64,000 bases of DNA. It comes from Acidobacteria bacterium SCN 69-37. GTDB taxonomy: Bacteria > Acidobacteriota > Vicinamibacteria > Vicinamibacterales > SCN-69-37. The translations under genes and the position numbers were made by a program. Where the stretch lies: the NCBI GenBank assembly GCA_001724025.1, contig MEDJ01000022.1:1-64000 (forward strand), read 5' to 3'. This document shows positions 1-64,000 of the stretch, one piece after another; the first letter of the stretch is position 1, and each line of letters begins with the position of its first letter. The notes beneath the pieces are model-generated. The model saw only the letters and a program-made list of their open reading frames with translations, ran no database searches and was not told the DNA's origin.

Positions 1-1067
1 GCAACCGCGGCCGCGGCGATGACGCGGCCGCGGTTGCCGGGATCCTGCACACCGGCGTCGCCGAACGACGGCGGCCGTGGGGCCGTCGGGGCAGCGACGC
101 CGGTCGTCCGCGTGCCGGTCGCGGGCGCGGCCGGCACGCGCGGAACCGGCACCGGCGTCACCGCGGTGTCGGCCAGCGTGTCGCTGGCCGGCACCGCGCG
201 CGGCGCCGTCAGGGCGCCGGTATCGGTCCCCAGCCCCATGGCCGCGGTGCCGGACACCCCGCCGACAGCCGATCGCAGCGCTTCGAAGAATGCCTGCGCC
301 GACTGGAACCTGTCGGCCGGATCCTTCTGCAGGGCCGTGGTCAGCACGTCGGTCACCCACGCCGGCAGATCGGTGCGCCGCGTTTCGATCGGAATCGGCG
401 GGGCGCTGACCTGCGCCTGCGCCATCGCGAACGGCGTGTCGCCCTTGAACGGCAGCTGCCCGGTCAGCAGACGATAGAACACGACGCCAATCGCGTAGAG
501 ATCCGTGCGCGCGTCAATCTCGTGCCCCTGGACCTGCTCGGGTGCCATGTACGCCGGCGTGCCCATCATGAAGCCGACAGTCGTCAGGTGCTCGCTGCCC
601 GAGACGCGCGCGATGCCGAAGTCCATGACCTTCACGTCGCCCGTCTCGGTCCGCATGATGTTGGCGGGTTTCAGATCGCGGTGGACGACGCCGTGGTGAT
701 GGGCGTGCGCGAGGGCGGAAAGCACCTGCATGCAGACGATCGCCGCCTGCTCCGGGGCGAGCGGGCCTTCGCGCGCCACGATCTGCTCGAGCGTCTCGCC
801 CCGCACGAACTCCATCACCATCAACCACTGGTCGTCGTGCTGGAAGAGCTCGTAGATCGTGGCGATGCCCGCGTGACTGAGACGCGCGACCGTGATGGCC
901 TCGGCGCGGAAACGCCGCGCCACCTCCGGTTCGTTCAACTCGGCATTGAGGATCTTGATCGCGACTTCGCGATCGAGCGTGTCGTCGACAGCCCGGTACA
1001 CGGTTCCCATGCCGCCGCGTCCGACGCGGTCGAGCACACGGTACTTGCCGACGTTCTGCCCAACCAT
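1..1067 (-). CDS. Ser/Thr protein kinase (C-terminus cut by window edge)
   Basis: Phosphorylates Ser/Thr on unknown targets; probably an inner-membrane receptor-type kinase. Not closed by a stop inside the window; 355 residues are readable from ATG at 1067. It opens MVGQNVGKYRV, has the glycine loop GRGGMG at residues 16-21, the ATP-binding lysine in VAIK (Lys38), the catalytic loop HRDLKPAN around 129-136, DFG, and the APE of the activation segment. A Pro/Ala/Thr-rich linker follows the kinase domain and the last visible residues (RGRVIAAAAV) look like the start of a membrane helix. It is a close paralogue of the kinase at 1224-2966, sharing long stretches such as WLMVMEFVRGETLEQ, so the two are probably a tandem duplication. 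A strong promoter lies directly upstream. Function certain at family level, substrate unknown. Confidence 0.93.
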   Translation of the reverse strand, partial: MVGQNVGKYRVLDRVGRGGMGTVYRAVDDTLDREVAIKILNAELNEPEVARRFRAEAITVARLSHAGIATIYELFQHDDQWLMVMEFVRGETLEQIVAREGPLAPEQAAIVCMQVLSALAHAHHHGVVHRDLKPANIMRTETGDVKVMDFGIARVSGSEHLTTVGFMMGTPAYMAPEQVQGHEIDARTDLYAIGVVFYRLLTGQLPFKGDTPFAMAQAQVSAPPIPIETRRTDLPAWVTDVLTTALQKDPADRFQSAQAFFEALRSAVGGVSGTAAMGLGTDTGALTAPRAVPASDTLADTAVTPVPVPRVPAAPATGTRTTGVAAPTAPRPPSFGDAGVQDPGNRGRVIAAAAV

Positions 1068-1104
1068 TGCGATAATCCCCGCCACGTACGCCGGGGAGTG
1101 CCGC

Positions 1105-1133
1105 AGTCTAGGCCGGCACCTGGGGGTTGTCAA
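1105..1133 (-). promoter_or_regulatory. Sigma-70 type promoter of the first kinase gene
   Basis: On the minus strand TTGACA (1133-1128) and TAGACT (1110-1105) are separated by exactly 17 bp, a full -35 match and a 5/6 -10 match. Transcription would start near 1098, about 30 nt before the ATG at 1067. This is the best housekeeping promoter in the window. Confidence 0.75.
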
Positions 1134-1223
1134 TCGAGCGACAGGGCCGGACGCGGCGTGCGCACGGACGCGCGGGCGGCTTTTCGACACCGCGCGTCAC
1201 CTGGATCGCGCGCCGCATTCACG

Positions 1224-2966
1224 TCACTGCCGCAGGTGATCGACGGCAAGCCCCAGCCGCGCCGTGACGGTGGCAGTGATCTGCTGCCAGTCACCGTCGT
1301 TCATCCTGACGATCAGCCAGCGATCCCTGGACTGCAGCGCGAGCCAGTGCCTGTCGCCGCGAAACAGGCCACCCGGCATGTCGACGTCGATGGGCGGGCC
1401 GGCCAGCGTCGGGTACCACCGCGGATGCCTGGCCCTCGTATACGCGGCCGCTGTCACCTGCTGATATGGCAGTTCGACAAGCGCCGTCGTCGCGCTGTCA
1501 TCGAACAGCGTGACGACACCATCGGCAAAGGCGAGCACGGCCGGTCGCTCCACGGCGCGCCTGCCGTCGATGACGAGCGCGCGGACACCGCGGAACAGCG
1601 TCGACGCCGGTGCGGCGGCCTCGGCCGGAGACGCGGGCGGCGGCGTGACCGCTGCCGATGCCGGTTCGACCGAGACCGCTGCCCTGGTCCCGGCCACCGC
1701 ACCGCTCACGGAGGCCGCGGCGGTTGCGGGCGCCGGCAGCACGGGTTCGGAATCCGCAGGGACCCGCTCATCCTGATCCGGATCGGTGAAGGTGGGAGGT
1801 GGCGCTGCCTCGGTCGAGACCTCGGTGACCGGCAACGCGTCCGGGTCTGTCGACGCGGGCGTGCCGGGGCGCCACCACCAGGCCCCGACGACGAGCATCA
1901 ACGCAGCGACGGCCGCAGCGCCACCAATCATCACGGGCGATCGACGAGACACCGGCGGCACGTCGATGTCCCCATCGATCCGGATGTCGTCGCGCGGCAC
2001 GTCGGGCCGGGCCGGCACCAGGTGCGGCCGCGGAGACGACGGGTCGTGCGCGGCTGGCGTCGTGGTGGCTCCGCCGTGAATCACGCGCAGCGAACCGGCC
2101 GTGCCCTGGCCGAGCGTCAGCGAGGCAGGCGGCTGGACGTCGACGACAATCGGCTGACCGGCCATGCCCTGCGCGATCGCCTCGCGAAACGCCTGGGCCG
2201 AAGGAAAGCGACGATCTGGATCGCGCGCCAGCGCGACATCGATGACCTGCGATACCCATGCGGGCAGGTCGGGCCTGACGTCGCGGAGCGACGCGGGCGA
2301 CTCGTTGATGCGCGCCTGCGCCAGTTGCACGGCTGTCGTCCCACCGAACGGCATCTGGCCCGAGACCATCTGGAAGAACACGATGCCGACAGCGTACAGG
2401 TCGGTCCGCGCATCGATCGCGCCGCCCGTGACCTGCTCGGGGGCCATGTAGGCCGGCGTGCCCATCATGAAGCCGGCGCTCGTGAGCTGCTCGGCGCCCG
2501 AGACGCGTGCGATGCCGAAATCCATCACCTTCACGCCGCCGCCGGGCGTGAGCATGATGTTGGCGGGCTTGAGATCGCGGTGGACGACACCCATGCCGTG
2601 CGCGTGGAAGAGCGCAGCGAGCAGCTTGTCGATCACCTCCGCGGCGTGCGGCACCGTCAGGGTGCGGTCGTTGGCCAGGGCCTGCTCGAGCGTTTCGCCC
2701 CGCACGAACTCCATCACCATGAGCCATTGGGCGTCGTGCTCGAGCAGTTCGTAGATCGTGGCGATGCCGGAATGGTTCAGCCGTGCGACGGCGACAGCCT
2801 CGGCGCGGAACCGCCGGGCCACCGTCGGGTCGTCGAGGCCGGCATTGAGGATCTTGATGGCCACCTCGCGGTGCAGCGTCTCGTCGACGGCGGCATACAC
2901 GGTGCCCATCCCGCCGCGCCCTACCTGGCGGGTCACGCGGTACTTGCCGATGTGCCGCCCGACCAT
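1224..2966 (-). CDS. Transmembrane Ser/Thr protein kinase
   Basis: Eukaryote-like kinase of about 580 residues. The kinase domain fills roughly residues 8-270 (GRGGMG loop, VAIK lysine, HRDLKPAN, DFG, APE). A disordered Pro/Ala linker leads to one membrane helix (IGGAAAVAALMLVVGAWWW, around 340-360). Outside the membrane there is another Pro-rich linker and a C-terminal domain of about 115 residues (from FRGVRALVIDG) with a beta-rich look and no family I recognise; it could be a sensor. I prefer the ATG at 2966 (MVGRHIGKYRV) over 2975 because it matches the start of the upstream paralogue and sits 7 nt after a GACAAT box. It lies 49 bp downstream of the metallo-hydrolase stop and may be cotranscribed with it. 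Confidence 0.92.
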   Translation of the reverse strand: MVGRHIGKYRVTRQVGRGGMGTVYAAVDETLHREVAIKILNAGLDDPTVARRFRAEAVAVARLNHSGIATIYELLEHDAQWLMVMEFVRGETLEQALANDRTLTVPHAAEVIDKLLAALFHAHGMGVVHRDLKPANIMLTPGGGVKVMDFGIARVSGAEQLTSAGFMMGTPAYMAPEQVTGGAIDARTDLYAVGIVFFQMVSGQMPFGGTTAVQLAQARINESPASLRDVRPDLPAWVSQVIDVALARDPDRRFPSAQAFREAIAQGMAGQPIVVDVQPPASLTLGQGTAGSLRVIHGGATTTPAAHDPSSPRPHLVPARPDVPRDDIRIDGDIDVPPVSRRSPVMIGGAAAVAALMLVVGAWWWRPGTPASTDPDALPVTEVSTEAAPPPTFTDPDQDERVPADSEPVLPAPATAAASVSGAVAGTRAAVSVEPASAAVTPPPASPAEAAAPASTLFRGVRALVIDGRRAVERPAVLAFADGVVTLFDDSATTALVELPYQQVTAAAYTRARHPRWYPTLAGPPIDVDMPGGLFRGDRHWLALQSRDRWLIVRMNDGDWQQITATVTARLGLAVDHLRQ

Positions 2967-3015
2967 GCCCGACATTGTCGTGCATGAGCGCGTCGCGGGG
3001 GAACTGACCGGCCGT

Positions 3016-3762
3016 TCAGCCGACCGCGTCTTCCCTGAGCTTCTCCAGATGGGCCTCGACGGTCAGGCGCGCAGCGGCCTCGAGTGCGGGCGGGAGATCC
3101 GGATAGATGTGGCCGAGGATCGCCTCGACGGTGACGAGACCGCTGGCGAGGCACGCCGCGATCTGCACCTCGCGCGCGAGCCTGTGGTCGCGGGTCCGGC
3201 CGATGACGGCCGCCGGATCCTCGACGATGGGGCCGTGCCCCGGATAGAGGCGGCGCGCGCCGAGCGCCGCCATCACGTCGAGCGAGGCGAGGTAGGTGCG
3301 GAGGTGACCGCCACGACCGGCCGGAATCAGCACGGATCCGTCCAGCCGCACCATGTCGCCGGCATACAGCTCGTGGGTGCCCTCGTCCCAGAAGCAGGCA
3401 TGATCGACCGCGTGCCCCGGCGTATAGACGACGTGCAGCACGCGGTCGCCGGCCAGGATCCGCTCGCGATCGATCAGCGTGCGCGACGGCCGGCAACTGG
3501 CCGCGACGGCCAGCACCTCGACGTCGGGCCAGCAGTCGCGGATGGCCGGGATCCCCGACGCGTGGTCGGGGTGATCGTGCGTGACGAGGACGCGTGCGAG
3601 CGGGCGGCCGTCCAGCACCTCGGCCAGCGCCTCGAGGTGCGCCGGTTCGCCGGTGCCGGCATCGATCAGCGCCGGCTCGGCACCGTCCAGGAACCAGGTG
3701 TTGTTGCCGTCGCCCGTGTAAGGCCCCGGGTTGGCAGCGGAGAGGAGGACGGGGGGTGGCAC
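3016..3762 (-). CDS. MBL-fold metallo-hydrolase (LACTB2-like)
   Basis: Predicted cytoplasmic zinc-dependent hydrolase of 248 residues. The metallo-beta-lactamase signature THDHPDHASG is followed by the other ligand motifs TPGHAVDH, YAGDMV and YPGHGP. The C-terminal segment after the last ligand (AREVQIAACLASGLVTVEAIL...) resembles the winged-helix tail of LACTB2-type hydrolases. There is no ATG near the natural N-terminus; the GTG at 3762 (MPPPVLLSAANPGPYTG) is the first plausible start and has GAGG 4 nt upstream. Longer open frame upstream is non-coding in character. The kinase gene follows on the same strand after 49 bp. Substrate unknown; family members cut thioesters, RNA or other esters. 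Confidence 0.85.
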   Translation of the reverse strand: MPPPVLLSAANPGPYTGDGNNTWFLDGAEPALIDAGTGEPAHLEALAEVLDGRPLARVLVTHDHPDHASGIPAIRDCWPDVEVLAVAASCRPSRTLIDRERILAGDRVLHVVYTPGHAVDHACFWDEGTHELYAGDMVRLDGSVLIPAGRGGHLRTYLASLDVMAALGARRLYPGHGPIVEDPAAVIGRTRDHRLAREVQIAACLASGLVTVEAILGHIYPDLPPALEAAARLTVEAHLEKLREDAVG

Positions 3763-3823
3763 AGCGCCTCGAGGGGGCGAATCGCCCGGATTCTGTCGAA
3801 AATCTCCGAAAAAAGGCAAACGC

Positions 3824-3957
3824 CGTTCCCGGTCCTGATATTCAGGAAGAGCGTTATTAGGAAGAAAAAATTGGGCGAGCCAGCACTTGCGATGTCTGAC
3901 GGCCCCCGGGGAAAGGGAGCCGTGAGGGTCGTTACTAGTAGTAGGACCGGGAACGAC
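3824..3957 (-). ncRNA. Candidate structured RNA or 5' leader, unidentified
   Basis: The 339-bp gap between the divergent genes at 3762 and 4102 holds this element. Its ends form a perfect 13-bp inverted repeat, CGTTCCCGGTCCT at 3824-3836 and its complement at 3943-3955. Inside are hairpins at 3899-3923 (ACGGC/GCCGT with C/G core) and 3834-3846 (CCTGA/TCAGG). The second hairpin competes with the outer stem. On the minus strand U-runs occur at 3867 and 3814-3809, the latter just after a short GGC/GCC hairpin, as in an intrinsic terminator. A good promoter starts just before it (3964-3992). It could be a small RNA or a regulatory leader of the metallo-hydrolase gene. It matches no RNA family I know (not 6S, SRP, tmRNA or a common riboswitch). 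Confidence 0.35.
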
Positions 3958-3963
3958 TTCCCT

Positions 3964-3992
3964 ATTCTCGCGACCCGCCAGGAAAATGTCAA
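3964..3992 (-). promoter_or_regulatory. Sigma-70 type promoter reading into the structured gap
   Basis: Minus-strand TTGACA (3992-3987), 17-bp spacer, GAGAAT (3969-3964). Transcription would begin near 3957, at the edge of the 13-bp inverted repeat, and run toward the metallo-hydrolase gene through about 195 nt of leader. Confidence 0.6.
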
Positions 3993-4101
3993 GCCCCTTC
4001 TTGTGCCCGTGGTGCCCGGGCCGATCGAGGTACCGACGCGCCTGAACTGGCGTAGGCTCAGAAGGCCCCCCTTGCGCGATACCGTGTCTGATGGAGGTCC
4101 C

Positions 4102-5619
4102 GTGTCGACACGCTGGTTGAAGTGGACGCTCGGCTGCGCGGCGGCCGTGCTGCTGGGACTCGTCGCCACGTTCGTGTGGCTGGCGCGCCCCTCGCACATC
4201 ACGGCCCTGGTCCAATCCGGCCTGGCCGAGCACCTGCAACTCGATGCCACGCTCGATCGCATCGAGGTCTCGTGGCTGCCCCGGCCCTCGATCCACGCTC
4301 AGGGGTTTGCCCTGCGGATGCCGAACCAGCCGGATCTGCCGCCGCTCATCGCCATCGACGAGTTCTCGGTGGACATCGGTCCGCTCTCGCTCATCCGCAA
4401 GCGGGTCGATACCGTCTACGCCCGCGGGCTGCACATCACCGTGCCGCCGGGCGACGTGCGCGACGACCTGCCCGGGCGCGACGGGCAGACGGGCCGGACC
4501 GACATCATCATCAGCCACTTCATCACCGAGGACGCCTCGCTCCAGTTCCTGCGGAACAACGGCCGGAAGCCGCTGACGTTCGCCATCCACGATCTGCGGG
4601 CGCACGAAATCGGCTTCGGCCTGGCGATGCCGTTCGACGCCACCATCACCAACCCGGTTCCCACCGGGCTCGTGACGACCACCGGCACGTTCGGCCCGTG
4701 GGTGCCGGGGGAGATCTTCGCGTCGCCCCTCGAAGGGGACTACACGTTCGAGCACGCCGATCTGTCCACCATCAACGGCATCGGCGGCACGCTGGAGTCG
4801 ACAGGACACTACTCGGGTACCATCCAGCGCATCGTCGCGCAGGGTCAGGCGCAGGTACCCGATTTCAGCCTGGACCTCGGCGGTCGTCCGCAGGCCCTGA
4901 CCGCCGACTTCGACGCGGTCGTCACCGGCACGAACGGCACGACCGTTCTCGAACGGGTCGACGCCACGCTCGTGCACACGCGCATGGCCGTGGAGGGTGC
5001 CGTGATCAATCTCGACGGCCCCGGTAACCATGCGCTCGAGTTCGCCGTGAAGATCGAGGATGGCCGGATCGAGGACATCCTCGCGCTGATCATCGACAGT
5101 CCCCAACCCGTGATGACCGGTGACGTGGTCGTCGATGCGCGGATGGCGCTGCCGCCGGGCCCCGCACCGGTCAGTCGCCGCCTGAGCGTGGACGGCCGCT
5201 TCGGCCTGGCCGAGACGACGTTCACCGACAAGGAGGTGCAGTCGAAGATGGAGTCGCTCAGCCGCCGCAGCCAGGGCAAGGACGAGGAGGATCCGATCGG
5301 CAAGGTGCTGACGAACCTCCGCGGGCAGGTCCGGCTCGCCAACGGCACGGCCAGGCTGTCGCGCCTCACGTTCCAGGTGCCGGGCGCACGTGTGGCCCTC
5401 GACGGCACCTACGGTCTCGCGACCGGCGCCCTCGATTTCCGCGGCACGCTGCGCATGCAGGCGACCGTGTCGCAGGCGGTCGGCGGCTTCAAGTCGATCT
5501 TCCTCAAGCCGTTCAACCCGCTGTTCCGCAAGGACGGCGCCGGCGCCGTCATCCCGATCAAGATCGAGGGCACGCGCGAGGCCCCGAAGTTCGGGGTGGA
5601 GTTCGGGAAGATCTTCTGA
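4102..5619 (+). CDS. AsmA-like membrane-anchored protein
   Basis: 505 residues. One N-terminal membrane helix (WTLGCAAAVLLGLVATFVWLA, about residues 7-27) is followed by a long periplasmic region with AsmA/YhdG-type features: an LDATLDRIEVSWLPRPSIHAQGFALRM segment type near the N-terminus, repeated beta-strand motifs, and a C-terminal block (FRGTLRMQATVSQAVGG ... PIKIEGTREAPKFGVEFG) typical of AsmA family ends. Family members act at the envelope and are linked to lipid transfer or outer-membrane assembly. The GTG start at 4102 is supported by GGAGG at 4093-4097; upstream open frame lacks coding character. It is transcribed alone, divergently from the metallo-hydrolase gene. Exact role not known. 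Confidence 0.8.
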   Translation: MSTRWLKWTLGCAAAVLLGLVATFVWLARPSHITALVQSGLAEHLQLDATLDRIEVSWLPRPSIHAQGFALRMPNQPDLPPLIAIDEFSVDIGPLSLIRKRVDTVYARGLHITVPPGDVRDDLPGRDGQTGRTDIIISHFITEDASLQFLRNNGRKPLTFAIHDLRAHEIGFGLAMPFDATITNPVPTGLVTTTGTFGPWVPGEIFASPLEGDYTFEHADLSTINGIGGTLESTGHYSGTIQRIVAQGQAQVPDFSLDLGGRPQALTADFDAVVTGTNGTTVLERVDATLVHTRMAVEGAVINLDGPGNHALEFAVKIEDGRIEDILALIIDSPQPVMTGDVVVDARMALPPGPAPVSRRLSVDGRFGLAETTFTDKEVQSKMESLSRRSQGKDEEDPIGKVLTNLRGQVRLANGTARLSRLTFQVPGARVALDGTYGLATGALDFRGTLRMQATVSQAVGGFKSIFLKPFNPLFRKDGAGAVIPIKIEGTREAPKFGVEFGKIF

Positions 5620-5822
5620 AGACGGGGAGGCGACGGGCTGGGAGCGCCGAACGGCGTGACCGCCGGCCATTGCGATGTGTCGCATGGCTGCACGTGGCAG
5701 TTTCCGCGATCAGGCAACGGGCGATCGTTGCAGATTCTGCGATCTGGGTCCGGCGATTGGGCCATTTTCACCGGGAAAACGCGGGCATTCCGACCGGGCA
5801 TCCGGCTTGCACTGGACGACGG

Positions 5823-5828
5823 TAGAAT
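5823..5828 (+). promoter_or_regulatory. -10 box (TAGAAT) for a leaderless start
   Basis: TAGAAT ends 7 nt before the ATG at 5836, so transcription should start at or next to the start codon. No clear -35 box is visible at the usual distance. Confidence 0.5.
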
Positions 5829-5835
5829 GAGTCTC

Positions 5836-6429
5836 ATGCCCGCGTCCGATCGCGTCATCTCCCGCCGCCCAGGCGTGAAGCTCACCTACGACGACTTCCT
5901 GCTGTTTCCCGATGACGGGCTGCGGCACGAGTTGATCGACGGAGAGCACTACGTGACGCCGTCCCCCAACCTGGATCATCAGCGGATCTCCGGACGCCTT
6001 TACCTGGCGATTGGCAACTATCTCCAGGCCCATCCGACAGGCGAAATCGTCTACGCGCCGTTCGACGTGGTGTTCAGCCGCCATGACGTGGTCGAGCCGG
6101 ACCTGCTCTACCTGTCGAACGAACGCGCGAGCCGCGTCGTGACCCAGACCAGCGTCCAGGGCGCGCCGAACCTGATCATCGAGATCCTGTCGAAGAGCAC
6201 GCGCAGGCGCGATCGAACGATCAAGCAGCGGCTCTATGAACGCTCGGCCGTGGACGAATACTGGATGGTGGATCCGGTCACCGCCTCGATCCGCATCCTC
6301 CGCCAGCGCGCCGGGCGATTCGCCGCGGCTGCCGACCTGCGTGCCGATGCGGGAGACGTGCTGACCACGCCGCTGCTGCCCGAATTCACCGTGCCGCTCG
6401 CGGAGATCTTCGCAACGCCCCGCCGCTGA
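5836..6429 (+). CDS. Uma2 family (DUF820) putative endonuclease
   Basis: 197-residue protein of the Uma2/DUF820 restriction-endonuclease-like fold. Seen: an N-terminal LTYDDFLLFPDDGLRHELIDGE block with the conserved Glu in HELIDGE, FDVVFSRHDVVEPDLLYLS (catalytic EPD), and APNLIIEILSKSTRRRDRTIKQRLYERSAVDEYWMVDP (E-x-L-S-KST and the EYW motif). These give the PD-(D/E)XK-like core. Such genes are numerous in cyanobacteria and soil bacteria and their cellular role is unclear. ATG 5827 is an alternative start, but the TAGAAT box overlaps it and favours 5836. It is a single gene, convergent with thyX. Confidence 0.85.
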   Translation: MPASDRVISRRPGVKLTYDDFLLFPDDGLRHELIDGEHYVTPSPNLDHQRISGRLYLAIGNYLQAHPTGEIVYAPFDVVFSRHDVVEPDLLYLSNERASRVVTQTSVQGAPNLIIEILSKSTRRRDRTIKQRLYERSAVDEYWMVDPVTASIRILRQRAGRFAAAADLRADAGDVLTTPLLPEFTVPLAEIFATPRR

Positions 6430-6441
6430 CAACGCGCCCTC

Positions 6442-6466
6442 ACCGGCCCGTTCGGTGCTGGCCGGT
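6442..6466. terminator. Hairpin between convergent genes
   Basis: ACCGGCC at 6442-6448 pairs with GGCCGGT at 6460-6466 across an 11-nt loop, between the stops of the Uma2 and thyX genes. There is no T-run, so terminator function is only suggested by position. Confidence 0.25.
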
Positions 6467-6509
6467 TCGCTGCGACTTCGGTAGCGCCGCGAGTTCGGCC
6501 AAGACCCGA

Positions 6510-8120
6510 TCACCCCGCCTGGCCGGCTGCCGCGCGCCTGGCCTCGAGCCGGCGCTCTTCCTGCAGACGTTCGAGTTCGATCACCGAGTGATCGACGAAC
6601 GTCATCGACGCCGCAATCGCGTGATGTTCCGCAACCGTATCGATGAGCCGGTGCATCTGCTGGCAGACACGCCGGTAGGCCGGGTGCCCGGCCGGCTGGG
6701 TGCGCAGCTCGATCACGTGCATGGCCTGGCGCGCGTTCATGTCCATCACGAACCGCACGCGATAGGCCATCGGCACGGCATACGGCGCCACCGCCGGCAG
6801 GCCAGCCGCCACCAGCGCCTCGTGCAGATCGGCCGCCTGGTCCATCACCGCCCGCCACTCGGCATCTCCACCGGCTTCGACGAGCGCATCCGGCTGCGTG
6901 TAGCCGTGGTGCGGCGAAAGCGCCTGCCAGTCGATCGTCATCAGGCGATGCCGCTGCAGATCGCGGAACGCGCCGTAGTCTGTCAGCACGTCGAACCTGT
7001 ACCCGGTCCGCTCGAACGCGCGGCCCGGCTTGTGCCGGCGATTCGACCTGTCGCCGACATACGCCCGCAGCACCTCGGCCCTGTCCTCCACCGACATGCG
7101 CCGCACGCGCTCCATCAGCTCGCGATCGGACAGCGACGACGAGGCGTACAAGGCCGCGGCCGTCACCTTGATCTCGCCGTCGGGATCGAAGTCGGTGAGC
7201 GTCACCTCGTCGGCCGGCTGCGGCACGTGGCCGCCCGCCACGTCGAGACGCTGCGCGATTTCCGCGGTACGCTCGCGCGTCTCGATGAAATACCGGCTCC
7301 AGCGATCGCCGCGATCGGGCTGATCGACGCGCGAGAGGAACGCCGGGATCACCTTGCGCAGCTCCGCGAGCATCAGATCGGCCGTAGCACGCGCCTCGGC
7401 CAGCGGGTGCGCCCGCATGCGCAGCAGCAGCGCCTCGTACGCCTGGCCGGTGCCGTACATGCCCACGTTCGACTGCGTGGCCGCGGGCAGCAGGCCGCGC
7501 AGCGTATCGAGCGCCTTCGCGCGGATCGCCGATCGGTACACGCCGTCGGAATCACCGACGGCCTTTGGATACCGGTGCTCGAACCACACGCGCATCGGCT
7601 CGATCCACTTCGCGTACGTCTCGAATGCCGCGTTCAGCGTGGCGATGTAGCGCTCGCGCAGCGGATGCCCCTCGAGTTCGGCCGGAACGAGATAGCGCCA
7701 CGCATCCCCGCGTCGCTCGGTATACGGGATGTAGCGGGTGGACTGCTCGAGATAGGCCATCAGCCGACCGCGCTCCAGGATCTTCGTGAGCACGTTCGAC
7801 GCGTCTTCCACGGCCAGGTGCACGCCGCCGAGCTGCGCGACCGAATCATCGCCGTACTCGTTGAAGACGCGCTGATAGAGGCGATCCGCGCGCTCGAGGC
7901 CGACGGTCGAATCGACGGGGGCACCGGCTGCGGCCGCGTAGAACTCGTCGTGGAACAGCTTGCGCAGCGGCTTGGCCGCGCGCGAGTACCGCGCGAACAG
8001 CGCGCCCTTCACCGTCTCGGGCAGGTTGACCAGCGCGAAGACCGGCTTGTCGACGTTGGTGAAATACGGTGCGACGACAGCCGCCTCGTCAGGCTGGAGT
8101 CCCGGAGCAGTCGTCGTCAC
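6510..8120 (-). CDS. thyX: FAD-dependent thymidylate synthase, double-domain form
   Basis: Predicted to make dTMP from dUMP with methylene-THF and FAD. At 536 residues it is over twice the usual ThyX length (about 220-250) and looks like two fused ThyX domains. In the first half (about 130-160) RGRLMAYLEQSTRY aligns with the ThyX motif RHR-x7-S but has Gly for His. In the second half (about 395-415) RHR is intact but the Ser seven residues later is Ala. The halves may therefore supply complementary active-site parts. The GTG start overlaps the def stop by 4 nt (GTGA), so translation is coupled to peptide deformylase. Family call is good; activity is inferred. Confidence 0.82.
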   Translation of the reverse strand: MTTTAPGLQPDEAAVVAPYFTNVDKPVFALVNLPETVKGALFARYSRAAKPLRKLFHDEFYAAAAGAPVDSTVGLERADRLYQRVFNEYGDDSVAQLGGVHLAVEDASNVLTKILERGRLMAYLEQSTRYIPYTERRGDAWRYLVPAELEGHPLRERYIATLNAAFETYAKWIEPMRVWFEHRYPKAVGDSDGVYRSAIRAKALDTLRGLLPAATQSNVGMYGTGQAYEALLLRMRAHPLAEARATADLMLAELRKVIPAFLSRVDQPDRGDRWSRYFIETRERTAEIAQRLDVAGGHVPQPADEVTLTDFDPDGEIKVTAAALYASSSLSDRELMERVRRMSVEDRAEVLRAYVGDRSNRRHKPGRAFERTGYRFDVLTDYGAFRDLQRHRLMTIDWQALSPHHGYTQPDALVEAGGDAEWRAVMDQAADLHEALVAAGLPAVAPYAVPMAYRVRFVMDMNARQAMHVIELRTQPAGHPAYRRVCQQMHRLIDTVAEHHAIAASMTFVDHSVIELERLQEERRLEARRAAAGQAG

Positions 8121-8668
8121 TCTTCGTGGTCCTTCGCCCAGTAGCGGCGGAACTCGTCCATGAACGCGAGCGTCTCGAGCGACTTCATGCGGTCGAAGAA
8201 CACCACGCCATCGAGGTGGTCGGTCTCGTGCTGGATGACACGCGCCGGCAGCCCGCTGGCGACCAGCTCGTACTTCTTCCCCGTCCGATCGAGCGCACGC
8301 AGGCGCACGGCATCGGCACGCGGCACCTGGCCGCGGATGTCGGGAATGCTGAGGCAGCCTTCCCAGTCGCTGACGACCTCTTTCGTGACCGGCACGATTT
8401 CCGGGTTGATCACCGTGAGGAACGGCATGTCGACGTCCTCGGTCATCGGCGTGATGACATCCGCGTCACGCACGCCGGCCACGAACAGCCGAATCCCCTC
8501 GTGCACCTGCGGCGCCGCCAGGCCGATGCCGGCATACTCCTGCATCGTCTCGAACATGTCGTCGATCAGCTGCTGGATCCGTGGAGACTGGATCTCGTCC
8601 TTCGCAATCGGAGCCGCCTTGTGGCGGAGCACGGGGTGCCCGAGCCGGGCGACCTTCAGGATGGCCAT
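8117..8668 (-). CDS. def: Peptide deformylase
   Basis: Removes the formyl group from N-terminal formyl-Met of nascent proteins. 183 residues with all three signature motifs in order: GIGLAAPQ, EGCLS (Cys metal ligand) and QHETDHLDG (HExxH metal ligands and catalytic Glu). The start ATG at 8668 (MAILKVARLGHPVLR) fits family N-termini. A TATAAT box 6 nt upstream suggests a leaderless mRNA starting at the ATG itself. Stop overlaps the thyX start. A longer open frame to 8791 lies within thiI and is rejected. Confidence 0.95.
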   Translation of the reverse strand: MAILKVARLGHPVLRHKAAPIAKDEIQSPRIQQLIDDMFETMQEYAGIGLAAPQVHEGIRLFVAGVRDADVITPMTEDVDMPFLTVINPEIVPVTKEVVSDWEGCLSIPDIRGQVPRADAVRLRALDRTGKKYELVASGLPARVIQHETDHLDGVVFFDRMKSLETLAFMDEFRRYWAKDHEE

Positions 8669-8674
8669 CCGGGA

Positions 8675-8680
8675 ATTATA
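8675..8680 (-). promoter_or_regulatory. -10 box (TATAAT) for leaderless def
   Basis: A perfect TATAAT reads 8680-8675 on the minus strand, 6 nt before the def ATG at 8668. It overlaps the 3' end of thiI. No -35 consensus is evident. Confidence 0.6.
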
Positions 8681-9881
8681 GAGACTCTGGAACTGTCGGG
8701 GCGATTCGAGCCGGCCGGCCCGGGAAGACCGCGACCTCGCCCACGGCCGTCGCCACGGCGGCGTCCACGAGCCCTGACACGTCGAGCGCACGTTCGGCGG
8801 CCTCGACGGCCTCGGCCGACGCCCGCGTGGAGGGATAGCGCGGCGTGAACAGCGTGCAGCAATCCTCGTCGGGAATGATCGACACGGCGTACGTCCCGAT
8901 GCGCTGCGCGTCGCGCGTGATCTCTTCCTTGTCCATGCCGACGAGCGGCCGCAGCAGCGGCAGCGACGCCACGCTGCCCACGACGGCCAGGTTCTCGATC
9001 GTCTGCGACGCCACCTGCCCGACCGCGTCGCCCGTCACGAGCGCCTGCGCGCCCGTCGTCTTCGCAAGGGCCTCGGCGATGCGCAGCATCATGCGCCTGT
9101 AGATCACCACCCGCAGCGCCGGCGGCACGCTGACGACGACCTGCTGCTGGATGCCGCCGAACGGCACCAGGAACAGGCGCGATCGCAACTGCGACCGCGT
9201 GAGCAGCCGCACCAGTTCGCGCGCCTTCTCCTGCGACGTGTTCGACAGGATGGGGTACGAGTGGAAGTGGACGAAGTCGGTCCGGCAGCCGCGCCTGATC
9301 AACCGCCACGCCGCGACGGGCGAGTCGATGCCGCCCGACAACAGGGCGAGCGTCCGTCCGCCGGTGCCGATCGGCAGGCCACCGGTGCCGTCGGTGCGCT
9401 CGAAGAAGTAATACGCATCCTCGGTGAGGAACTCGACGGTGATGACGAACGCCGGATTCGACAAGTCGACCGGCCAGCCGCGCGCGGCCTGGACGCGCGC
9501 GCCGATCCGGCGCTCGATCTCTGGCGTCGGCACGGGAAATCGCTTGTCGGCCCGACGTGCCCGCACGCGGAACGACGGCACGGGTCGCTCGGGCAGATCG
9601 CGGACGATGGCTTCGGCAATCGCGTCGAGATCCATCGACATGCGCGTCGCGAGCGCGAAGTTGTCGATGCCTGGCAGGCAGGCCAGGCGCTCCCGCACCT
9701 CCGGCCACTCACTGTCATCGTCGATCGTCACGACGATGCGGCCGATGAGCGAGCGGACCTGCCGAACCTTCAGCCCGCGCAGCGAGGCGCGGACGGACCG
9801 CGTGAGCGCCGAGAGGAACCAGAGACGGTTCCGCCCCTTCAGGGCCAGTTCGCCGTAGTGCAGGACAACCGCGGACATCAC
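8676..9881 (-). CDS. thiI: tRNA 4-thiouridine synthase ThiI, without rhodanese domain
   Basis: Thiolates U8 of tRNA and, in many bacteria, contributes sulfur to thiazole synthesis. 401 residues: NFLD-like start with HYGELALKGRNR, a THUMP domain (about 55-165), then the PP-loop ATPase with LALLSGGIDSPVAAW (about 180-195). It ends about 80 residues short of the E. coli enzyme and has no C-terminal rhodanese domain, so sulfur relay must use another Cys or another protein; this short form is common outside enterobacteria. GTG 9881 lies 6 nt after a TAGAAT box and is my preferred start; ATG 9878 is the alternative. The stop overlaps the def promoter. Confidence 0.92.
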   Translation of the reverse strand: MMSAVVLHYGELALKGRNRLWFLSALTRSVRASLRGLKVRQVRSLIGRIVVTIDDDSEWPEVRERLACLPGIDNFALATRMSMDLDAIAEAIVRDLPERPVPSFRVRARRADKRFPVPTPEIERRIGARVQAARGWPVDLSNPAFVITVEFLTEDAYYFFERTDGTGGLPIGTGGRTLALLSGGIDSPVAAWRLIRRGCRTDFVHFHSYPILSNTSQEKARELVRLLTRSQLRSRLFLVPFGGIQQQVVVSVPPALRVVIYRRMMLRIAEALAKTTGAQALVTGDAVGQVASQTIENLAVVGSVASLPLLRPLVGMDKEEITRDAQRIGTYAVSIIPDEDCCTLFTPRYPSTRASAEAVEAAERALDVSGLVDAAVATAVGEVAVFPGRPARIAPTVPESL

Positions 9882-9887
9882 GTCTCG

Positions 9888-9893
9888 ATTCTA
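9888..9893 (-). promoter_or_regulatory. -10 box (TAGAAT) for leaderless thiI
   Basis: TAGAAT reads 9893-9888 on the minus strand with 6 nt to the GTG at 9881. It overlaps the hpnE stop codon region, so thiI probably has its own promoter inside the operon. Confidence 0.5.
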
Positions 9894-11261
9894 TGCGCGG
9901 GCCCCGCGGTCCGGCACCAGATCCGCCGCCCGGTGTCCGCTGACCACTGCGCCCTCGATCGTGGCTGGCAGATCCGTGTCCGTCCAGTCGCCGGCCATCA
10001 CGAACCCGGGAATCCCGGTGACCGGCCCGGGTCGCGCCGGCCCGCCAGGGGCGAGCGAGAACGTGGCCCGCTGCTCGCGCACGACGACGGATCGCTGCAC
10101 GCTCCGCCCGCGCGCGGCAGGCAGGACACGCCGCACTTCCTCGAACGCCGTCGTCGTCACGGCGTCGTTGTCGCTGGCGGCCAGATCGTCGGCGCCGCTC
10201 GTGACGATGGCCAGGTGCGTGGCGTGCTCACCGACAATCGCAGCCTTGTTGAAGATCCAGTGGACCGGCGCGTCGACGAGACCGATGAACGGCTGCGTCA
10301 TGACCGGCCCGTCGAGCCACAGGTTCACCGTCACGATTGGCGAACTCGCCATGGCCGCGGCCGCGCGGCACACGGGCGCGATGGCCGGAGGCGGATCGCT
10401 TCCCCACAGGCCGGGAAAGCTGTGCCAGGCCACGGCACTCACCACGTGTCGCGCGCGCACCACGTCGTTGCCGACAGCGACGCCCTCGACAGCGCCGTCG
10501 CCGCCCACGAGCACGCGCGCCGACGACTTCGTGCGGACCGCGCCGCCGTGCGATTCGATGAAGCGACGCGCGGGCTCGGCATACATTTCGTCGAGCGGCA
10601 CGCACGCGAGGCCGACAGACGAGTCGTCAGGCGACGGGCCGAACAGCTGGGCAACGACGCGGACGAAGGGCGCAGCCGCGGCCGTATCAGCCGATTGATT
10701 GAGCGCCGCGAGGACGAGCGGATGCCACAGCCAGTCGCGCACCGCGCGCGGCTGATCGAGGGCGTCGAGCCAGCCGGTCACCGTCAGCCCCGCCGGCACG
10801 GTCGCGGCAACAGTGTCGATTCCGTCCCGCTGAGCCCGGCGGATCACCTGACCGACCCGCAGCGCGGCCAGGCGATCGCGCAGCGACAATGCGCGCCAGC
10901 CGAGCAACCCCGCGAGCATGTGCCATGGCGGCGGCAGATTCGGACAGCGAAGGTCGACGATGCGGCCCGTGCGGTCCGCCATCGGCAGGTGCAGACGCTG
11001 TTGCAGCGGCGCCAGCGTCGACGCGCCGATCGTGCGGAGAAACGCGTAGGTCTCGTGATAGCACCCGAACAGCACGTGCTGGCCGTTGTCGACGCGCTCG
11101 CCGGAGACCTTGTCCGTGAACGCCGACGCGCGGCCGCCGAGCCGCGCGCTCTGCTCGAGCACGAGAACCGTCAGCCCGCGTCCGGCCAGTCGCGTGGCCG
11201 CACTCAGCCCGGCAAATCCTGCACCGACGACGACGACGTCACAGGCGCGTGCGTCAGTCAT
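9891..11261 (-). CDS. hpnE: Hydroxysqualene dehydroxylase HpnE
   Basis: FAD-dependent amine-oxidase-fold enzyme that converts hydroxysqualene to squalene, third step of the bacterial HpnCDE route to hopanoids. 456 residues. The N-terminus has the dinucleotide-binding motif VVVVGAGFAGLSAA and the LEQSARLGGRA stretch typical of the family; GFVMAGDWTDTDLPATIEGA near the end is the C-terminal FAD-contact motif. I use ATG 11261 (MTDARACDVVVVG); ATG 11267 is possible. It follows hpnD after a 256-bp gap with strong inverted repeats, so its expression may be partly uncoupled from hpnC-hpnD. Confidence 0.93.
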   Translation of the reverse strand: MTDARACDVVVVGAGFAGLSAATRLAGRGLTVLVLEQSARLGGRASAFTDKVSGERVDNGQHVLFGCYHETYAFLRTIGASTLAPLQQRLHLPMADRTGRIVDLRCPNLPPPWHMLAGLLGWRALSLRDRLAALRVGQVIRRAQRDGIDTVAATVPAGLTVTGWLDALDQPRAVRDWLWHPLVLAALNQSADTAAAAPFVRVVAQLFGPSPDDSSVGLACVPLDEMYAEPARRFIESHGGAVRTKSSARVLVGGDGAVEGVAVGNDVVRARHVVSAVAWHSFPGLWGSDPPPAIAPVCRAAAAMASSPIVTVNLWLDGPVMTQPFIGLVDAPVHWIFNKAAIVGEHATHLAIVTSGADDLAASDNDAVTTTAFEEVRRVLPAARGRSVQRSVVVREQRATFSLAPGGPARPGPVTGIPGFVMAGDWTDTDLPATIEGAVVSGHRAADLVPDRGARA

Positions 11262-11357
11262 GACCATGGAGGCAGGGAGGACACGGAGGAAGTCAAAGTA
11301 CACCGAATCGGGGGACGGCACGACGAGCGCGCCTGGGCCGCCGGAGGCGGCTCAGGC

Positions 11358-11450
11358 GGCGACCACTGGTCGCCGATCGCGTGTCCACACGGACGATCCG
11401 AAAGGCCGCAAGGGGTGTCGGCGCGGTCTTTCGGATCGTCCGTGCGGACA
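11358..11450. repeat. Palindrome plus long inverted repeat between hpnD and hpnE
   Basis: This occupies most of the 256-bp gap at 11262-11517. GGCGACCACTGGTCGCC (11358-11374) is an 8-bp perfect palindrome around one base. Next, 23-nt arms at 11382-11404 and 11428-11450 pair with one mismatch around a 23-nt loop; the arms carry CGGACGATCCGAAAG. No T-run follows. It may attenuate hpnE, stabilise upstream mRNA, or be a small non-autonomous mobile repeat. No second copy is seen in this window. Confidence 0.7.
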
Positions 11451-11517
11451 CGCCAGCCGCGCTCGTCGTGCTGGCCATGGCGCCGGCTGCCCCATGCCCT
11501 CCGTGCTCTCCCTGTGT

Positions 11518-12342
11518 TCACGTCCGCCACCAGGTCGCAATCGCGAGCTTGGCCTGCGCCGGACGCGGGACACGGATGACGGCGGTGAAGACGTCGTAGT
11601 CGGCGCGCTCGATCCGCTGCAGCAGTTCCCAGTACACCGCCCGCATGATCTCGGCGGGTACGAAGCGGCGGGCATCGGTCTTCGGGAGCGCGGCCACCGC
11701 CCGTGCAAAGTATTCGCGGGCACGTGCGCCCTCGAACGCCAGCAGATCGCGAACTGCCATCGACCTGACTCCCTGCCCTGCCTCGCGCACCTCGCGCGCG
11801 ATGTCGTCCCACGTGCAGCCGAACCGCTCGAGATCTTCATCAGGCAGATAGCGTCTGCCGTTGCGAAAGTCCACGGCCACGTCGCGCAGGATGTTCGTCA
11901 GTTGCAGTGCCACACCGAGATCGCGCGCGTAATCGAGCACGCCCTGCTCGCGATACTCGAAGATCTCGGCGCAGATCAGGCCAACGGCCGACGCCACCCG
12001 ATGACAGTACGGTTCCAGATCCGCGAACGTCCCGTAGTGCGTGCCCGCAGCGTCCATGGCCACGCCGTCGACGAGGGCGTCGAAGTGCTGCCGCGGCAGG
12101 TGATTCGGCGCGACGAACGGCTGAAGCTGCCGGCCCTGCCCGGTCTGCGGCGTGCCGCCCGAGAACACCCGCGCCACTTCGCCCCGCCAGAGCGTCAGCG
12201 CCGCGTCGATCCGTGCCGGATCCGTCTCCAGATCCACCGCATCATCGACGGCGCGGCAGAAGTCGAAGACCGCCGTGATGGCGCGTCGCTTGGGACCGGG
12301 CAGAGCCAGGAACGAGAAGTAGAAACTGGTACTTCGGGTCAT
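11518..12342 (-). CDS. hpnD: Presqualene diphosphate synthase HpnD
   Basis: Head-to-head condensation of two farnesyl diphosphates to presqualene diphosphate. 274 residues of the squalene/phytoene synthase fold. Seen: FDFCRAVDDAVDL, the first Asp-rich motif, near residue 25, and LQLTNILRDVAVDFRNGRRYLP, the second, near 155. Start ATG 12342 (MTRSTSFYFSFLALP) overlaps the hpnC stop as ATGA, so the two synthases are translationally coupled. Together with HpnC and HpnE it forms the three-enzyme squalene pathway; no shc cyclase gene is in the window. Confidence 0.93.
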   Translation of the reverse strand: MTRSTSFYFSFLALPGPKRRAITAVFDFCRAVDDAVDLETDPARIDAALTLWRGEVARVFSGGTPQTGQGRQLQPFVAPNHLPRQHFDALVDGVAMDAAGTHYGTFADLEPYCHRVASAVGLICAEIFEYREQGVLDYARDLGVALQLTNILRDVAVDFRNGRRYLPDEDLERFGCTWDDIAREVREAGQGVRSMAVRDLLAFEGARAREYFARAVAALPKTDARRFVPAEIMRAVYWELLQRIERADYDVFTAVIRVPRPAQAKLAIATWWRT

Positions 12343-13235
12343 GTCGTCAGCGACGTCGTCGGCATCGGGCGGACCGGCCGCCAGCGTGCGGCGCCAGCGA
12401 GGATGCGCACGCCGTCCACCCAGCCGAGCGTCGGGCGATAGCGGAGGGCGTCGAAGCGCCGGACCTCGAGCTTGTCGAGCATGCGCACGCCACCGAGCCA
12501 GGTGGCACGCAGTTCGTAGCGCAGGCGCCCGCGCACGACGTCGATCAGCGGTCTGCCGGCATCGAACAGTTGTCGCGTGCGGCTGGCGGCGTCGCGCAGG
12601 GCCATCTCCCACTCGGGGGTCCACTCGCCGGCACGCAGGCTGTCCTCGATGGCACCGCTGGCGCTGCTGATCTCGCGCGGAACGTAGACGCGCCCCTTCT
12701 TCCAGTCGACGGCGATGTCCTGCCAGAAATTGGTCAGTTGGAGCGCGTCGCAGATGGCGTCGGACTGCACGTCGAGCGCGGCATCGCGATAGCCGCACAC
12801 CCGCAGGACCAGACGGCCGACAGGCGACGCCGACCGGCGGCAGTAGTCCAGCAGATCGATCCACGTCTCGTAGCGCGTGACGAGCACGTCCTGGCAGAAC
12901 GCGCTCAGCAGATCCTCGAACAACTGCGTCTCGAGATCGAATCGCCTGATGGTGTCGGCCAGCGCGGTGAAGACGTGCGCGGCCTCCGATCCATCCTGCT
13001 CGATGCGGCCCTCGACCGCCTCGTGCAGCCGCCACTGCCACACCTCGAGCGCCGAGATGCGCGCGGCGGCCGGTGCGTCGCCCTCGTCGGCGAGATCGTC
13101 GGCCACGCGGGCGAACGCATAGATCGCCGCAATGTGCGGTCGTGCCGCCCGCGGCAGCAGGCGCGAGGCCACGGGGAAGTTCTCGTAGTGCTGCCGCGCC
13201 ATGCGCAGGCAGGCGGCGTACGCGGCCTCGGTCAC
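12339..13235 (-). CDS. hpnC: Hydroxysqualene synthase HpnC
   Basis: Acts on presqualene diphosphate to give hydroxysqualene. About 298 residues, squalene/phytoene synthase fold: AIYAFARVADDLADEGD near residue 40 and LQLTNFWQDIAVDWKKGRVYVP near 170 are the two Asp-rich motifs, with the FWQD variant typical of HpnC. Two GTG codons occur in tandem at 13238 and 13235; I choose 13235 because it overlaps the upstream TGA as GTGA, the same coupling seen at other junctions here. Preceded by the cobalamin adenosyltransferase gene. Confidence 0.92.
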   Translation of the reverse strand: MTEAAYAACLRMARQHYENFPVASRLLPRAARPHIAAIYAFARVADDLADEGDAPAAARISALEVWQWRLHEAVEGRIEQDGSEAAHVFTALADTIRRFDLETQLFEDLLSAFCQDVLVTRYETWIDLLDYCRRSASPVGRLVLRVCGYRDAALDVQSDAICDALQLTNFWQDIAVDWKKGRVYVPREISSASGAIEDSLRAGEWTPEWEMALRDAASRTRQLFDAGRPLIDVVRGRLRYELRATWLGGVRMLDKLEVRRFDALRYRPTLGWVDGVRILAGAARWRPVRPMPTTSLTT

Positions 13236-13789
13236 CACTCGATCTCGGCCACACCGGCGCGCACGTTGGCCACGCGCGCCATCACGAACAGCAGGTCCGA
13301 CAGGCGGTTCAGGTACCGCACGACCACCGGCTCGACGGCCTCCCCGAGTCCCACCACACGTCGCTCGGCGCGGCGGCAGACGGCCCGCGCCAGGTGCAGC
13401 GATGCCGCAGCGGTCGATCCGCCGGCCAGGACGAAGTGCCTGAGCGGCGGGGGCTCGGTCTCGAGCGCATCGATTTCGGCCTCGATGGCCGCGACGTGCC
13501 GATCGGTCAGCGCGGCCTTGTCGACGCGCGCGCTGATGCGGTGCCGTGGGTCGGCCAGGCGCGCACCAACGGCGAACAATTCCTGCTGCAGGCGATGAAT
13601 CAGCGCGGTCATGGGGTCGCCGGCCGGGAGCGCCGAGCGGGCCAGGCCGAGACAGGCGGCCAGTTCATCCACGTCGCCGTACGCGTCCACGCGCGGATCC
13701 GCCTTCGACACACGCGTGCCGTCGAACAGGCCGGTATCGCCGGCGTCGCCGGTCTTCGTATAGATGCGGGGGCCCGAGGGAATAGTCAC
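13232..13789 (-). CDS. Cob(I)alamin adenosyltransferase, PduO type
   Basis: Transfers adenosyl from ATP to cob(I)alamin to make coenzyme B12. 185 residues. PduO-type signatures: IYTKTGDAGDTGLFDG at the N-terminus (ATP site), DAYGDVDELAACLG, the FVLAGGSTAAASLHLARAVCRRAER helix, and LNRLSDLLFVMAR near the C-terminus. GTG 13789 (MTIPSGPRIYTKTG) is the natural start; open frame to 13849 overlaps the mutY start and is rejected. First gene of the hpn operon; the metabolic link to hopanoids is unclear and may be only positional. Confidence 0.94.
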   Translation of the reverse strand: MTIPSGPRIYTKTGDAGDTGLFDGTRVSKADPRVDAYGDVDELAACLGLARSALPAGDPMTALIHRLQQELFAVGARLADPRHRISARVDKAALTDRHVAAIEAEIDALETEPPPLRHFVLAGGSTAAASLHLARAVCRRAERRVVGLGEAVEPVVVRYLNRLSDLLFVMARVANVRAGVAEIEW

Positions 13790-13830
13790 GACTGGATCCG
13801 TGCGGTGATGAGCGCGACGACGCGACCGCC

Positions 13831-13836
13831 TATTAT
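13831..13836 (+). promoter_or_regulatory. -10 box (TATTAT) for leaderless mutY
   Basis: TATTAT ends 6 nt before the GTG at 13843. The same A/T block read on the other strand gives CATAAT (13838-13833), which could serve the divergent adenosyltransferase gene. Confidence 0.5.
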
Positions 13837-13842
13837 GGCATC

Positions 13843-14565
13843 GTGTCACGACGCGCGGCGCCGCTGCCGCTCCCCGATTCGACCCGGCGCCGCTGGTTCC
13901 GGCAACGGCTCCTCACCTGGTATCGGCAGAACGGCCGCTCGCTTCCCTGGCGCGAAACCTCGGACCCGTATCACATCCTCGTCTCGGAGGTCATGCTCCA
14001 GCAGACCCAGGTCGATCGCGTTCTGCCGAAATATCACGAGTGGCTCGATCGGTATCCGTCGTTCGAAGCGCTTTCGCAGGCCGACGAGGCCGAGGTGATC
14101 CGGACGTGGTACCCGCTCGGCTACAACATCCGGCCGCGGCGGCTGCACGCGATTGCCCGCGAGACCGTGGCCCGCTTCGACGGCACGCTCCCCGACGACG
14201 AGGAGACCCTGCTGTCGTTCAAGGGGATCGGCCAGTACACCGTCGGCGCCGTGCGCAGCTTCGCGTTCGGCAAGCGCGCGGCCATCCTCGACACGAACGT
14301 GGCGCGTGTCCTGTTCCGCGTCTTCGTCGGCCGGGGCGATCCCTCGAGCCACGCGATGAAGCAGCACCTGTGGGCCCTGTCGTGGGCCGTGCTGCCGCAT
14401 CGTCACGTCTTCGACTTCAACCAGGCCCTGATGGATTTCGGGGCCACGCTCTGCTCGGCCCGCAAACCCTTGTGCGAGGCCTGCCCGCTGTCGCGCAAGT
14501 GCCGGAGCTATCCGCTGACGACGCCTGCCACCAGGCGGCGCACGCGTCGCGAGACCCGTTCATGA
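13843..14565 (+). CDS. mutY: A/G-specific adenine glycosylase MutY, lacking MutT-like domain
   Basis: Removes adenine mispaired with 8-oxoguanine. 240 residues: SEVMLQQTQVDRV (catalytic Glu helix), helix-hairpin-helix LLSFKGIGQYTVGAVRSFAFG with AILDTNVARVL (catalytic Asp), then an intact 4Fe-4S loop C-x6-C-x2-C-x5-C (CSARKPLCEACPLSRKC). The chain stops about 30 residues after the cluster, so the usual C-terminal MutT-like 8-oxoG recognition domain of about 110 residues is missing. A free Nudix protein is encoded next, overlapping by ATGA. GTG start 13843 follows a -10 box by 6 nt. Confidence 0.94.
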   Translation: MSRRAAPLPLPDSTRRRWFRQRLLTWYRQNGRSLPWRETSDPYHILVSEVMLQQTQVDRVLPKYHEWLDRYPSFEALSQADEAEVIRTWYPLGYNIRPRRLHAIARETVARFDGTLPDDEETLLSFKGIGQYTVGAVRSFAFGKRAAILDTNVARVLFRVFVGRGDPSSHAMKQHLWALSWAVLPHRHVFDFNQALMDFGATLCSARKPLCEACPLSRKCRSYPLTTPATRRRTRRETRS

Positions 14566-14957
14566 CCACGCCGCGCCGCATCATCGTCGTGCTGGCCGCT
14601 GTCGTCGAGCAGGACGATGGCCGCCTGCTCGTCACCCGCCGCGTCGACGGCACGCACCTGGCGGGACTGTGGGAGTTTCCCGGCGGCAAGTGCGAGCCCG
14701 GGGAATCGCACGAGGCCTGCCTGACCCGGGAACTGGCCGAGGAACTCGGCGTCGAGGCCGACATCGGCGACGAGATCCTGGCAACCGAGCACGACTACAC
14801 GGATCGCGTCATCCGGCTGCACTTCCGCCGCTGCCGGATCACCGGCAACCCGCAACCGCTGCTGGGCCAGGAGATCCGCTGGATACGCAGGCACGAACTG
14901 CTCACGCTCGAATTTCCCCCGGCAGATCGGGAACTGATCGCGCTGCTGACGAAGTGA
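14562..14957 (+). CDS. mutT: Nudix (MutT-like) hydrolase
   Basis: Predicted to hydrolyse 8-oxo-dGTP or a related nucleotide. 131 residues with a perfect Nudix box GGKCEPGESHEACLTRELAEELGV split as G-x5-E-x7-REL-x-EE-x-G, preceded by LLVTRRVDGTHLAGLWEFPGG, the MutT pattern. ATG 14562 overlaps the mutY TGA. Because MutY here lacks its MutT-like domain, this protein may act in the same 8-oxoG repair step or in trans; sanitising the nucleotide pool is the simpler reading since the catalytic Nudix residues are intact. Confidence 0.9.
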   Translation: MTTPRRIIVVLAAVVEQDDGRLLVTRRVDGTHLAGLWEFPGGKCEPGESHEACLTRELAEELGVEADIGDEILATEHDYTDRVIRLHFRRCRITGNPQPLLGQEIRWIRRHELLTLEFPPADRELIALLTK

Positions 14958-14973
14958 CGGAAGCGCGCCCTCT

Positions 14974-15085
14974 TCGGAGTCCCGGGGCTTCAGCCCCGGG
15001 GAACCATCGCTTTCCCCTGGGGCTGAAGCCCCAGGGCCCCGTTTCAAGAAACCCGGCGAAGCCCGGGGGGCTCCGTTTCAAGAAA
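14974..15085. repeat. GC-rich hairpin cluster (REP-like family), copies 1-3
   Basis: Three inverted repeats fill the gap between mutT and ygfZ. Hairpin 14981-15000 has arms around GCTTCAGC; 15015-15036 has CCCTGGGGCT pairing with AGCCCCAGGG; 15052-15067 is a weaker CCCGG/CCGGG hairpin. CCGTTTCAAGAAA occurs twice as a direct repeat (15039-15051, 15073-15085). The flank CTTCGGAG before the first hairpin recurs at 18.2, 24.1 and 53.1 kb. It may also end the convergent transcripts. Confidence 0.8.
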
Positions 15086-15101
15086 GGCGAACGACGTCGC
15101 T

Positions 15102-16094
15102 CTACCGGGCGAAGTCCGTCACGACGGCCGTGGCACCCGTGCCAGCGATCGTCACGCGCTGCCCGATCTCCGTGACCGCACGCTGGAGATAGCCAAGCGC
15201 GATCACGCACTCGCGCGCCGGTGAGAACGCGGCGCTCGTGAGATGTCCGACAACGCTCCCCTCGTGTTCGAGGGCAACCGGCGCGGCCGGCGCCTCGCGC
15301 AGCGACGCGTCACAGGCGAGCACGACGAGCCGCTTGGCCACACGTCCCCCGCCCCTGTGCAGAATGCGGATGACGATCTCCTGGCCGACATAGCAGCCCT
15401 TGCTCGTACTGATCGCGCGATCGATCAGCCCGGCCTCGAGCGGGATCACGTCCTCCGAGAGATCGTGGCCCCACTCCCCGCGTCCCGCCTCGATGCGCAG
15501 CGCCGTGGTCATGGGTTCGGTCATTGCCGCGGCACCGGCCGCCTCGATCGCCGCCACGATGCGCGCCTTGTTAGCCTGCGGAACCACGATCCGGAACGCC
15601 GGGAACGACGACTCGCCCACGCGCACGACGAAGCCACCGGGCACGTCGGGCATATCGATCTGCGACAGCTCCTCCAGCGACGCAAGGGCCGCCACGGCCG
15701 CCCCCGTGGCCTCGGCCGTCACCTCGGCCGCTGCCGTACCCGTCACGAGGAGGTCGGCCAGGTCCGCGCTCGCGTCCATCACCGTCAACTGCTCGGCGAA
15801 GATCATCGAATCGAACCGCGCGGCCAGCGCGGCCCCGAGTCCGTCTCCCACCAGTCCCACCAGGTGCCCGCCCCTGTGGAGGACGACGATATCTGCCGTC
15901 ATCCGCCCCAGCGCCGTGAGCCACGCGGCATACACGCCGTGCCCGCGCTGGAGGTGACTGACGTCGTTCGTGAGCAGCCCCTGGAGAAAGGTCAGCGCGT
16001 CGGCGCCCTCGAATTTCAGGCGGCCGCGCGTCTCCCTGTCGATCCACCCGGCGCGGCTGGTGATGATGCGATACTGGTCGGCAATGCGTGTCAC
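15102..16094 (-). CDS. ygfZ: Folate-binding Fe-S cluster protein YgfZ
   Basis: GcvT-like tetrahydrofolate-binding protein that supports Fe-S enzymes such as MiaB and RNA modification. 330 residues. The diagnostic loop KGCYVGQE lies near residue 225; the N-terminal part RLKFEGADALTFLQGLLTND is the usual GcvT-fold start. GTG 16094 is the only reasonable start; a TAAGAT box at 16117-16112 lies 17 nt upstream. Its first codons overlap the proposed first codons of the divergent hydrolase gene by 11 bp, which is unusual. Confidence 0.9.
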   Translation of the reverse strand: MTRIADQYRIITSRAGWIDRETRGRLKFEGADALTFLQGLLTNDVSHLQRGHGVYAAWLTALGRMTADIVVLHRGGHLVGLVGDGLGAALAARFDSMIFAEQLTVMDASADLADLLVTGTAAAEVTAEATGAAVAALASLEELSQIDMPDVPGGFVVRVGESSFPAFRIVVPQANKARIVAAIEAAGAAAMTEPMTTALRIEAGRGEWGHDLSEDVIPLEAGLIDRAISTSKGCYVGQEIVIRILHRGGGRVAKRLVVLACDASLREAPAAPVALEHEGSVVGHLTSAAFSPARECVIALGYLQRAVTEIGQRVTIAGTGATAVVTDFAR

Positions 16095-17790
16095 GATTCG
16101 CCCTGTCCGTCATCTTAGCCGGCTTGCCGTGGTCGCGTGCCTGCTGGCGGTGACGATGCCGGCCCGCGCCCAGGCTCCGGAGGTCACGCCGGCTGCCCCC
16201 GATCCGACAGGCGCCTCGACATTCGTCGTGCTGCTCGATGGCGCGCGCGTCGGGACCGAATCGGTCAGCATCAGTCGCGTCGGAAACGAGTGGCTCGTGT
16301 CGGGCACGGGGCTCGTCCTCGCGCCGCTGGATCTGTCGACGATGAAGTTCGAGATGCGCTACGGGCTCGACTGGCAGCCGCAGCGCATGGTGCTCGAGGC
16401 CGCGCTGCGCGGTCAGCCGCTCGCCATCAACACGACCTTCGGACTCACGACCGCGACGAACGTCATGACGCAGGGCGGCCAGCGGGGCAACAACGCGCAG
16501 CAGGTGTCGCCACGGACCGTCGTGATCCCCAACAACTTCTTCGGTGCGTACGAATCGCTGGCCGTGCGGCTGGGCTCGCTGTCGGTCGGCGATCGCCTGC
16601 CCGTGTACGTGCCGCCTTCGGGCGAGACCAGCGTCACCGTGATGCAGGTCGCGCCGCGACGCGTGTCCCTCGCTGACGAACGAACGCTGGAACTGCGCGA
16701 GTATCTGCTGACCGTGATGAATTCGTCGGGCGCGATTCCCGTCGAGATGTGGGTGGACAACCGCGGCCGCATGGCGCGCCTGGTGATGCCCACGGCCTCG
16801 CTCGTCGTCATCCGCGAGGATCTGGCGAACGTGCTCGCCCGCGAGGAACGGCTCGCCGTCGACGGCGACGACGACGTATTCATCGGAGCGACGGGATTCA
16901 GCCTGGGCGGCACGCTGACGAAGGCGCCATCGATCACAGGACGGGCGCCGGCCGTCATCCTGGTCTCCGGGCCGGGACCGCAGGATCGCGATCACGTGTC
17001 CTACGGCGTCCCGCTCTACGCGCAGCTCGCACGCGCACTCTCACGCGCCGGGTTCCTCGTCGTCCGCTACGACGGCCGGGGCATCGGACGCAGCGGCGGG
17101 CGCGCGGAAAGCTCGCGCATCGACGAATACACCAGCGACGTCCTGAGCGTCGTCGAATGGCTCCGTCGACGTGACGATGTCGATCGCGATCGCATTGCCG
17201 TGGTGGGCTACGGCGACACGGGGGCGATTGCCCTGTCGGCCGCGCGCCGGTCGAACCGGATTCGCGCCGTGGCGCTGCTCAACAGCCCGGGGAAACCGGG
17301 TCGCGACGTGACGCTCGAACGGCAGGCGCTTGCCCTGGCCGACACCTCCCTGCCCGAAAGCGAACGCCAGAACCGGCTCGACCTCCAGGCCCGCGTGCTC
17401 GACGCGGTGGTGAGCGGCCGCGGCTGGGAGACGATCGCCGACGACGTGCGGGCGCAGGCCGACACGCCCTGGTTCCGGAGCTGGCTGCAGTTCGATCCGA
17501 ACGAAATGATCCGGCGGATGAACCAGCCGATTCTCGCCGTGCACGGCGCGCTCGATACCGAGGTGCCGCCCGCACACGCGTCGCAAATCGAATCGCTCGG
17601 CCACGCGCGGCGCAACCGGCCGGCGTCAGACACGCAGGCCGTCGTCGTCGCGGACGTCAATCACCTGATGCTGCACGCCACGACCGGCCGCGTCGACGAA
17701 TACGCGACGATCGAATCGCGCACGATTGCGGACGCGGTCACGACGCCCCTCACCGACTGGCTGAAGACCGTCCTGGCGTCGTCACGATAG
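16084..17790 (+). CDS. Secreted alpha/beta hydrolase (serine peptidase/esterase type)
   Basis: 568 residues. A clean signal peptide (Arg-rich start, LAVVACLLAVTMPARAQA, cleavage after ARA/AQA) sends it out of the cytoplasm. Residues about 35-260 form an N-terminal beta-rich domain with no name I can give. The alpha/beta hydrolase part follows: VILVSGPGPQDRDH, LVVRYDGRGIGRSGG, VVGYGDTGAIALSAARR, ILAVHGALDTEVP, and VADVNHLML with the catalytic His. The nucleophile elbow reads GYGDTG: the usual Ser in GxSxG is Asp (G-Y-G-D-T-G), so the classical nucleophile may be absent. ATG 16084 is chosen because it gives the full signal peptide; GTG 16129 would remove its charged part. Confidence 0.8.
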   Translation: MRVTIRPVRHLSRLAVVACLLAVTMPARAQAPEVTPAAPDPTGASTFVVLLDGARVGTESVSISRVGNEWLVSGTGLVLAPLDLSTMKFEMRYGLDWQPQRMVLEAALRGQPLAINTTFGLTTATNVMTQGGQRGNNAQQVSPRTVVIPNNFFGAYESLAVRLGSLSVGDRLPVYVPPSGETSVTVMQVAPRRVSLADERTLELREYLLTVMNSSGAIPVEMWVDNRGRMARLVMPTASLVVIREDLANVLAREERLAVDGDDDVFIGATGFSLGGTLTKAPSITGRAPAVILVSGPGPQDRDHVSYGVPLYAQLARALSRAGFLVVRYDGRGIGRSGGRAESSRIDEYTSDVLSVVEWLRRRDDVDRDRIAVVGYGDTGAIALSAARRSNRIRAVALLNSPGKPGRDVTLERQALALADTSLPESERQNRLDLQARVLDAVVSGRGWETIADDVRAQADTPWFRSWLQFDPNEMIRRMNQPILAVHGALDTEVPPAHASQIESLGHARRNRPASDTQAVVVADVNHLMLHATTGRVDEYATIESRTIADAVTTPLTDWLKTVLASSR

Positions 17791-17878
17791 TCGTCGCGAA
17801 TGCCCGCATCCCATCGTGTAGACTGCTGCCGCGCGAGACGCTCGCGCGTCCGACAGATCCTCGAGGGAGACGCGTTCG

Positions 17879-18175
17879 ATGGCAGGGTGGATTCTGCAGA
17901 GCCGGGACGAGACACCGATCATCATCAGGCTGCCGCCAGGCAGCATCCGGACCCTGGGCCGGACGGCCCGCGCGGACTTCATCCTCGAGGCCGCGCTCGT
18001 CTCGCGGCTGCACTGCCGGCTCACGGCCGATGCGGCCGATCAGCTGGTCGTCGAAGACCTGCGCAGCACCAACGGCACGATGGTCAACGGCGAGCGCGTC
18101 GAACGGCAACTGCTGAAGCCCGGCGATCGCGTGACGGTCGGGCGCGTGGACTTCGACGTAGTCCAGCAATCATAA
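17879..18175 (+). CDS. Small stand-alone FHA domain protein
   Basis: 98 residues, almost only one FHA domain that should bind phosphothreonine peptides. Seen: TLGRTARADFILEAALVSRLHCRL (Arg, Ser and His in place of the usual SRxH) and RSTNGTMVNGERV (the NG-x-x-VNG loop). GAGGGAG about 10 nt upstream supports ATG 17879. It lies alone between the hydrolase and the CE15 esterase genes, away from a kinase gene, so its partner kinase is unknown; candidates are the four kinases in this window. Confidence 0.9.
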   Translation: MAGWILQSRDETPIIIRLPPGSIRTLGRTARADFILEAALVSRLHCRLTADAADQLVVEDLRSTNGTMVNGERVERQLLKPGDRVTVGRVDFDVVQQS

Positions 18176-18190
18176 CGATCCGCGGCACTG

Positions 18191-18270
18191 TTCCCCGGGG
18201 CTGAAGCCCCGGGGCTCCGATCTGCTCCGCTTGGTCTTCGGAGCCCTGGGGCTTCGGCCCCAAGGGAACA
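18191..18270. repeat. GC-rich hairpin family, copies 4-5
   Basis: Two hairpins between the convergent FHA and CE15 genes. At 18193-18214 CCCCGGGGCT pairs perfectly with AGCCCCGGGG. At 18244-18266 TGGGGC/GCCCCA close a TTCG tetraloop with one bulged A below. The second begins 6 nt from the CE15 stop and may work as a terminator. The flank CTTCGGAG precedes the second copy. Confidence 0.8.
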
Positions 18271-18271
18271 G

Positions 18272-19813
18272 TTACTTCGCGAAATGACGTGCGGCAAACG
18301 TGTAGAACGTCTCCCACGCCGGCCCGGAGACGTGACCGCCGGGATGCTGGTGGAAGCCGATGTCGCCGTCGATCACCTTCGTATCGAGCGGCGGCAGCGA
18401 CGTGACGCCCAGCCCCTTCTTTCCGAGCAGCTCGTAGACAGGGCCAGCGGCCACCGCCGCCATGAACGTGCCTTCCGGATCGACCCACGCATCGTTGGCT
18501 GCCGCCACCACCGTCTGTCCCTGCTCGTTCACGCGCGTGACGATGGAGCCGTCGGGATGGCGCTGGACGTCGTTGCCGCCGCTGAAAAACACGGGACGCG
18601 GCGCCATCATCGCCACGAGCTCGTGTGAATCGACGGGCAGCGCGTCCCAGCGACCCGCGTACTTCAGGTAGTTGCCGCCCATCCAGTAGTAGAAGTTGTC
18701 GGCCAGGTTGTCGACCGTTTCGCCGTACTTGCGGCGATGCAGCGTCGCGCCGCCCTTGCCCGGCGAGCTGACGTACGCGGTGGCGAAGCGCTGATCGAGC
18801 ACCGCGGCCAGCAGCGTGGCCTTGCCCCAGCGCGAGTGCCCGTAGAGCCCGACGCGCGAAGCGTCGACGGCGCTGTCGGTCTCGAGATAGTCGAGCACCC
18901 GGCTGGCGCCCCATCCCCACGCGGCCAGCACGCCCCAGTCCTCGACCGAGCGCGGCTGTCCCTTGTTGACGAGACCGATGATGCCGCACGTCATGCCCTG
19001 GCCGTTGTCGGCCTGAACGGAATTCGTGACGACCGTCGCATAGCCCCAGCCAAGTGCGAGGGCCTGCTGCTGGTTCGTCGGGCCCTGCGGTGCCGGCGGT
19101 GCGCCGCCGCGTCCGGCCGCCGGCGCGCCGCCCTGGCGCCCGGCCGGCGCTGGCGCTGGTGCCGGTGGCGGCGCGTTCGTCGGTACGCAGACGGTCGTGG
19201 GCGCCGGTGCGTTGGCCGGTGCCGGCCCTCCGCGTCCCGCGCCGGTACCGAAGCCGAACGAGAGGATCACGGGCACCGGCCCGGTGGCAGCGGCCGGCGT
19301 GCTGACGGAGGCCAGGATGTTGACGGTGAGCGCCGGGTACGTCGAATTGTCGACGTGGCCGACGAGTTGCTTCGTCACGATCGGCACATCGCCGTTCATT
19401 TCGCGCGTGGTGCTGAGGACCTCCCACGTGACCCTGGGAGTGACCTTCGGCGTCCGGCCGTAGACCTCGCGCTCGAACAGCTCGAGCAGTTCGGGGCGCC
19501 GCTGCGTGTTCCAGACATCGGCCGACGTCACGCGCTGGCCGTTCTCGAGACGCAGCGCATCGGGCAGGGTTGGATACGGGTTGGCGCGCGCCGCGTCGAA
19601 CGTCTCGGGGCTCGTGCTGGCGGCGCCTGCCGGTGGCGGTCCGGTGAGGCCGAGCAGTGACCGCGTGCGCGCGAAGTCCTCGTCACGCGTCAACTGCACG
19701 TGCGCCGGCTGGCCGCCGGTCGCCGCCTGCGAGAACACCGCGGGCGCCGCGGTCCAGCCGACCGCCAGCAGACCAACGACACCCACGATCGACTGCGTGA
19801 CTCCGCGCGACAT
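18272..19813 (-). CDS. Secreted glucuronoyl esterase-like protein (CE15)
   Basis: Carbohydrate esterase family 15 enzymes cut ester links between lignin and 4-O-methylglucuronic acid of xylan. 513 residues. N-terminal signal peptide (IVGVVGLLAVGWTAAPAVFSQA). The nucleophile motif GHSRWGK at about 323-329 matches the CE15 G-C/H-S-R-x-GK pattern; the catalytic His is probably in HQHPGGH near 488-494. A low-complexity Ala/Pro/Gly-rich insertion of about 50 residues sits near 190-240, longer than in typical members. SD AAGGAG precedes ATG 19813. Suggests use of plant cell-wall material. Confidence 0.87.
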   Translation of the reverse strand: MSRGVTQSIVGVVGLLAVGWTAAPAVFSQAATGGQPAHVQLTRDEDFARTRSLLGLTGPPPAGAASTSPETFDAARANPYPTLPDALRLENGQRVTSADVWNTQRRPELLELFEREVYGRTPKVTPRVTWEVLSTTREMNGDVPIVTKQLVGHVDNSTYPALTVNILASVSTPAAATGPVPVILSFGFGTGAGRGGPAPANAPAPTTVCVPTNAPPPAPAPAPAGRQGGAPAAGRGGAPPAPQGPTNQQQALALGWGYATVVTNSVQADNGQGMTCGIIGLVNKGQPRSVEDWGVLAAWGWGASRVLDYLETDSAVDASRVGLYGHSRWGKATLLAAVLDQRFATAYVSSPGKGGATLHRRKYGETVDNLADNFYYWMGGNYLKYAGRWDALPVDSHELVAMMAPRPVFFSGGNDVQRHPDGSIVTRVNEQGQTVVAAANDAWVDPEGTFMAAVAAGPVYELLGKKGLGVTSLPPLDTKVIDGDIGFHQHPGGHVSGPAWETFYTFAARHFAK

Positions 19814-19853
19814 ACGTCACTCCTTCTGCCAAAGTGCCTGGGGACGCGCCAGC

Positions 19854-20597
19854 CTACATCAAGTCGACCGGCGAAGTCGCGCCCTGTCCGACAGGTGACT
19901 GCCTGGCCCGCCTCGTCGTCTTCCGCGCCGGCCTTGTCGTCACCGGCACAGCCGGCGGCTTCGCGCGCGCCTTGCGCGGTGCGGCCTCCTCGCGCGCACG
20001 CTCGGGGACGATGGTCTCGTCGCGCGCCAGCACGGACACGAGCTCCACGATCTTCCGGGCGCGGCCGGCGGCTGTCTTCATGTTGTTGGTGCGGAAGGCG
20101 AGCGCGAACAGGTTCACGCGCCCGAGCGTGCGGAACCTGGCCAGCGCACGGACGTCGGCCTCGATCGCGGCCCGCAGATCGGCGGGAATCGTGTCGGCCG
20201 ACGCCTCGCGGATTGGCGCGTACGCCGCGGCCCACCGGCCGTCGGCCTTTGCCGCATCGATCTGCCGCTGCCCGTGCGGCGTCATGCGCCCGGCGGTCGT
20301 CAGCCGCGCGACGTGCGCCTGATTGACCTGGCTCCAGAGACTGCGCGGCCGGCGCGGCGTGTACCGCTGGAGGAACGACTGCCCGTCGAAGCTCTTGCGG
20401 ATCCCGTCGATCCAGCCCCAGCAGAGCACCACGTCGAGCGCCTCGGCCGGCGTTACCGTCGAGAGGCCCGATCCTTTTTTGTAGAACCGCACCCACACTT
20501 CGTCGACGCGATCGTGATGGGCCGACAGCCATGCCTCGAACGCCTGTCCCGTGCGGAAGCGTCGAATCTTCTTCGGATCGGGAATCACCGGGGCCAT
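19854..20597 (-). CDS. YdeI/OmpD-associated family protein
   Basis: 247 residues. The N-terminal 190 match the YdeI (bacteriocin-protection / OmpD-associated) family: FEAWLSAHHDRVDEVWVRFYKKGSG, TPAEALDVVLCWGWIDGIRKSFDG, YTPRRPRSLWSQVN, and a C-terminal helical block LARFRTLGRVNLFALAFRTNNMKT. The last 60 residues are a basic Lys/Arg/Ala/Pro tail that may bind nucleic acid. Family members are linked to antimicrobial-peptide resistance in Salmonella, but biochemical role is unknown. It is downstream of galM on the same strand with 40 bp between. Confidence 0.85.
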   Translation of the reverse strand: MAPVIPDPKKIRRFRTGQAFEAWLSAHHDRVDEVWVRFYKKGSGLSTVTPAEALDVVLCWGWIDGIRKSFDGQSFLQRYTPRRPRSLWSQVNQAHVARLTTAGRMTPHGQRQIDAAKADGRWAAAYAPIREASADTIPADLRAAIEADVRALARFRTLGRVNLFALAFRTNNMKTAAGRARKIVELVSVLARDETIVPERAREEAAPRKARAKPPAVPVTTRPARKTTRRARQSPVGQGATSPVDLM

Positions 20598-20637
20598 GCG
20601 TCATCGCCTCCCCACGTCGCACCCATCGCGATCGCGT

Positions 20638-21804
20638 CTACTGCACGCCAAACGTGAACACCGTCGTCGAGTGGAACGTCTCGCCGGGACGCAGGACCGT
20701 AGAGGGAAACGCCGGCTGATTGGGCGAGTCCGGGAAGTGCTGGGTCTCGAGACAGAACGCGCCATGACGTGGATACGCCTCGCCGTGCCGGCCCACGATC
20801 GGGCTGCCGAAATTGCCGCTGTAGAGCTGCACGCCGGGCTCGGTCGTCTGCACGTCGAGCGTGCGGCCCGACGCCGGGTCGACAGCCCGGGCCACAGACC
20901 GCAGCTGGCCGCTCGTGCCGTTCAGCACGAAGTTGTGGTCGTACCCGCCGCCAATCCGGATCTGCGGGTGATCCGCCGCGATGCGCGCACCAATCGCCGT
21001 CAGTTCCCGGAAATCGAAGGGGGTACCGTCCACGGAGGCCAGTTCGCCCGTCGGGATCAACGAGGCATCGACGGGCGTGTACCTGTCGGCGTGAATCTGC
21101 AGTTGCTGATCGAGCACCGTTCCCGTGCCCGCCAGGTTGAAGTACGCATGGTTGCTCAGGTTGACGACGGTGGCCTTGTCCGTGGTGGCGGTGTAGTCGA
21201 GCCGCAGCGCGTTGTCTGGCGTCAGCGTATAGACCACGCTGACCGCGAGCGTCCCCGGATACCCTTCCTCGCCGTCGGGACTCTTGTACGTGAACCGCAC
21301 GGCGTTGCTGCTCTCGGCGCCGAGCGGCTCGGCCTGCCAGACGCGTTTGTCGAAGCCGCGCGTGCCGCCGTGCAGGTGATTCGGACCGTCGTTGGTGGCC
21401 AGCGTGTACGTAGCGCCGTCGAGCGAGAACCGGCCGCCGGCGATGCGGTTGGCGTACCGGCCGACGATCACGCCGAAGAACGGCGGATTGGCCGTCCACT
21501 CGTCGAACGTGTCGAAGCCGAGCACGACATCAGCCGTGCGCCCGTCGCGATCCGGCGTCCTGATCGAGTGGATGGCCGCGCCGAGCGACGAAAGCACGAC
21601 CTCGACGCCATTCGCATTGCGCAGCGTGAACCGTTCGACGGTCGTGCCGTCAGGCAGCGTGCCGAACGTGGCACGGTCCACGACGGGGACGGTCGGGGAG
21701 GGCGGCTGTCGGGCCGGCGTGGACGGTCCGCACGCGGCGGTCAGCATCAGGACGAGTCCCACGGCCCACGGCCCGGGACGCCAGCACAGGGTATGTCGCG
21801 CCAT
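20638..21804 (-). CDS. galM: Aldose 1-epimerase, lipoprotein form
   Basis: Interconverts alpha and beta anomers of aldoses such as galactose. 388 residues. The N-terminus is a lipoprotein signal with lipobox LTAAC (Cys near 26), so the enzyme should be anchored outside the inner membrane, unlike the cytoplasmic E. coli protein. Motifs: PNHLHGGTRGFDKRVW, LSNHAYFNLAG (catalytic His), GGYDHNFVLNG, and GVQLYSGNF with the catalytic Glu in TTEPG just before it. SD AAGGAG precedes ATG 21804. Confidence 0.93.
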   Translation of the reverse strand: MARHTLCWRPGPWAVGLVLMLTAACGPSTPARQPPSPTVPVVDRATFGTLPDGTTVERFTLRNANGVEVVLSSLGAAIHSIRTPDRDGRTADVVLGFDTFDEWTANPPFFGVIVGRYANRIAGGRFSLDGATYTLATNDGPNHLHGGTRGFDKRVWQAEPLGAESSNAVRFTYKSPDGEEGYPGTLAVSVVYTLTPDNALRLDYTATTDKATVVNLSNHAYFNLAGTGTVLDQQLQIHADRYTPVDASLIPTGELASVDGTPFDFRELTAIGARIAADHPQIRIGGGYDHNFVLNGTSGQLRSVARAVDPASGRTLDVQTTEPGVQLYSGNFGSPIVGRHGEAYPRHGAFCLETQHFPDSPNQPAFPSTVLRPGETFHSTTVFTFGVQ

Positions 21805-21826
21805 CGATCTCTCCTTGTGTCAGCCG

Positions 21827-21832
21827 ATTGTA
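21827..21832 (-). promoter_or_regulatory. -10 box (TACAAT) upstream of galM
   Basis: TACAAT reads 21832-21827, about 22 nt before the ATG, leaving room for a short leader with the AAGGAG site. No convincing -35 box. Confidence 0.35.
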
Positions 21833-21855
21833 GGGCCTGGCGGCGGCAGCAGTGG

Positions 21856-22500
21856 CTAGTTCAGGAAGGGATTCGTGCGGCGTTCCCTGCCGATCGTCGT
21901 GTCGGGCCCGTGCCCCGGGTGCACGATCGCGTCGTCCGGGAACGCCAGGAGCACGTCGCGAATCGATCGCAGCAGCGCAGCGTGATCGCCGCCGGGCAAA
22001 TCGGTGCGACCGATCGATCCGGCAAAGAGCGTATCGCCCACGAACAGCTCGCGCGCCTCGTCATCGGCGCGGCCAATGGCGAGACAGACGCCGCCAGGAC
22101 AGTGGCCGGGCGTGTGCAGGGGATCGGCGACGTACCGCCCGAACCGGAACGGCATGCCGGGCTCGTAGAAGCAGTCGACGGGCGGCTGCCTGTCGACCTC
22201 CATCCCGAACATCAAAGCCTGCTCGACGACGCCGTCGTAAAGAAAGAGGTCGTCGCGGTGCAGCCAGATCGGCACGCCGAGTTCCTGCCGGGCGCGACCG
22301 ACGCCGGTGATGTGATCGAGGTGCGCGTGCGTGAGCAGAATCGCCTTCACGTCCGAGGCCGTGGCGCGGATCACGCGCAGGAGATCGTCGACCTCGTCGC
22401 CCGGATCGATGAGCACCGCTTCGCCGGTCTCCTCACACGCCACGACGTACCCGTTCTTGTAGAACGGCGCGACCGCTGCCGTCTCGATCTGCACGATCAT
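21856..22500 (-). CDS. MBL-fold hydrolase (glyoxalase II-like)
   Basis: 214 residues, cytoplasmic metallo-beta-lactamase fold. Ligand motifs: LTHAHLDHITG, HTPGHCPGG, VGDTLFAGSIGRTDLPGG and PGHGP, the pattern of hydroxyacylglutathione hydrolase-like enzymes. It lacks the C-terminal substrate-binding domain of true GloB, so it is of the short YcbL-like type. ATG 22500 overlaps the upstream SDR stop as ATGA, which means the two proteins are made together. Substrate, probably a thioester, is not known. Confidence 0.9.
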   Translation of the reverse strand: MIVQIETAAVAPFYKNGYVVACEETGEAVLIDPGDEVDDLLRVIRATASDVKAILLTHAHLDHITGVGRARQELGVPIWLHRDDLFLYDGVVEQALMFGMEVDRQPPVDCFYEPGMPFRFGRYVADPLHTPGHCPGGVCLAIGRADDEARELFVGDTLFAGSIGRTDLPGGDHAALLRSIRDVLLAFPDDAIVHPGHGPDTTIGRERRTNPFLN

Positions 22501-23210
22501 CCCTTCTTCGGCCGGGCCGGCCGGATTTCCACGCGGCTCGGCAGGCTGCGTGTCGGGTGCCGAATCAGGTCCGCGACCACGGTCGCCACGTCGTCGGGCG
22601 ACAACCGCCACGACTCGTCGACATCGGCCACACGTCCGGAGAAACTCGTCGCCGTCGATCCCGGCAGCACGACGCTGACGCGGATGTCGGCGCCGCGCAG
22701 TTCCTGCATGGCTGATTCGCTGAGCGCGATGAGCGCAGCCTTCGACGCGCAGTACGCCCCGGCACCGGCGAACGGGTGCGGTCCGGCCAGGCTGGCGATG
22801 TTGATGATCCAGCCGCCGCCTGCGGCACGCAGGAACGGGATGGCGGCGCGCATCACGAAGAACGGACCGGAGACGTTCGTCTCCATCACCATGTGCCAGT
22901 CTTCGTCGCCCATCGCCTCGACGTCGCCGTACCGGCCCACGGCCGCGTTGTTGACGATGATGTGAAGACCGCCGAAGGCGGCGGCTGCCGCAGCCACGGC
23001 CGCGTCGACAGCCGCCCTGTCGCGGATGTCGAGCGCCTGGCCGCGCACGCGGCCCTCGGCGTCACACTCGCGCGCCAGGTCGCCGACAACGGTCCGGACC
23101 ATCGACTCGTCGCGTCCCGTGATGGTGACGTGGTGGCCGGATCCAAGCAGGGCCGCGGCAATGGCACGGCCGATCCCACGAGTACTGCCCGAGATGAATG
23201 CGTGAGGCAT
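22497..23210 (-). CDS. Short-chain dehydrogenase/reductase
   Basis: 237 residues, NAD(P)-dependent oxidoreductase. Classical SDR motifs: ISGSTRGIGRAIA (TGxxxGxG variant), NNAAVG (NNAG variant), the catalytic Ser in INIASLAG, and YCASK (Tyr-x3-Lys). The tail ends in a basic RPARPKKG. ATG 23210 gives the usual short N-terminus before the first strand; a much longer frame runs antisense through the next gene and is rejected. It is divergent from the MDH-like gene and coupled to the MBL hydrolase. Substrate unknown. Confidence 0.92.
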   Translation of the reverse strand: MPHAFISGSTRGIGRAIAAALLGSGHHVTITGRDESMVRTVVGDLARECDAEGRVRGQALDIRDRAAVDAAVAAAAAAFGGLHIIVNNAAVGRYGDVEAMGDEDWHMVMETNVSGPFFVMRAAIPFLRAAGGGWIINIASLAGPHPFAGAGAYCASKAALIALSESAMQELRGADIRVSVVLPGSTATSFSGRVADVDESWRLSPDDVATVVADLIRHPTRSLPSRVEIRPARPKKG

Positions 23211-23294
23211 AGCAATGATCGATGCGGCGGCTGGCTCCCCGGTTGCGGACTGCTGGCCGCTGGCGGCCGGCAGCCGGGAGGTCCACGGCCCGCA

Positions 23295-23300
23295 TAGAAT
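23295..23300 (+). promoter_or_regulatory. -10 box (TAGAAT) for a leaderless start
   Basis: TAGAAT ends 7 nt before the GTG at 23308, the same arrangement as for the Uma2 gene. Confidence 0.5.
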
Positions 23301-23307
23301 ACCGCCT

Positions 23308-24138
23308 GTGCCAACCGTCTCGATCCTCGGTGCCGGCCCGATCGGGGCGTCGATCGCGCATCGACTCGCCCAGCGGGAGCGCGTCGCGTCGGTGCGGCTC
23401 ATCGACACCGATGCGGGCGTGGCGGCTGGCAAGGCGCTCGATATCCGGCAGGCGGGCCCTGTCGATCGCGTCGATACGCCCATCGACAGCGCCGGCGATG
23501 AACTGGCGGCCGTCAGCTCGCCAGTCATCGTGATCGCCGACGACAGCACGGGCGGGGCCTGGGACGGGGAACAGGGCCTGGCGCTGATCCGACGGCTGGT
23601 GCGGGCGGGGGCGCAGGCGACGTTCGTGTTCGCGGCGCCGTCACACGTCTGGCTGATGGAAACGACCTGTCGCGAACTCGGCGTGCCTGCCGATCGCCTC
23701 ATCGGCTCCGCCCCCTCGGCCGTCGTCGGTGCCGTGCGGGCGCTGGCAGGACTCGAACTCGGCGTGGCGTCGGTCTCGCTGACCGTCGCCGGCCGGCCGC
23801 CCTCGCTCGTCGTGGGCTGGTCGTCGGCGACAACGGACGGGACACTCCTGACCGACCGCGTGCCGGCGCACCGCCTCCTCGCAATTTCGCAGGCGCTCCC
23901 GAAGCTGTGGCCGCCGGCCTCCTACGCGATCGGATCCGCCACGGCGCAGCTGATCGACGCGCTGGCGGGCGGCACGCGGCGACGGCTGCCTGCCCTGACC
24001 ATCGTCGATGGCGAGTTCGGCGTGCGCGGGACGGCCGTGATGCTGCCGCTCGAAATCGGCCGCGGCCGCGTGCTCGGCCACGTCATGCCATCGCTGAGTG
24101 CGCAGGAACTGACGGAGATGACGAGCGGACTGACGTAA
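23308..24138 (+). CDS. Malate/lactate dehydrogenase homologue lacking catalytic residues
   Basis: 276 residues, shorter than MDH/LDH (about 310). The NAD-binding start VSILGAGPIGASIAHRLA and the GKALDIRQAGP segment are clearly of this family. The active site is not: the loop usually carrying the substrate Arg (PRKPGMSR) is replaced by DDSTGGAWDG, the LD-x-x-R segment after the IG motif reads PSAVVGAVR, and GEHGDS with the catalytic His reads GRPPSL. The protein is therefore unlikely to be a dehydrogenase of this kind; an NAD-binding or regulatory role is possible. Its reading frame is intact. The leaderless GTG start is supported by TAGAAT. Confidence 0.75.
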   Translation: MPTVSILGAGPIGASIAHRLAQRERVASVRLIDTDAGVAAGKALDIRQAGPVDRVDTPIDSAGDELAAVSSPVIVIADDSTGGAWDGEQGLALIRRLVRAGAQATFVFAAPSHVWLMETTCRELGVPADRLIGSAPSAVVGAVRALAGLELGVASVSLTVAGRPPSLVVGWSSATTDGTLLTDRVPAHRLLAISQALPKLWPPASYAIGSATAQLIDALAGGTRRRLPALTIVDGEFGVRGTAVMLPLEIGRGRVLGHVMPSLSAQELTEMTSGLT

Positions 24139-24250
24139 TGACTCTTCGGAGCCCCGGGGAGAGAAGTGGCACCGGCCCCGAGGCGACGCGCCGTTCGCGC
24201 GCCGTGTCGGCTCGCGCTTCCTCGAACGCGCGGCGCTTGAGCTCGTTCAT
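24083..24250 (-). CDS. Small ORF after padR, possibly a truncated gene
   Basis: 55 codons from ATG 24250, beginning MNELKRRAFEEARADTARERR. AGGAGG sits 4 nt before the ATG, the best ribosome site in the region, so the start was or is used. After about 28 residues the frame enters a half copy of the GC-rich hairpin (CTTCGGAGCCCCGGGG, near 24144-24160) and then runs antisense into the end of the MDH-like gene. This looks like a gene whose body was lost. No family recognised. Confidence 0.3.
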   Translation of the reverse strand: MNELKRRAFEEARADTARERRVASGPVPLLSPGLRRVITSVRSSSPSVPAHSAMA

Positions 24251-24266
24251 CGAGCCTCCTGCCGCG

Positions 24267-24548
24267 TCATCCCCTGGCCCCGAACGGCAGATCACCCTCG
24301 AGTAGTTGCCTGGCGACCAGAGCGCGTACGCCGAGCAGCGAGGGTTCGTCGAGCCGCCTTGGAGGGCCTTCGCCGGGGCGCTCCTCGACCCATGACCGCA
24401 CGAGCCCCTTGGCCTCCATGCGGCCGAGCGTGACGTAGACGCTGCCACGCTTCAGACGGTTGCGCGATCGCGCGACGCGATCGAGCCCATACGCCGGACT
24501 CTGCAACAGCATCAGATCGATCACGACGGCTCCCAGGCCGGACAGCAC
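24267..24548 (-). CDS. PadR-like winged-helix regulator
   Basis: 93 residues, consistent with the DNA-binding half of PadR family repressors. Seen: VVIDLMLLQSPAYGLDRVARSRNRLKRGSVYVTLGRMEAKGLVRSWVEERP, matching the PadR helix-turn-helix and wing (GSVYVTLGRMEAKGL corresponds to the usual SLYPALHRLEARG). The C-terminal dimerisation helix is short. GTG 24548 is preferred; an AAGACT box lies 6 nt before it. The stop is followed closely by a ribosome site for the small ORF at 24250, so both were likely one operon. Ligand unknown. Confidence 0.75.
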   Translation of the reverse strand: MLSGLGAVVIDLMLLQSPAYGLDRVARSRNRLKRGSVYVTLGRMEAKGLVRSWVEERPGEGPPRRLDEPSLLGVRALVARQLLEGDLPFGARG

Positions 24549-24558
24549 GCGCGCAGTC

Positions 24559-25023
24559 TTATCTCAAGTCAGACGAATGCCAAGCGACGCTCTGAGGTCC
24601 TTTCTCCCATGGCTCGATCTGCCCCGCCACGATGCGGAACAACGGGTGCGGCTGCGGACGCACGACGTCCACCAGTCGCGCGTGGGCCTTCGGGTCGCGA
24701 ATGGCCAGCTTCGCCATGAGATGGCGCCACTCGTGATCGATCTGCCCGCGCGTCACCGCCATCGTCTCGCCGGCACTCAATCTGCCGATCTTGTCCGCCG
24801 CGAACGTATAGCCGCGCGCTGTCGCTTCAGAGTGAACCGAACGCAGGTAGTCAGCGATGACGCCCCGCGGCGATCGCCCGGCCCGGAAGCGCACCAGTTG
24901 CGGGTGATGTCGGTAGCCGGTCGTCTGCCCCGCCAGGACCGCCTGCGCCAGTAACGCCTCGCGCCAGAGCGCGACGAGGCCGCGCGCATCGAGATACTTC
25001 GGATGTAATGACCAGAGACGCAT
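24559..25023 (-). CDS. Pyrimidine-dimer DNA glycosylase-like protein
   Basis: 154 residues. The N-terminus RLWSLHPKYLDARGLVALWREALLAQAVLAG ... GYRHHPQLVRF is the hallmark of the T4 endonuclease V-like family (pyrimidine dimer DNA glycosylase/AP lyase). DHEWRHLMAKLAIRDP continues the family pattern. Such proteins are often annotated by homology; T4 DenV uses its N-terminal Thr, which here would be Arg2 after Met removal, so the chemistry may differ and UV repair is not proven. Lies between padR and the J-domain gene on the same strand. Confidence 0.75.
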   Translation of the reverse strand: MRLWSLHPKYLDARGLVALWREALLAQAVLAGQTTGYRHHPQLVRFRAGRSPRGVIADYLRSVHSEATARGYTFAADKIGRLSAGETMAVTRGQIDHEWRHLMAKLAIRDPKAHARLVDVVRPQPHPLFRIVAGQIEPWEKGPQSVAWHSSDLR

Positions 25024-25068
25024 GCGTCTTCGAACTTCGACGTTGTCCGCTCTTCCGACTTCGTCCTT

Positions 25069-25848
25069 CTAACTTCTCACTTCCCTGATCCCCACCATCT
25101 TTCGCGCCGCGGCGAGTCTGGCGTGCGCCCTGGCGATGTCGGCCCTGACCTGCGCCACCATCTCGGCGAACAGGTCCCAGCCCTTCTTCCGCGTCTCGTC
25201 GATCTTGTGCCTGAGGCGCGCGATGGCGGAATTGCGGAGCTCGATGAACTCGGCCTCGATGAGGGCCAGTTCCTCCTCGATCTCGGCGGCGCGACGCTGG
25301 CGCCGCAGGCGCTCGGCGTCCGGGTCGTCGGACGGGACCGAGTCGGGACTGCGCTCCCAGCGCCGCAGGATCAGCAGCAGACGATCGGCATCACGCTCGG
25401 CATACGCCCGGTTGGCCTCCGCCATGAGGGAGTGGCGGCGCATCCGCGCGGCTTCGTCGGGCGCCCGATCGGGGTGAATCGTCTTCGCCACGTCGCGGAA
25501 CACGCGTTTCAGCAGATCGGATGGCGCCGCCTGTCCACCGCAGGCCGTCTCGTCGGGCATCGTTTCCGCCGTCTCCGAATCGTCGTCTTCGAGATCCTCG
25601 ATCGGCGGCCGGAGCCCGGCACGCACCTCGAGGTCGATCAACTCGGTCTCGAGCTCGTTCAGCTGCCGGTACAGCCCGCCGATCTCGACCAGATACCGCG
25701 ACTGCAGCGCCTGGAGCTCGAGCTTCAGTGCATTCAGCTCACCGCCGCGGGCCGCGAGCCGCGCCTCGAGCTCCGCCAGGCGCACGGCGTCCGCGCTAGG
25801 TGGAACGGGCTGGATGGCATACGACTCACTGGCGCGCGGCGTCGACAC
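25069..25848 (-). CDS. J-domain protein with coiled coils
   Basis: 259 residues, cytoplasmic. Residues about 20-75 are a heptad-rich coiled coil; an acidic linker follows; about 110-165 form a J-like domain (LLKRVFRDVAKTIHPDRAPDEAARMRRHSLMAEANRAYAERD) with the HPD tripeptide required to stimulate DnaK-type ATPases; the remainder, about 180-255, is another long coiled coil. The layout is not that of DnaJ or CbpA, since the J domain is central. Probably a dedicated Hsp70 co-chaperone; partner unknown. Preceded by the P-type ATPase gene (36 bp). Confidence 0.75.
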   Translation of the reverse strand: MSTPRASESYAIQPVPPSADAVRLAELEARLAARGGELNALKLELQALQSRYLVEIGGLYRQLNELETELIDLEVRAGLRPPIEDLEDDDSETAETMPDETACGGQAAPSDLLKRVFRDVAKTIHPDRAPDEAARMRRHSLMAEANRAYAERDADRLLLILRRWERSPDSVPSDDPDAERLRRQRRAAEIEEELALIEAEFIELRNSAIARLRHKIDETRKKGWDLFAEMVAQVRADIARAHARLAAARKMVGIREVRS

Positions 25849-25885
25849 AGCCGGGTATTGTATGGCCTCCGCGCACGCGCCCCCC

Positions 25886-28579
25886 TCAGTCCAGACGCCC
25901 GAAGTACCCGTGGCGTTCGAACCACTTGGCCGCCTCGATCACGGGCACGACGGTCAGCGCAGCACCGGTGACGACGGCCCAATCGGTCCAGGCAAACGCG
26001 AACGTGTCGAACGGTCCGTGCAGGAACGGGACGTAAATCACCACGGCCAGCAGCCCGATCTCCCAGAGCACGGCCAGGTTCAGCCATCGGTTCGCCAGCG
26101 GCCGGCGCAGCACCGAGTACCTGTCGGATCGGTAGTTGTATGCCTTGAAGAACTGAATCAGCACGAGGGAGACGAACGTCATGGCCATGGCCTCCGTCAG
26201 CGACCGCCCCGTCCGGAGCAGCCACGCGAAGAGGCCGAGGTTGACGATGGCCGACCAGATCCCGCCCGTCAGCAGCAGGACGACGATCGGCCGCGTGAAG
26301 ATGCCCGATCGCGGATCGCGGGGCCGTCGGGTCATCAGATCCGGCTCGGCCGGATCGACGGCCAGCGCCAGCGCGGGCAATCCGTCGGTGGCGAGGTTGA
26401 CATAGAGGATCTGCACGGCAGTGAGCGGCATGGGCATGCCGGCCAGCGACGCGCCGGCCATCAGCAGGATTTCGCCGACGTTCGACGAGAGCAGGAACGT
26501 GAGGTACTTCCGGATGTTGCTGAAGACGATGCGCCCTTCCTCGACGGCCGCGACGATCGAGGCGAAGTTGTCGTCGAGCAGGGTCACGCTCGCGGCTTCC
26601 TTGCTGACGTCCGTGCCGGTCACGCCCATCGCGATGCCGACATCCGCCTTCTTCAGCGCGGGCGCGTCGTTCACGCCATCGCCCGTCATCGCCACCACGT
26701 GGCCCGCCGCCTGCCAGGCCGCGACGACGCGCAGCTTGTCGGCGGGCGAGACGCGGGCATACACGCCGATCTCCGGTACCGCGGCCACCAGCGCCGCCTC
26801 GTCCATCGCCGCCAGTTCCGCGCCGGCCACCACGCGACGATCACCGAGCAGCCCGATCTCACCGGCAATCGCACGCGCGGTCAGCGGGTGATCGCCGGTG
26901 ATCATCACGGGGGTGATTCCCGCCTGATGGCAGGTCGCCACCGACACGGCCGCTTCGACGCGGGGCGGATCCATCATCGCCACGAGTCCGAGGAACGTCA
27001 TGCCGCGCTCCGCATCCTCCGGTGTGGCCGCGGACTTGCGGCCGAACGCGAGCACACGCAATCCCTCGGCCGCCATCTCGCGCTCGAGCGCGATCAGCCG
27101 CTCACGGTCAGCCGCAGACAGCGCCCGCTCGTCTCCGCCCATGGCCTGCCTGTCGCAATCGGACAGGAGGGCATCGACGGCGCCCTTCGAGTACGCCACC
27201 GTGCCGGCCCCGGTCTCGTGCAGGGTTGTCATGCGTCGCCGTTCCGAACTGAACGGGATTTCGTGGACGCGCGGCGCGCCGGCGTCGAGCGCCTCCGGAT
27301 CGAGCCCGGCCTTCACCGCAGCCACCACGAGGGCCCCCTCGGTCGGGTCCCCCTCGATGTGCCAGCGTCCCTCGACGGACACGAGCCTCGCGTCCGACGC
27401 GAAGACGCCCGCACGCAGCAGTTCCAGTGCAACATCCGACGGCGTGACCAGCGCGCCGTCGACGCGCAGATCGCCCACCGGCTCGTAGCCCACGCCGGAC
27501 ACGTCGTACACGGCATCGGCCGTCGCGACCCGCCGGACCGTCATCTCGTTCCGCGTGAGCGTGCCCGTCTTGTCGGTGCAGATGACCGACGTGCTGCCCA
27601 GTGTCTCGACGACAGGCAGGCGCCGCACGAGCGCCTGCCGCTTCACCATGCGCCGCACGCCGATGGCGAGTGAAATCGTGACGACCGCCGGCAGCGCCTC
27701 GGGCACCACCGCAACGGCCAGGGCGATACCGAAGATGAACATGTCGAGCGGCGGCATCCCGCGCCACAGTCCCGTCGCGACGATCACCGCCACGACGACA
27801 ATCGCGGCTTTCCCGAGCGTGGTGCCGAGCCTGTCAAGGTTCTCCTGCAGCGGCGTGCGCCCGGAATCGACGCTCTGCACCAGCCGGCTGATCCGGCCGA
27901 ACTCGGTCGCCATGCCCGTGGCCACGACCACCCCGCGGCCGCGCCCCACGGCCACGAGCGTCCCGGCATACGCCATGTTGACGCGGTCGCCCACCCCAAC
28001 GCCGGCCTCCGTCAACGCCGTCGTCGTCTTCTCGACCGCCAGCGATTCGCCCGTCAGCGCGGCCTCGTCGATGGTCAGGTTGATCGCCTCGATCACCCGC
28101 ACATCGGCCGGTACGCGGTCTCCCGCGCGCAGCAGCACGACGTCGCCTGGCACGAGTTCCCGCGCCGGCACGGCCGCCTCCACGCCATCGCGCAGCACGT
28201 GCCCGAGCGGCGCCGCCATCTCGCGCAGCGCTTCCAGCGCCCGCTCGGCGCGATATTCCTGGATGAAGCCGAGGACCACGGCAAACAGCACGATGATCGC
28301 GATCGCGGCCGCCTCGATCGCGTGGCCGAGCACGCCGGACATCACGGCGGCCACGAGCAGGATGATCACGAGCACGTTCCGGAACTGCGCCCCGAACGTG
28401 TGCCACGGCGGCGTGCGCCCCACCGCCTGCAGTTCGTTCGGGCCGTGCGTCTCGAGCCGACGTCCCGCCTCGGCCGTCGTCAAGCCCGTCCCGGCCGTGC
28501 CGAGACGCACCATCGCGTCGTCGGCGTCGACCGTATGCCAGATCGTCTCGTCCTGTGTGCCGCTGGTGGCGTCCGTCAT
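25886..28579 (-). CDS. Cation-transporting P-type ATPase (P2 type)
   Basis: 897 residues, full length for a P2A/P2B-like pump. In order: N-terminal cation-ATPase domain (GLTTAEAGRRLETHGPNEL), membrane pair, actuator domain with ALTGES, VPEALPAVVTISLAIGVRRM (PEALP, the ion-binding helix of Ca2+-type pumps), phosphorylation site DKTGTLT near residue 334, the nucleotide domain, TGDGVNDAPALKKADVGIAMG, and six C-terminal membrane segments. Ca2+ is the likely ion but Mn2+, Mg2+ or Na+ cannot be excluded. ATG 28579. It is divergent from the DUF1538 genes across 69 bp. Confidence 0.92.
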   Translation of the reverse strand: MTDATSGTQDETIWHTVDADDAMVRLGTAGTGLTTAEAGRRLETHGPNELQAVGRTPPWHTFGAQFRNVLVIILLVAAVMSGVLGHAIEAAAIAIIVLFAVVLGFIQEYRAERALEALREMAAPLGHVLRDGVEAAVPARELVPGDVVLLRAGDRVPADVRVIEAINLTIDEAALTGESLAVEKTTTALTEAGVGVGDRVNMAYAGTLVAVGRGRGVVVATGMATEFGRISRLVQSVDSGRTPLQENLDRLGTTLGKAAIVVVAVIVATGLWRGMPPLDMFIFGIALAVAVVPEALPAVVTISLAIGVRRMVKRQALVRRLPVVETLGSTSVICTDKTGTLTRNEMTVRRVATADAVYDVSGVGYEPVGDLRVDGALVTPSDVALELLRAGVFASDARLVSVEGRWHIEGDPTEGALVVAAVKAGLDPEALDAGAPRVHEIPFSSERRRMTTLHETGAGTVAYSKGAVDALLSDCDRQAMGGDERALSAADRERLIALEREMAAEGLRVLAFGRKSAATPEDAERGMTFLGLVAMMDPPRVEAAVSVATCHQAGITPVMITGDHPLTARAIAGEIGLLGDRRVVAGAELAAMDEAALVAAVPEIGVYARVSPADKLRVVAAWQAAGHVVAMTGDGVNDAPALKKADVGIAMGVTGTDVSKEAASVTLLDDNFASIVAAVEEGRIVFSNIRKYLTFLLSSNVGEILLMAGASLAGMPMPLTAVQILYVNLATDGLPALALAVDPAEPDLMTRRPRDPRSGIFTRPIVVLLLTGGIWSAIVNLGLFAWLLRTGRSLTEAMAMTFVSLVLIQFFKAYNYRSDRYSVLRRPLANRWLNLAVLWEIGLLAVVIYVPFLHGPFDTFAFAWTDWAVVTGAALTVVPVIEAAKWFERHGYFGRLD

Positions 28580-28648
28580 TCCGTATGCCTCGCGTCGGTT
28601 GTCGCGGCCATGAGGGGCGGAGAATAATGCCCGTGTCCGGCGATTCCG

Positions 28649-29341
28649 ATGCTATCCGTGTTGAAGGAACGATTCGTGGAAGTGGCCAGGGCCGTGACGC
28701 CACTGATCGCGACCGTGTGCATCCTGCAGGTCGTCGTGGTCCATGCGCCGGCCGCCGATGTGCTGCGCTTCCTCGCCGGTTCGGTCCTCGCCGTGCTGGG
28801 CATGATGCTGCTCTTCATCGGCATCGACATCGGCATCCTGCCAATGGGACGATTCATCGGCGCCGAGCTGCCGCGCAAGGGCTCGCTCGTGCTGATTCTG
28901 GCCGTGGCGTTCGCGCTCGGTTTCGCCACCACCGTCGCCGAACCCGACGTGCTGGTCCTGGCATCGCAGGTGGAGGATGCCTCGCACGGTGACGTCTCCG
29001 CCAGGTCCCTCATCTATATCATCGCCGTCGGCGTCGGCACGTTTGCCGCCATCGCCCTGCTGCGCGTGGTCCGCGGCTTCTCCATGACCACGCTGCTGAC
29101 GGTAGCGTACGGCCTGATGCTCGTGCTCTCGTTCCTCACGCCGCCCGATCTGGTGCCGCTCGCCTACGATGCCGGCAGCGTGACCACCGGCGTGCTCACG
29201 GCTCCGGTCATCCTCGCGCTGGCCATCGGTCTGAGTTCGGTGCTCGCCGGCCGCTCGGCCGTCTCTGACGGCTTCGGCCTGCTGGGATTTGCCTCGATCG
29301 GCGCGATGATCGCCGTGATGGTGGCGCGGTTCTTCCTGTGA
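28649..29341 (+). CDS. DUF1538 membrane protein, first of two
   Basis: 230 residues, almost entirely hydrophobic, about 6-7 membrane segments, DUF1538 family. Internal pattern GIDIGILPMGRFIGAELPRKG and FATTVAEPDVLVLASQVE (with the conserved TxAEPDV) repeats in the next gene. The function of DUF1538 proteins is not established; transport is likely. ATG 28649 chosen; leader contains a possible AATAAT box. The stop overlaps the next start (TGATG), and a PII protein gene closes the operon. Confidence 0.85.
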   Translation: MLSVLKERFVEVARAVTPLIATVCILQVVVVHAPAADVLRFLAGSVLAVLGMMLLFIGIDIGILPMGRFIGAELPRKGSLVLILAVAFALGFATTVAEPDVLVLASQVEDASHGDVSARSLIYIIAVGVGTFAAIALLRVVRGFSMTTLLTVAYGLMLVLSFLTPPDLVPLAYDAGSVTTGVLTAPVILALAIGLSSVLAGRSAVSDGFGLLGFASIGAMIAVMVARFFL

Positions 29342-30072
29342 TGGCCGAACCGATCCTCGACGTCGTGCTGTCGACCGCGCGAAGCGTCGCCGTGGCCGTC
29401 GCGCCCCTCGTCCTCTTCTTCGCCCTCTTCCAGCTGTTCGTGCTCGGCCTGCCGCGTCGCGAGATCGCGCGCATCGCCACGGGCACGCTGCTGGCCTCGG
29501 CCGGCCTCTTCATCTTCCTGCTCGGAGTCGCAATCGGCTTCCTGCCGTTCGGCCGGATCCTCGGCGAAGCCCTCGGTGCGCTCGATCGCACGTGGCTGCT
29601 CGTGGCCATCGGCCTGCTGCTCGGCTTCGTGACGACGTGGGGCGAGCCGGCGGTGCGGATCCTGGCCGATCAGGTCGAGGAAGCATCGGCCGGATCGATC
29701 CGCCGCGGCCTGGTGCTCCAGGCGATCTGCGTTGGCGTGGCCCTCTCGGTCGCGATCGGCATGCTGCGCATCACCCACGCGATTCCGCTGCTGTACATCG
29801 TGGTGCCGGGCTACGCGCTCGTGCTGATCATCATGCGGCTGAGCGACAGGGAGTTCGTCTCGATTGCGATCGACGCCGGTGGCGTGGCCACGGGCCCGAT
29901 GGCCAACACGTTCCTGCTCGCACTGGCCTTCGGCGTCTCGGCCGCGGCCGGCGATCGCGATCCGCTGGTCCACGGGCTCGGGCTCGTGTCGCTCATCGCC
30001 CTCGCGCCGGTGATCTCGGTGATGATCATCGGGCTCGTCGTCCGCCGGACGTCATCCGGCAAGGAGCCGTGA
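29341..30072 (+). CDS. DUF1538 membrane protein, second of two
   Basis: 243 residues, paralogue of the preceding protein: GVAIGFLPFGRILGEALGAL and FVTTWGEPAVRILADQVEEAS match the same positions, and a GGVATGPMANTFLLALAFG stretch matches GSVTTGVLTAPVILALAIG. The two probably assemble as a heterodimer or act as the two halves of one transporter, since some DUF1538 proteins are double-length. ATG 29341 overlaps the upstream TGA by one base. Followed after 1 bp by the PII gene. Confidence 0.85.
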   Translation: MAEPILDVVLSTARSVAVAVAPLVLFFALFQLFVLGLPRREIARIATGTLLASAGLFIFLLGVAIGFLPFGRILGEALGALDRTWLLVAIGLLLGFVTTWGEPAVRILADQVEEASAGSIRRGLVLQAICVGVALSVAIGMLRITHAIPLLYIVVPGYALVLIIMRLSDREFVSIAIDAGGVATGPMANTFLLALAFGVSAAAGDRDPLVHGLGLVSLIALAPVISVMIIGLVVRRTSSGKEP

Positions 30073-30073
30073 C

Positions 30074-30397
30074 ATGCAGAACGCGTCGTTGATCGTGAGC
30101 ATCGTGCGCAAGGGCTGGGGCAGCACCGTGCTCGAAGCGTCGGTGAAGGCCGGCGCGCGTGGCGGCACCGTCATCTACGGCCGCGGCGCGGGCATCAACG
30201 AGCAGGACAAGATTTTCGGCATGTCAATCGAGCCGGAAAAGGAGATCCTGCTGACCCTGACCCACGCGGACCGCGTGGACGACATCCTGCGCGCCATCGT
30301 GGACGCCGGCGAGCTGAACCAGACAGGCCGCGGCATCGCCTTCGTCGTCCCCGTCGACAAGGTGCTCGGCGTAGCGCACTTCATGAAACAAGGATGA
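30074..30397 (+). CDS. Non-canonical PII-family signalling protein
   Basis: 107 residues with the PII fold pattern (strand-helix-strand repeats, VDDILRAIVDAGELNQTGRGIAFVVPVDKVLGV at the C-terminus). Differences from GlnB/GlnK: the T-loop (GRGAGINEQDKIFGMSIEPEKE) lacks the uridylylated Tyr, and the B-loop TGxxGDGK is reduced to TGRGI. PII proteins bind membrane transporters and sense ATP/ADP, 2-oxoglutarate or other small ligands, so this one probably controls the DUF1538 pair with which it is cotranscribed. AAGGAG precedes the ATG. Confidence 0.85.
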   Translation: MQNASLIVSIVRKGWGSTVLEASVKAGARGGTVIYGRGAGINEQDKIFGMSIEPEKEILLTLTHADRVDDILRAIVDAGELNQTGRGIAFVVPVDKVLGVAHFMKQG

Positions 30398-30409
30398 CGG
30401 CCGCCGATC

Positions 30410-31291
30410 TCACTCGCCCATCTCCTGCAACTTCCGCTCGATCATCACGCGCGCTGCTGCTGCATCGGTGGCCGCCTGGCGGGCACGTTCGGCCTCGTCG
30501 CGACGTTCCCACGCGTCCTTCCGCACGCGGTCGAGCTCCCGCTCGAGTGCTGCCAGCTGCGCCGCCGATCGTTCCGCCGCCTCACGTGCGCGCGTGAACG
30601 CCTCCAGCACCTCGCGCTCCTTCGTCCGGGCCGCGGCCATCGCACCCGTCAGTCGCGCTGTCTCGCGCTCGCGCAGACGTTCGGCCCGGCGGGCCCCGGC
30701 TTCGCGGGCGGCACGCGCGTCGGCCGTCGCTGTGCGCCCGGCAACGGCCGTCGCCGTCGCGCTGCGCGGCCGCTTCATGACGACGACGTCGGCCGGCTGT
30801 CGAGGTGCGGCCGTCCCTGCCGCGCCGATGAGCGCGGCGAGCGCCGCAAAACCGACGGGCTCGATGGGCCGCGCGAGCCGCCCGGCAATCTCCGGCGATG
30901 GGACAGCCTCGAGCGTGCGCTCAATCGCGTGGATCGTGGCGGCTGATACCGGCTCACGTGCTTCGCGCAGCGTCGCCAGCGCGGCGGCAACAGCCGCCTC
31001 GTGTGCCGCACGATGACGCGCGTCGGCCCGGCCCACGTCGGCGCGCCTGCCCGCCATCTGGCTCACGTGAGCAGCACGCCTGGCCTCGGCGGCCGTCACG
31101 AGCGCGTCGAACACGCGCCGATGATGCCAGTAGAGCTGGTTGATCGCCCATGCGGGCAGCGACGGCTTGACGAGCGCCTTGATCTCGACCGCGCGATCAC
31201 CGCCGCGCTTCGCCAGAGCGTTACGGGCCGGCGTGAACGCGCCGGGCCCGCCGGCATAGAGCGCATCGATTTCCTCATCGATCGAGGGCAC
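30410..31291 (-). CDS. Conserved coiled-coil protein of unknown function
   Basis: 293 residues, no signal peptide. The N-terminal 60 residues look conserved (IDALYAGGPGAFTPARNALAKR ... IKALVKPSLPAWAINQLYWHHR). Middle part is Ala/Arg-rich; residues about 190-290 are a strongly charged coiled coil (Ala/Glu/Arg heptads). I recognise no named domain. It is the last gene on the minus strand before the DUF1538 operon, 40 bp after the outer-membrane gene at 31332, and may be the tail of the lanthipeptide/signalling operon or a separate unit. Confidence 0.7.
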   Translation of the reverse strand: MPSIDEEIDALYAGGPGAFTPARNALAKRGGDRAVEIKALVKPSLPAWAINQLYWHHRRVFDALVTAAEARRAAHVSQMAGRRADVGRADARHRAAHEAAVAAALATLREAREPVSAATIHAIERTLEAVPSPEIAGRLARPIEPVGFAALAALIGAAGTAAPRQPADVVVMKRPRSATATAVAGRTATADARAAREAGARRAERLRERETARLTGAMAAARTKEREVLEAFTRAREAAERSAAQLAALERELDRVRKDAWERRDEAERARQAATDAAAARVMIERKLQEMGE

Positions 31292-31331
31292 GCGTGCAGC
31301 ATGACACGGGACGCCGCCGGCGCCGTCCCGA

Positions 31332-32627
31332 TCAGAACGAGAAGTCCATGCCGATAACGGGTGTGATGCGCGCGGTGATGCCCGCGTCGTTGAGCGCGAT
31401 CAGCAGGTTCGCGGAGAGCAGCGCGTTGCCGCCCACGTTGATCTTCGCGCCCACGGCAGCGCTCACGAGATTGAGCGATCCAGACTGCCGCTCGTACTCG
31501 CGCAGCGGCCACTCGAAGCTCTGCCCGGCCTGGTTGTGATACGTCCAGACGTTGTCGACCAGCCGCAGGCGCCCGGCGTCGAGCAGTGACCGGCCGATGA
31601 GATCGGCAGCGAGCGTCACCGTCGGCGCGGCCGCGACCTCCACGCCCACCTTGTATCCGACCTCGTTCGGCGTCGAGACCACGTCGCCATCGCCGGCCGC
31701 CGTGAAGCCCACATTGACGTGCGGCGCGATGCGGCCGCGGGTCGCCGACGCGATGAACGTCCCCGTCACCGCCGCGCCGCCGGTACCGAGCAGGTTCTCG
31801 GCATCGCCGGACGGCAGGCGCAGATCGACGCCGACCGCCATGCCGCCGCCCTGCATCTGGTGAAAGCGATACTTGGCGCGCACCAGCACGTCGCCCAGGC
31901 CGGTCTTGCTCCCCGAGGCGGGGAAGACGTGCGACGTCTGGCCATCGGCGAACGTGTGAATCGGCGACGTCTCGCCGCTGGCCAGGCGCAGGATGCGAGC
32001 GTTGACGTTCGCCTCCATGTTCACGTGGACGATCGGCAGCGTCACCGCGACATCGAGGTTGTCGGCCACGCCATAGTTGACGAACACCGAGGTTGTCGAA
32101 CTGGTCAGCCCGAGGTCGAGCGACGCCTCGACGAGATCGCCTTCGAAGAACGATCCGCCGGCGTCCGAGTGACGGAGGTAGAACCTGATGTCACCGCTGT
32201 CGAGCGCCGTGCCGTTGAACGACGAGTAGCTCGACCGCTGGAAATTGGCCCCGAACGTCAGTTTGCCCTTGCCGTTGGTCAACGCCCGCTCGGCGAACGA
32301 CGGCCCGAACGTGTCGGTGGCGCGCTGGAACACGCCGAGGGAGGTGTCGTAGGTGAAACTGAAGCCGCCCGACGGCGATCCGATCGGGAAGGTCGCCAGC
32401 TGCGTGACGATCTGCTGGTTGAACAGGTACGGCGCCAGTTCCTGATTCTCACCGGGCAGGAAGTGCGCCTCGTGCGATGGGAATCCGGGCGGTGGCGGCG
32501 CCAGCCGGATATCGGACTGGATGAGCTGCACCAGCATCTGCGACAGCGGCGCCTGCTGGGCCAGGCCGATGCCCGGCGCGAGCAGCGCCCCACAGAAGAT
32601 CGCACTCACGACGCGTCGGTTGATCAC
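31332..32627 (-). CDS. Outer-membrane beta-barrel-like protein (paralogue 1)
   Basis: 431 residues. Signal peptide VVSAIFCGALLAPGIGLAQQ, then alternating beta-strand pattern through the chain and a C-terminal Phe (IGMDFSF), as in BAM-inserted barrels. It shares GLGDVLVRAKYR, DLDVAVTLPIVHV and the late SAAVGAKINVGG-like block with the protein at 37487-38851 (GVGDILVRAKVR, VDLGVIVPFVQM), so they are paralogues. SD AGGAGG before GTG 32627 is strong. It lies 159 bp after the PP2C gene on the same strand. Possible channel or anchor for the exported peptide; this is inference from position. Confidence 0.75.
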   Translation of the reverse strand: MINRRVVSAIFCGALLAPGIGLAQQAPLSQMLVQLIQSDIRLAPPPPGFPSHEAHFLPGENQELAPYLFNQQIVTQLATFPIGSPSGGFSFTYDTSLGVFQRATDTFGPSFAERALTNGKGKLTFGANFQRSSYSSFNGTALDSGDIRFYLRHSDAGGSFFEGDLVEASLDLGLTSSTTSVFVNYGVADNLDVAVTLPIVHVNMEANVNARILRLASGETSPIHTFADGQTSHVFPASGSKTGLGDVLVRAKYRFHQMQGGGMAVGVDLRLPSGDAENLLGTGGAAVTGTFIASATRGRIAPHVNVGFTAAGDGDVVSTPNEVGYKVGVEVAAAPTVTLAADLIGRSLLDAGRLRLVDNVWTYHNQAGQSFEWPLREYERQSGSLNLVSAAVGAKINVGGNALLSANLLIALNDAGITARITPVIGMDFSF

Positions 32628-32786
32628 GCTGCCTCCTTTTTCGTCTTGTCGTCACAAGGCGCCCGTCGTCGCGGATGCGCCAGTGCTCTTATCGGCACCA
32701 TCCGCCTGGCGAGACAGTGCCACACACAGCCGCCACGGCATGGTGCTGAAAACCGACCGGCCGTTTCCCCCGTGCGCCTCGCGTCC

Positions 32787-33539
32787 TCACGCCCGATACC
32801 GCACCACGAGCGCCGTCACATTGTCCCGGGCACGCTGCTCCAGCACGGCCGCGACGAGCGCCTCGGCCGCCGCCTCGGCATCCGGGTGGCTCGACAGCAG
32901 CGCGGCCGCCTGCTCGTCGGAGATCTCGCCATGCAGGCCATCGGTGCAGAACAGCAGGCGCTCACCATCGCGGAGCGTCCGCTCCCCCACCTCGACCTCG
33001 ACCTGCTCGCGGGCCCCGATGACATTGGTGAGCACGTGGCGCATCGGGTGCCGCTCACCCGGTGCGAGCGCCCCCGCGCTCTGCAGCGTCGCGACCCACG
33101 AATCGTCGGTCGTCAACTGCGTGATCGTGCCATCGATGATCGAATAGATCCGACTGTCGCCGACGCTCACATAGACGCACTCGGCCCCATCGACGAGACC
33201 GGCCACCACGGTAGTCCCCATGCCCGAGAGATCGTCACGGCTCTCGGCCGTCCGGAACACGCGCCTGTTGGCCAGGCGCACGGCCGTGATCAACCGGTTC
33301 GCGTGGAACGTGAGGTTGCGATCGATGCCGTACGGCCACGTCACGTCGTCGCCTTCGTGCGTGCGGCGCATGAACGCCATGATCGTCTCGACGGCGAGCG
33401 CGGCGGCGACCTCGCCGGCGTTGTGCCCGCCCATACCATCGGCCACGACGAATACGCCCAGGGCGGAATCGGCGTCGTACCGATCTTCGTTGGTCTTCCT
33501 GACGCGTCCGGGATGTGTTACGCCGTGTGCGGTCAACAT
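32787..33539 (-). CDS. PP2C-family protein phosphatase
   Basis: Metal-dependent Ser/Thr phosphatase, 250 residues, no membrane helix. Motifs in order: GRVRKTNEDRYDAD (metal Asp), VFVVADGMGGHNAGEVAA, SVGDSRIYSI, LLFCTDGLHGE, and RDNVTALVV (final metal Asp). It should reverse the action of the kinase encoded 15 bp upstream, giving a kinase-phosphatase pair as in the Stp/PknB arrangement. AGAGGA about 8 nt before ATG 33539 is a fair ribosome site. Part of the lanthipeptide operon by orientation and spacing. Confidence 0.94.
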   Translation of the reverse strand: MLTAHGVTHPGRVRKTNEDRYDADSALGVFVVADGMGGHNAGEVAAALAVETIMAFMRRTHEGDDVTWPYGIDRNLTFHANRLITAVRLANRRVFRTAESRDDLSGMGTTVVAGLVDGAECVYVSVGDSRIYSIIDGTITQLTTDDSWVATLQSAGALAPGERHPMRHVLTNVIGAREQVEVEVGERTLRDGERLLFCTDGLHGEISDEQAAALLSSHPDAEAAAEALVAAVLEQRARDNVTALVVRYRA

Positions 33540-33554
33540 GAGCAGCGTCCTCTG

Positions 33555-36500
33555 CTACCGGCGATCGGTGATGATCCAGGCATTCCCGTTCTTCCTCAGC
33601 GTGAGCGTGATTGCCGTCCGGCTCTCCTGGCGCGAGCCGGATCGGGGCTGAACCGCGTGGACCATCTGCGCGCGAACCGTGGCCCCGCTCCCGTCGAGCG
33701 CCACCGTGATGGCACCGAGCGTCATCGACTGGCTGGCGTAGCCGGCGAAGGCCTTACGCAGCGCCGGGGCGTTCACCGACGGGAAGACCCGTACCACGGC
33801 GTCCACGTCGAGGCTGTTGTAGCCCTGCCGATACCGATCCACCACTTGACGAATGGCGCTCTCGTCCGCCTGCCGGGTGTCGACGACGACCTGCTGACTG
33901 TTCTGCCGATCGGCGTCGCGCTGCCGCGCCGCGTCCTGCTCCTGCTGACGCCGCAGATCCTCGGCCGCGCGCCGGCCGTCGGTCGTGGCGGTACCGAACC
34001 GCGCCTCGGCTGTCAGAAAGAGCTGCGCGGACTCGACGGCGCTCGCCTGCTGTCTCGCCTGCGCGAGGACGTTCTCCGCATCGAGAAAACTCGCCAGCGA
34101 CGTGGCCGGGGGACCGATGCCCTGCGCCTGGCCGCGCGCGGCTGTCGCGCGCCGCTCGGCATCCTGACGGATCGCGGCCGCCAGGTTGCCGAAGCGGGTA
34201 TCGCCGGCACGCATCTTCACGCCCGCCTCGATGCGCTCGATGGCGCTGCGCAGGTCGCCGCCGTCGCGCAGCCGTTCCGCGTCGGCGAACAGGTCGTCCA
34301 GCCGGCGATCCTGGGCAGACATCTCGGACGGCCGCTGCGGGGGCGCCTGTGGCGGCACGTCCGCAACCGGCGACGGCACGCTCGCTGACGGCGCCGGCTC
34401 GGGCTCCGCCGGACTCCCGGCCGGCGATTCCGCGGTCCCGGCGGGATTCGAGTCGACGCCTTGCACCGACAGGTTCCCGGCCGTGACATCGGGTGGTGCC
34501 GGAGTGTCGTCCACGGTTGGCGTCTCGCCCGCTCCACCACCGAGGAGCACGAACGCCAGGATGGCGACGACCACGAGTGCGGCAGCGCCGCCGTACTTGA
34601 TCGTATGGCTCAGCCCGCCGGCGCCCGAGCCCGTCGCGTGCGTGTCCGCGAACGCGTCGGTCAGCGCGGCCCCTGCCATCGCGGACGCCGGTCGCGAGGG
34701 ACCGGACGACGGTCCGCTCTCGCGCGCACGCGACGCCTTCGACGGCGCCGTCGTCGGCAGCGCCGGCTGCGGCACAGCCATGGTCGGCTGCTCCTGTACG
34801 GGTGCCGGCGTGGATGCAACGGGTGGAGGCACCTCGCGCCTCAACAGGATGGTGCGATCGTCAGTGGCAACGTCTGGCGAGTCGGCGGGCTGCTGCGCTT
34901 CGGCCGCAGCCGCGGCAGCGGCGGCCTGGTGCCGCGCGGCTTCATCGGCGTGTGTCCGGGCTTGCGCCTCGGCCTGTCGCCTGGTCTCTTCCTCGATCTG
35001 TTGTCGGCTGGCTTCTGCTGCGGCGTGCGCCGCCGCGCGCTGCGCGTCGGCTTCGTACGCGGTAAAGGCGACTAACAGATCCGCGTTGTCGGGGTCGCGT
35101 GCGAGGGCCGGCCGGAGCACCGCCATGGCCGCCTCCGGTCCGCCTTTCGTCCGCCTGGCTGCCTTGATCGCGTCGGCTGCCGCACGCGCGCGCTCCCGGG
35201 CCGCGCGGACTTCGGCATCCCGGCGCGCGCGATCCGCCGCTTCGGCGGCCTGACGCTCGGCGCGCTCGGCCGCCGCACGCTCTTCTTCCGCCAGCCGCAC
35301 GGCTTCCGCCCGCAGACGTTCGAGCGTCTGCGCCACCAGCGGGTGTCCGGGCTGGAACGCGGCAAGCGTGGCCACGCCGTCATCGCGCCGGCCGCTGGCG
35401 AACTGCTGCTCGGCGCCGGCAATCACCTCGCGCACGCGCGCTTCGAGTGCCTCGCGCTGTCGCGCCTCTTCCTGCCGGGCGACCGCATCCTCGAACGCCC
35501 GGCGGACGTCGGCCAGTCGCGGCTCGGACGGATCGATCTCCGCAGCGCGCGCGAGCAGCGACGTCACCGCGGCGAAATCGCCGCTGGCGATGCCGCCGGA
35601 TGCCGCATCGAGCGCGGCTTCGACCTGCTGGGCGTCGATGAGCGCCCGGGCCCGCTCGACGAGACTGTGCGCCGGCGCCTGGTCGGGATCGAGCAGCAGC
35701 ACCTGCTCGGCCGCTGCGATCGCCCCCTCGCCGTCGTGCTCGGCGAGCCTGGCCTCGGCAGCCGCCAGGTGCACCTGGATCTGCTCGGCCCGCCGCCTGG
35801 CGAGTCCCTCGAGATCGGCCTTCCGCCGCGATCCCGACGATGGCGAGGGCGTCGGCCGCGGCTCGCCGGTTCCACCGGTTTCCGGCGCCACGCCCAGCAC
35901 ACGCGACGATTCGGACGTCGAGAGCCGCAGGCGCGCCTGCGCGATGTCCTGGCGCATGGCCGCCAGGTCCGGATACCGCCGGTCCGGTTCCTTTTCGAGC
36001 GCACACTCGACGATGCGCACGATGTCGGCGTCGATGTCCTGCACGATTGCCGGCAGTGGCTCGGGCTGGCCCGACAGGATCTTGTTGAGGATCCCGGCCA
36101 TCAACCCGCCGGGAAACGCCTGCCGGTACGACAGCAGTTCGTAGAAGACGGCGCCGACGGCGAACAGATCGCTGCGCAGATCGACGGACTGGCCGCTCAC
36201 CTGCTCGGGCGACATGTAGTTGAGCGTGCCGATCAGCATGCCCGCCTGGGTCATGCTCGACGACTCGGCCGCGCGGGCGATGCCGAAGTCGAGGATCTTC
36301 AACGACCCGTCGGCATCGATCATCAGGTTGGCGGGCTTGACATCGCGATGGATGATGCCGCGACGGTGCGCAAAGCCCAGGCCGTCGCAGAGCGCCTCCA
36401 TCAGTTCCAGCTTGCGGACCAGCGGCATCGCGACGTTGCCGCGCACGACCTCGGCAAGCGTCTGCCCCTGGATGTACTCCATGGCGATGAAGGGCTGCCC

Positions 36501-36734
36501 GTCGTGCTCGCCCACGTCGAAGATCGTGACGATGTTCGGGTGTCGCAGGCGTGCGGCCGCGCGCGCCTCGCGCGCGAACCGTTCACGCAGGTCGTCGTCA
36601 TCGTCGCGGAGCAGCTTGATGGCGAGTTGGCGATCGAGCTTCGGATCGAGCGCGAGGAACAACGCGCCCATGCCGCCACGACCGATCGCTCCGAGGATCT
36701 CGTAGCGGCCGATGGTGGTCGGCTGGCTGCTCAC
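33555..36734 (-). CDS. Large transmembrane Ser/Thr kinase with NTF2-like C-terminus
   Basis: 1059 residues. Kinase domain about 10-270 (GRGGMGALF, AIKLL, IIHRDVKPANLM, DFGIAR). Residues about 300-640 are a very long Ala/Glu/Arg-rich coiled coil with helical repeats. One membrane helix at about 710-732 (AALVVVAILAFVLLGG). Outside: Pro-rich linker, helical segment, and a C-terminal domain (about 950-1059, ESAIRQVVDRYRQGYNSLDVDAVVRVFPS) with an NTF2/SnoaL-like pattern that may bind a ligand. GTG 36734 overlaps the upstream cNMP-FHA stop as GTGA. The PP2C gene follows. Likely kinase for the FHA proteins of the exporter; unproven. Confidence 0.92.
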   Translation of the reverse strand: MSSQPTTIGRYEILGAIGRGGMGALFLALDPKLDRQLAIKLLRDDDDDLRERFAREARAAARLRHPNIVTIFDVGEHDGQPFIAMEYIQGQTLAEVVRGNVAMPLVRKLELMEALCDGLGFAHRRGIIHRDVKPANLMIDADGSLKILDFGIARAAESSSMTQAGMLIGTLNYMSPEQVSGQSVDLRSDLFAVGAVFYELLSYRQAFPGGLMAGILNKILSGQPEPLPAIVQDIDADIVRIVECALEKEPDRRYPDLAAMRQDIAQARLRLSTSESSRVLGVAPETGGTGEPRPTPSPSSGSRRKADLEGLARRRAEQIQVHLAAAEARLAEHDGEGAIAAAEQVLLLDPDQAPAHSLVERARALIDAQQVEAALDAASGGIASGDFAAVTSLLARAAEIDPSEPRLADVRRAFEDAVARQEEARQREALEARVREVIAGAEQQFASGRRDDGVATLAAFQPGHPLVAQTLERLRAEAVRLAEEERAAAERAERQAAEAADRARRDAEVRAARERARAAADAIKAARRTKGGPEAAMAVLRPALARDPDNADLLVAFTAYEADAQRAAAHAAAEASRQQIEEETRRQAEAQARTHADEAARHQAAAAAAAAEAQQPADSPDVATDDRTILLRREVPPPVASTPAPVQEQPTMAVPQPALPTTAPSKASRARESGPSSGPSRPASAMAGAALTDAFADTHATGSGAGGLSHTIKYGGAAALVVVAILAFVLLGGGAGETPTVDDTPAPPDVTAGNLSVQGVDSNPAGTAESPAGSPAEPEPAPSASVPSPVADVPPQAPPQRPSEMSAQDRRLDDLFADAERLRDGGDLRSAIERIEAGVKMRAGDTRFGNLAAAIRQDAERRATAARGQAQGIGPPATSLASFLDAENVLAQARQQASAVESAQLFLTAEARFGTATTDGRRAAEDLRRQQEQDAARQRDADRQNSQQVVVDTRQADESAIRQVVDRYRQGYNSLDVDAVVRVFPSVNAPALRKAFAGYASQSMTLGAITVALDGSGATVRAQMVHAVQPRSGSRQESRTAITLTLRKNGNAWIITDRR

Positions 36735-37483
36735 GCCAGGCCCCCGCGAGGGGCCCCGCGGTACACGGTCCTGACGACGCCGAACTGCACCTGGTCGCCG
36801 TCGCGCAGTTCGATCTCGTCATCAGCCGCCAGACGGGATCCGTTGACGAACGTGCCGTTGCGCCCCCTGGCCTCGCGAACGAACACACGATCGCCCCGCC
36901 TGGCGAGCGTCGCGTGCTGCCGGCTGAGCGTGCGCTGCCCGTCGAGCGCCGTGAGATCGATCGCGGGCACGAACCCCGCACTCGCATCGCGTCGTCCGAC
37001 GATGGCCGCGTCGAGATCGGCGATCGGAAACTCCTCGCCCGTCTCGGCCGCCACGAGCCTGGGGTCACCACCGGCCGCGACGGGATCGCCCTCGCGATCC
37101 GCCGTCGTGCGGGACTGTGCGCGCAGCGTCGCGAGATGGCGCGCAGTCTGCTGCAGCATCGCCACGGCCACCTGCGGCGCCTCGGCCACGACGCGATCGA
37201 AGGCGGCACGATCGAGCCGAATCAGCCGCACCTCGGTCGCAGCCCGCGCCGAGACGTCTCGCGGGCCATCCTCGAACAGCGCCGATTCGCCGAAGATGCC
37301 GCCACTGCCGATCGTCGTCAACACCCGATCGCCAGCCGCCAGCAGATCGACGTGGCCATCCCTGACGATGCACACGTCGGTGCCCGTGTCGCCCTCGCGG
37401 AAGACGAACTCCCCGGCCGCCAGCGTGGTGGTGAAGCGGCCGAGATCGTCGAGGTCGGGCCCTGCCGCGTCCGTACCTGCCAT
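36731..37483 (-). CDS. Cyclic-nucleotide-binding plus FHA domain protein
   Basis: 250 residues. About 12-115 is a cNMP-binding/Crp-like domain (LAAGEFVFREGDTGTDVCIVRDG ... GGIFGESALFEDGPRDVSARA, with the phosphate-binding GESALFEDGPRDVSA cassette). About 150-245 is an FHA domain (RTLSRQHATL, ARGRNGTFVNGSRL). There is no DNA-binding or catalytic part, so it looks like an adaptor joining a nucleotide signal to phospho-Thr recognition. It starts 3 bp after the outer-membrane gene stop and overlaps the kinase start. Confidence 0.92.
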   Translation of the reverse strand: MAGTDAAGPDLDDLGRFTTTLAAGEFVFREGDTGTDVCIVRDGHVDLLAAGDRVLTTIGSGGIFGESALFEDGPRDVSARAATEVRLIRLDRAAFDRVVAEAPQVAVAMLQQTARHLATLRAQSRTTADREGDPVAAGGDPRLVAAETGEEFPIADLDAAIVGRRDASAGFVPAIDLTALDGQRTLSRQHATLARRGDRVFVREARGRNGTFVNGSRLAADDEIELRDGDQVQFGVVRTVYRGAPRGGLA

Positions 37484-37486
37484 CGA

Positions 37487-38851
37487 TCAGTAGCTCCTGG
37501 TCAGGGAAAACACCGCCGTCGGCCCCGGCTGCAGGCCGTCCCTGCCGATCGGGAACACCACGCTCATCTGCCCGAGCAGATCGCCGGGCAGCGACAGCCG
37601 GACGCCGCCGGCCCCGAGCGTCTGCGTCACCGTGCGCGCGTCGCCGGCCACGAGCGCCCCCTCGGCGAGGAACGTCCCGCCGCCTACGCCGCGGCCCGGG
37701 AACTCGAGGGTCGTGGTGGAGAGCGTGCGCAGACCGTCGATGCGGCGCGCGGCCACGTCGAAGACGAGCGCCACGTATCGCGAGATCCCCGCGTCGACAC
37801 CGGCCGACACGCCCACCTCGTCCGGCACGCGACGATCCACGTCACCGCCGAGCTTCGCACTCAGATCGCCATCGGACCAGGTGTAGTCGACCCGCACGCG
37901 CGGCACGACACGGCCGATCGCGCCGGACACGGCCACGTACGGCCGCACCTGCCAGGCACCGATCCCGATGAAGTCGTCGACGCGGCCCGTCGGCACGCGC
38001 ACGTCCGCGCCCGCGGCCACGGCGCCGGCCAGCCGCACCTTGGCGCGCACCAGGATGTCGCCGACGCCGCGCCCCTCGCTGCTGCCGTGGCACTGGAGCG
38101 CGTCGGGATCGAAGCCGGCCTCGAGTTCCGAGCAGTATCGTGGCAGCGTGCGATTGGCGCCGCCGATCGGATCGAACTGGTGCTCGGTCTGTCCCGGATA
38201 GATGGACGATCCCGTGCGGATGATCCGGCTCGTCACACGTGCGTCGGCGTGCATCTGGACGAACGGGACGATGACGCCGAGATCCACGCGATCGCTCAGC
38301 CCGTACGTGAGCGCCAGCGAGGCGACCTTGCGGTTGAGCCGCAGCGAAACGACCTGCTGCATCAGATCCCTGTCGGCCGCGGTGCCGGTGACGGCCGCGT
38401 GCGGCAGGAAGAGGTTCATGTCGCTCGCGCGCAGATCGATGTCATCGAGCGTATCGAACGTGGTGGCCTGGTAGCCCAGCGCGAACGCCCAGTTCCCGGC
38501 GCCAATCGTCAGCGCCGTTTCGGCACCGCCACCGGCAGCGGCCGGCAGCGATCGGCCCTCGGCCATCGGGGTCGCGGCGGCCAGCGCGCTCGGGCCGAAC
38601 GCGAAGCCACCGGCCTGCAGCGCCATCACGCGATTGAGTTCGTACACGCCGGCGAGTGTCGCGGGATCGGGCGCGAAGTGCCCGCGGTGATCGCCCACGG
38701 TGCCCGGCGCAACGACCGCCGCCTCGGCCGAGAGACTCGGCAGCAATTCCGCCAGGGGCGTCGTCGATTGCGCCGTCGCCGTGGCCGCGAAGGCCAGCAC
38801 CATCGTGCCGGCGGCCACGAACCTCGCTGATGTCCTGTTCCTGTTGTTCAT
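37487..38851 (-). CDS. Outer-membrane beta-barrel-like protein (paralogue 2)
   Basis: 454 residues. Signal peptide FVAAGTMVLAFAATATAQS; beta-strand-rich throughout; ends with an aromatic Tyr (FSLTRSY), as barrel proteins do. Shares several blocks with the protein at 31332-32627. Two Cys (about 245-265) may form a loop disulfide. ATG 38851 overlaps the LanM stop as ATGA, which ties its translation directly to the synthetase. It could be an export or immunity component, or an unrelated channel; nothing in the sequence decides this. Confidence 0.75.
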   Translation of the reverse strand: MNNRNRTSARFVAAGTMVLAFAATATAQSTTPLAELLPSLSAEAAVVAPGTVGDHRGHFAPDPATLAGVYELNRVMALQAGGFAFGPSALAAATPMAEGRSLPAAAGGGAETALTIGAGNWAFALGYQATTFDTLDDIDLRASDMNLFLPHAAVTGTAADRDLMQQVVSLRLNRKVASLALTYGLSDRVDLGVIVPFVQMHADARVTSRIIRTGSSIYPGQTEHQFDPIGGANRTLPRYCSELEAGFDPDALQCHGSSEGRGVGDILVRAKVRLAGAVAAGADVRVPTGRVDDFIGIGAWQVRPYVAVSGAIGRVVPRVRVDYTWSDGDLSAKLGGDVDRRVPDEVGVSAGVDAGISRYVALVFDVAARRIDGLRTLSTTTLEFPGRGVGGGTFLAEGALVAGDARTVTQTLGAGGVRLSLPGDLLGQMSVVFPIGRDGLQPGPTAVFSLTRSY

Positions 38852-41800
38852 GATGTGCACTCCGTGCCGACCGTGGCCGGGGACAGCGCCGCCGGACGGT
38901 GGGCACGGTGTCCGGTGCCATGCACCCCGGTGGAACAATAACGCAGAGTCGCCCGCGGCGGGTCGAACGCCGCGATCGAGGGCAGCGTGGCCGGCGCCGC
39001 CACGCGCAACAACGTGTAACCGATGCCCGACAGGCCCTGGAAGAACCCCGGATCGAACACGCGATAGTCCGTGCCCACACCGCTCAGACGGAAGTGTCCC
39101 CGTCGGCGCGCGCGCTGTACCACGCGCTGCGCCAGGGCGCGGGCCGCATCGATGGCCTCACCGCGGCCCGTCTGCGCGGCCACGTTCAGCAGAACCTCCG
39201 CGCGGCCGAGCGTGCCGCAGCAGACGTGATCCGCCTGCGCCGGCTGCCACCCCGCGATCGCCCGCGCACCGGATTCGATGCCGGCCGTCAGCGCCGCCGA
39301 AGGCCGAATCGCGGCTGCCGAGAGCGACGCCAGCACGATGCCCGGCGCGCCGTGACACCAGCCGTGCATCACGCCACCGACGGCCGCGCCGTCACCTGTC
39401 GTCGCGATCGGCCAGTTCGCCGCGCTCGCGAGGTACTGGCGTCGCACGAAGCCGAAGGCCTGCCTCGCCCGATGGGCGAATGCCGGCTCGCCGGTGACGG
39501 CCGCGAGCCGGGCCAGCGCCGCGGCCATGCCCGCGGCCCCGTGGGCAAACCCCAGGAGCCGGACGCCGTCGTCCGACGGCCAGGCTCCGTCGCGTTGTCG
39601 CGCGACAATCTGCCTGCCGCACGCGACGGCGCGGTCGAGCACGCGATCGTCGCTCGTGACGTCGTACAGCGCGAGCAGCGCGAGCACGGCGCCGGCGCTG
39701 CCATCGATCACGTCGACGGGCCTGTCGACCGCCAGTCGCGCGGGCAGAGCGACGGCCAGGCTCGTTGCGATCTCGAGCCAGTCATCCTCGCCGGTCAGCG
39801 CCGCGAGCAGGGTGGTGCCGTAGACGATGGCGCCGAGGCCGTTGCCGCCGCCGAAGGACTCGCCGGGCCACGAGGTCGCGCCGTGCCTGACCGCGTGCGC
39901 GCGAAGCGGGGCGCGCGCATCGCGCGCCGCGTCGGCCCACTCGACGTCGCCCGTCGCGCGCGCCAGTGCGGCCAGGAACAACGCCGGACCGAGACTGCCG
40001 TCGTACAGGTGGTGATCGCGCCAGCCGGGACCACCGACAATCGGTCGATAGCGCCAGACGAGGCCACCGCCGGTAATGCGCTCGGCCCGCGCGAGCAGCA
40101 CGCGCGCCACCCACAATGCCGCCTCGCCGGGCTCGGACGAACCGGCCGCGGGCGACGATGGCACCGCGCCGCATGCGTCGTATCTCGACTCCACGGACTC
40201 GGACAACGCGCGACGCAGGATCGCGATCTGCGCGGCGAGATCGGCGAAGGACATCGCGTGCAGCCGATTGGCGGCCGCCCCGAGACCCGACCGCGCGAAG
40301 AACCCGCGCGCCAGGATCCGGTCGCCGGCCATCCCGTCGATCCCGTCGGCCTCGACAGTGAAATACGGCACGTCGAGCGCGAGCAGCGCACGACGTTCTT
40401 CCACGGCCACGGGCCAGAGCGCCGGGCGCTCCACCGACCTCGCGTAGCCGCGATGGAGCACGTCGACGGCCGCGCTGGCCGTGACGCCGTCGCCCTGATA
40501 TTTCGGTGTCGCGAGCAGGTGCGCGAGCATCGCGTACTGGTTCGTCGGTCGCGGCAGCACGCGGACGTGGCACGCCGCCAGCGCGGCCAGCGGTCCGCCG
40601 GGGGCGAGCAGGTCGTCGCGCCGCAGGAGCAGCAGCCGATACGCCTGCGAGAACCCGGCCACCAGCGCGCCCACGTACGCACCGGGCCGCTGCACGTCGT
40701 CGCCCACGATCACCTGGTGCGTGCCTGTCGTCGCGAAGGTCGAGACCTCTTCGACGCGAAGATCGGCGGTGCCGCACGCCTTCCACACGCGCGTCGCAAA
40801 CGGCAGCGTGCCTGTCGTCGCACCGCGCAGGCCGCCGGCATCGTGCGGGTCGCCGTCGGGCGTGAGATCGACGAGCGACAGCAACCCTGTTGCCAGGCAC
40901 CAGGCGGACGACGATGCGACACCGTCGTGTCCATGGCCCCGGGCAGCGGTCTGCGTGTCGGGCTGGAGCAGCAGTTCGAGATCGACGAGCACCGGACCGT
41001 CGCTGGTGGCGACCACGTTCTCGCGGTGCAGATCGCGCGCCCCGAGTGCGGCGGTCACGCACATCAGCGCGCCCGCCTGCTGAAAATACACGGCCGCCTC
41101 GGCGCGCGATGCCCGTCGTGCGTGCGCCGCATACGCCACCCAGCCATACGCGCCGCGGTCGCACGCGACCGGCGCGGGCAGCGCGTGATCGAGCCCGGTA
41201 TTCAGCCAGTGCACCAGGTCGCCGAACACCTGTTCGATCCGCACGCTGCGCGGCTTGTAGACCACGCGGAGACCCGAAGCGAAGGTGAGTGCGTGCACGC
41301 GGCGGCGGCCGTTGTGCGGATCCGACAGCGCGAGGCGGATCGCGACGAGCGGACCAGGATCGGTGCCGCCGCCGAAGGTCCCGGCCAGGATCCCGCGATC
41401 GGTATCGAGCCGCACGACGAACTCTGCCGTGGCGGCCGTCCACAGCTCCATGACCATGGCCAGTTGCCTGGCAAGTGCGGCGTAGCGAATCAGGAAATCA
41501 ATGAGGCCGCCGTCGAGCATGGCCTCGACGAACGACACGTAGGGCGTCGTCCGATCGGGGGTATCCGGCCCGGCGGGTGTTGTCGGAGCGATGTGTGTCC
41601 GGAACGACTCGAACATTGCGAGGTCGCCGTAGCGGCCGATCTCGTGTGCGAGCTGCTCGTCGAAGGCCTGGAACACCGCCGGATCGACGACATCCGCGCT
41701 GCCGTGTGGCAGCCGGGCCATCAACTCGCGCCGCGCGGCACGTCGTGCAGGTTCCCACACCGCGTCGAAGGGACGTCCCGTGTCGGACCTCTCGCGATCG

Positions 41801-42129
41801 AGCCTCCGCCCGGCACGGAAATCGGCCAGGACATCGTCGGCCTCGGCGCACAGACGATCGATCCAGATGATCCAGTCGGTGGCGACGTTCAGGGTACGTT
41901 CGAAATCCGGTGAGACGACGCGTGCGGCCGAAGCGGGATCGAGTCCGTCCCAGCTCAGTCGTCGCGCGAACGCGGCCGGATCGTTCGGGGCGAATGCCTG
42001 CTGCCAACGCGCCATCCGATCGGCGGCATCTGCCGGCACGCCCCCGTCGTCACCACGGGTCTGACGCCGCTCGTCGATCGTGGCGGCGCGCGTGGCAATC
42101 ACCAGGCGGGCAGACGGCGAGAGGTGCAT
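38848..42129 (-). CDS. lanM: Class II lanthipeptide synthetase LanM, CCG type
   Basis: Bifunctional enzyme: phosphorylates and dehydrates Ser/Thr of the precursor, then adds Cys thiols to form (methyl)lanthionine rings. 1093 residues. Dehydratase domain about 130-560 (VVYKPRSVRIEQVFGDLVHWLN, GARDLHRENVV, VLVDLELLLQP). LanC-like cyclase about 690-1060 with GGGNGLGAIVYG, GFAHGAAGMAAAL, HGWCHGAPGI (zinc Cys near 921) and CCGTLGRAE near 973. The second zinc motif is Cys-Cys-Gly rather than Cys-His-Gly, as in the promiscuous ProcM-type enzymes. I choose ATG 42129 because the alternative 42186 would place a perfect hairpin inside the gene. Its stop overlaps the next gene as ATGA. Confidence 0.93.
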   Translation of the reverse strand: MHLSPSARLVIATRAATIDERRQTRGDDGGVPADAADRMARWQQAFAPNDPAAFARRLSWDGLDPASAARVVSPDFERTLNVATDWIIWIDRLCAEADDVLADFRAGRRLDRERSDTGRPFDAVWEPARRAARRELMARLPHGSADVVDPAVFQAFDEQLAHEIGRYGDLAMFESFRTHIAPTTPAGPDTPDRTTPYVSFVEAMLDGGLIDFLIRYAALARQLAMVMELWTAATAEFVVRLDTDRGILAGTFGGGTDPGPLVAIRLALSDPHNGRRRVHALTFASGLRVVYKPRSVRIEQVFGDLVHWLNTGLDHALPAPVACDRGAYGWVAYAAHARRASRAEAAVYFQQAGALMCVTAALGARDLHRENVVATSDGPVLVDLELLLQPDTQTAARGHGHDGVASSSAWCLATGLLSLVDLTPDGDPHDAGGLRGATTGTLPFATRVWKACGTADLRVEEVSTFATTGTHQVIVGDDVQRPGAYVGALVAGFSQAYRLLLLRRDDLLAPGGPLAALAACHVRVLPRPTNQYAMLAHLLATPKYQGDGVTASAAVDVLHRGYARSVERPALWPVAVEERRALLALDVPYFTVEADGIDGMAGDRILARGFFARSGLGAAANRLHAMSFADLAAQIAILRRALSESVESRYDACGAVPSSPAAGSSEPGEAALWVARVLLARAERITGGGLVWRYRPIVGGPGWRDHHLYDGSLGPALFLAALARATGDVEWADAARDARAPLRAHAVRHGATSWPGESFGGGNGLGAIVYGTTLLAALTGEDDWLEIATSLAVALPARLAVDRPVDVIDGSAGAVLALLALYDVTSDDRVLDRAVACGRQIVARQRDGAWPSDDGVRLLGFAHGAAGMAAALARLAAVTGEPAFAHRARQAFGFVRRQYLASAANWPIATTGDGAAVGGVMHGWCHGAPGIVLASLSAAAIRPSAALTAGIESGARAIAGWQPAQADHVCCGTLGRAEVLLNVAAQTGRGEAIDAARALAQRVVQRARRRGHFRLSGVGTDYRVFDPGFFQGLSGIGYTLLRVAAPATLPSIAAFDPPRATLRYCSTGVHGTGHRAHRPAALSPATVGTECTS

Positions 42130-42159
42130 GGCAGCAGGAGACGACGCGAAAGACGACGA

Positions 42160-42182
42160 GGCGGGATCGCGACGATCCCGCC
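42160..42182 (-). terminator. Hairpin between precursor and lanM (probable attenuator)
   Basis: GGCGGGATCG and CGATCCCGCC form a perfect 10-bp stem with a 3-nt loop. It lies 16 nt after the precursor stop and 30 nt before the lanM ATG. No T-run, so it likely lowers rather than stops read-through, or protects precursor mRNA, giving more peptide than enzyme. Confidence 0.6.
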
Positions 42183-42198
42183 CCATCTGCCGCGTGGA

Positions 42199-42531
42199 TC
42201 AGAGGTTGATCTGCGTGACGGTGTTGCCGGCCGCGGCGCCACCGAGCGCGAGCGCCGTGCACTCGGCCTGGATGTCCTGCTTGCCGCCAGCGACCTTCTC
42301 GAGGTCCGCATCGCTCAGCTCGCCCTCGGGCGCGGCGTACGGAATCACCACGTGCACCGTGTCGGCCGTGTCGGCCACGGCAACGACCTTCGTCCCGCCG
42401 AGCTTCGTGTTGAGCTGCTTCTCGATCGTGCCCTTCGGATCCTTCAGCAGCGCATCGCGATACTTCGGGTTCTCCGCCGCGAACTTGCCCACCAGATCCT
42501 GCACTTCACCACGCGTCATCGCCTGCGACAT
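42199..42531 (-). CDS. NHLP-leader lanthipeptide precursor
   Basis: 110 residues. Residues 1-83 form a nitrile-hydratase-alpha-like leader (NHLP family): KFAAENPKYRDALLKDPKG, DTADTVHVVIPY, then ELSDADLEKVAGG ending in the double-Gly cleavage site for a C39 peptidase. The 27-residue core (84-110) begins KQDIQ and ends QINL. It has a single Cys (91), Thr at 92, 104 and 106, and no Ser; nothing dehydratable lies before the Cys. At most one ring can form, and only in the Cys-to-Thr direction. GAGAGG about 7 nt before ATG 42531 supports this start; the longer frame crosses the sigma-54 promoter. Confidence 0.93.
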   Translation of the reverse strand: MSQAMTRGEVQDLVGKFAAENPKYRDALLKDPKGTIEKQLNTKLGGTKVVAVADTADTVHVVIPYAAPEGELSDADLEKVAGGKQDIQAECTALALGGAAAGNTVTQINL

Positions 42532-42621
42532 GATCAACCTCTCTTCGTCATTACACGACTGAAACCCGAACGACGTTATTGCCGCTCGAATCACGGTGCC
42601 GATTCGGCATGCCCTCCATAT

Positions 42622-42637
42622 AGCAACTGGCGGGCCA
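42622..42637 (-). promoter_or_regulatory. Sigma-54 promoter of the precursor/lanM operon
   Basis: The minus strand from 42638 reads TTGGCCCGCCAGTTGCT, against the consensus YTGGCACGrNNNTTGCW: only the A and R positions differ. GG (42636-42635) and GC (42624-42623) have the required 12-bp offset. Transcription would start near 42611, giving about 80 nt of leader before ATG 42531. The bEBP gene next door makes this more credible. Confidence 0.75.
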
Positions 42638-42710
42638 ACCATGCCGTTTTCCGCAACACCCGGTATTTCTGCGACTTGCCGCGATCGACAGTCAGGCGCG
42701 CACGTCCCGG

Positions 42711-42747
42711 ATGGAGCCATGGCTCCATTTGGTAGAGACGGAGCTCC
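42711..42747. promoter_or_regulatory. Likely enhancer (UAS) for the bEBP
   Basis: ATGGAGCCATGGCTCCAT (42711-42728) is an 18-bp perfect palindrome centred about 108 bp upstream of the predicted sigma-54 start. A second palindrome GGAGCTCC (42740-42747) shares the TGGAGC half-site and is centred 24 bp away. Distance and symmetry fit tandem sites for a dimeric enhancer-binding protein. With the sigma-54 promoter this accounts for the 303-bp gap at 42532-42834. Confidence 0.65.
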
Positions 42748-42834
42748 AACTGCCGCGCACACCCTCTGGTGCGATCGACGGGCGTGACGTTTCGTCGATC
42801 GAGCCGCCGGCGACGCGCCGGCGCGGCGCGCACC

Positions 42835-43914
42835 TCAGGGCTTCAGATCGTGATGACGCAGAAAGTCCATGAACTTCTGGTAATCCGATGACGGCAGATT
42901 GAAGAGCGAGAGGATGCGCCGGTAGTTGCCCGTCGTCTCGCTCAGTCCCCGCCGCACGACGGTCTTGACCTGCGATCGATTGAGATCGCGTTCCATGAAC
43001 GGCTGCCCGACGACCGACCAGAAGTCCTCGCCGCCGTGCACGATGCGCTCGTACCGCGCGTCGATCGTGTCGGCCCGATCCTGCGGCGAGTCCTCGAGCA
43101 GCGCGCTGAAGTCGTCGGGCTCGATCAATTCGCCGTCGGCCATGCCGTAGCCGGTCGAGACCACGGCAATCAGCTGGCGCACGTTGCCGGGCCAGCGATT
43201 CTTTTCGAGCAGCGCCAGCGATGCCGCGGAAAACCGCTTCGATACGCCGTACTTGCGCGCCAGACGGAACAGCGTGTGATCGGCGATCAAGCGCCAGTCG
43301 TCCTCGCGATCGCGCAGCGCCGGCAGTTCCACGAGAAAGTGTCGGAGCCGGAAGAACAGATCGTACCGGAACTGGTTGATCATGACCAGTTCGTTCAGGT
43401 CGCGATTGGTGGCCGACACCACGCGGACGTCGGCACGCCGCGATCCGGACGCCGCCCCCACCGGACGGAATTCACCGGTGGCGAGCGCGCGCAGGAGCAG
43501 CGCCTGCGCGGCTGTCGGCAGGTCACCGATCTCGTCGAGGAAGATGACGCCGCCATCGGCTTCCTCGAACGCACCACGTCGATCGGCCGTCGCGCCGGTG
43601 AAACTCCCCTTGAGGTGCCCGAACAACTCACTCACCGTGAGGTTGCCTTCCTGGTACTGCGGGCAGTTCACGGTGACGTACGGTTTGGTGCGCGGACACC
43701 CGAGCAGGTAGAGCGCGTGCGCGAAATGCTCTTTCCCGACGCCGCTCTCGCCCGTAATCAGCACCGGCTCGCGATAGCGCGCCATCTTCTCGACCTGGCG
43801 GATCGCCTTCAGGAAGCGCGTCGACTGCCCCACCATTTCGAGGGCGCGTTCGGGTCCATGCCGCTCGATCGAGAGCGCGCGGAGGCGGACGGCTGGCTCA
43901 CTCAGAAAGGACAC
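42835..43914 (-). CDS. Sigma-54-dependent activator (bEBP) without receiver domain
   Basis: AAA+ activator that remodels sigma-54 RNA polymerase. 359 residues. AAA+ core about 30-260: Walker A GESGVGKE, the sigma-54 contact loop GSFTGA (normally GAFTGA), Walker B GGVIFLDEIGDL, sensor/arginine region LFFRLRHFLVELPALRDR and WPGNVRQL. No N-terminal receiver, GAF or PAS domain, so control must come from level, the core itself, or a partner. The C-terminal 60 residues (NRSQVKTVVRRGLSETTGNYRRILSLFNLP) are helical but not a typical Fis motif. GTG 43914 has AGGAG 5 nt upstream. It probably drives the promoter at 42622-42637. Confidence 0.9.
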   Translation of the reverse strand: MSFLSEPAVRLRALSIERHGPERALEMVGQSTRFLKAIRQVEKMARYREPVLITGESGVGKEHFAHALYLLGCPRTKPYVTVNCPQYQEGNLTVSELFGHLKGSFTGATADRRGAFEEADGGVIFLDEIGDLPTAAQALLLRALATGEFRPVGAASGSRRADVRVVSATNRDLNELVMINQFRYDLFFRLRHFLVELPALRDREDDWRLIADHTLFRLARKYGVSKRFSAASLALLEKNRWPGNVRQLIAVVSTGYGMADGELIEPDDFSALLEDSPQDRADTIDARYERIVHGGEDFWSVVGQPFMERDLNRSQVKTVVRRGLSETTGNYRRILSLFNLPSSDYQKFMDFLRHHDLKP

Positions 43915-44022
43915 GATCTCTCCTGGCCCCGCCCGCTGCGGACGAGCGCTGCGATCACGCGGCGCGCATCCCCTGTGCCGACCGCCACGCGCGCGCCGTC
44001 GCACGCCTCGTGACGCGGCCGA

Positions 44023-44415
44023 CTACAGCGGGGGATAGGTGATGCCCTTGACGTCGACTTCGGTCTTCAATTGCGAGATCGCCGCACAGGGAAAGATGAA
44101 CCCGTGCGCGTCGATGGCCCGCGAGCTGTGCGGTTCCAGATCCGGCACGACGTGGAGGATCCGCGCCATCGATTCCCCGCGATCGTCAAGGGCGTCGATC
44201 TTCAACGTCGCGTGAATCGACACGTCGTTGTCGTTCGCAACGGTACCGACCACGCGACAGCAGCACAGGCCCGGATTGCCGAGCGTCGACTCGAGCGTCA
44301 GGCTCCCGACCGTGACGTTGCTCAACGACGGGCCCGCCGGGAGCCCGCGACACGCGGCCAGCGACAGCACGACCAGGAAGGACGCGGCTGCGAGGGTCAG
44401 AAGTCGGGTCTGCAT
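44023..44415 (-). CDS. Small lipoprotein, FxLYD-like
   Basis: 130 residues. Lipoprotein signal LLTLAAASFLVVLSLAAC with the acylated Cys near 23, then about 100 residues of beta-rich sequence (LESTLGNPGLCCCRVVGTVANDNDVSIHATLKIDALDDRG) resembling the FxLYD fold of small extracytoplasmic proteins. Contains an unusual CCC tract. ATG 44415 is chosen for the signal peptide. It lies between the bEBP gene and the export operon; a self-immunity lipoprotein is possible, but there is no direct evidence. Confidence 0.7.
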   Translation of the reverse strand: MQTRLLTLAAASFLVVLSLAACRGLPAGPSLSNVTVGSLTLESTLGNPGLCCCRVVGTVANDNDVSIHATLKIDALDDRGESMARILHVVPDLEPHSSRAIDAHGFIFPCAAISQLKTEVDVKGITYPPL

Positions 44416-44552
44416 ATGGAAGAGGTCGAAGCGTAGCACATCTTTTCCGCACCTGATGCAACACACGAAACTGTTCGATTGATCCGAATTCCGTAACGCT
44501 CGAATAGTGTGCGACACCATGCGAACGTGACAGCCGATTGGTCATCTTTTTC

Positions 44553-44602
44553 TGGTAGAATCGCGCCCCCAGACGGCTCAGCGACCACGCGACTTTCGCG
44601 TG
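44553..44602 (+). promoter_or_regulatory. Extended -10 promoter and leader hairpin of the export operon
   Basis: TGGTAGAAT (44553-44561) is an extended -10 element; no good -35 is seen. Transcription would start near 44568. The leader then holds a perfect 7-bp hairpin, CACGCGA/TCGCGTG with a 3-nt loop (44586-44602), and about 60 more nt before the TolC-like gene. The rest of the 251-bp gap at 44416-44666 shows nothing else. Confidence 0.5.
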
Positions 44603-44666
44603 TGACTCTCGAATCGACGCCACGCGCCGGCTGGCAGAGTGACGACGGCGACAGGAGTTTTTTCCG

Positions 44667-46577
44667 ATGACACGCATGCCCGGGCGTTCGCGCCTCTTCG
44701 TACTGGCCGTTCCGATCGTGGCCGTGGCCGTGACCGCCACGCCGGCCGCGGCGCAGTCGGCGCCACCCGCGCCGGGCCAGGCGGCGCCCGTCGTCACCTT
44801 TCCTGCACAGGGCCTGACGCTCGACGAGGCGATTGCGACGACGCTGCAGCACGATCCCGCGCTGCAGCAGAGCCGCGTCGACGTGCAGCGGCGGCAGGGC
44901 CTCGTGCAGCAGTTCCGCGGCGCGTTCGATTCCACGCTGTTCATCACCGCGCAGTACACGCATCGCACGCAGGAAATGAGCGAGAGCTCGAAAGACACCG
45001 AACGTCGCAAGCGCGACGATCTCGACGAGGTCATCGCGAACCGCGAGAAGAACCTCGCCGAAGTGAGCCGGCTCTCGGATCTGCTCACCGCCATCCGCAA
45101 CAATCCGTCGGATGGCAGCGTGATCGACGAAGTGGCGCGCTTCAGCCCGGCCACGGCCGCCACGCTGCGCATGCTCGATGGCCTGATCGCGCAGGCGGCG
45201 CCGGCGCAGCGGCAGGAATTCTCGGCGATTCGATCGGACTTCCTGTCGTCGGCGCTGCTCGGCTTCGAGGACGAACTCGAGGCGGCGCGCACCGACTACG
45301 ACCGGCTGCGGCAGGATCGCGCGAACCTCGGGGACGCCCCCATCGACGAAGTCTTCATCGATGCGACGGGCAGCGCGACGCTCTCGAAGCTCTATCGATC
45401 GGGCATCACGTTCGCACCGTTCTTCGACTCGACCTTCAACGGCACCAACTTCAAGGGCAAGCCGCGCGCGGCGGAATACGGCGGCAAGGGCATCTCCGAC
45501 GTCCTGCAGTTCCGCGCGGGCGTGAACGTGACGCTGCCGCTGCTGCGCGGGCGCGGCGCGCGATCGGTGGCGGCGGCCGAACGGGCGGCGGCCATCGACG
45601 TCGAAGCCGGCCAGCTCATCCTCGATCACCAGCAGGCGGCCAGTGTGCTGCGGACCGTGCAGGCGTACTGGAACCTGCGCGCGGCGCAGGACGCGGTCAC
45701 TATCGCGCGGCAGTCCGTCGAGTTCCAGACGACCCTGACGGGGCTGACGAACCAGATCATCGGCGTGGGCGACCTGCCGCAGGTGGAACTGGCCCGCGCG
45801 CGGGCCAGCGAAGCCCGCGCCCGCGCGCAGGCGGAGGATGCCGAACGTCGCCTGCACGAGGCGCGCGTCGCTCTGGCCGATGCGATGGGGGTGGCCGTGA
45901 CCGGCGATCCGGCCACGCTGCCGACGGCCGCCGATGCCTTCCCACAGGGCGGTGCTCCCGGCGCGGTGGCTGGTTTGATCGACCAGGCCGTGGGGCAGCG
46001 AGCGGATCTGAAGGCGGCCACGCGCTCGATCGACGCGAGCACGACGCTCGTCGACGCGGCGCGCGACGACCTGCGGCCGCGCCTGGACCTGCAGGTGGGC
46101 ACGTGGTTCACGGCCCTCGGCGAAGGCTCCGGTCCGAAGGCGCTCGATCGCTGGGTCGGGCCGAGCGCGGGCGTCGGGTTCCAGTACGAGAAACCGCTCG
46201 GCAACAACCAGGCGGAAGGCTTACTCGCGCAACGCGAGGCTGACACGGCCCTGCGGCAGATCGCGCAGCGCGATCTCGATCGCCGCATCCGGCTCTCGGT
46301 GGTCGAATCGGCAGGCACGCTCGAACAGGCCGCCGCGCGCGTGGCCCAGGCCGAAGCGGCTGTCGGCTTCTACGAGACGACAGTGAACGCCGAACTGCAG
46401 CGCTTCCGCACCGGGGACGTCACGCTGCTCGACACGGTCATCACGCAGCAGCAGCAGATCGACGCCCAACTGGCGCTGGTGCTGGCGCGGCAGGAACTGG
46501 CGCAGCGGCTGGCGCAGCTGCAGTTCCAGACCGGCACGCTCGTGACGCTGCCGTCGGCGGCGGGAGCGAGGGACTAG
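44667..46577 (+). CDS. TolC-like outer-membrane efflux protein, enlarged (1)
   Basis: 636 residues, against about 450-490 for TolC. Signal peptide ends in TPAAAQS. OEP features: QGLTLDEAIATTLQHDPALQQSRVDVQRRQGLVQQ, VTLPLLRGRGARSVAAAERAA, and RFRTGDVTLLDTVITQQQQIDAQLALVLARQELAQRLAQLQ near the end. A charged insertion of about 150 residues (from about 95) interrupts the first half and may extend the periplasmic tunnel. AGGAG precedes the ATG. Expected to form the outer-membrane channel for the NHLM exporter. Overlaps the next gene by 1 bp. Confidence 0.88.
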   Translation: MTRMPGRSRLFVLAVPIVAVAVTATPAAAQSAPPAPGQAAPVVTFPAQGLTLDEAIATTLQHDPALQQSRVDVQRRQGLVQQFRGAFDSTLFITAQYTHRTQEMSESSKDTERRKRDDLDEVIANREKNLAEVSRLSDLLTAIRNNPSDGSVIDEVARFSPATAATLRMLDGLIAQAAPAQRQEFSAIRSDFLSSALLGFEDELEAARTDYDRLRQDRANLGDAPIDEVFIDATGSATLSKLYRSGITFAPFFDSTFNGTNFKGKPRAAEYGGKGISDVLQFRAGVNVTLPLLRGRGARSVAAAERAAAIDVEAGQLILDHQQAASVLRTVQAYWNLRAAQDAVTIARQSVEFQTTLTGLTNQIIGVGDLPQVELARARASEARARAQAEDAERRLHEARVALADAMGVAVTGDPATLPTAADAFPQGGAPGAVAGLIDQAVGQRADLKAATRSIDASTTLVDAARDDLRPRLDLQVGTWFTALGEGSGPKALDRWVGPSAGVGFQYEKPLGNNQAEGLLAQREADTALRQIAQRDLDRRIRLSVVESAGTLEQAAARVAQAEAAVGFYETTVNAELQRFRTGDVTLLDTVITQQQQIDAQLALVLARQELAQRLAQLQFQTGTLVTLPSAAGARD

Positions 46578-48796
46578 TGGCCGCTCCCGCTGCACTCATC
46601 GGCTGGCGCGCGGCCTGTGCCGCGGCCTGCCTTGGTTTCGCCATTCCTGCGGCGGCGCAGGTAGTCCGGGTCCCCGAAGCCGAGACCCTGGCCGCGGCAC
46701 AGGAGGCCCCGGCCCGCTCGACGCAGGCCACGATTGGCCTGTCGGACGCGGTCGCGCTCGCCCTGCGACACAATCCGGCCCTCAAGGAACAGGCCGAGTC
46801 GCTGCGCGCCGCCACGGGGCGGCTGCAGCAGGCGCGTGGACCGTTCGACCCGACACTGCGCGTGCTGCCGTCGGCCACGTTCGATCTCAAGGAAATGGCG
46901 CCGTTCCTCAAGGCGCGCGAGATCAGCAAGCGCGAGACGATCCGGATCATCGCCGACAACTTCACGATCCTGACCCAGGCCCTGCGCGAGATGATCGATG
47001 TCACCTCGACGACGCCGCCGCGGTGTCCGTCGGGCCTGCAGCTGTCGAACGGCCAGATCGACCTGACGCGCGACAACCTCGATCTCTCGGGCCGCGACGC
47101 TACGGAGCGGGCGCTGCTCGGCGTCGACACGGCACTGCAGTCGGTCGTCGTGGAACTGGCCGACGGCCTCTCGATCAACCTTGCCGACATCTGCCGCAGC
47201 GAACCGCGCGAGCTGATTTCGCCTGAACTGCTGGTCGGCACCTTCCGGCGGATCGATCAGTCGGGCGGGCTCGGGCTCGAGGGCATTCTCCAGAGCGTGG
47301 CGCAGATCCCGCGCGAGACGCGCATCCTCCAGGAGGAAATCACGCGAACGGTGGCGCAGCGTGCGCGGCTGGCGCTCGACAGGCTCGGTCCGGTGGCCGA
47401 GGACGAGCTGACGCGCAACATCACGATCGACGTGAGCCTGTCGAAGCTGTTCCGTGGCGGCTTCCAGGTCAGCGGCGATTACCAGCTCCAGAGCCAGGAA
47501 CAGAATTTCGTCGGGAAGCCGCTCGATCCGACGTTCGGCGGCTTCGACACGCCGCCGCAGTTCTACTCGAGTGCGGCCGGCACGCTGACCGTGCCGCTCG
47601 GCCGCGGCCGCGGATCGGCGGCCACGGCGGCCTCCGAGCGCGCGGCGCGCCGAATCGTCGAGGGCGAGCGCGAGCAGTTCCGCCACGACGTCTCCGAGGA
47701 AGTGTTCCGCACGGTCCTCGCCTACCTGAATCTCGTCGCCGCGCAGCAGACGGTCGAGCAGCTCGAAGCCTCGGCCGGCCGGCAGCAGCGGATCCTCGAG
47801 CTGTCCGAAGCCCGCGTGAAGGCAGGCGATCTGGCGCAGGCCGATCTGGCACGGGTGCGCGCGAGTGCGGCCGGCACCGATGGGTCGCTCGCGCAGGCCC
47901 GCGCGGCACTCGTCTCGGCGCGCATCGCCCTGGCCGAGCAGATCGGCCTGCGAGTCGAGTCGCTCGGCGATGCCCCGCTCGCGGCCGACGCGTTCGCCGC
48001 CGTCCAGGCGGCCGACACCGACGCCGACGCGCTCATCGCGCGGGCCCTGTCTGCCCGGCACGATCTGCGTGCGGCCTCGTCGCGCCGCGACGCCGCCGCC
48101 GCGCTGGCCGCCGGCGCGCGCGCCAACGCCCGGCCGCGCCTCGACCTGACGCTGACCGGCGGCATCTTCAATCTCGAGGACAGCCCGTTCTTCAAGTTCC
48201 TGCCCGACGAGCGGCTGCCGATCATCTCGGCCACGTCAGGGATCCCGACGACGCCGGTCACCGGGACACCGGTGCCCCCGCTCGATCCGGTCCGGTACTA
48301 CTCGCCGGTGGGCTACGGCCGCGCCATCGCGAATCGGCACACGCCGTTCGCCACCGTGGCGATTACGTTCGAGCTGCCGTTCGGTAACCACACGGCGCGC
48401 GGTCGCGCGGCCCAGGCCGAGGCGACCCACACGTCGAGCGCCATCCAGTCCGAGGATCTCCGCCGCAGCATCGGCGAGAACGTCGTCGAACTGACGCAGT
48501 CGCTGCGGCGTGCGGCGACGTCGCTCACCGAGTGGGACGCGGCCGTGGCCCGCGGGGGCGAAACGCTCGACGGCCGGCTCCGCATGTTCCAGACCGGCGA
48601 CACGACGCTGATTGACGTGCTGCTGACCGAGGACTCGCTGACCGGCGATTACCTGCAGCAGATCCGGCAGCGCCAGGCCTACCTGAGCGCCCTGGCCCGG
48701 CTGCGGCTCGAAGTCGGCGACCTGGTCACCGTGGACGGCGCCGGCGCACCAACGGGCACGCTGCAGTTCGATCCGTCCGGGTTGACGGGAAGATGA
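46577..48796 (+). CDS. TolC-like outer-membrane efflux protein, enlarged (2)
   Basis: 739 residues, with signal peptide LGFAIPAAAQV. OEP pattern: IGLSDAVALALRHNPALKEQAESLRAATGRLQQA, LTVPLGRGRGSAATAASERAA, RMFQTGDTTLIDVLLTEDSLTGDYLQQIRQRQAYLSALARLRLEVG. A long insertion (about 100-290) corresponds to that of the preceding protein, so the two are diverged duplicates and may build a mixed trimer. Starts with GTG in TAGTG, sharing one base with the upstream stop. A 147-bp gap with a hairpin separates it from the HlyD-like gene. Confidence 0.88.
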   Translation: MAAPAALIGWRAACAAACLGFAIPAAAQVVRVPEAETLAAAQEAPARSTQATIGLSDAVALALRHNPALKEQAESLRAATGRLQQARGPFDPTLRVLPSATFDLKEMAPFLKAREISKRETIRIIADNFTILTQALREMIDVTSTTPPRCPSGLQLSNGQIDLTRDNLDLSGRDATERALLGVDTALQSVVVELADGLSINLADICRSEPRELISPELLVGTFRRIDQSGGLGLEGILQSVAQIPRETRILQEEITRTVAQRARLALDRLGPVAEDELTRNITIDVSLSKLFRGGFQVSGDYQLQSQEQNFVGKPLDPTFGGFDTPPQFYSSAAGTLTVPLGRGRGSAATAASERAARRIVEGEREQFRHDVSEEVFRTVLAYLNLVAAQQTVEQLEASAGRQQRILELSEARVKAGDLAQADLARVRASAAGTDGSLAQARAALVSARIALAEQIGLRVESLGDAPLAADAFAAVQAADTDADALIARALSARHDLRAASSRRDAAAALAAGARANARPRLDLTLTGGIFNLEDSPFFKFLPDERLPIISATSGIPTTPVTGTPVPPLDPVRYYSPVGYGRAIANRHTPFATVAITFELPFGNHTARGRAAQAEATHTSSAIQSEDLRRSIGENVVELTQSLRRAATSLTEWDAAVARGGETLDGRLRMFQTGDTTLIDVLLTEDSLTGDYLQQIRQRQAYLSALARLRLEVGDLVTVDGAGAPTGTLQFDPSGLTGR

Positions 48797-48817
48797 GTGG
48801 AAGGCGACGAGGCGACG

Positions 48818-48885
48818 TGGGGCGACGAAATGCCAGAGACGCATGGCACGCACCGGAAATCGTTCACCGTCGCTTCGTCGCCCCA
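48818..48885. repeat. 12-bp inverted repeat in the export operon
   Basis: TGGGGCGACGAA (48818-48829) and TTCGTCGCCCCA (48874-48885) are perfectly complementary around 44 nt. It lies between the second TolC-like gene and the HlyD-like gene and may reduce read-through between channel and inner-membrane genes. No promoter is obvious after it. Confidence 0.6.
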
Positions 48886-48943
48886 TCACCACAGAGCCGC
48901 AAGTCGCCATCAACACTTCTGAGCCCGATTCAAGGAACCACGC

Positions 48944-50122
48944 ATGGCCGATGATTCCCTGTTCCGCAAGGCCGCCCTCGACAAGCTGGCGTCGCCCGAG
49001 CGGCTCGACGTCCTGATGCAGGTGACGTCGCCGAAAGGCTGGATTGCCCTGCTGACCATCGCCGCGCTGCTCGTCGGCGTCGTCGTCTGGAGCGTCGTCG
49101 GCACGCTGCCGGAACGGATCGACGGGCAGGGCATGCTCACCGGCGAAGGCGGCCTGCGGCAGATCCGGGCGTCTGGCGACGGTCGCCTGACGCGGCTCAC
49201 GCTCACGGTCAACCAGATGGTGAGTCCCGACCAGGTCGTCGGGGAAATCTCGGCCGTCGACATGGGCCAGGCGGTTCAGTCCGCGTCGAACGATTACAAC
49301 GCGCAGTTGCAGGCCCACCAGGCCGCGCTCGCCTCCGAACAGATCACGATCAGCAACCTGGGTATCCAGCGCGACAGGGCGCAGGCCAACGTCACCAAGG
49401 CGGACGCCAACCTCGCGCAGCGACGCGAGAACCTCGCGGCCGGGATCGGCACGGCCAACCAGGTACGGGCGGCCGAGGCCGAGGTCGACGGTTACATGAA
49501 GGAAGTCGCCAGCTACGAGCAGCAGATCCGGACCGTGCGCGAACAGGGCCGGCTGCGGCTCATCAACCTGCAGCGGCTGCAGCAGCAGGTCGCGAGCACG
49601 GAAGCGACCGTGGCCGCGCGGGCCACGATCAGCAGCACGGTGTCGGGCAAGGTCGTGTCGATTGCCAAGCAGGTCGGCGACCTGGTGACCGTCGGCGATC
49701 TGATTGCCGAGGTCGAGTCGGGCAGCGAGGAAGCCAGCACGCTGGAGATCGTGGCGTTCGTGTCGTCACGGACGGGCCAGCGCGTGCGGCCCGGCCACCC
49801 GGCGCAGATCACCGTCAACGGCGTGCCGCGCGAGGAATACGGGTTCCTCCGCGGCGAGGTGAAGTTCGTGTCGCAGTATCCGGAGAGCCCGGCAACGATT
49901 GCGCGGGTGATGGGCGACGGGCGCATCTCGGAAGCGAGTTACCGCGTGGTCATCGCCCCGACACCGGACGCGTCGACGCCCACCGGGTATGCCTGGTCGA
50001 CGGGCCAGGGGCCCAATGCGCCGATCTCGGGCGGCACGGGAACGACCGTCGCGGTCGAGGTCGACCAGCGCGCGCCCATCAGCATGGTGCTGCCGATCAT
50101 CCGCGGCGCCATCGGCGGATAG
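48944..50122 (+). CDS. NHLM secretion adaptor (HlyD-like)
   Basis: Membrane-fusion protein joining the inner-membrane exporter to the outer-membrane channel. 392 residues: cytoplasmic N-terminus, one membrane helix (GWIALLTIAALLVGVVVWSVVG, about 26-48), lipoyl-like half, long coiled-coil hairpin (about 105-220, QAHQAALASEQITISNLGIQRDRAQANV), second lipoyl half (AATVAARATISSTVSGKVVSIAKQVGDLVTVGD) and a beta-barrel part. It fits the NHLM bacteriocin system secretion protein family. Followed after 9 bp by the peptidase-ABC exporter gene. Confidence 0.9.
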   Translation: MADDSLFRKAALDKLASPERLDVLMQVTSPKGWIALLTIAALLVGVVVWSVVGTLPERIDGQGMLTGEGGLRQIRASGDGRLTRLTLTVNQMVSPDQVVGEISAVDMGQAVQSASNDYNAQLQAHQAALASEQITISNLGIQRDRAQANVTKADANLAQRRENLAAGIGTANQVRAAEAEVDGYMKEVASYEQQIRTVREQGRLRLINLQRLQQQVASTEATVAARATISSTVSGKVVSIAKQVGDLVTVGDLIAEVESGSEEASTLEIVAFVSSRTGQRVRPGHPAQITVNGVPREEYGFLRGEVKFVSQYPESPATIARVMGDGRISEASYRVVIAPTPDASTPTGYAWSTGQGPNAPISGGTGTTVAVEVDQRAPISMVLPIIRGAIGG

Positions 50123-50131
50123 GACACTCAC

Positions 50132-52342
<2,211 letters not shown>

Positions 52343-52343
52343 C

Positions 52344-55300
52344 ATGCACGAGACGTCCTCACGCACCGCGCACGGCGCCGCCGGTACGTCCTTCGTCCTG
52401 GAGGTGGTGAGCTCGAGCGATCCGGCCCGCACGGGCGAGCAGATCGCGATCGACAGGCCGCTCGTCATCGGCCGGGATCCACAGGTCGACGTCGTGCTCG
52501 CCGACAGCAGCGTGTCGCGCCGGCACGCGCGCATCGCCCCCTCCGCGTCGGGCCTGACGCTCGTCGATCTGAACAGCGGCAACGGCGTCTGGGTCGGCAC
52601 CGAGCGGATCGCCACGGTGAACCTGCGGGCCGGCGATCACTTCCGCATCGGCTCGACGACGTTCGCGTGCACGGCCCTCGCGCCGCCACCCGAGACCGAG
52701 GTCCCGGCTGTGCCGTCCGGCGCCATCACGCTGCGCATCCTCGAAGACGGCGACGTCGAACGCGCAGGCCGCACCTTCGTCATCGATGGATCGGCGACGA
52801 TCGGCAGGGGCGACGATTGCCAGATCAAGCTGGCCGAGCGGGACGTCTCGCGCCGACACGCGCGGATCGAGCCGTCGCCCGACGGCCTGCAGCTCACGGA
52901 TCTCGGCAGCACCGGTGGCACGTGGATCAACGACGAGGAGATCTCGTCGGTCGTCCTCAGGCCGGGCGATCGGTTCCGTGTGGGCGGGCGCCTGGTGCTC
53001 GAGTACGTCGCGCCTGTCGATGCGGCCAGCGATGCGACGGCGCTGGCCGGCGCCGACGACGACGGCTCAACGCGCTTCGTGTCGCCAGCCGAGGTGGCCG
53101 CGGCGCTGGCGAAGGCGCCTTCGGAGCCCCGGGGCTTCAGCCCCGGGGAATCGCCCGCTGCGTCCGCCTCCCCCCCCGAGGCTGAAGCCCCGGGGCTCCG
53201 TACGGCCAAGCCTGCCGCCGCGCGGCCGGCCGCTGCACCGCCCGTACCCACGCCGGTTCCTCCGCAGATGGAGCCCCGGACTTTCAGGTCCGGGGAGACA
53301 GGCCGATCGAAGATCCCCGTCATCGCGCCCACGGCCGACGTTGGCAACGACGACTTCAGGGCCACGGTCGTCATTCCCATACCGGCGGCCGCTGTCGAGC
53401 AGGTCGGCACCACCGCGGGCGGGCGATTCGAGGACGAGGGCGAGGCCGTCGAGGCCAGCGGCCACAAGCCGTTCCTGCTCGACGATCCCGACGCCGTCTG
53501 GTACGTCGTCGAGGGCGGCGTGCTGATCTTCACGGTGGCAATCGAGAACGGCCAGCCCGTGGGCACGCGCACGCACTTCCTCGGCGTGCTGCCGGGCCAG
53601 GCGATTTTCGGCTTCGATCTGCAGCGGTACGGGGTCGGATCCGGCTTTCTGGCCGTCGGCCGGCAGGGCACGGTCGTGCGGAAGATGCCGCTCGCGCGCC
53701 TGCAGCAGATCGCCGCGATGCCGGGACGCGGACGCGCGGCGTCGGTGGCGACGCTCGTCGACACGTGGGTGCAGGGCCTGACGAAGGCGCTCGTCGCCAA
53801 CCAGGTGCCGCCCCGGGAGGCGCCGCGCGCGATCGCCGCGGCGCAGCGCACCGATCTCACCAGCGAGACGCGGGCCACGGCCGCCAGTGACGTGCTGTGG
53901 ATCGAGTTGGAGAGCGGCGGTGTGCTCTTCAACGACATGGCGACGCCCGTGTTCACGCACAGGTCGGTGCCGTTCCCGATTACGCCCGACAGCTGGATCC
54001 AGCCGATCTCCGATGAGTTCGGCCCGCTGTCGGTCGAGCCGATCCGCACGATCGACCTGGCCGGCAGGCCGGCCCTGTGGCGCGGGCTCGATGCCTTCCA
54101 CGCGGTGCTCTGCGAGTGCGAGTTCATCGCGAAGAAGCTCTCGACCGTCGACGAGTACCTGCGCCTGCAGGCCAAGGCTTCGCACTCGGACGCGGCGCGC
54201 GCGGCCGCGATCGACGCGATCGGATCCGTCCTCAGCAGCGAGGGATCGACACCGCGCGAGTTCAAGGTGCAGGGCGACGAGGGCGCCATTCTCGAGGCGT
54301 GCAAGCTCGTCGGCGAGTACCTCGACCTCCCCGTCCGGGAGCATCCGGGCAAGCCGGAGGGTCAGTCGTTCGAGCAGCAGGTCCTCGCGATTGCGTCGGC
54401 CTCCGGCTTCCGGACGCGCGTGGTCGCGCTGCGCGACGCGTGGTGGCATAGCGACAACGGCCCGCTGCTCGGGCAGTGGGCCGAGACGAACGACCCGGTG
54501 GCGCTGATCCCCAAGGGACCGCGCGCCTACGAGTGCCTCGATCCGAAGACCGGCGGCCGCGTGGCGGTGACGGCGCAGACGGCCGAGCAGTTCTCGGGCT
54601 TCGCCTACACGTTCTACCGGCCGTTCCCCGAGGGCGATCTCACGGTCGGCAAGCTCGTGCGCTTCGGCGCGCAGGGCATCCGCGGCGACCTGCTGTGGGT
54701 CGTGTGGATGGCGCTCATCGTCGGCATGTTCGGGATGGTGACGCCGTTCATCACGGGCCAGGTGTTCGACTCCGCGATTCCGCAGGCCGATCGATCGGCG
54801 CTCGTGCTGCTCGGCGTCGCACTGCTGGCGTCGGCGCTGGCCACGTCGGCGTTCAAGCTGACGCAGGGGATCGCCACGATTCGCGTGCAGCGGAAGATGG
54901 CCGCCCCGATCCAGGCCGCTGTGTGGGATCGCATCCTGAACCTGCCCGTGAACTTCTTCCGGCGGTTCTCGGCCGGCGATCTCGCCGATCGCGCCGAGGG
55001 CGTGTCGGCGATCCAGGAACTGGTGTCGGGCGCGGGAATCGCCGCGATCCTCGGATCGATCAGCGGGCTGTTCTACGTGGTGCAGATGTTCGCGTACCAC
55101 TCGAGCCTGGCGATGCTGGCGGTGGTCCTCACCGTGATCTACGTCAGCGTGAACACCGGGGCCAACTATCTCCAGCTGCGCTATCAACGCCTGGAGTTCC
55201 AGCTGCGCGGCCGGATTACCGGGCTGGTGCTGAACCTGCTGACGGGCGTCACCAAACTGCGCGTCTGCGGGGCCGAGCAGCACGCGTTCCGCGTGTGGGC

Positions 55301-56354
55301 GGAACAGTTCGCGCAACAGCGCAAGCTCACGTTCCGCGTGGGCACCATCCGCAACGCCGCGCTGGTCTTCGGCGCCGTCTTCCCGGTGCTCTCGTCGATC
55401 GCGATCTTCTACACGCTGCTCAGCATCCAGCAGGGCGGCGACGGCAGCGAACCCGGGCTGACGACAGGCGAGTTCATCGCGTTCAACGCGGCCTACGGCC
55501 TGTTCCTCGCGGCCATGCAGGCGCTCGGCGATGCCTCGCTGAGCCTGCTGCGCGTGGTCCCCATCTACGAGCGGTTCAAGCCGATTCTCGAGATGAAGCC
55601 CGAAGTCGACCAGACCAAGGCGTTCCCGGGCACGCTCGAGGGAACGATCGAACTGTCGCGCGTCTCGTTCCGCTACAGCACCGACGGGCCGTGGATCATC
55701 CGCGACGTGTCGTTCACGATCAACCCGGGCGAATTCGTCGCGTTCGTGGGCTCCTCGGGCGGCGGCAAGTCGACGCTGATGCGCCTGATGCTCGGCTTCG
55801 AGACGCCGACCTCCGGCGCGGTGCTCTACGACGGCCAGGACCTGAGCGCACTCGACATCCGCATGGTTCGCCAGCAGCTCGGTGTCGTGCTGCAGGCGAG
55901 CCGCGTGATGCCGACCGAGATCTTCCGGAACATCGTCGGCGTGACGTCGCGCACGCTCGAGGAAGCGTGGGAGGCCGCCGAGAAAGCCGGCCTGGCCGAA
56001 GACGTCCGCGCCATGCCGATGGGCATGCACACGTACGTGTCCGAGGGCGGTGGCACGCTGTCGGGCGGACAGCGCCAGCGCCTGATGATCGCGCGCGCCA
56101 TCGTCAACAAGCCGAAGATCCTGTTCCTCGACGAAGCCACGAGCGCACTCGACAACCGCGCGCAGGCCATCGTGACCGAGAGCATGGACAAGATGGATTC
56201 GACACGCATCGTGATCGCGCACCGCCTCAGCACGATCGTCAACGCCGACCGGATTTATTACCTGCACGGCGGGCAGGTCGCCGAGTCCGGGACGTACGAG
56301 GAACTGATGGCCAAGGACGGATTGTTCGCCGCACTGGCAAAGCGCCAGATGTAG
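52344..56354 (+). CDS. FHA-FHA fusion to NHLM ABC transporter
   Basis: 1336 residues, about twice the usual length of the second NHLM ABC protein. FHA 1 about 10-110 (VIGRDPQVDVVLADSSVSRRHARI, NSGNGVWVGTERI); FHA 2 about 125-220 (TIGRGDDCQIKLAERDVSRRHARI, GSTGGTWINDEEI). Residues about 250-330 are a Pro/Ala linker containing three hairpin-repeat peptides. Then the normal NHLM protein: N-terminal regulatory domain (about 370-760), membrane domain (about 780-1060) and ATPase (Walker A GSSGGGKST, LSGGQRQR, ILFLDEATSAL, IAHRLST). Both FHA domains keep the phospho-Thr-binding Arg and SRRH, so phosphorylation probably gates assembly or transport. Confidence 0.93.
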   Translation: MHETSSRTAHGAAGTSFVLEVVSSSDPARTGEQIAIDRPLVIGRDPQVDVVLADSSVSRRHARIAPSASGLTLVDLNSGNGVWVGTERIATVNLRAGDHFRIGSTTFACTALAPPPETEVPAVPSGAITLRILEDGDVERAGRTFVIDGSATIGRGDDCQIKLAERDVSRRHARIEPSPDGLQLTDLGSTGGTWINDEEISSVVLRPGDRFRVGGRLVLEYVAPVDAASDATALAGADDDGSTRFVSPAEVAAALAKAPSEPRGFSPGESPAASASPPEAEAPGLRTAKPAAARPAAAPPVPTPVPPQMEPRTFRSGETGRSKIPVIAPTADVGNDDFRATVVIPIPAAAVEQVGTTAGGRFEDEGEAVEASGHKPFLLDDPDAVWYVVEGGVLIFTVAIENGQPVGTRTHFLGVLPGQAIFGFDLQRYGVGSGFLAVGRQGTVVRKMPLARLQQIAAMPGRGRAASVATLVDTWVQGLTKALVANQVPPREAPRAIAAAQRTDLTSETRATAASDVLWIELESGGVLFNDMATPVFTHRSVPFPITPDSWIQPISDEFGPLSVEPIRTIDLAGRPALWRGLDAFHAVLCECEFIAKKLSTVDEYLRLQAKASHSDAARAAAIDAIGSVLSSEGSTPREFKVQGDEGAILEACKLVGEYLDLPVREHPGKPEGQSFEQQVLAIASASGFRTRVVALRDAWWHSDNGPLLGQWAETNDPVALIPKGPRAYECLDPKTGGRVAVTAQTAEQFSGFAYTFYRPFPEGDLTVGKLVRFGAQGIRGDLLWVVWMALIVGMFGMVTPFITGQVFDSAIPQADRSALVLLGVALLASALATSAFKLTQGIATIRVQRKMAAPIQAAVWDRILNLPVNFFRRFSAGDLADRAEGVSAIQELVSGAGIAAILGSISGLFYVVQMFAYHSSLAMLAVVLTVIYVSVNTGANYLQLRYQRLEFQLRGRITGLVLNLLTGVTKLRVCGAEQHAFRVWAEQFAQQRKLTFRVGTIRNAALVFGAVFPVLSSIAIFYTLLSIQQGGDGSEPGLTTGEFIAFNAAYGLFLAAMQALGDASLSLLRVVPIYERFKPILEMKPEVDQTKAFPGTLEGTIELSRVSFRYSTDGPWIIRDVSFTINPGEFVAFVGSSGGGKSTLMRLMLGFETPTSGAVLYDGQDLSALDIRMVRQQLGVVLQASRVMPTEIFRNIVGVTSRTLEEAWEAAEKAGLAEDVRAMPMGMHTYVSEGGGTLSGGQRQRLMIARAIVNKPKILFLDEATSALDNRAQAIVTESMDKMDSTRIVIAHRLSTIVNADRIYYLHGGQVAESGTYEELMAKDGLFAALAKRQM
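53119..53297 (+). repeat. Three intragenic GC-rich hairpins, copies in frame
   Basis: Inside the FHA-ABC gene: 53127-53148 (CCCCGGGGCT/AGCCCCGGGG), 53174-53195 (one mismatch) and 53274-53295 (CCCCGGAC/GTCCGGGG). They are translated as EPRGFSPGE, EAEAPGLR and EPRTFRSGE without breaking the frame. The family also occurs between genes at 15.0, 18.2 and 24.15 kb. Confidence 0.85.
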
Positions 56355-56400
56355 CGGACCGCGGGGTGGCCGGCACGGGCTAACCCCTGCATGGACAACG

Positions 56401-57543
56401 ATGGATGAACCGAGACGCGCCCGTCGCCTGAAGCTGCTCGCGTCGTCGGGCGCGAGCGGTCGCGTGGCCGACGAGATTGTCGCGTACGACGAACTCCCCT
56501 ATGCCCGCGGCGACGAGCCCGCCTCGATTCCGGCCCTGCCGCTGCCGGACGAACCGCTCGCCGACGCCTGGCGCCGATACGTCCATGACGCGAAAACCGC
56601 CGGCGTGTTCGAAACGCTGCGCGAACACCTGGTGCAGCTGCGTTTCCCCGTGCAGGCGGGGATCAGCGAGACCGACGTCTATCGCCAGGCCACGCGACGC
56701 GGGGACGTCGATGCCGCGCGCGCGTTCACGCCGGGCCTCGTGCCCCATCGACCGGACGCGTTCGACCTGACGGTGCCCGCCGCCATGGCTGGCGGGGTTC
56801 CGGTCCTCGTCATCGGCGATCGGCGCGACTTCGTGCAGATCGTGCAGGCGCTCACCTGTCGCAACGAGCCGATCGACATCCCGGAGGCGATGGGCGCCTG
56901 CCTCGTGAAGGGGCTCAACAACTGGAGTCGCGTGGCCGACCATCGCGCCCGGTGGACCGCGCACACGGGCGCGTCGGACGACGCAGCCTGGGCCGCGGAG
57001 TTCCAGCGACTGATTCCGCAGAAGGCCAGTTATCAGGATCGCCTCGTCATCCTCAGCCAGGGGCCGTACAGCGCGACACCCGCATCAGCCACGGGGCTGA
57101 CGGACGAGGTGTGGATCGATCGATCGCTGGCGATTCGACGCGAGCACGAGCTGACGCACTACTTCACGTACCGGATTTTCGGCTCGATGCGCAGTCACGT
57201 GGTCGACGAGCTCGTGGCGGACTTCGTCGGCCTGGTCCGCGGAGTCGGCGAGTATCGCGCGGGTCTGGCCCTGCGGTTTCTCGGGCTCGAGGACTTCCCG
57301 CGCTATCGTGCCGGCGGCCGGCTCGAGCACTACCGCGGCACGCTGTCGTCGGACGCGTTCGAGGTCGTCCAGGCGCTGACGGTGCACGCCGCGCACAACC
57401 TCGAGCGCCTGGCGACGGCCGGGCTGCCGGCGGCCGACGATCTCGAGGGGCTCGGACGCCTGACGCTCGCGTTGGTCACGTCGACGATCGAAGAACTCTC
57501 GGCTGACGATCTGCCGGCACGCGCGGCCGAGGCGTGGCGATGA
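56401..57543 (+). CDS. HExxH protein in the lanthipeptide export operon
   Basis: 380 residues, no signal peptide or membrane helix. Near residue 249 is REHELTHYFTYRIFG, an HExxH motif (His249, Glu250, His253), followed by DELVADF with Glu270 as possible third ligand, the layout of gluzincin metallopeptidases. The N-terminal 200 residues match no family I can name. The position after the exporter and before the RsbW-like gene suggests a role in leader or product processing, or immunity. That is inference; catalytic activity is not certain from a short motif. Start ATG 56401, 46 bp after the ABC gene. Confidence 0.75.
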   Translation: MDEPRRARRLKLLASSGASGRVADEIVAYDELPYARGDEPASIPALPLPDEPLADAWRRYVHDAKTAGVFETLREHLVQLRFPVQAGISETDVYRQATRRGDVDAARAFTPGLVPHRPDAFDLTVPAAMAGGVPVLVIGDRRDFVQIVQALTCRNEPIDIPEAMGACLVKGLNNWSRVADHRARWTAHTGASDDAAWAAEFQRLIPQKASYQDRLVILSQGPYSATPASATGLTDEVWIDRSLAIRREHELTHYFTYRIFGSMRSHVVDELVADFVGLVRGVGEYRAGLALRFLGLEDFPRYRAGGRLEHYRGTLSSDAFEVVQALTVHAAHNLERLATAGLPAADDLEGLGRLTLALVTSTIEELSADDLPARAAEAWR

Positions 57544-58013
57544 CGACATCGCCGCGCCCATCGTCGCCATCGATCCGCCATCGCGTTTCCGTGCCTGCCA
57601 GCTACGCGGGTCTGAAGGACCTGTTCGATGAATGCCTCCGATTCGCCGATCGGCACGAAATCGGCGACGACGTCAGGCACGACATGTACGTGGCCATCGA
57701 GGAACTGGTGAGCAACGTGATCCGGCACGGCGGCAGGCCCGGCATCCGCCCGCGCGTCACCGTGTCCGCAGCGCTGACGCCCGGCACCCTGCGTGTGACC
57801 GTCGCCGACAACGGCCCCGCGTTCGATCCGCTCAGCGTGCCGGCGCCCGACCTGACGCAGCCGATCGAGACGCGCGATATCGGCGGCCTCGGCATCCACC
57901 TGGTCCGCAGCCTGATGGATGACGTCCAGTACCGGCGGCAGCACGGGCGCAATCACGTGCGGTTGAGAAAACGGCTGCGGGCCGCGGGCAGCGGGGAGCG
58001 GACGCCGGAATGA
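57540..58013 (+). CDS. RsbW-like anti-sigma factor / HATPase kinase
   Basis: 157 residues of the GHKL ATPase fold. N box EELVSNVIRHG, G1 VADNGPAFDP, G2 GGLGIHLVRSLMDDV. Such proteins phosphorylate STAS antagonists and bind sigma factors or other partners. ATG 57540 overlaps the HExxH gene stop (ATGA), so it belongs to the export operon. A STAS protein and a SpoIIE-type phosphatase are encoded just across the convergent junction, completing a partner-switch set, though no sigma factor is in view. Confidence 0.92.
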   Translation: MTTSPRPSSPSIRHRVSVPASYAGLKDLFDECLRFADRHEIGDDVRHDMYVAIEELVSNVIRHGGRPGIRPRVTVSAALTPGTLRVTVADNGPAFDPLSVPAPDLTQPIETRDIGGLGIHLVRSLMDDVQYRRQHGRNHVRLRKRLRAAGSGERTPE

Positions 58014-58017
58014 TTTC

Positions 58018-58045
58018 GGCCCCCGCGCCGGGCGGCACGGGGGCC
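58018..58045. terminator. Hairpin between convergent operons
   Basis: GGCCCCCG (58018-58025) and CGGGGGCC (58038-58045) form a perfect 8-bp stem with a 12-nt loop in the 37-bp gap between the RsbW-like and SpoIIE-like genes. It could end both transcripts, though it lacks a T-run. Confidence 0.45.
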
Positions 58046-58050
58046 TGCCC

Positions 58051-59682
58051 CTACGCTTCGCGGCCGACGCAGACCATCGTCACGTCATCGCTCTGCGGCG
58101 CGCCGCCCACGAAGCGGTCGAGCGCCTGGCGCAGCGAGCTCACGATGCCATCGACGGTGCCGTCGGATGTCCTGATGGCCTCCATCGTCCGCGCCTCGTC
58201 GAACAGATCCTGCCGCGCGTCGAGCGCTTCGATGACGCCATCCGTGTAGAGCATGATGGCCTCGCCCGGCAGCAGTTCACAGCGCGTCTGCGGGAAGGTC
58301 GCGGCGCGATCGAGCCCGATCGGCGCACCGCCGGCGCGGCCGATCGACATCACCTGCCCGTCGTGCCGGCGGACGAACGGCGCCGGGTGGCCCGCGTTGG
58401 CGAGTTCGATCACCCCGGTCCGCGCATCGACGACGGCAATGGCCAGCGTCGCGAACATGCCCTCGTGGTCGCGCTCGGTCAGCACGCGATTCAGTCGCGC
58501 GAGGATCGCCGCGGGCCCCGTCTGATCCATCGCCTGGTAGCGCAGGTCGGTCGTCAGCTTCGAGGCGTAGAGCGCCGCCGATACGCCCTTGCCCGAGACG
58601 TCGCCCACGGCAATCGCCACGCGACCGTCTGCCATCTCGATCAAATCGTAGAAATCGCCGCTGACCCCGAGCGCCGGCCGATAGTCGACGGCCAGACCAT
58701 ACCCCGGCAGATCCAGGCGCCCGGCCGGCAGGAACTGCTGCTGGATGCGGCGCGCGAGCGCAATGTCACGCTCGACAATCTCCTGCTCCACCAGCGATGC
58801 GTGCAGCCGCGCATAACCAAGCGCCATGCCGAGCTGCGAGGCCAGGCTGAGCACCAGCGCGACATCGGCCTCCTTGAACGGCACGCCGGCCGACGCGCTG
58901 TCGACCTGGACCACGCCATGGATTTCGCCGTTGAACAGCATCGGTGCGCAGATGACCGCGCGGATTCCGGCTGTCACGATCGATTCGCTGCCGGCGTACC
59001 GATCGTCGGCCGCCGCATCGATCGCGAGCACGGCTTCGCGCTTCTCCATCACGTCGCGCAGCACGCGGCGACTCGCGACGATGCCGTCGCCGGATCCCGA
59101 TCGCGTCCGTGCGGCCCGCGGCGTGAGCTCGTCTCCCTCGCGCGTCAGCACGATCGATCGATCCGCGCGCGGCACGAGCGCCAGCAGTTCGTCGGCAATG
59201 AAGGTCACGAGGGCGGGCTCGTCGAAGACGAGCGTGCCGATCTTCGCGAAGTCGGCGAGAAACCGGAGCCGGACCGCCTCGTCCATGCCCGCGGCCGCTG
59301 GATTTCCCTGCGCCGCGTCGCCCGGAAGACTGATCAGGACCGCGGCATCGCCGTCCTGGTACCGCACCGAGGGTTCACTCGAAACCACCGGCAGGGCGTC
59401 GTCGTGAAACGCGATGGTGACGGCTCCGATCTTCAGCAGATCGCCGGTCGTCAGCCGGTGCTCGCCGGACAAGCGGCGTCCGTTGACCTGCGTTCCGTTG
59501 GCGCTCCCCAGGTCGGTCACGATCCAACCGGCGCCCCGGCGTGACACACCCGCGTGCCGGCGGGAGACGCCGCGGTCAATCAGCGCCACGCCGGCTGTAG
59601 CGCCGCGACCAATCACCGTGTCGCGATCGACAACGAAAACCTGTCCCTGGAGCAGGCCGCTCCGGATGGTGAGCCTCGGCAT
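58051..59682 (-). CDS. FHA-GAF-SpoIIE-type phosphatase
   Basis: 543 residues, cytoplasmic. FHA about 1-95 (VIGRGATAGVALIDRGVSRRHAGV, GSANGTQVNGRRL), GAF about 140-300 (IRAVICAPMLFNGEIHGVVQVDS), then PP2C-SpoIIE about 320-540 with GVSGDFYDLIEMADGRVAIAVGDVSGKGVSAAL, LYTDGVIEA and SDDVTMVCV. It should dephosphorylate a STAS antagonist such as the protein encoded next. The FHA domain lets a Ser/Thr kinase control the phosphatase, linking the two signalling types. The STAS gene lies 37 bp upstream on the same strand. Confidence 0.94.
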   Translation of the reverse strand: MPRLTIRSGLLQGQVFVVDRDTVIGRGATAGVALIDRGVSRRHAGVSRRGAGWIVTDLGSANGTQVNGRRLSGEHRLTTGDLLKIGAVTIAFHDDALPVVSSEPSVRYQDGDAAVLISLPGDAAQGNPAAAGMDEAVRLRFLADFAKIGTLVFDEPALVTFIADELLALVPRADRSIVLTREGDELTPRAARTRSGSGDGIVASRRVLRDVMEKREAVLAIDAAADDRYAGSESIVTAGIRAVICAPMLFNGEIHGVVQVDSASAGVPFKEADVALVLSLASQLGMALGYARLHASLVEQEIVERDIALARRIQQQFLPAGRLDLPGYGLAVDYRPALGVSGDFYDLIEMADGRVAIAVGDVSGKGVSAALYASKLTTDLRYQAMDQTGPAAILARLNRVLTERDHEGMFATLAIAVVDARTGVIELANAGHPAPFVRRHDGQVMSIGRAGGAPIGLDRAATFPQTRCELLPGEAIMLYTDGVIEALDARQDLFDEARTMEAIRTSDGTVDGIVSSLRQALDRFVGGAPQSDDVTMVCVGREA

Positions 59683-59719
59683 GAATCAGCGGAAGAGCAC
59701 GATCGCACGAGGCCGCCGC

Positions 59720-60259
59720 TCAGCCCGGCGACAGCGCCGTGTCGTCCTCGGGGGTCCATTGCGCGAGCGTGTCGACAATCGCCGTCGTGACAGCCGATGA
59801 CGCCGATGGCGCCGGCGCACTGGTGAGCCCCTCGTGGAGCGCGGCCTCGGCGCACACCACGTCGAACACGAGACTCGCCAGGCGTGACGGACGCGCGGTG
59901 GCAGACGCGGGCGTGGCGCGGGCCACCGACAGAGCCTGTATCGCCTGCGGTTCGTTGTCGACGATCGCGAACTGCTGCAGCAGCCCGCCGATCTCGAAGA
60001 CCATTTTCACGCGAGCGCTCAGGCCGAACAGGACGAGGCCGCCGGCCACGCGCTGCAGGCGGTGACTCATCATCACCAGCACGCGGATCCCGGCACTCGT
60101 GATGAGCGTGACCTTGCCGAGATCGATGGCGAACGCGCGCGCGCCGCTACCGAACGCCTGCACCATCGTCGCCTCGAACGCCTGCGCGGTCCTGGTGTCG
60201 ATGACGCCCGTTGGCGAGACAACGGTGACCGCATCCTTCGTGGTCGAGGCGACGGCCAT
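59720..60259 (-). CDS. STAS-domain anti-sigma factor antagonist
   Basis: 179 residues. STAS domain about 8-105: VVSPTGVIDTRTAQAFEATM, AFAIDLGKVTLITSAGIRVLVMMSHRLQRVAGGLVLFGLSARVKMVFEIGGL. The Ser in TSAGIR is the usual phosphorylation site of RsbV/SpoIIAA proteins. A C-terminal extension of about 70 residues is not recognised. Expected to be phosphorylated by the RsbW-like kinase at 57540 and dephosphorylated by the SpoIIE-type enzyme. ATG 60259 begins 3 bp after the FHA gene stop. Confidence 0.92.
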   Translation of the reverse strand: MAVASTTKDAVTVVSPTGVIDTRTAQAFEATMVQAFGSGARAFAIDLGKVTLITSAGIRVLVMMSHRLQRVAGGLVLFGLSARVKMVFEIGGLLQQFAIVDNEPQAIQALSVARATPASATARPSRLASLVFDVVCAEAALHEGLTSAPAPSASSAVTTAIVDTLAQWTPEDDTALSPG

Positions 60260-60262
60260 CGA

Positions 60263-61420
60263 TCAGGCCTTCGTCGCACGCGTCCGGGAATCGGCACGCT
60301 TGCCCGCGGGCGGCCACGGGATCCGGTAGAGCATCACCGCGTCGCCGATGACGACGCGCTCGCCGTCCTGCAGCTGGTGCTCGGAGATACGCGCTTCGTT
60401 GACGAATACGCCGTTCTGCGACCCGAGATCCTGGATGACGAAGCCGCCGTTGGCGGCCACGATGACCGCGTGACGACGCGAGACGCCGGGTCGTGCGATC
60501 TGGAGATGACTGTCGTCCGAGCGGCCGAGGTAGTTCACCGCCGCGAGCCTGTAGGTCTTGGGCGCCGGCTCGTCCGGGTTGAGGAGCAGGGCCGCTGGCG
60601 GCAGGAGGAACGTGTGCTCCTCGGCGTCGGCTGTCGCGTCGGCGGCTGTGTGCAGCACGGTGGCGCCCGGATCCGGTGCAGCGGTGCCCGCCGACGACGG
60701 CAGCGGCTGCGTGGTATTGACGCTCGATACCAGCATCGTCGCGTCGACGGCCAGTTCGTCGACGACCACGACCACCGTGGCGTCGACAGGTTCGCCGGCT
60801 GCCGGGGCCACCGGCTCGGGTGGTGTCAGCGGCAACCCGCCGGCCGGCGTGATGTCCGGTGATGCTACCGATTCCTGCGGCGTGGCCAGGAGCGGTACGG
60901 CCACGGGCGGAGCAGCGGCGGCCGGCGAGGGCTTGTCGAGCTCGGCCTCGGATCCGAACGCCTCGACGAATCGCGCCTTCAGCGTGCCGACTGTCGCCAT
61001 CTCGTCGTCGCAGCGCGCGATGATGCCGATCGGTCCCTCGAGTCGTTCCTGCAGGTCACTCTCACTCAGCTCGCCGACGGCGTGGCGGAAGTCGAGCTCG
61101 GCCTTGGCGACCTGCGCGGCCTTCTCCTCGGCGGTAATGCGATCGAGCAGCACGCGCAGCTTCGCGTATTCGCGACGGGCCTGTGCCTTGAGCGGACGGG
61201 CCTGCGACTCGAGCGTGGCGAGGCGCGTCTTGTAGTCGTTCACGACACGCTGCCAGACGACCGGATCGACGTCGGCCTTCATCGTCTCGGCACGCTGACG
61301 GTATTCCTCGATCCGGACTTCTTCCTGCCGGACGCCGAGCAGTTGATCGAGCACCGAGGTGTCGATGGCGTGCAGCGCCTCCGTCACGCTGAGGTCCGTA
61401 TCTGTCGTCGACGACTTCAT
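60263..61420 (-). CDS. FHA domain protein with N-terminal coiled coil
   Basis: 385 residues. Residues about 1-165 are alpha-helical with strong coiled-coil character (RQEEVRIEEYRQRAETMKADVDPVVWQRVVNDYKTRLATLESQARPLKAQ). A Pro/Ala/Val-rich linker (about 170-270) follows. The FHA domain is at the C-terminus (about 275-370: YLGRSDDSHLQIARPGVSRRHAVI, GSQNGVFVNEARI). No catalytic or membrane part. GAGGGG before ATG 61420 supports this start. Probably a phosphorylation-dependent scaffold; it sits directly downstream of a kinase gene. Confidence 0.9.
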   Translation of the reverse strand: MKSSTTDTDLSVTEALHAIDTSVLDQLLGVRQEEVRIEEYRQRAETMKADVDPVVWQRVVNDYKTRLATLESQARPLKAQARREYAKLRVLLDRITAEEKAAQVAKAELDFRHAVGELSESDLQERLEGPIGIIARCDDEMATVGTLKARFVEAFGSEAELDKPSPAAAAPPVAVPLLATPQESVASPDITPAGGLPLTPPEPVAPAAGEPVDATVVVVVDELAVDATMLVSSVNTTQPLPSSAGTAAPDPGATVLHTAADATADAEEHTFLLPPAALLLNPDEPAPKTYRLAAVNYLGRSDDSHLQIARPGVSRRHAVIVAANGGFVIQDLGSQNGVFVNEARISEHQLQDGERVVIGDAVMLYRIPWPPAGKRADSRTRATKA

Positions 61421-61479
61421 GCTGTTCCCCTCGCGCCTCCGCACGGGGGCGAAGGTGCCGATCGGTGACGATCCCGGGC

Positions 61480-63573
61480 TTACTGTCCCCTGACCGTGCG
61501 CCAGAATGCCTGAACGTTGTCCGCCGCCGTTGCCGACAACGTCCGGCTCTGCTCGTTCAGTCGCTGCTGGCCCACCTGGGCATCGAACGTCAGCGAACTG
61601 GACGGCGGCATCGGCACGAGATCGCCACCGCGTCCCTGCCCTTCGAGATCGATCGCATAGGTGCGCGTGACGAACGTGCTGCCGAACAACTGCTCGGAAC
61701 TTTCATCGACGACCGTCACCGTGGCGCTGACGACGACATCGGCGGCGCCCTCGTTGGCGACAGGACGCAGCGAACGTCGCCCGAAGGCGTCCGTCATCGC
61801 GGAGCGAAGCGCACCGCAGACCTGAGCAGTTCCGGCGCAGCGGAAGAAGACCGCCGGGGTCCGGGGCTCGGTCGCCGGTGTGGCCACGGGTGTTGCCTCT
61901 GCGGCGGCTGCCGGCTGACGCGTTGCGGGCCGGTCTGCCGCCTGATTCGTGCCGCTGGCCGCGGGTGCCGCGGCTCGCGTCGATGCGGATGCCGGAGCGG
62001 AGGACGGCGAGACTGGCGGTGTCGCGGCGGCGGCCGTGGACTGTGGCGACGGCGTCGATGCGGACGCGGGTGTGTCGATCGACGTATTGGACGCGCCCGG
62101 ATCGACGGAGCCGGGCTCGAGCAGGTTGGCTCCGCTGCCGGGCGTGGCGGCTTCGGCAGGCGTGTCCGTGCTCCCGAACAGGCCCATGCGCATGGCGCCG
62201 TACCCGACGCCGCTCACGACGAGCAGGAGCACGGCCGCGAGCACGAGGATGTTGCGGGTCGATCGCGGCTCGGTGGCCGCCACCGGGCCGCGATCGGCCC
62301 ACGGCTCTGTCGCCGGCGACGGCACCGCGGCGCGCGCGGGCGCCGGTGCCGGTGTGGCCGGCGCCGTCACGGGCACGGAAATCGGCGTCGGCGTCCGCGC
62401 GGGTGCCGCCGGGACGACCGGCGGCACTGCGGCCGACGCCGCGGGGACGGCCGCGGCAGGCGTGGCCGGGACCGTGGGCGCGCCGCCCTGATGCGGCGCC
62501 GCCACGGTCGCCTCGAACGCCGCCGCAGGCTGCGGCGGCGTCTCGGCGCGCTCGCTCCTGAACGGGCTGCCGCCACCCGGTGGCGGCAGCGCGATCGTGC
62601 GGTCGTCGGCAGAGGTGACGGCCGGGACGGCCGTGGCCGTCTCGGCCGGCAGCGCGGCAAGGAACTCGTCAGCCGACTGATACCGATCGGCCGGGTCCTT
62701 CGCGAGCAGGCGCAGCGCGATGGCCTCGAGCACGGGCGACACCGCGACGTCGGGCCGGCGCCGCGACGGCGGCGCCGGCACCTCGGTGAGGTGCTTCACC
62801 AGCACGGCCGGCGTCGACGGATCGTTGAACGGCACCTCGCCGATCAACATTTCGTAGAGGATGATCCCGAGCGAATACAGGTCGCTGCGTCCATCGATTG
62901 GGCGCCCCGCGGCCTGTTCGGGCGACATGTACTGCGGTGTGCCCAGCACGAACCCGGTGGCCGTCAACTGCGTCGACGCCTCGTCGAACGTCTTCGCAAT
63001 CCCGAAGTCGAGCAGCTTCGCCACCTCGTGCCGGCCGTCGGTGGCCAGCATGATGTTGTGCGGCTTCAGATCGCGATGGATGATGTTGTGCCTGTGGGCC
63101 AGCGCCAGGGCGCTGCCGACCTGCCGCATGATCCGCACGGCGCGATCGACGGCAATGGGCCCGGTGTCGCGAATGACATCCTTCAGGCTCGGTCCGTTGA
63201 CCAGCTCCATCGCGATGTAGAGCGTGCCGTCCTGCGTCTGTCCCAGATCGTAGGCGGCCGCGATGTTCGGATGGTTCAGGTTGCCCGCCGCGCGCGCCTC
63301 GCGCTGGAAGCGCCGCACGAGATCGGGCGACGTCACCAGCTCCGCCTTGATGAGCTTGACGGCCACGGGCTTGTCGAGCATCAGGTGCGTGGCCCTGTAG
63401 ATGGCCCCCATGCCGCCCTGGCCGATCTGCGCGTCGAGCCGGTACTTGCCGTCGAGCACCTGCCCCAGCCGCCCGTCGACGGCGCCCGTGGCGCCCTCGA
63501 GGACCGTGCCGTCTTTCGGACAGATCTTCACACTGCTCTCGTAGGTGGCGCCGCAGGCTGGACAGGCACGCAT
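61480..63573 (-). CDS. Transmembrane Ser/Thr kinase with N-terminal zinc ribbon
   Basis: 697 residues. It starts MRACPACGATYESSVKICPKDG, a short zinc-ribbon motif (Cys4, Cys7, Cys18). Kinase domain about 38-300 (GQGGMGAIYRA, AVKLIK, IIHRDLKPHNIML, DFGIAK, SPEQ). Ala/Pro-rich linker, one membrane helix about 438-462 (ILVLAAVLLLVVSGVGYGAM), second low-complexity linker, and a C-terminal domain of about 125 residues (FFRCAGTAQVCGALRSAMTDAFGRRSLRPVANEGAADVVVSATVTVV) outside the membrane. Its own promoter is visible upstream. It heads the FHA, STAS, phosphatase group. Confidence 0.94.
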   Translation of the reverse strand: MRACPACGATYESSVKICPKDGTVLEGATGAVDGRLGQVLDGKYRLDAQIGQGGMGAIYRATHLMLDKPVAVKLIKAELVTSPDLVRRFQREARAAGNLNHPNIAAAYDLGQTQDGTLYIAMELVNGPSLKDVIRDTGPIAVDRAVRIMRQVGSALALAHRHNIIHRDLKPHNIMLATDGRHEVAKLLDFGIAKTFDEASTQLTATGFVLGTPQYMSPEQAAGRPIDGRSDLYSLGIILYEMLIGEVPFNDPSTPAVLVKHLTEVPAPPSRRRPDVAVSPVLEAIALRLLAKDPADRYQSADEFLAALPAETATAVPAVTSADDRTIALPPPGGGSPFRSERAETPPQPAAAFEATVAAPHQGGAPTVPATPAAAVPAASAAVPPVVPAAPARTPTPISVPVTAPATPAPAPARAAVPSPATEPWADRGPVAATEPRSTRNILVLAAVLLLVVSGVGYGAMRMGLFGSTDTPAEAATPGSGANLLEPGSVDPGASNTSIDTPASASTPSPQSTAAAATPPVSPSSAPASASTRAAAPAASGTNQAADRPATRQPAAAAEATPVATPATEPRTPAVFFRCAGTAQVCGALRSAMTDAFGRRSLRPVANEGAADVVVSATVTVVDESSEQLFGSTFVTRTYAIDLEGQGRGGDLVPMPPSSSLTFDAQVGQQRLNEQSRTLSATAADNVQAFWRTVRGQ

Positions 63574-63585
63574 GACAAGGCCCCG

Positions 63586-63614
63586 ATTCTACGCCCCGGG
63601 TGGGACGTCGTAAA
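63586..63614 (-). promoter_or_regulatory. Sigma-70 type promoter of the zinc-ribbon kinase gene
   Basis: Minus strand TTTACG (63614-63609), 17-bp spacer, TAGAAT (63591-63586). The start of transcription would be only about 6 nt before the ATG at 63573. Confidence 0.6.
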
Positions 63615-63643
63615 GACACGGAAACCGTAAGTTTACGCCGAAA

Positions 63644-64000
63644 TCAGGCGCCGCCGCTCCCCGGCTCCGAGGGCGCCGGCGGCTGGTACTCCGTGGCCGT
63701 GAAATACGAGGAAAAGGCCTGCAACAGGCGCATCACGTCGGGCAGCGACTTGTCGCGACCGAAGATCGACGCCAGCCGCGGATCGAGCGTCAGCGACGGA
63801 CGCGCTTCGGCCTCGAGCGCACGCTCCATCGCGCCCCGCACGAAGTCGCTCAGGTAGAAGCCGGCCAGTTCCTGCTCGTAGTTCGACGGCAGTTCGCCGA
63901 GCGAGACGTTGAACGCCCGCGCAATCGCCATGCGAAGCCCTCCCATGGCCATGACGACCGATCGCACGAAGAAGCCGTCGCTCGTGTCCGGCGTGATGGG
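63644..64000 (-). CDS. Unknown protein, N-terminus outside the window
   Basis: The frame stays open to the right edge, so the visible 118 residues are a C-terminal fragment. It reads PITPDTSDGFFVRSVVMAMGGLRMAIARAFNVSLGELPSNYEQEL at first, then helical sequence and a Pro/Gly-rich end. I recognise no family. It precedes the zinc-ribbon kinase gene by 70 bp on the same strand, but that kinase has its own promoter. Confidence 0.6.
   Translation of the reverse strand, partial: PITPDTSDGFFVRSVVMAMGGLRMAIARAFNVSLGELPSNYEQELAGFYLSDFVRGAMERALEAEARPSLTLDPRLASIFGRDKSLPDVMRLLQAFSSYFTATEYQPPAPSEPGSGGA

Follow-up and report, generated by a model that had tools for sequence, protein, structure and literature searches.

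Analysis of the 64,000-nucleotide stretch of contig MEDJ01000022.1 (the window) revealed a set of minus-strand genes for a class II lanthipeptide. The precursor gene (42199-42531) encodes a peptide of 110 amino acids with an NHLP (nitrile-hydratase-like) leader ending in VAGG, followed by the core KQDIQAECTALALGGAAAGNTVTQINL, which contains one cysteine and several threonines. The precursor matched TIGR03793 over its full length (E = 1.4e-9) with 37.7 bits, which is under the cut-off of 50.9; this cut-off was passed by the orthologous precursors of G033, G364, G371, G385, G392, G419, G425, and G429. The adjoining gene (38848-42186) encodes LanM, a class II lanthipeptide synthetase of 1112 amino acids (TIGR03897, 599 bits; cut-off, 304) that carries a DUF4135 domain (PF13575) and a LanC-like domain (PF05147). 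The next gene (37487-38851) overlaps that of LanM by 4 bp and encodes a protein that is putatively exported and, judging by its sequence, possibly forms an outer-membrane beta-barrel. The product of this gene matched no family, and a homologue is positioned after LanM in G047. Domain matches identified the following product (36731-37483) as a protein with cyclic-nucleotide-binding and FHA domains (cNMP-FHA). Its gene overlaps by 4 bp that of a Ser/Thr protein kinase of 1059 amino acids (33555-36734), and a PP2C-type Ser/Thr phosphatase gene (32787-33539) is located 15 bp after the kinase gene. Given the gaps of -4 to 15 bp downstream of LanM, the peptide genes may share a single transcript with this signalling module.

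A gene encoding a bEBP of 359 amino acids (42835-43914, minus strand) is positioned upstream of the precursor gene in the same orientation. The best start is a GTG codon at 43914, which is preceded by a Shine-Dalgarno-like AGGAGAG; the longest open reading frame begins at 44004. The deduced protein contains an AAA+ sigma-54 activation domain (Sigma54_activat, PF00158; E = 5.6e-55) with a GSFTGA loop and a C-terminal five-helix domain ending in FMDFLRHHDLKP. Since only about 25 residues precede the AAA+ domain, the protein has no sensor domain. The AAA+ motifs are kept and GSFTGA is invariant in 12 bEBP orthologues; GSFTGA is listed among the GAFTGA variants compatible with activation (PMC4641369). 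When the whole protein was modelled, the AAA+ part came out poorly (mean pLDDT, 67.9), and the structure search was therefore confined to the C-terminal domain, which is conserved and was modelled as five helices with a pLDDT of 86.6. This search placed Fis and the DNA-binding domains of NtrC1 and NtrC4 among the best matches, all of them weak and none at E <= 0.001.

Inspection of the region between these genes revealed, on the minus strand, the order bEBP gene (stop at 42835), two palindromic sites, a sigma-54 -24/-12 promoter element, and the precursor start (42531). The promoter element TTGGCCCGCCAGTTGCT (42638-42622, minus strand) was identified by pattern match and by its conservation before 12/12 orthologous precursor genes. 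A preliminary description of the window had called this element near-consensus with correct spacing, and comparison with YTGGCMCGN4TTGCW revealed zero mismatches, with the GG and GC dinucleotides correctly spaced; the remaining matches to this pattern within the 64 kb have two mismatches each. The element is located about 90 bp before the precursor gene with the NHLP leader. Transcription is predicted to start near 42611, which would give a 5' leader of about 80 nt. Genome-wide motif counts were made by pattern searches. A single copy of TTGGCNCGN4TTGCW is present in the 4.43-Mb genome, and the reversed control pattern likewise has one, which makes the motif alone weak evidence. The possibility raised earlier that the genome lacks rpoN was ruled out, as an open frame of 484 amino acids with a PF04552 match was found at C1:89933 (E = 2.6e-64). 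Identity of this RpoN to that of uncultured "Acidobacteria sp. RBC068" reached 70%; against the remaining named genomes in the comparison, it stayed below 50% across the main stretch of the alignment, which makes Acidobacteriota the likely phylum.

The first palindromic site, putative enhancer (UAS) dyad 1 (42711-42728; no strand assigned), is ATGGAGCCATGGCTCCAT, a perfect palindrome of 18 bp whose core TGGAGC-N4-GCTCCA is complete at 12/12 positions. The same dyad is present before 11/12 orthologous precursor genes. As originally described, the centre of the palindrome is located about 108 bp upstream of the predicted start near 42611, and its core begins 89 bp ahead of the first base of the -24 element. 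ATGGAGCCATGGCTCCAT is a single-copy sequence in the genome, even when one mismatch is allowed in the arms; the inner 12-base dyad TGGAGC-N4-GCTCCA has five perfect genomic copies, so that the dyad by itself is not unique. A second, related palindrome had also been described. It does exist, as GGAGCTCC (42740-42747), but comparison among loci indicates that it is better read as part of dyad 2, an imperfect site TGGAGC-TCCG-TCTCTA (42748-42733, minus strand) with 10/12 positions. The two dyads are 21 bp apart from start to start, about two helical turns. This comparison refines the putative enhancer unit to TGGAGC-N4-GCTCCA, usually paired. The bEBP gene ends 88 bp from these sites (stop at 42835 versus 42747), and all distances given in the preliminary description checked out.

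A divergent NHLP export operon is located on the plus strand (44667-56354). It encodes two TolC-type outer-membrane proteins, HlyD (TIGR03794), the ABC1 peptidase/exporter (TIGR03796), and ABC2 (TIGR03797), and all three TIGR families were matched over cut-off. No -24/-12 element of at least 11/13 positions was found before this operon. A DUF7005 protein is encoded beside the NHLM exporter (56401-57543); in G480 (L209, 8518-10515), DUF7005 shares a frame with an O-methyltransferase-type domain, and this frame adjoins the gene of the bEBP with the divergent sequence. Genes for FHA/phosphatase, anti-sigma-antagonist, FHA, and Ser/Thr kinase proteins are clustered beyond the exporter operon, at 58051-63573. 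Elsewhere in the window (24559-25023), there is a gene like that of a pyrimidine dimer DNA glycosylase (PF03013).

A profile built from three bEBP sequences was searched against 396 genomes of the phylum and 162 genomes of the order. The search revealed a distinct clade of bEBPs in 12 genomes, set apart from the remaining bEBPs by a large gap in score (E <= 8e-131 versus >= 1.4e-97). The neighbourhood was readable in 10 of the 12 genomes, with seven families represented (f1, f4, f11, f55, f81, f83, and f89). An NHLP precursor gene was found next to or near the bEBP gene in 10/10 readable loci and LanM in 9/10; in the locus without LanM (G364), the last precursor gene is cut off by the contig end. 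The cNMP-FHA gene was present in 9/10 loci, either after LanM or adjoining the bEBP gene, in many cases in divergent orientation to it. In distant relatives, the bEBP was 52 to 65% identical, the order of the elements was the same, and their spacing was similar. No other DNA-binding regulator common to the loci was recognised, and the neighbouring proteins that were examined included neither a histidine kinase nor a regulator with a receiver domain. In loci outside the order of the window, a HAD-hydrolase-type gene between the bEBP and precursor genes and a GNAT acetyltransferase-type gene after LanM are recurrent (L214, 7466-9133; L215, 9966-11447; L212, 2158-3186; L215, 14637-15713).

Several members of the clade deviated from this arrangement. 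The G459 bEBP matched only to residue 304, and no precursor was found there; the G480 bEBP was more divergent (48% identity) and is encoded near an NHLM exporter subunit. In G385 (L212), the bEBP, the precursor, and a -24/-12 element (11/13) were present, LanM matched in two separate pieces, and no recognisable dyad was found upstream of the precursor gene; this locus is possibly a decaying cluster. The same-genus genome G001 was left out of the comparison, as its contig stops 128 bp short of LanM and the bEBP is represented only by a fragment (86% identity) on another contig. A bEBP search of genome contigs returned only generic bEBPs with 33 to 47% identity, encoded without LanM or NHLP neighbours.

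Conservation of both control elements in related genomes had been proposed as a check, and both were found to be conserved. The -24/-12 element was present upstream of 12/12 precursor genes from 10 genomes, with GG and GC at identical spacing throughout, and the dyad was present upstream of 11/12. For scoring, 13 positions of the -24/-12 element were compared on both strands of the ten loci, amounting to 430 kb of strand sequence. Among 19 sites with at least 11/13 positions, 12 were the precursor promoters; at 12/13 or more, 8/8 sites were precursor promoters. The dyad TGGAGC-N4-GCTCCA or a variant of it (9 to 12 of the 12 positions) was located 76 to 124 bp upstream in 11/12 precursor promoters, and in most of them (G419, G392b, G364, G371, G425, and G429) the dyads were paired at a distance of 20 to 22 or 32 bp. 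A joint scan of 13 loci for dyad plus -24/-12 element gave 12 matches, of which 11 were precursor promoters, where 1.6 would be expected by chance. In comparison with Markov shuffles of the same upstream DNA, the dyad reached p <= 0.0005 in 9/12 promoters; the dyads of G033 (10/12, p = 0.019) and G047 (9/12, p ~0.09) were weak, and G385 had none. Since the motif was defined from the same sequences, with that of the window first, these p-values serve as a guide and not as a formal test. The arms of the dyad were conserved and the N4 was variable, as would be expected where a dimeric protein binds. Two precursor genes are present in each of G364 and G392, and every copy has its own -24/-12 element and dyad. 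The distances from dyad to promoter were suggestive of helical phasing over all sites, without significance when lineages were counted once. A phylum-wide search with the exact composite pattern was noisy: it matched 39 genomes, many of them at recurrent sites with no relation to the cassette, and its reversed control also matched in many genomes. The composite pattern still picked the cassette loci of G000, G364, G419, and G425.

Four LanM-linked NHLP precursors of genus g47 (G084, G093, G079, and G073) also have a -24/-12 element, located about 120 bp before the leader. In these promoters (L097, L098, L099, and L100), the element is ATGGCACGCGGATTGCT or similar. None of the four contains a TGGAGC dyad, and no recognisable bEBP was found within the 16 to 17 kb examined at these loci. 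These results indicate that the dyad goes with the bEBP clade described here and that the use of sigma-54 does not strictly require this bEBP. Lanthipeptides may be under sigma-54 control beyond the bEBP clade, with g47 as a second sigma-54-linked group on the basis of its promoter sequences. The -24/-12 element was absent from most NHLP genes not linked to LanM (one exception, L141, with 11/13), and most of these also had no dyad. It was likewise not found in the Nif11-leader LanM cluster of G055 or before the LanM-linked NHLP genes of G319 and G446. The last two cases indicate that sigma-54 control is recurrent but not general.

Taken together, the locus very probably represents a sigma-54-controlled class II lanthipeptide operon for a peptide with an NHLP (proteusin-type) leader, in which a dedicated bEBP would bind paired enhancers. 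The complete sigma-54 control region proposed in the preliminary description is thus supported, as every element named there recurs in distant relatives. We infer the start site, the binding, the operon transcript, and the signal from the DNA sequence. RNA polymerase with sigma-54, a sigma factor that stays silent until an activator acts on it, would bind the -24/-12 element at 42638-42622. The bEBP, whose gene is located immediately upstream, would use its C-terminal domain to bind the paired TGGAGC-N4-GCTCCA dyads (42711-42748), assemble an AAA+ ring, and open the promoter through the GSFTGA loop. Transcription would then proceed from the precursor gene through the genes for LanM, the putative outer-membrane protein, cNMP-FHA, and the Ser/Thr kinase to that for the PP2C phosphatase.

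The alternative that best withstands the data, although unlikely, is that the promoter depends on sigma-54 while another regulator, e.g., a repressor, uses the dyads as its operator, and the bEBP acts from elsewhere or on other genes. The five genomic copies of the dyad arms, the bEBP without a dyad in G385, and the sigma-54-type promoters of g47 without a neighbouring bEBP would fit this reading, and DNA binding by the C-terminal domain is a prediction. Against it, the dyads are located at a classic enhancer distance and paired about two or three helical turns apart, they were found to accompany this bEBP clade and were absent from the promoters of g47, and no other DNA-binding regulator was recognised across the loci, the cNMP-FHA protein matching no DNA-binding family. 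It is very improbable that the -24/-12 element is a chance match and that the operon is driven by a promoter of the sigma-70 family. Chance alone would give roughly one strict match per 4.4 Mb, as the single reversed match also illustrates, and weight-matrix predictions of sigma-54 promoters yield many false positives (PMC3665592); however, the element recurs before 12/12 orthologous precursor genes amid flanking DNA that has diverged, and both rpoN and a bEBP gene are present. Least probable of all is that the palindromes act as RNA hairpins or as a terminator of the bEBP gene, since, although a stem of 6 to 7 bp with a 4-nt loop could form and the palindrome comes after the bEBP gene in the window and some other loci, no T-run follows, the arms are conserved by sequence and not by compensatory pairing, and the sites track the precursor promoter despite an intervening gene (G033, G419, G392, G364a, G371, and G425); this candidate was rejected.

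Sensor-less bEBPs are usually governed in trans, and without a sensor domain the activity of the bEBP studied here is probably set in trans by a partner. The most likely signal partner, by inference only, is the conserved cNMP-FHA protein, accompanied in the window by the kinase/phosphatase pair. The readable precursor cores (window, 42199-42531; L094, L095, and L210 to L216) each have a single cysteine, and the C-terminal pattern VEINASLF/VIQLSL/TVTQINL is common to many of them across families. Such a cross-family core pattern would be unusual for fast-evolving antibiotics and may point to a possible role as a signal or in the envelope. A more speculative extension, which we regard as conceivable but rather doubtful, is a phylum-wide cassette that combines the sensor-less bEBP clade and its cNMP-FHA partner, paired enhancers with sigma-54, and a single-cysteine proteusin-type lanthipeptide with the cross-family core pattern. 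In such a cassette, cyclic-nucleotide or Ser/Thr-phosphorylation signals would gate the production of the peptide, maybe a signal or envelope component and not a fast-evolving antibiotic.

If sigma-54 control by the dedicated bEBP is true, a phylum of the Gram-negative type appears to use sigma-54 and an activator dedicated to lanthipeptide genes. This would explain the laboratory silence of such clusters and suggests that they could be switched on via expression of the bEBP and rpoN. The conserved dyad provides a search pattern for further clusters. No report of sigma-54 control of lanthipeptides was found in the open-access literature searched, going by titles and abstracts; subscription journals were mostly outside this search, and novelty is therefore provisional. 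A 2025 comparison of sigma-54 regulons (PMC12316311) contains no words beginning with lanthi-, lanti-, or Acidobacteri-.

Among known systems, PspF is a sensor-less bEBP with paired enhancer sites, and PspF structures align to the AAA+ part of the bEBP described here. Both are short bEBPs without an N-terminal sensor domain, with tandem upstream sites, a sigma-54 target, and probably governance in trans. The present bEBP differs in its targets, in having GSFTGA instead of GAFTGA, in its C-terminal domain, and in having cNMP-FHA and not PspA as its neighbour. The PEP-CTERM-box response regulator (TIGR02915) is a bEBP dedicated to one exported-protein system and likewise accompanies one target-gene family. 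Unlike that regulator, which has a receiver domain, the bEBP of the window scored 200 bits against TIGR02915, under the cut-off of 502.6, and its predicted targets are lanthipeptide genes. The promoter type is the same as that proposed for some natural-product clusters; those proposals are mostly weight-matrix predictions for PKS/NRPS clusters, whereas a RiPP system with a dedicated, conserved activator-enhancer pair is described here. The NHLP leader, LanM, HlyD, and the two NHLM-family ABC subunits are shared with the known NHLP/NHLM export systems with LanM, from which the present locus is distinguished by the sigma-54/bEBP control, the in-operon module of cNMP-FHA, kinase, and phosphatase, and the single-cysteine cores. 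Regulation of lanthipeptides is known mainly from two-component systems of Gram-positive bacteria (PMC10663231). As in the two-component control of Gram-positive lantibiotics, e.g., nisin (PMC10663231), the regulator is encoded with the lanthipeptide genes, but activation here would proceed through sigma-54. The best reading of the system is sigma-54/bEBP control of the ordinary type that serves lanthipeptide genes and has been kept across the phylum, i.e., a new regulon of a known kind.
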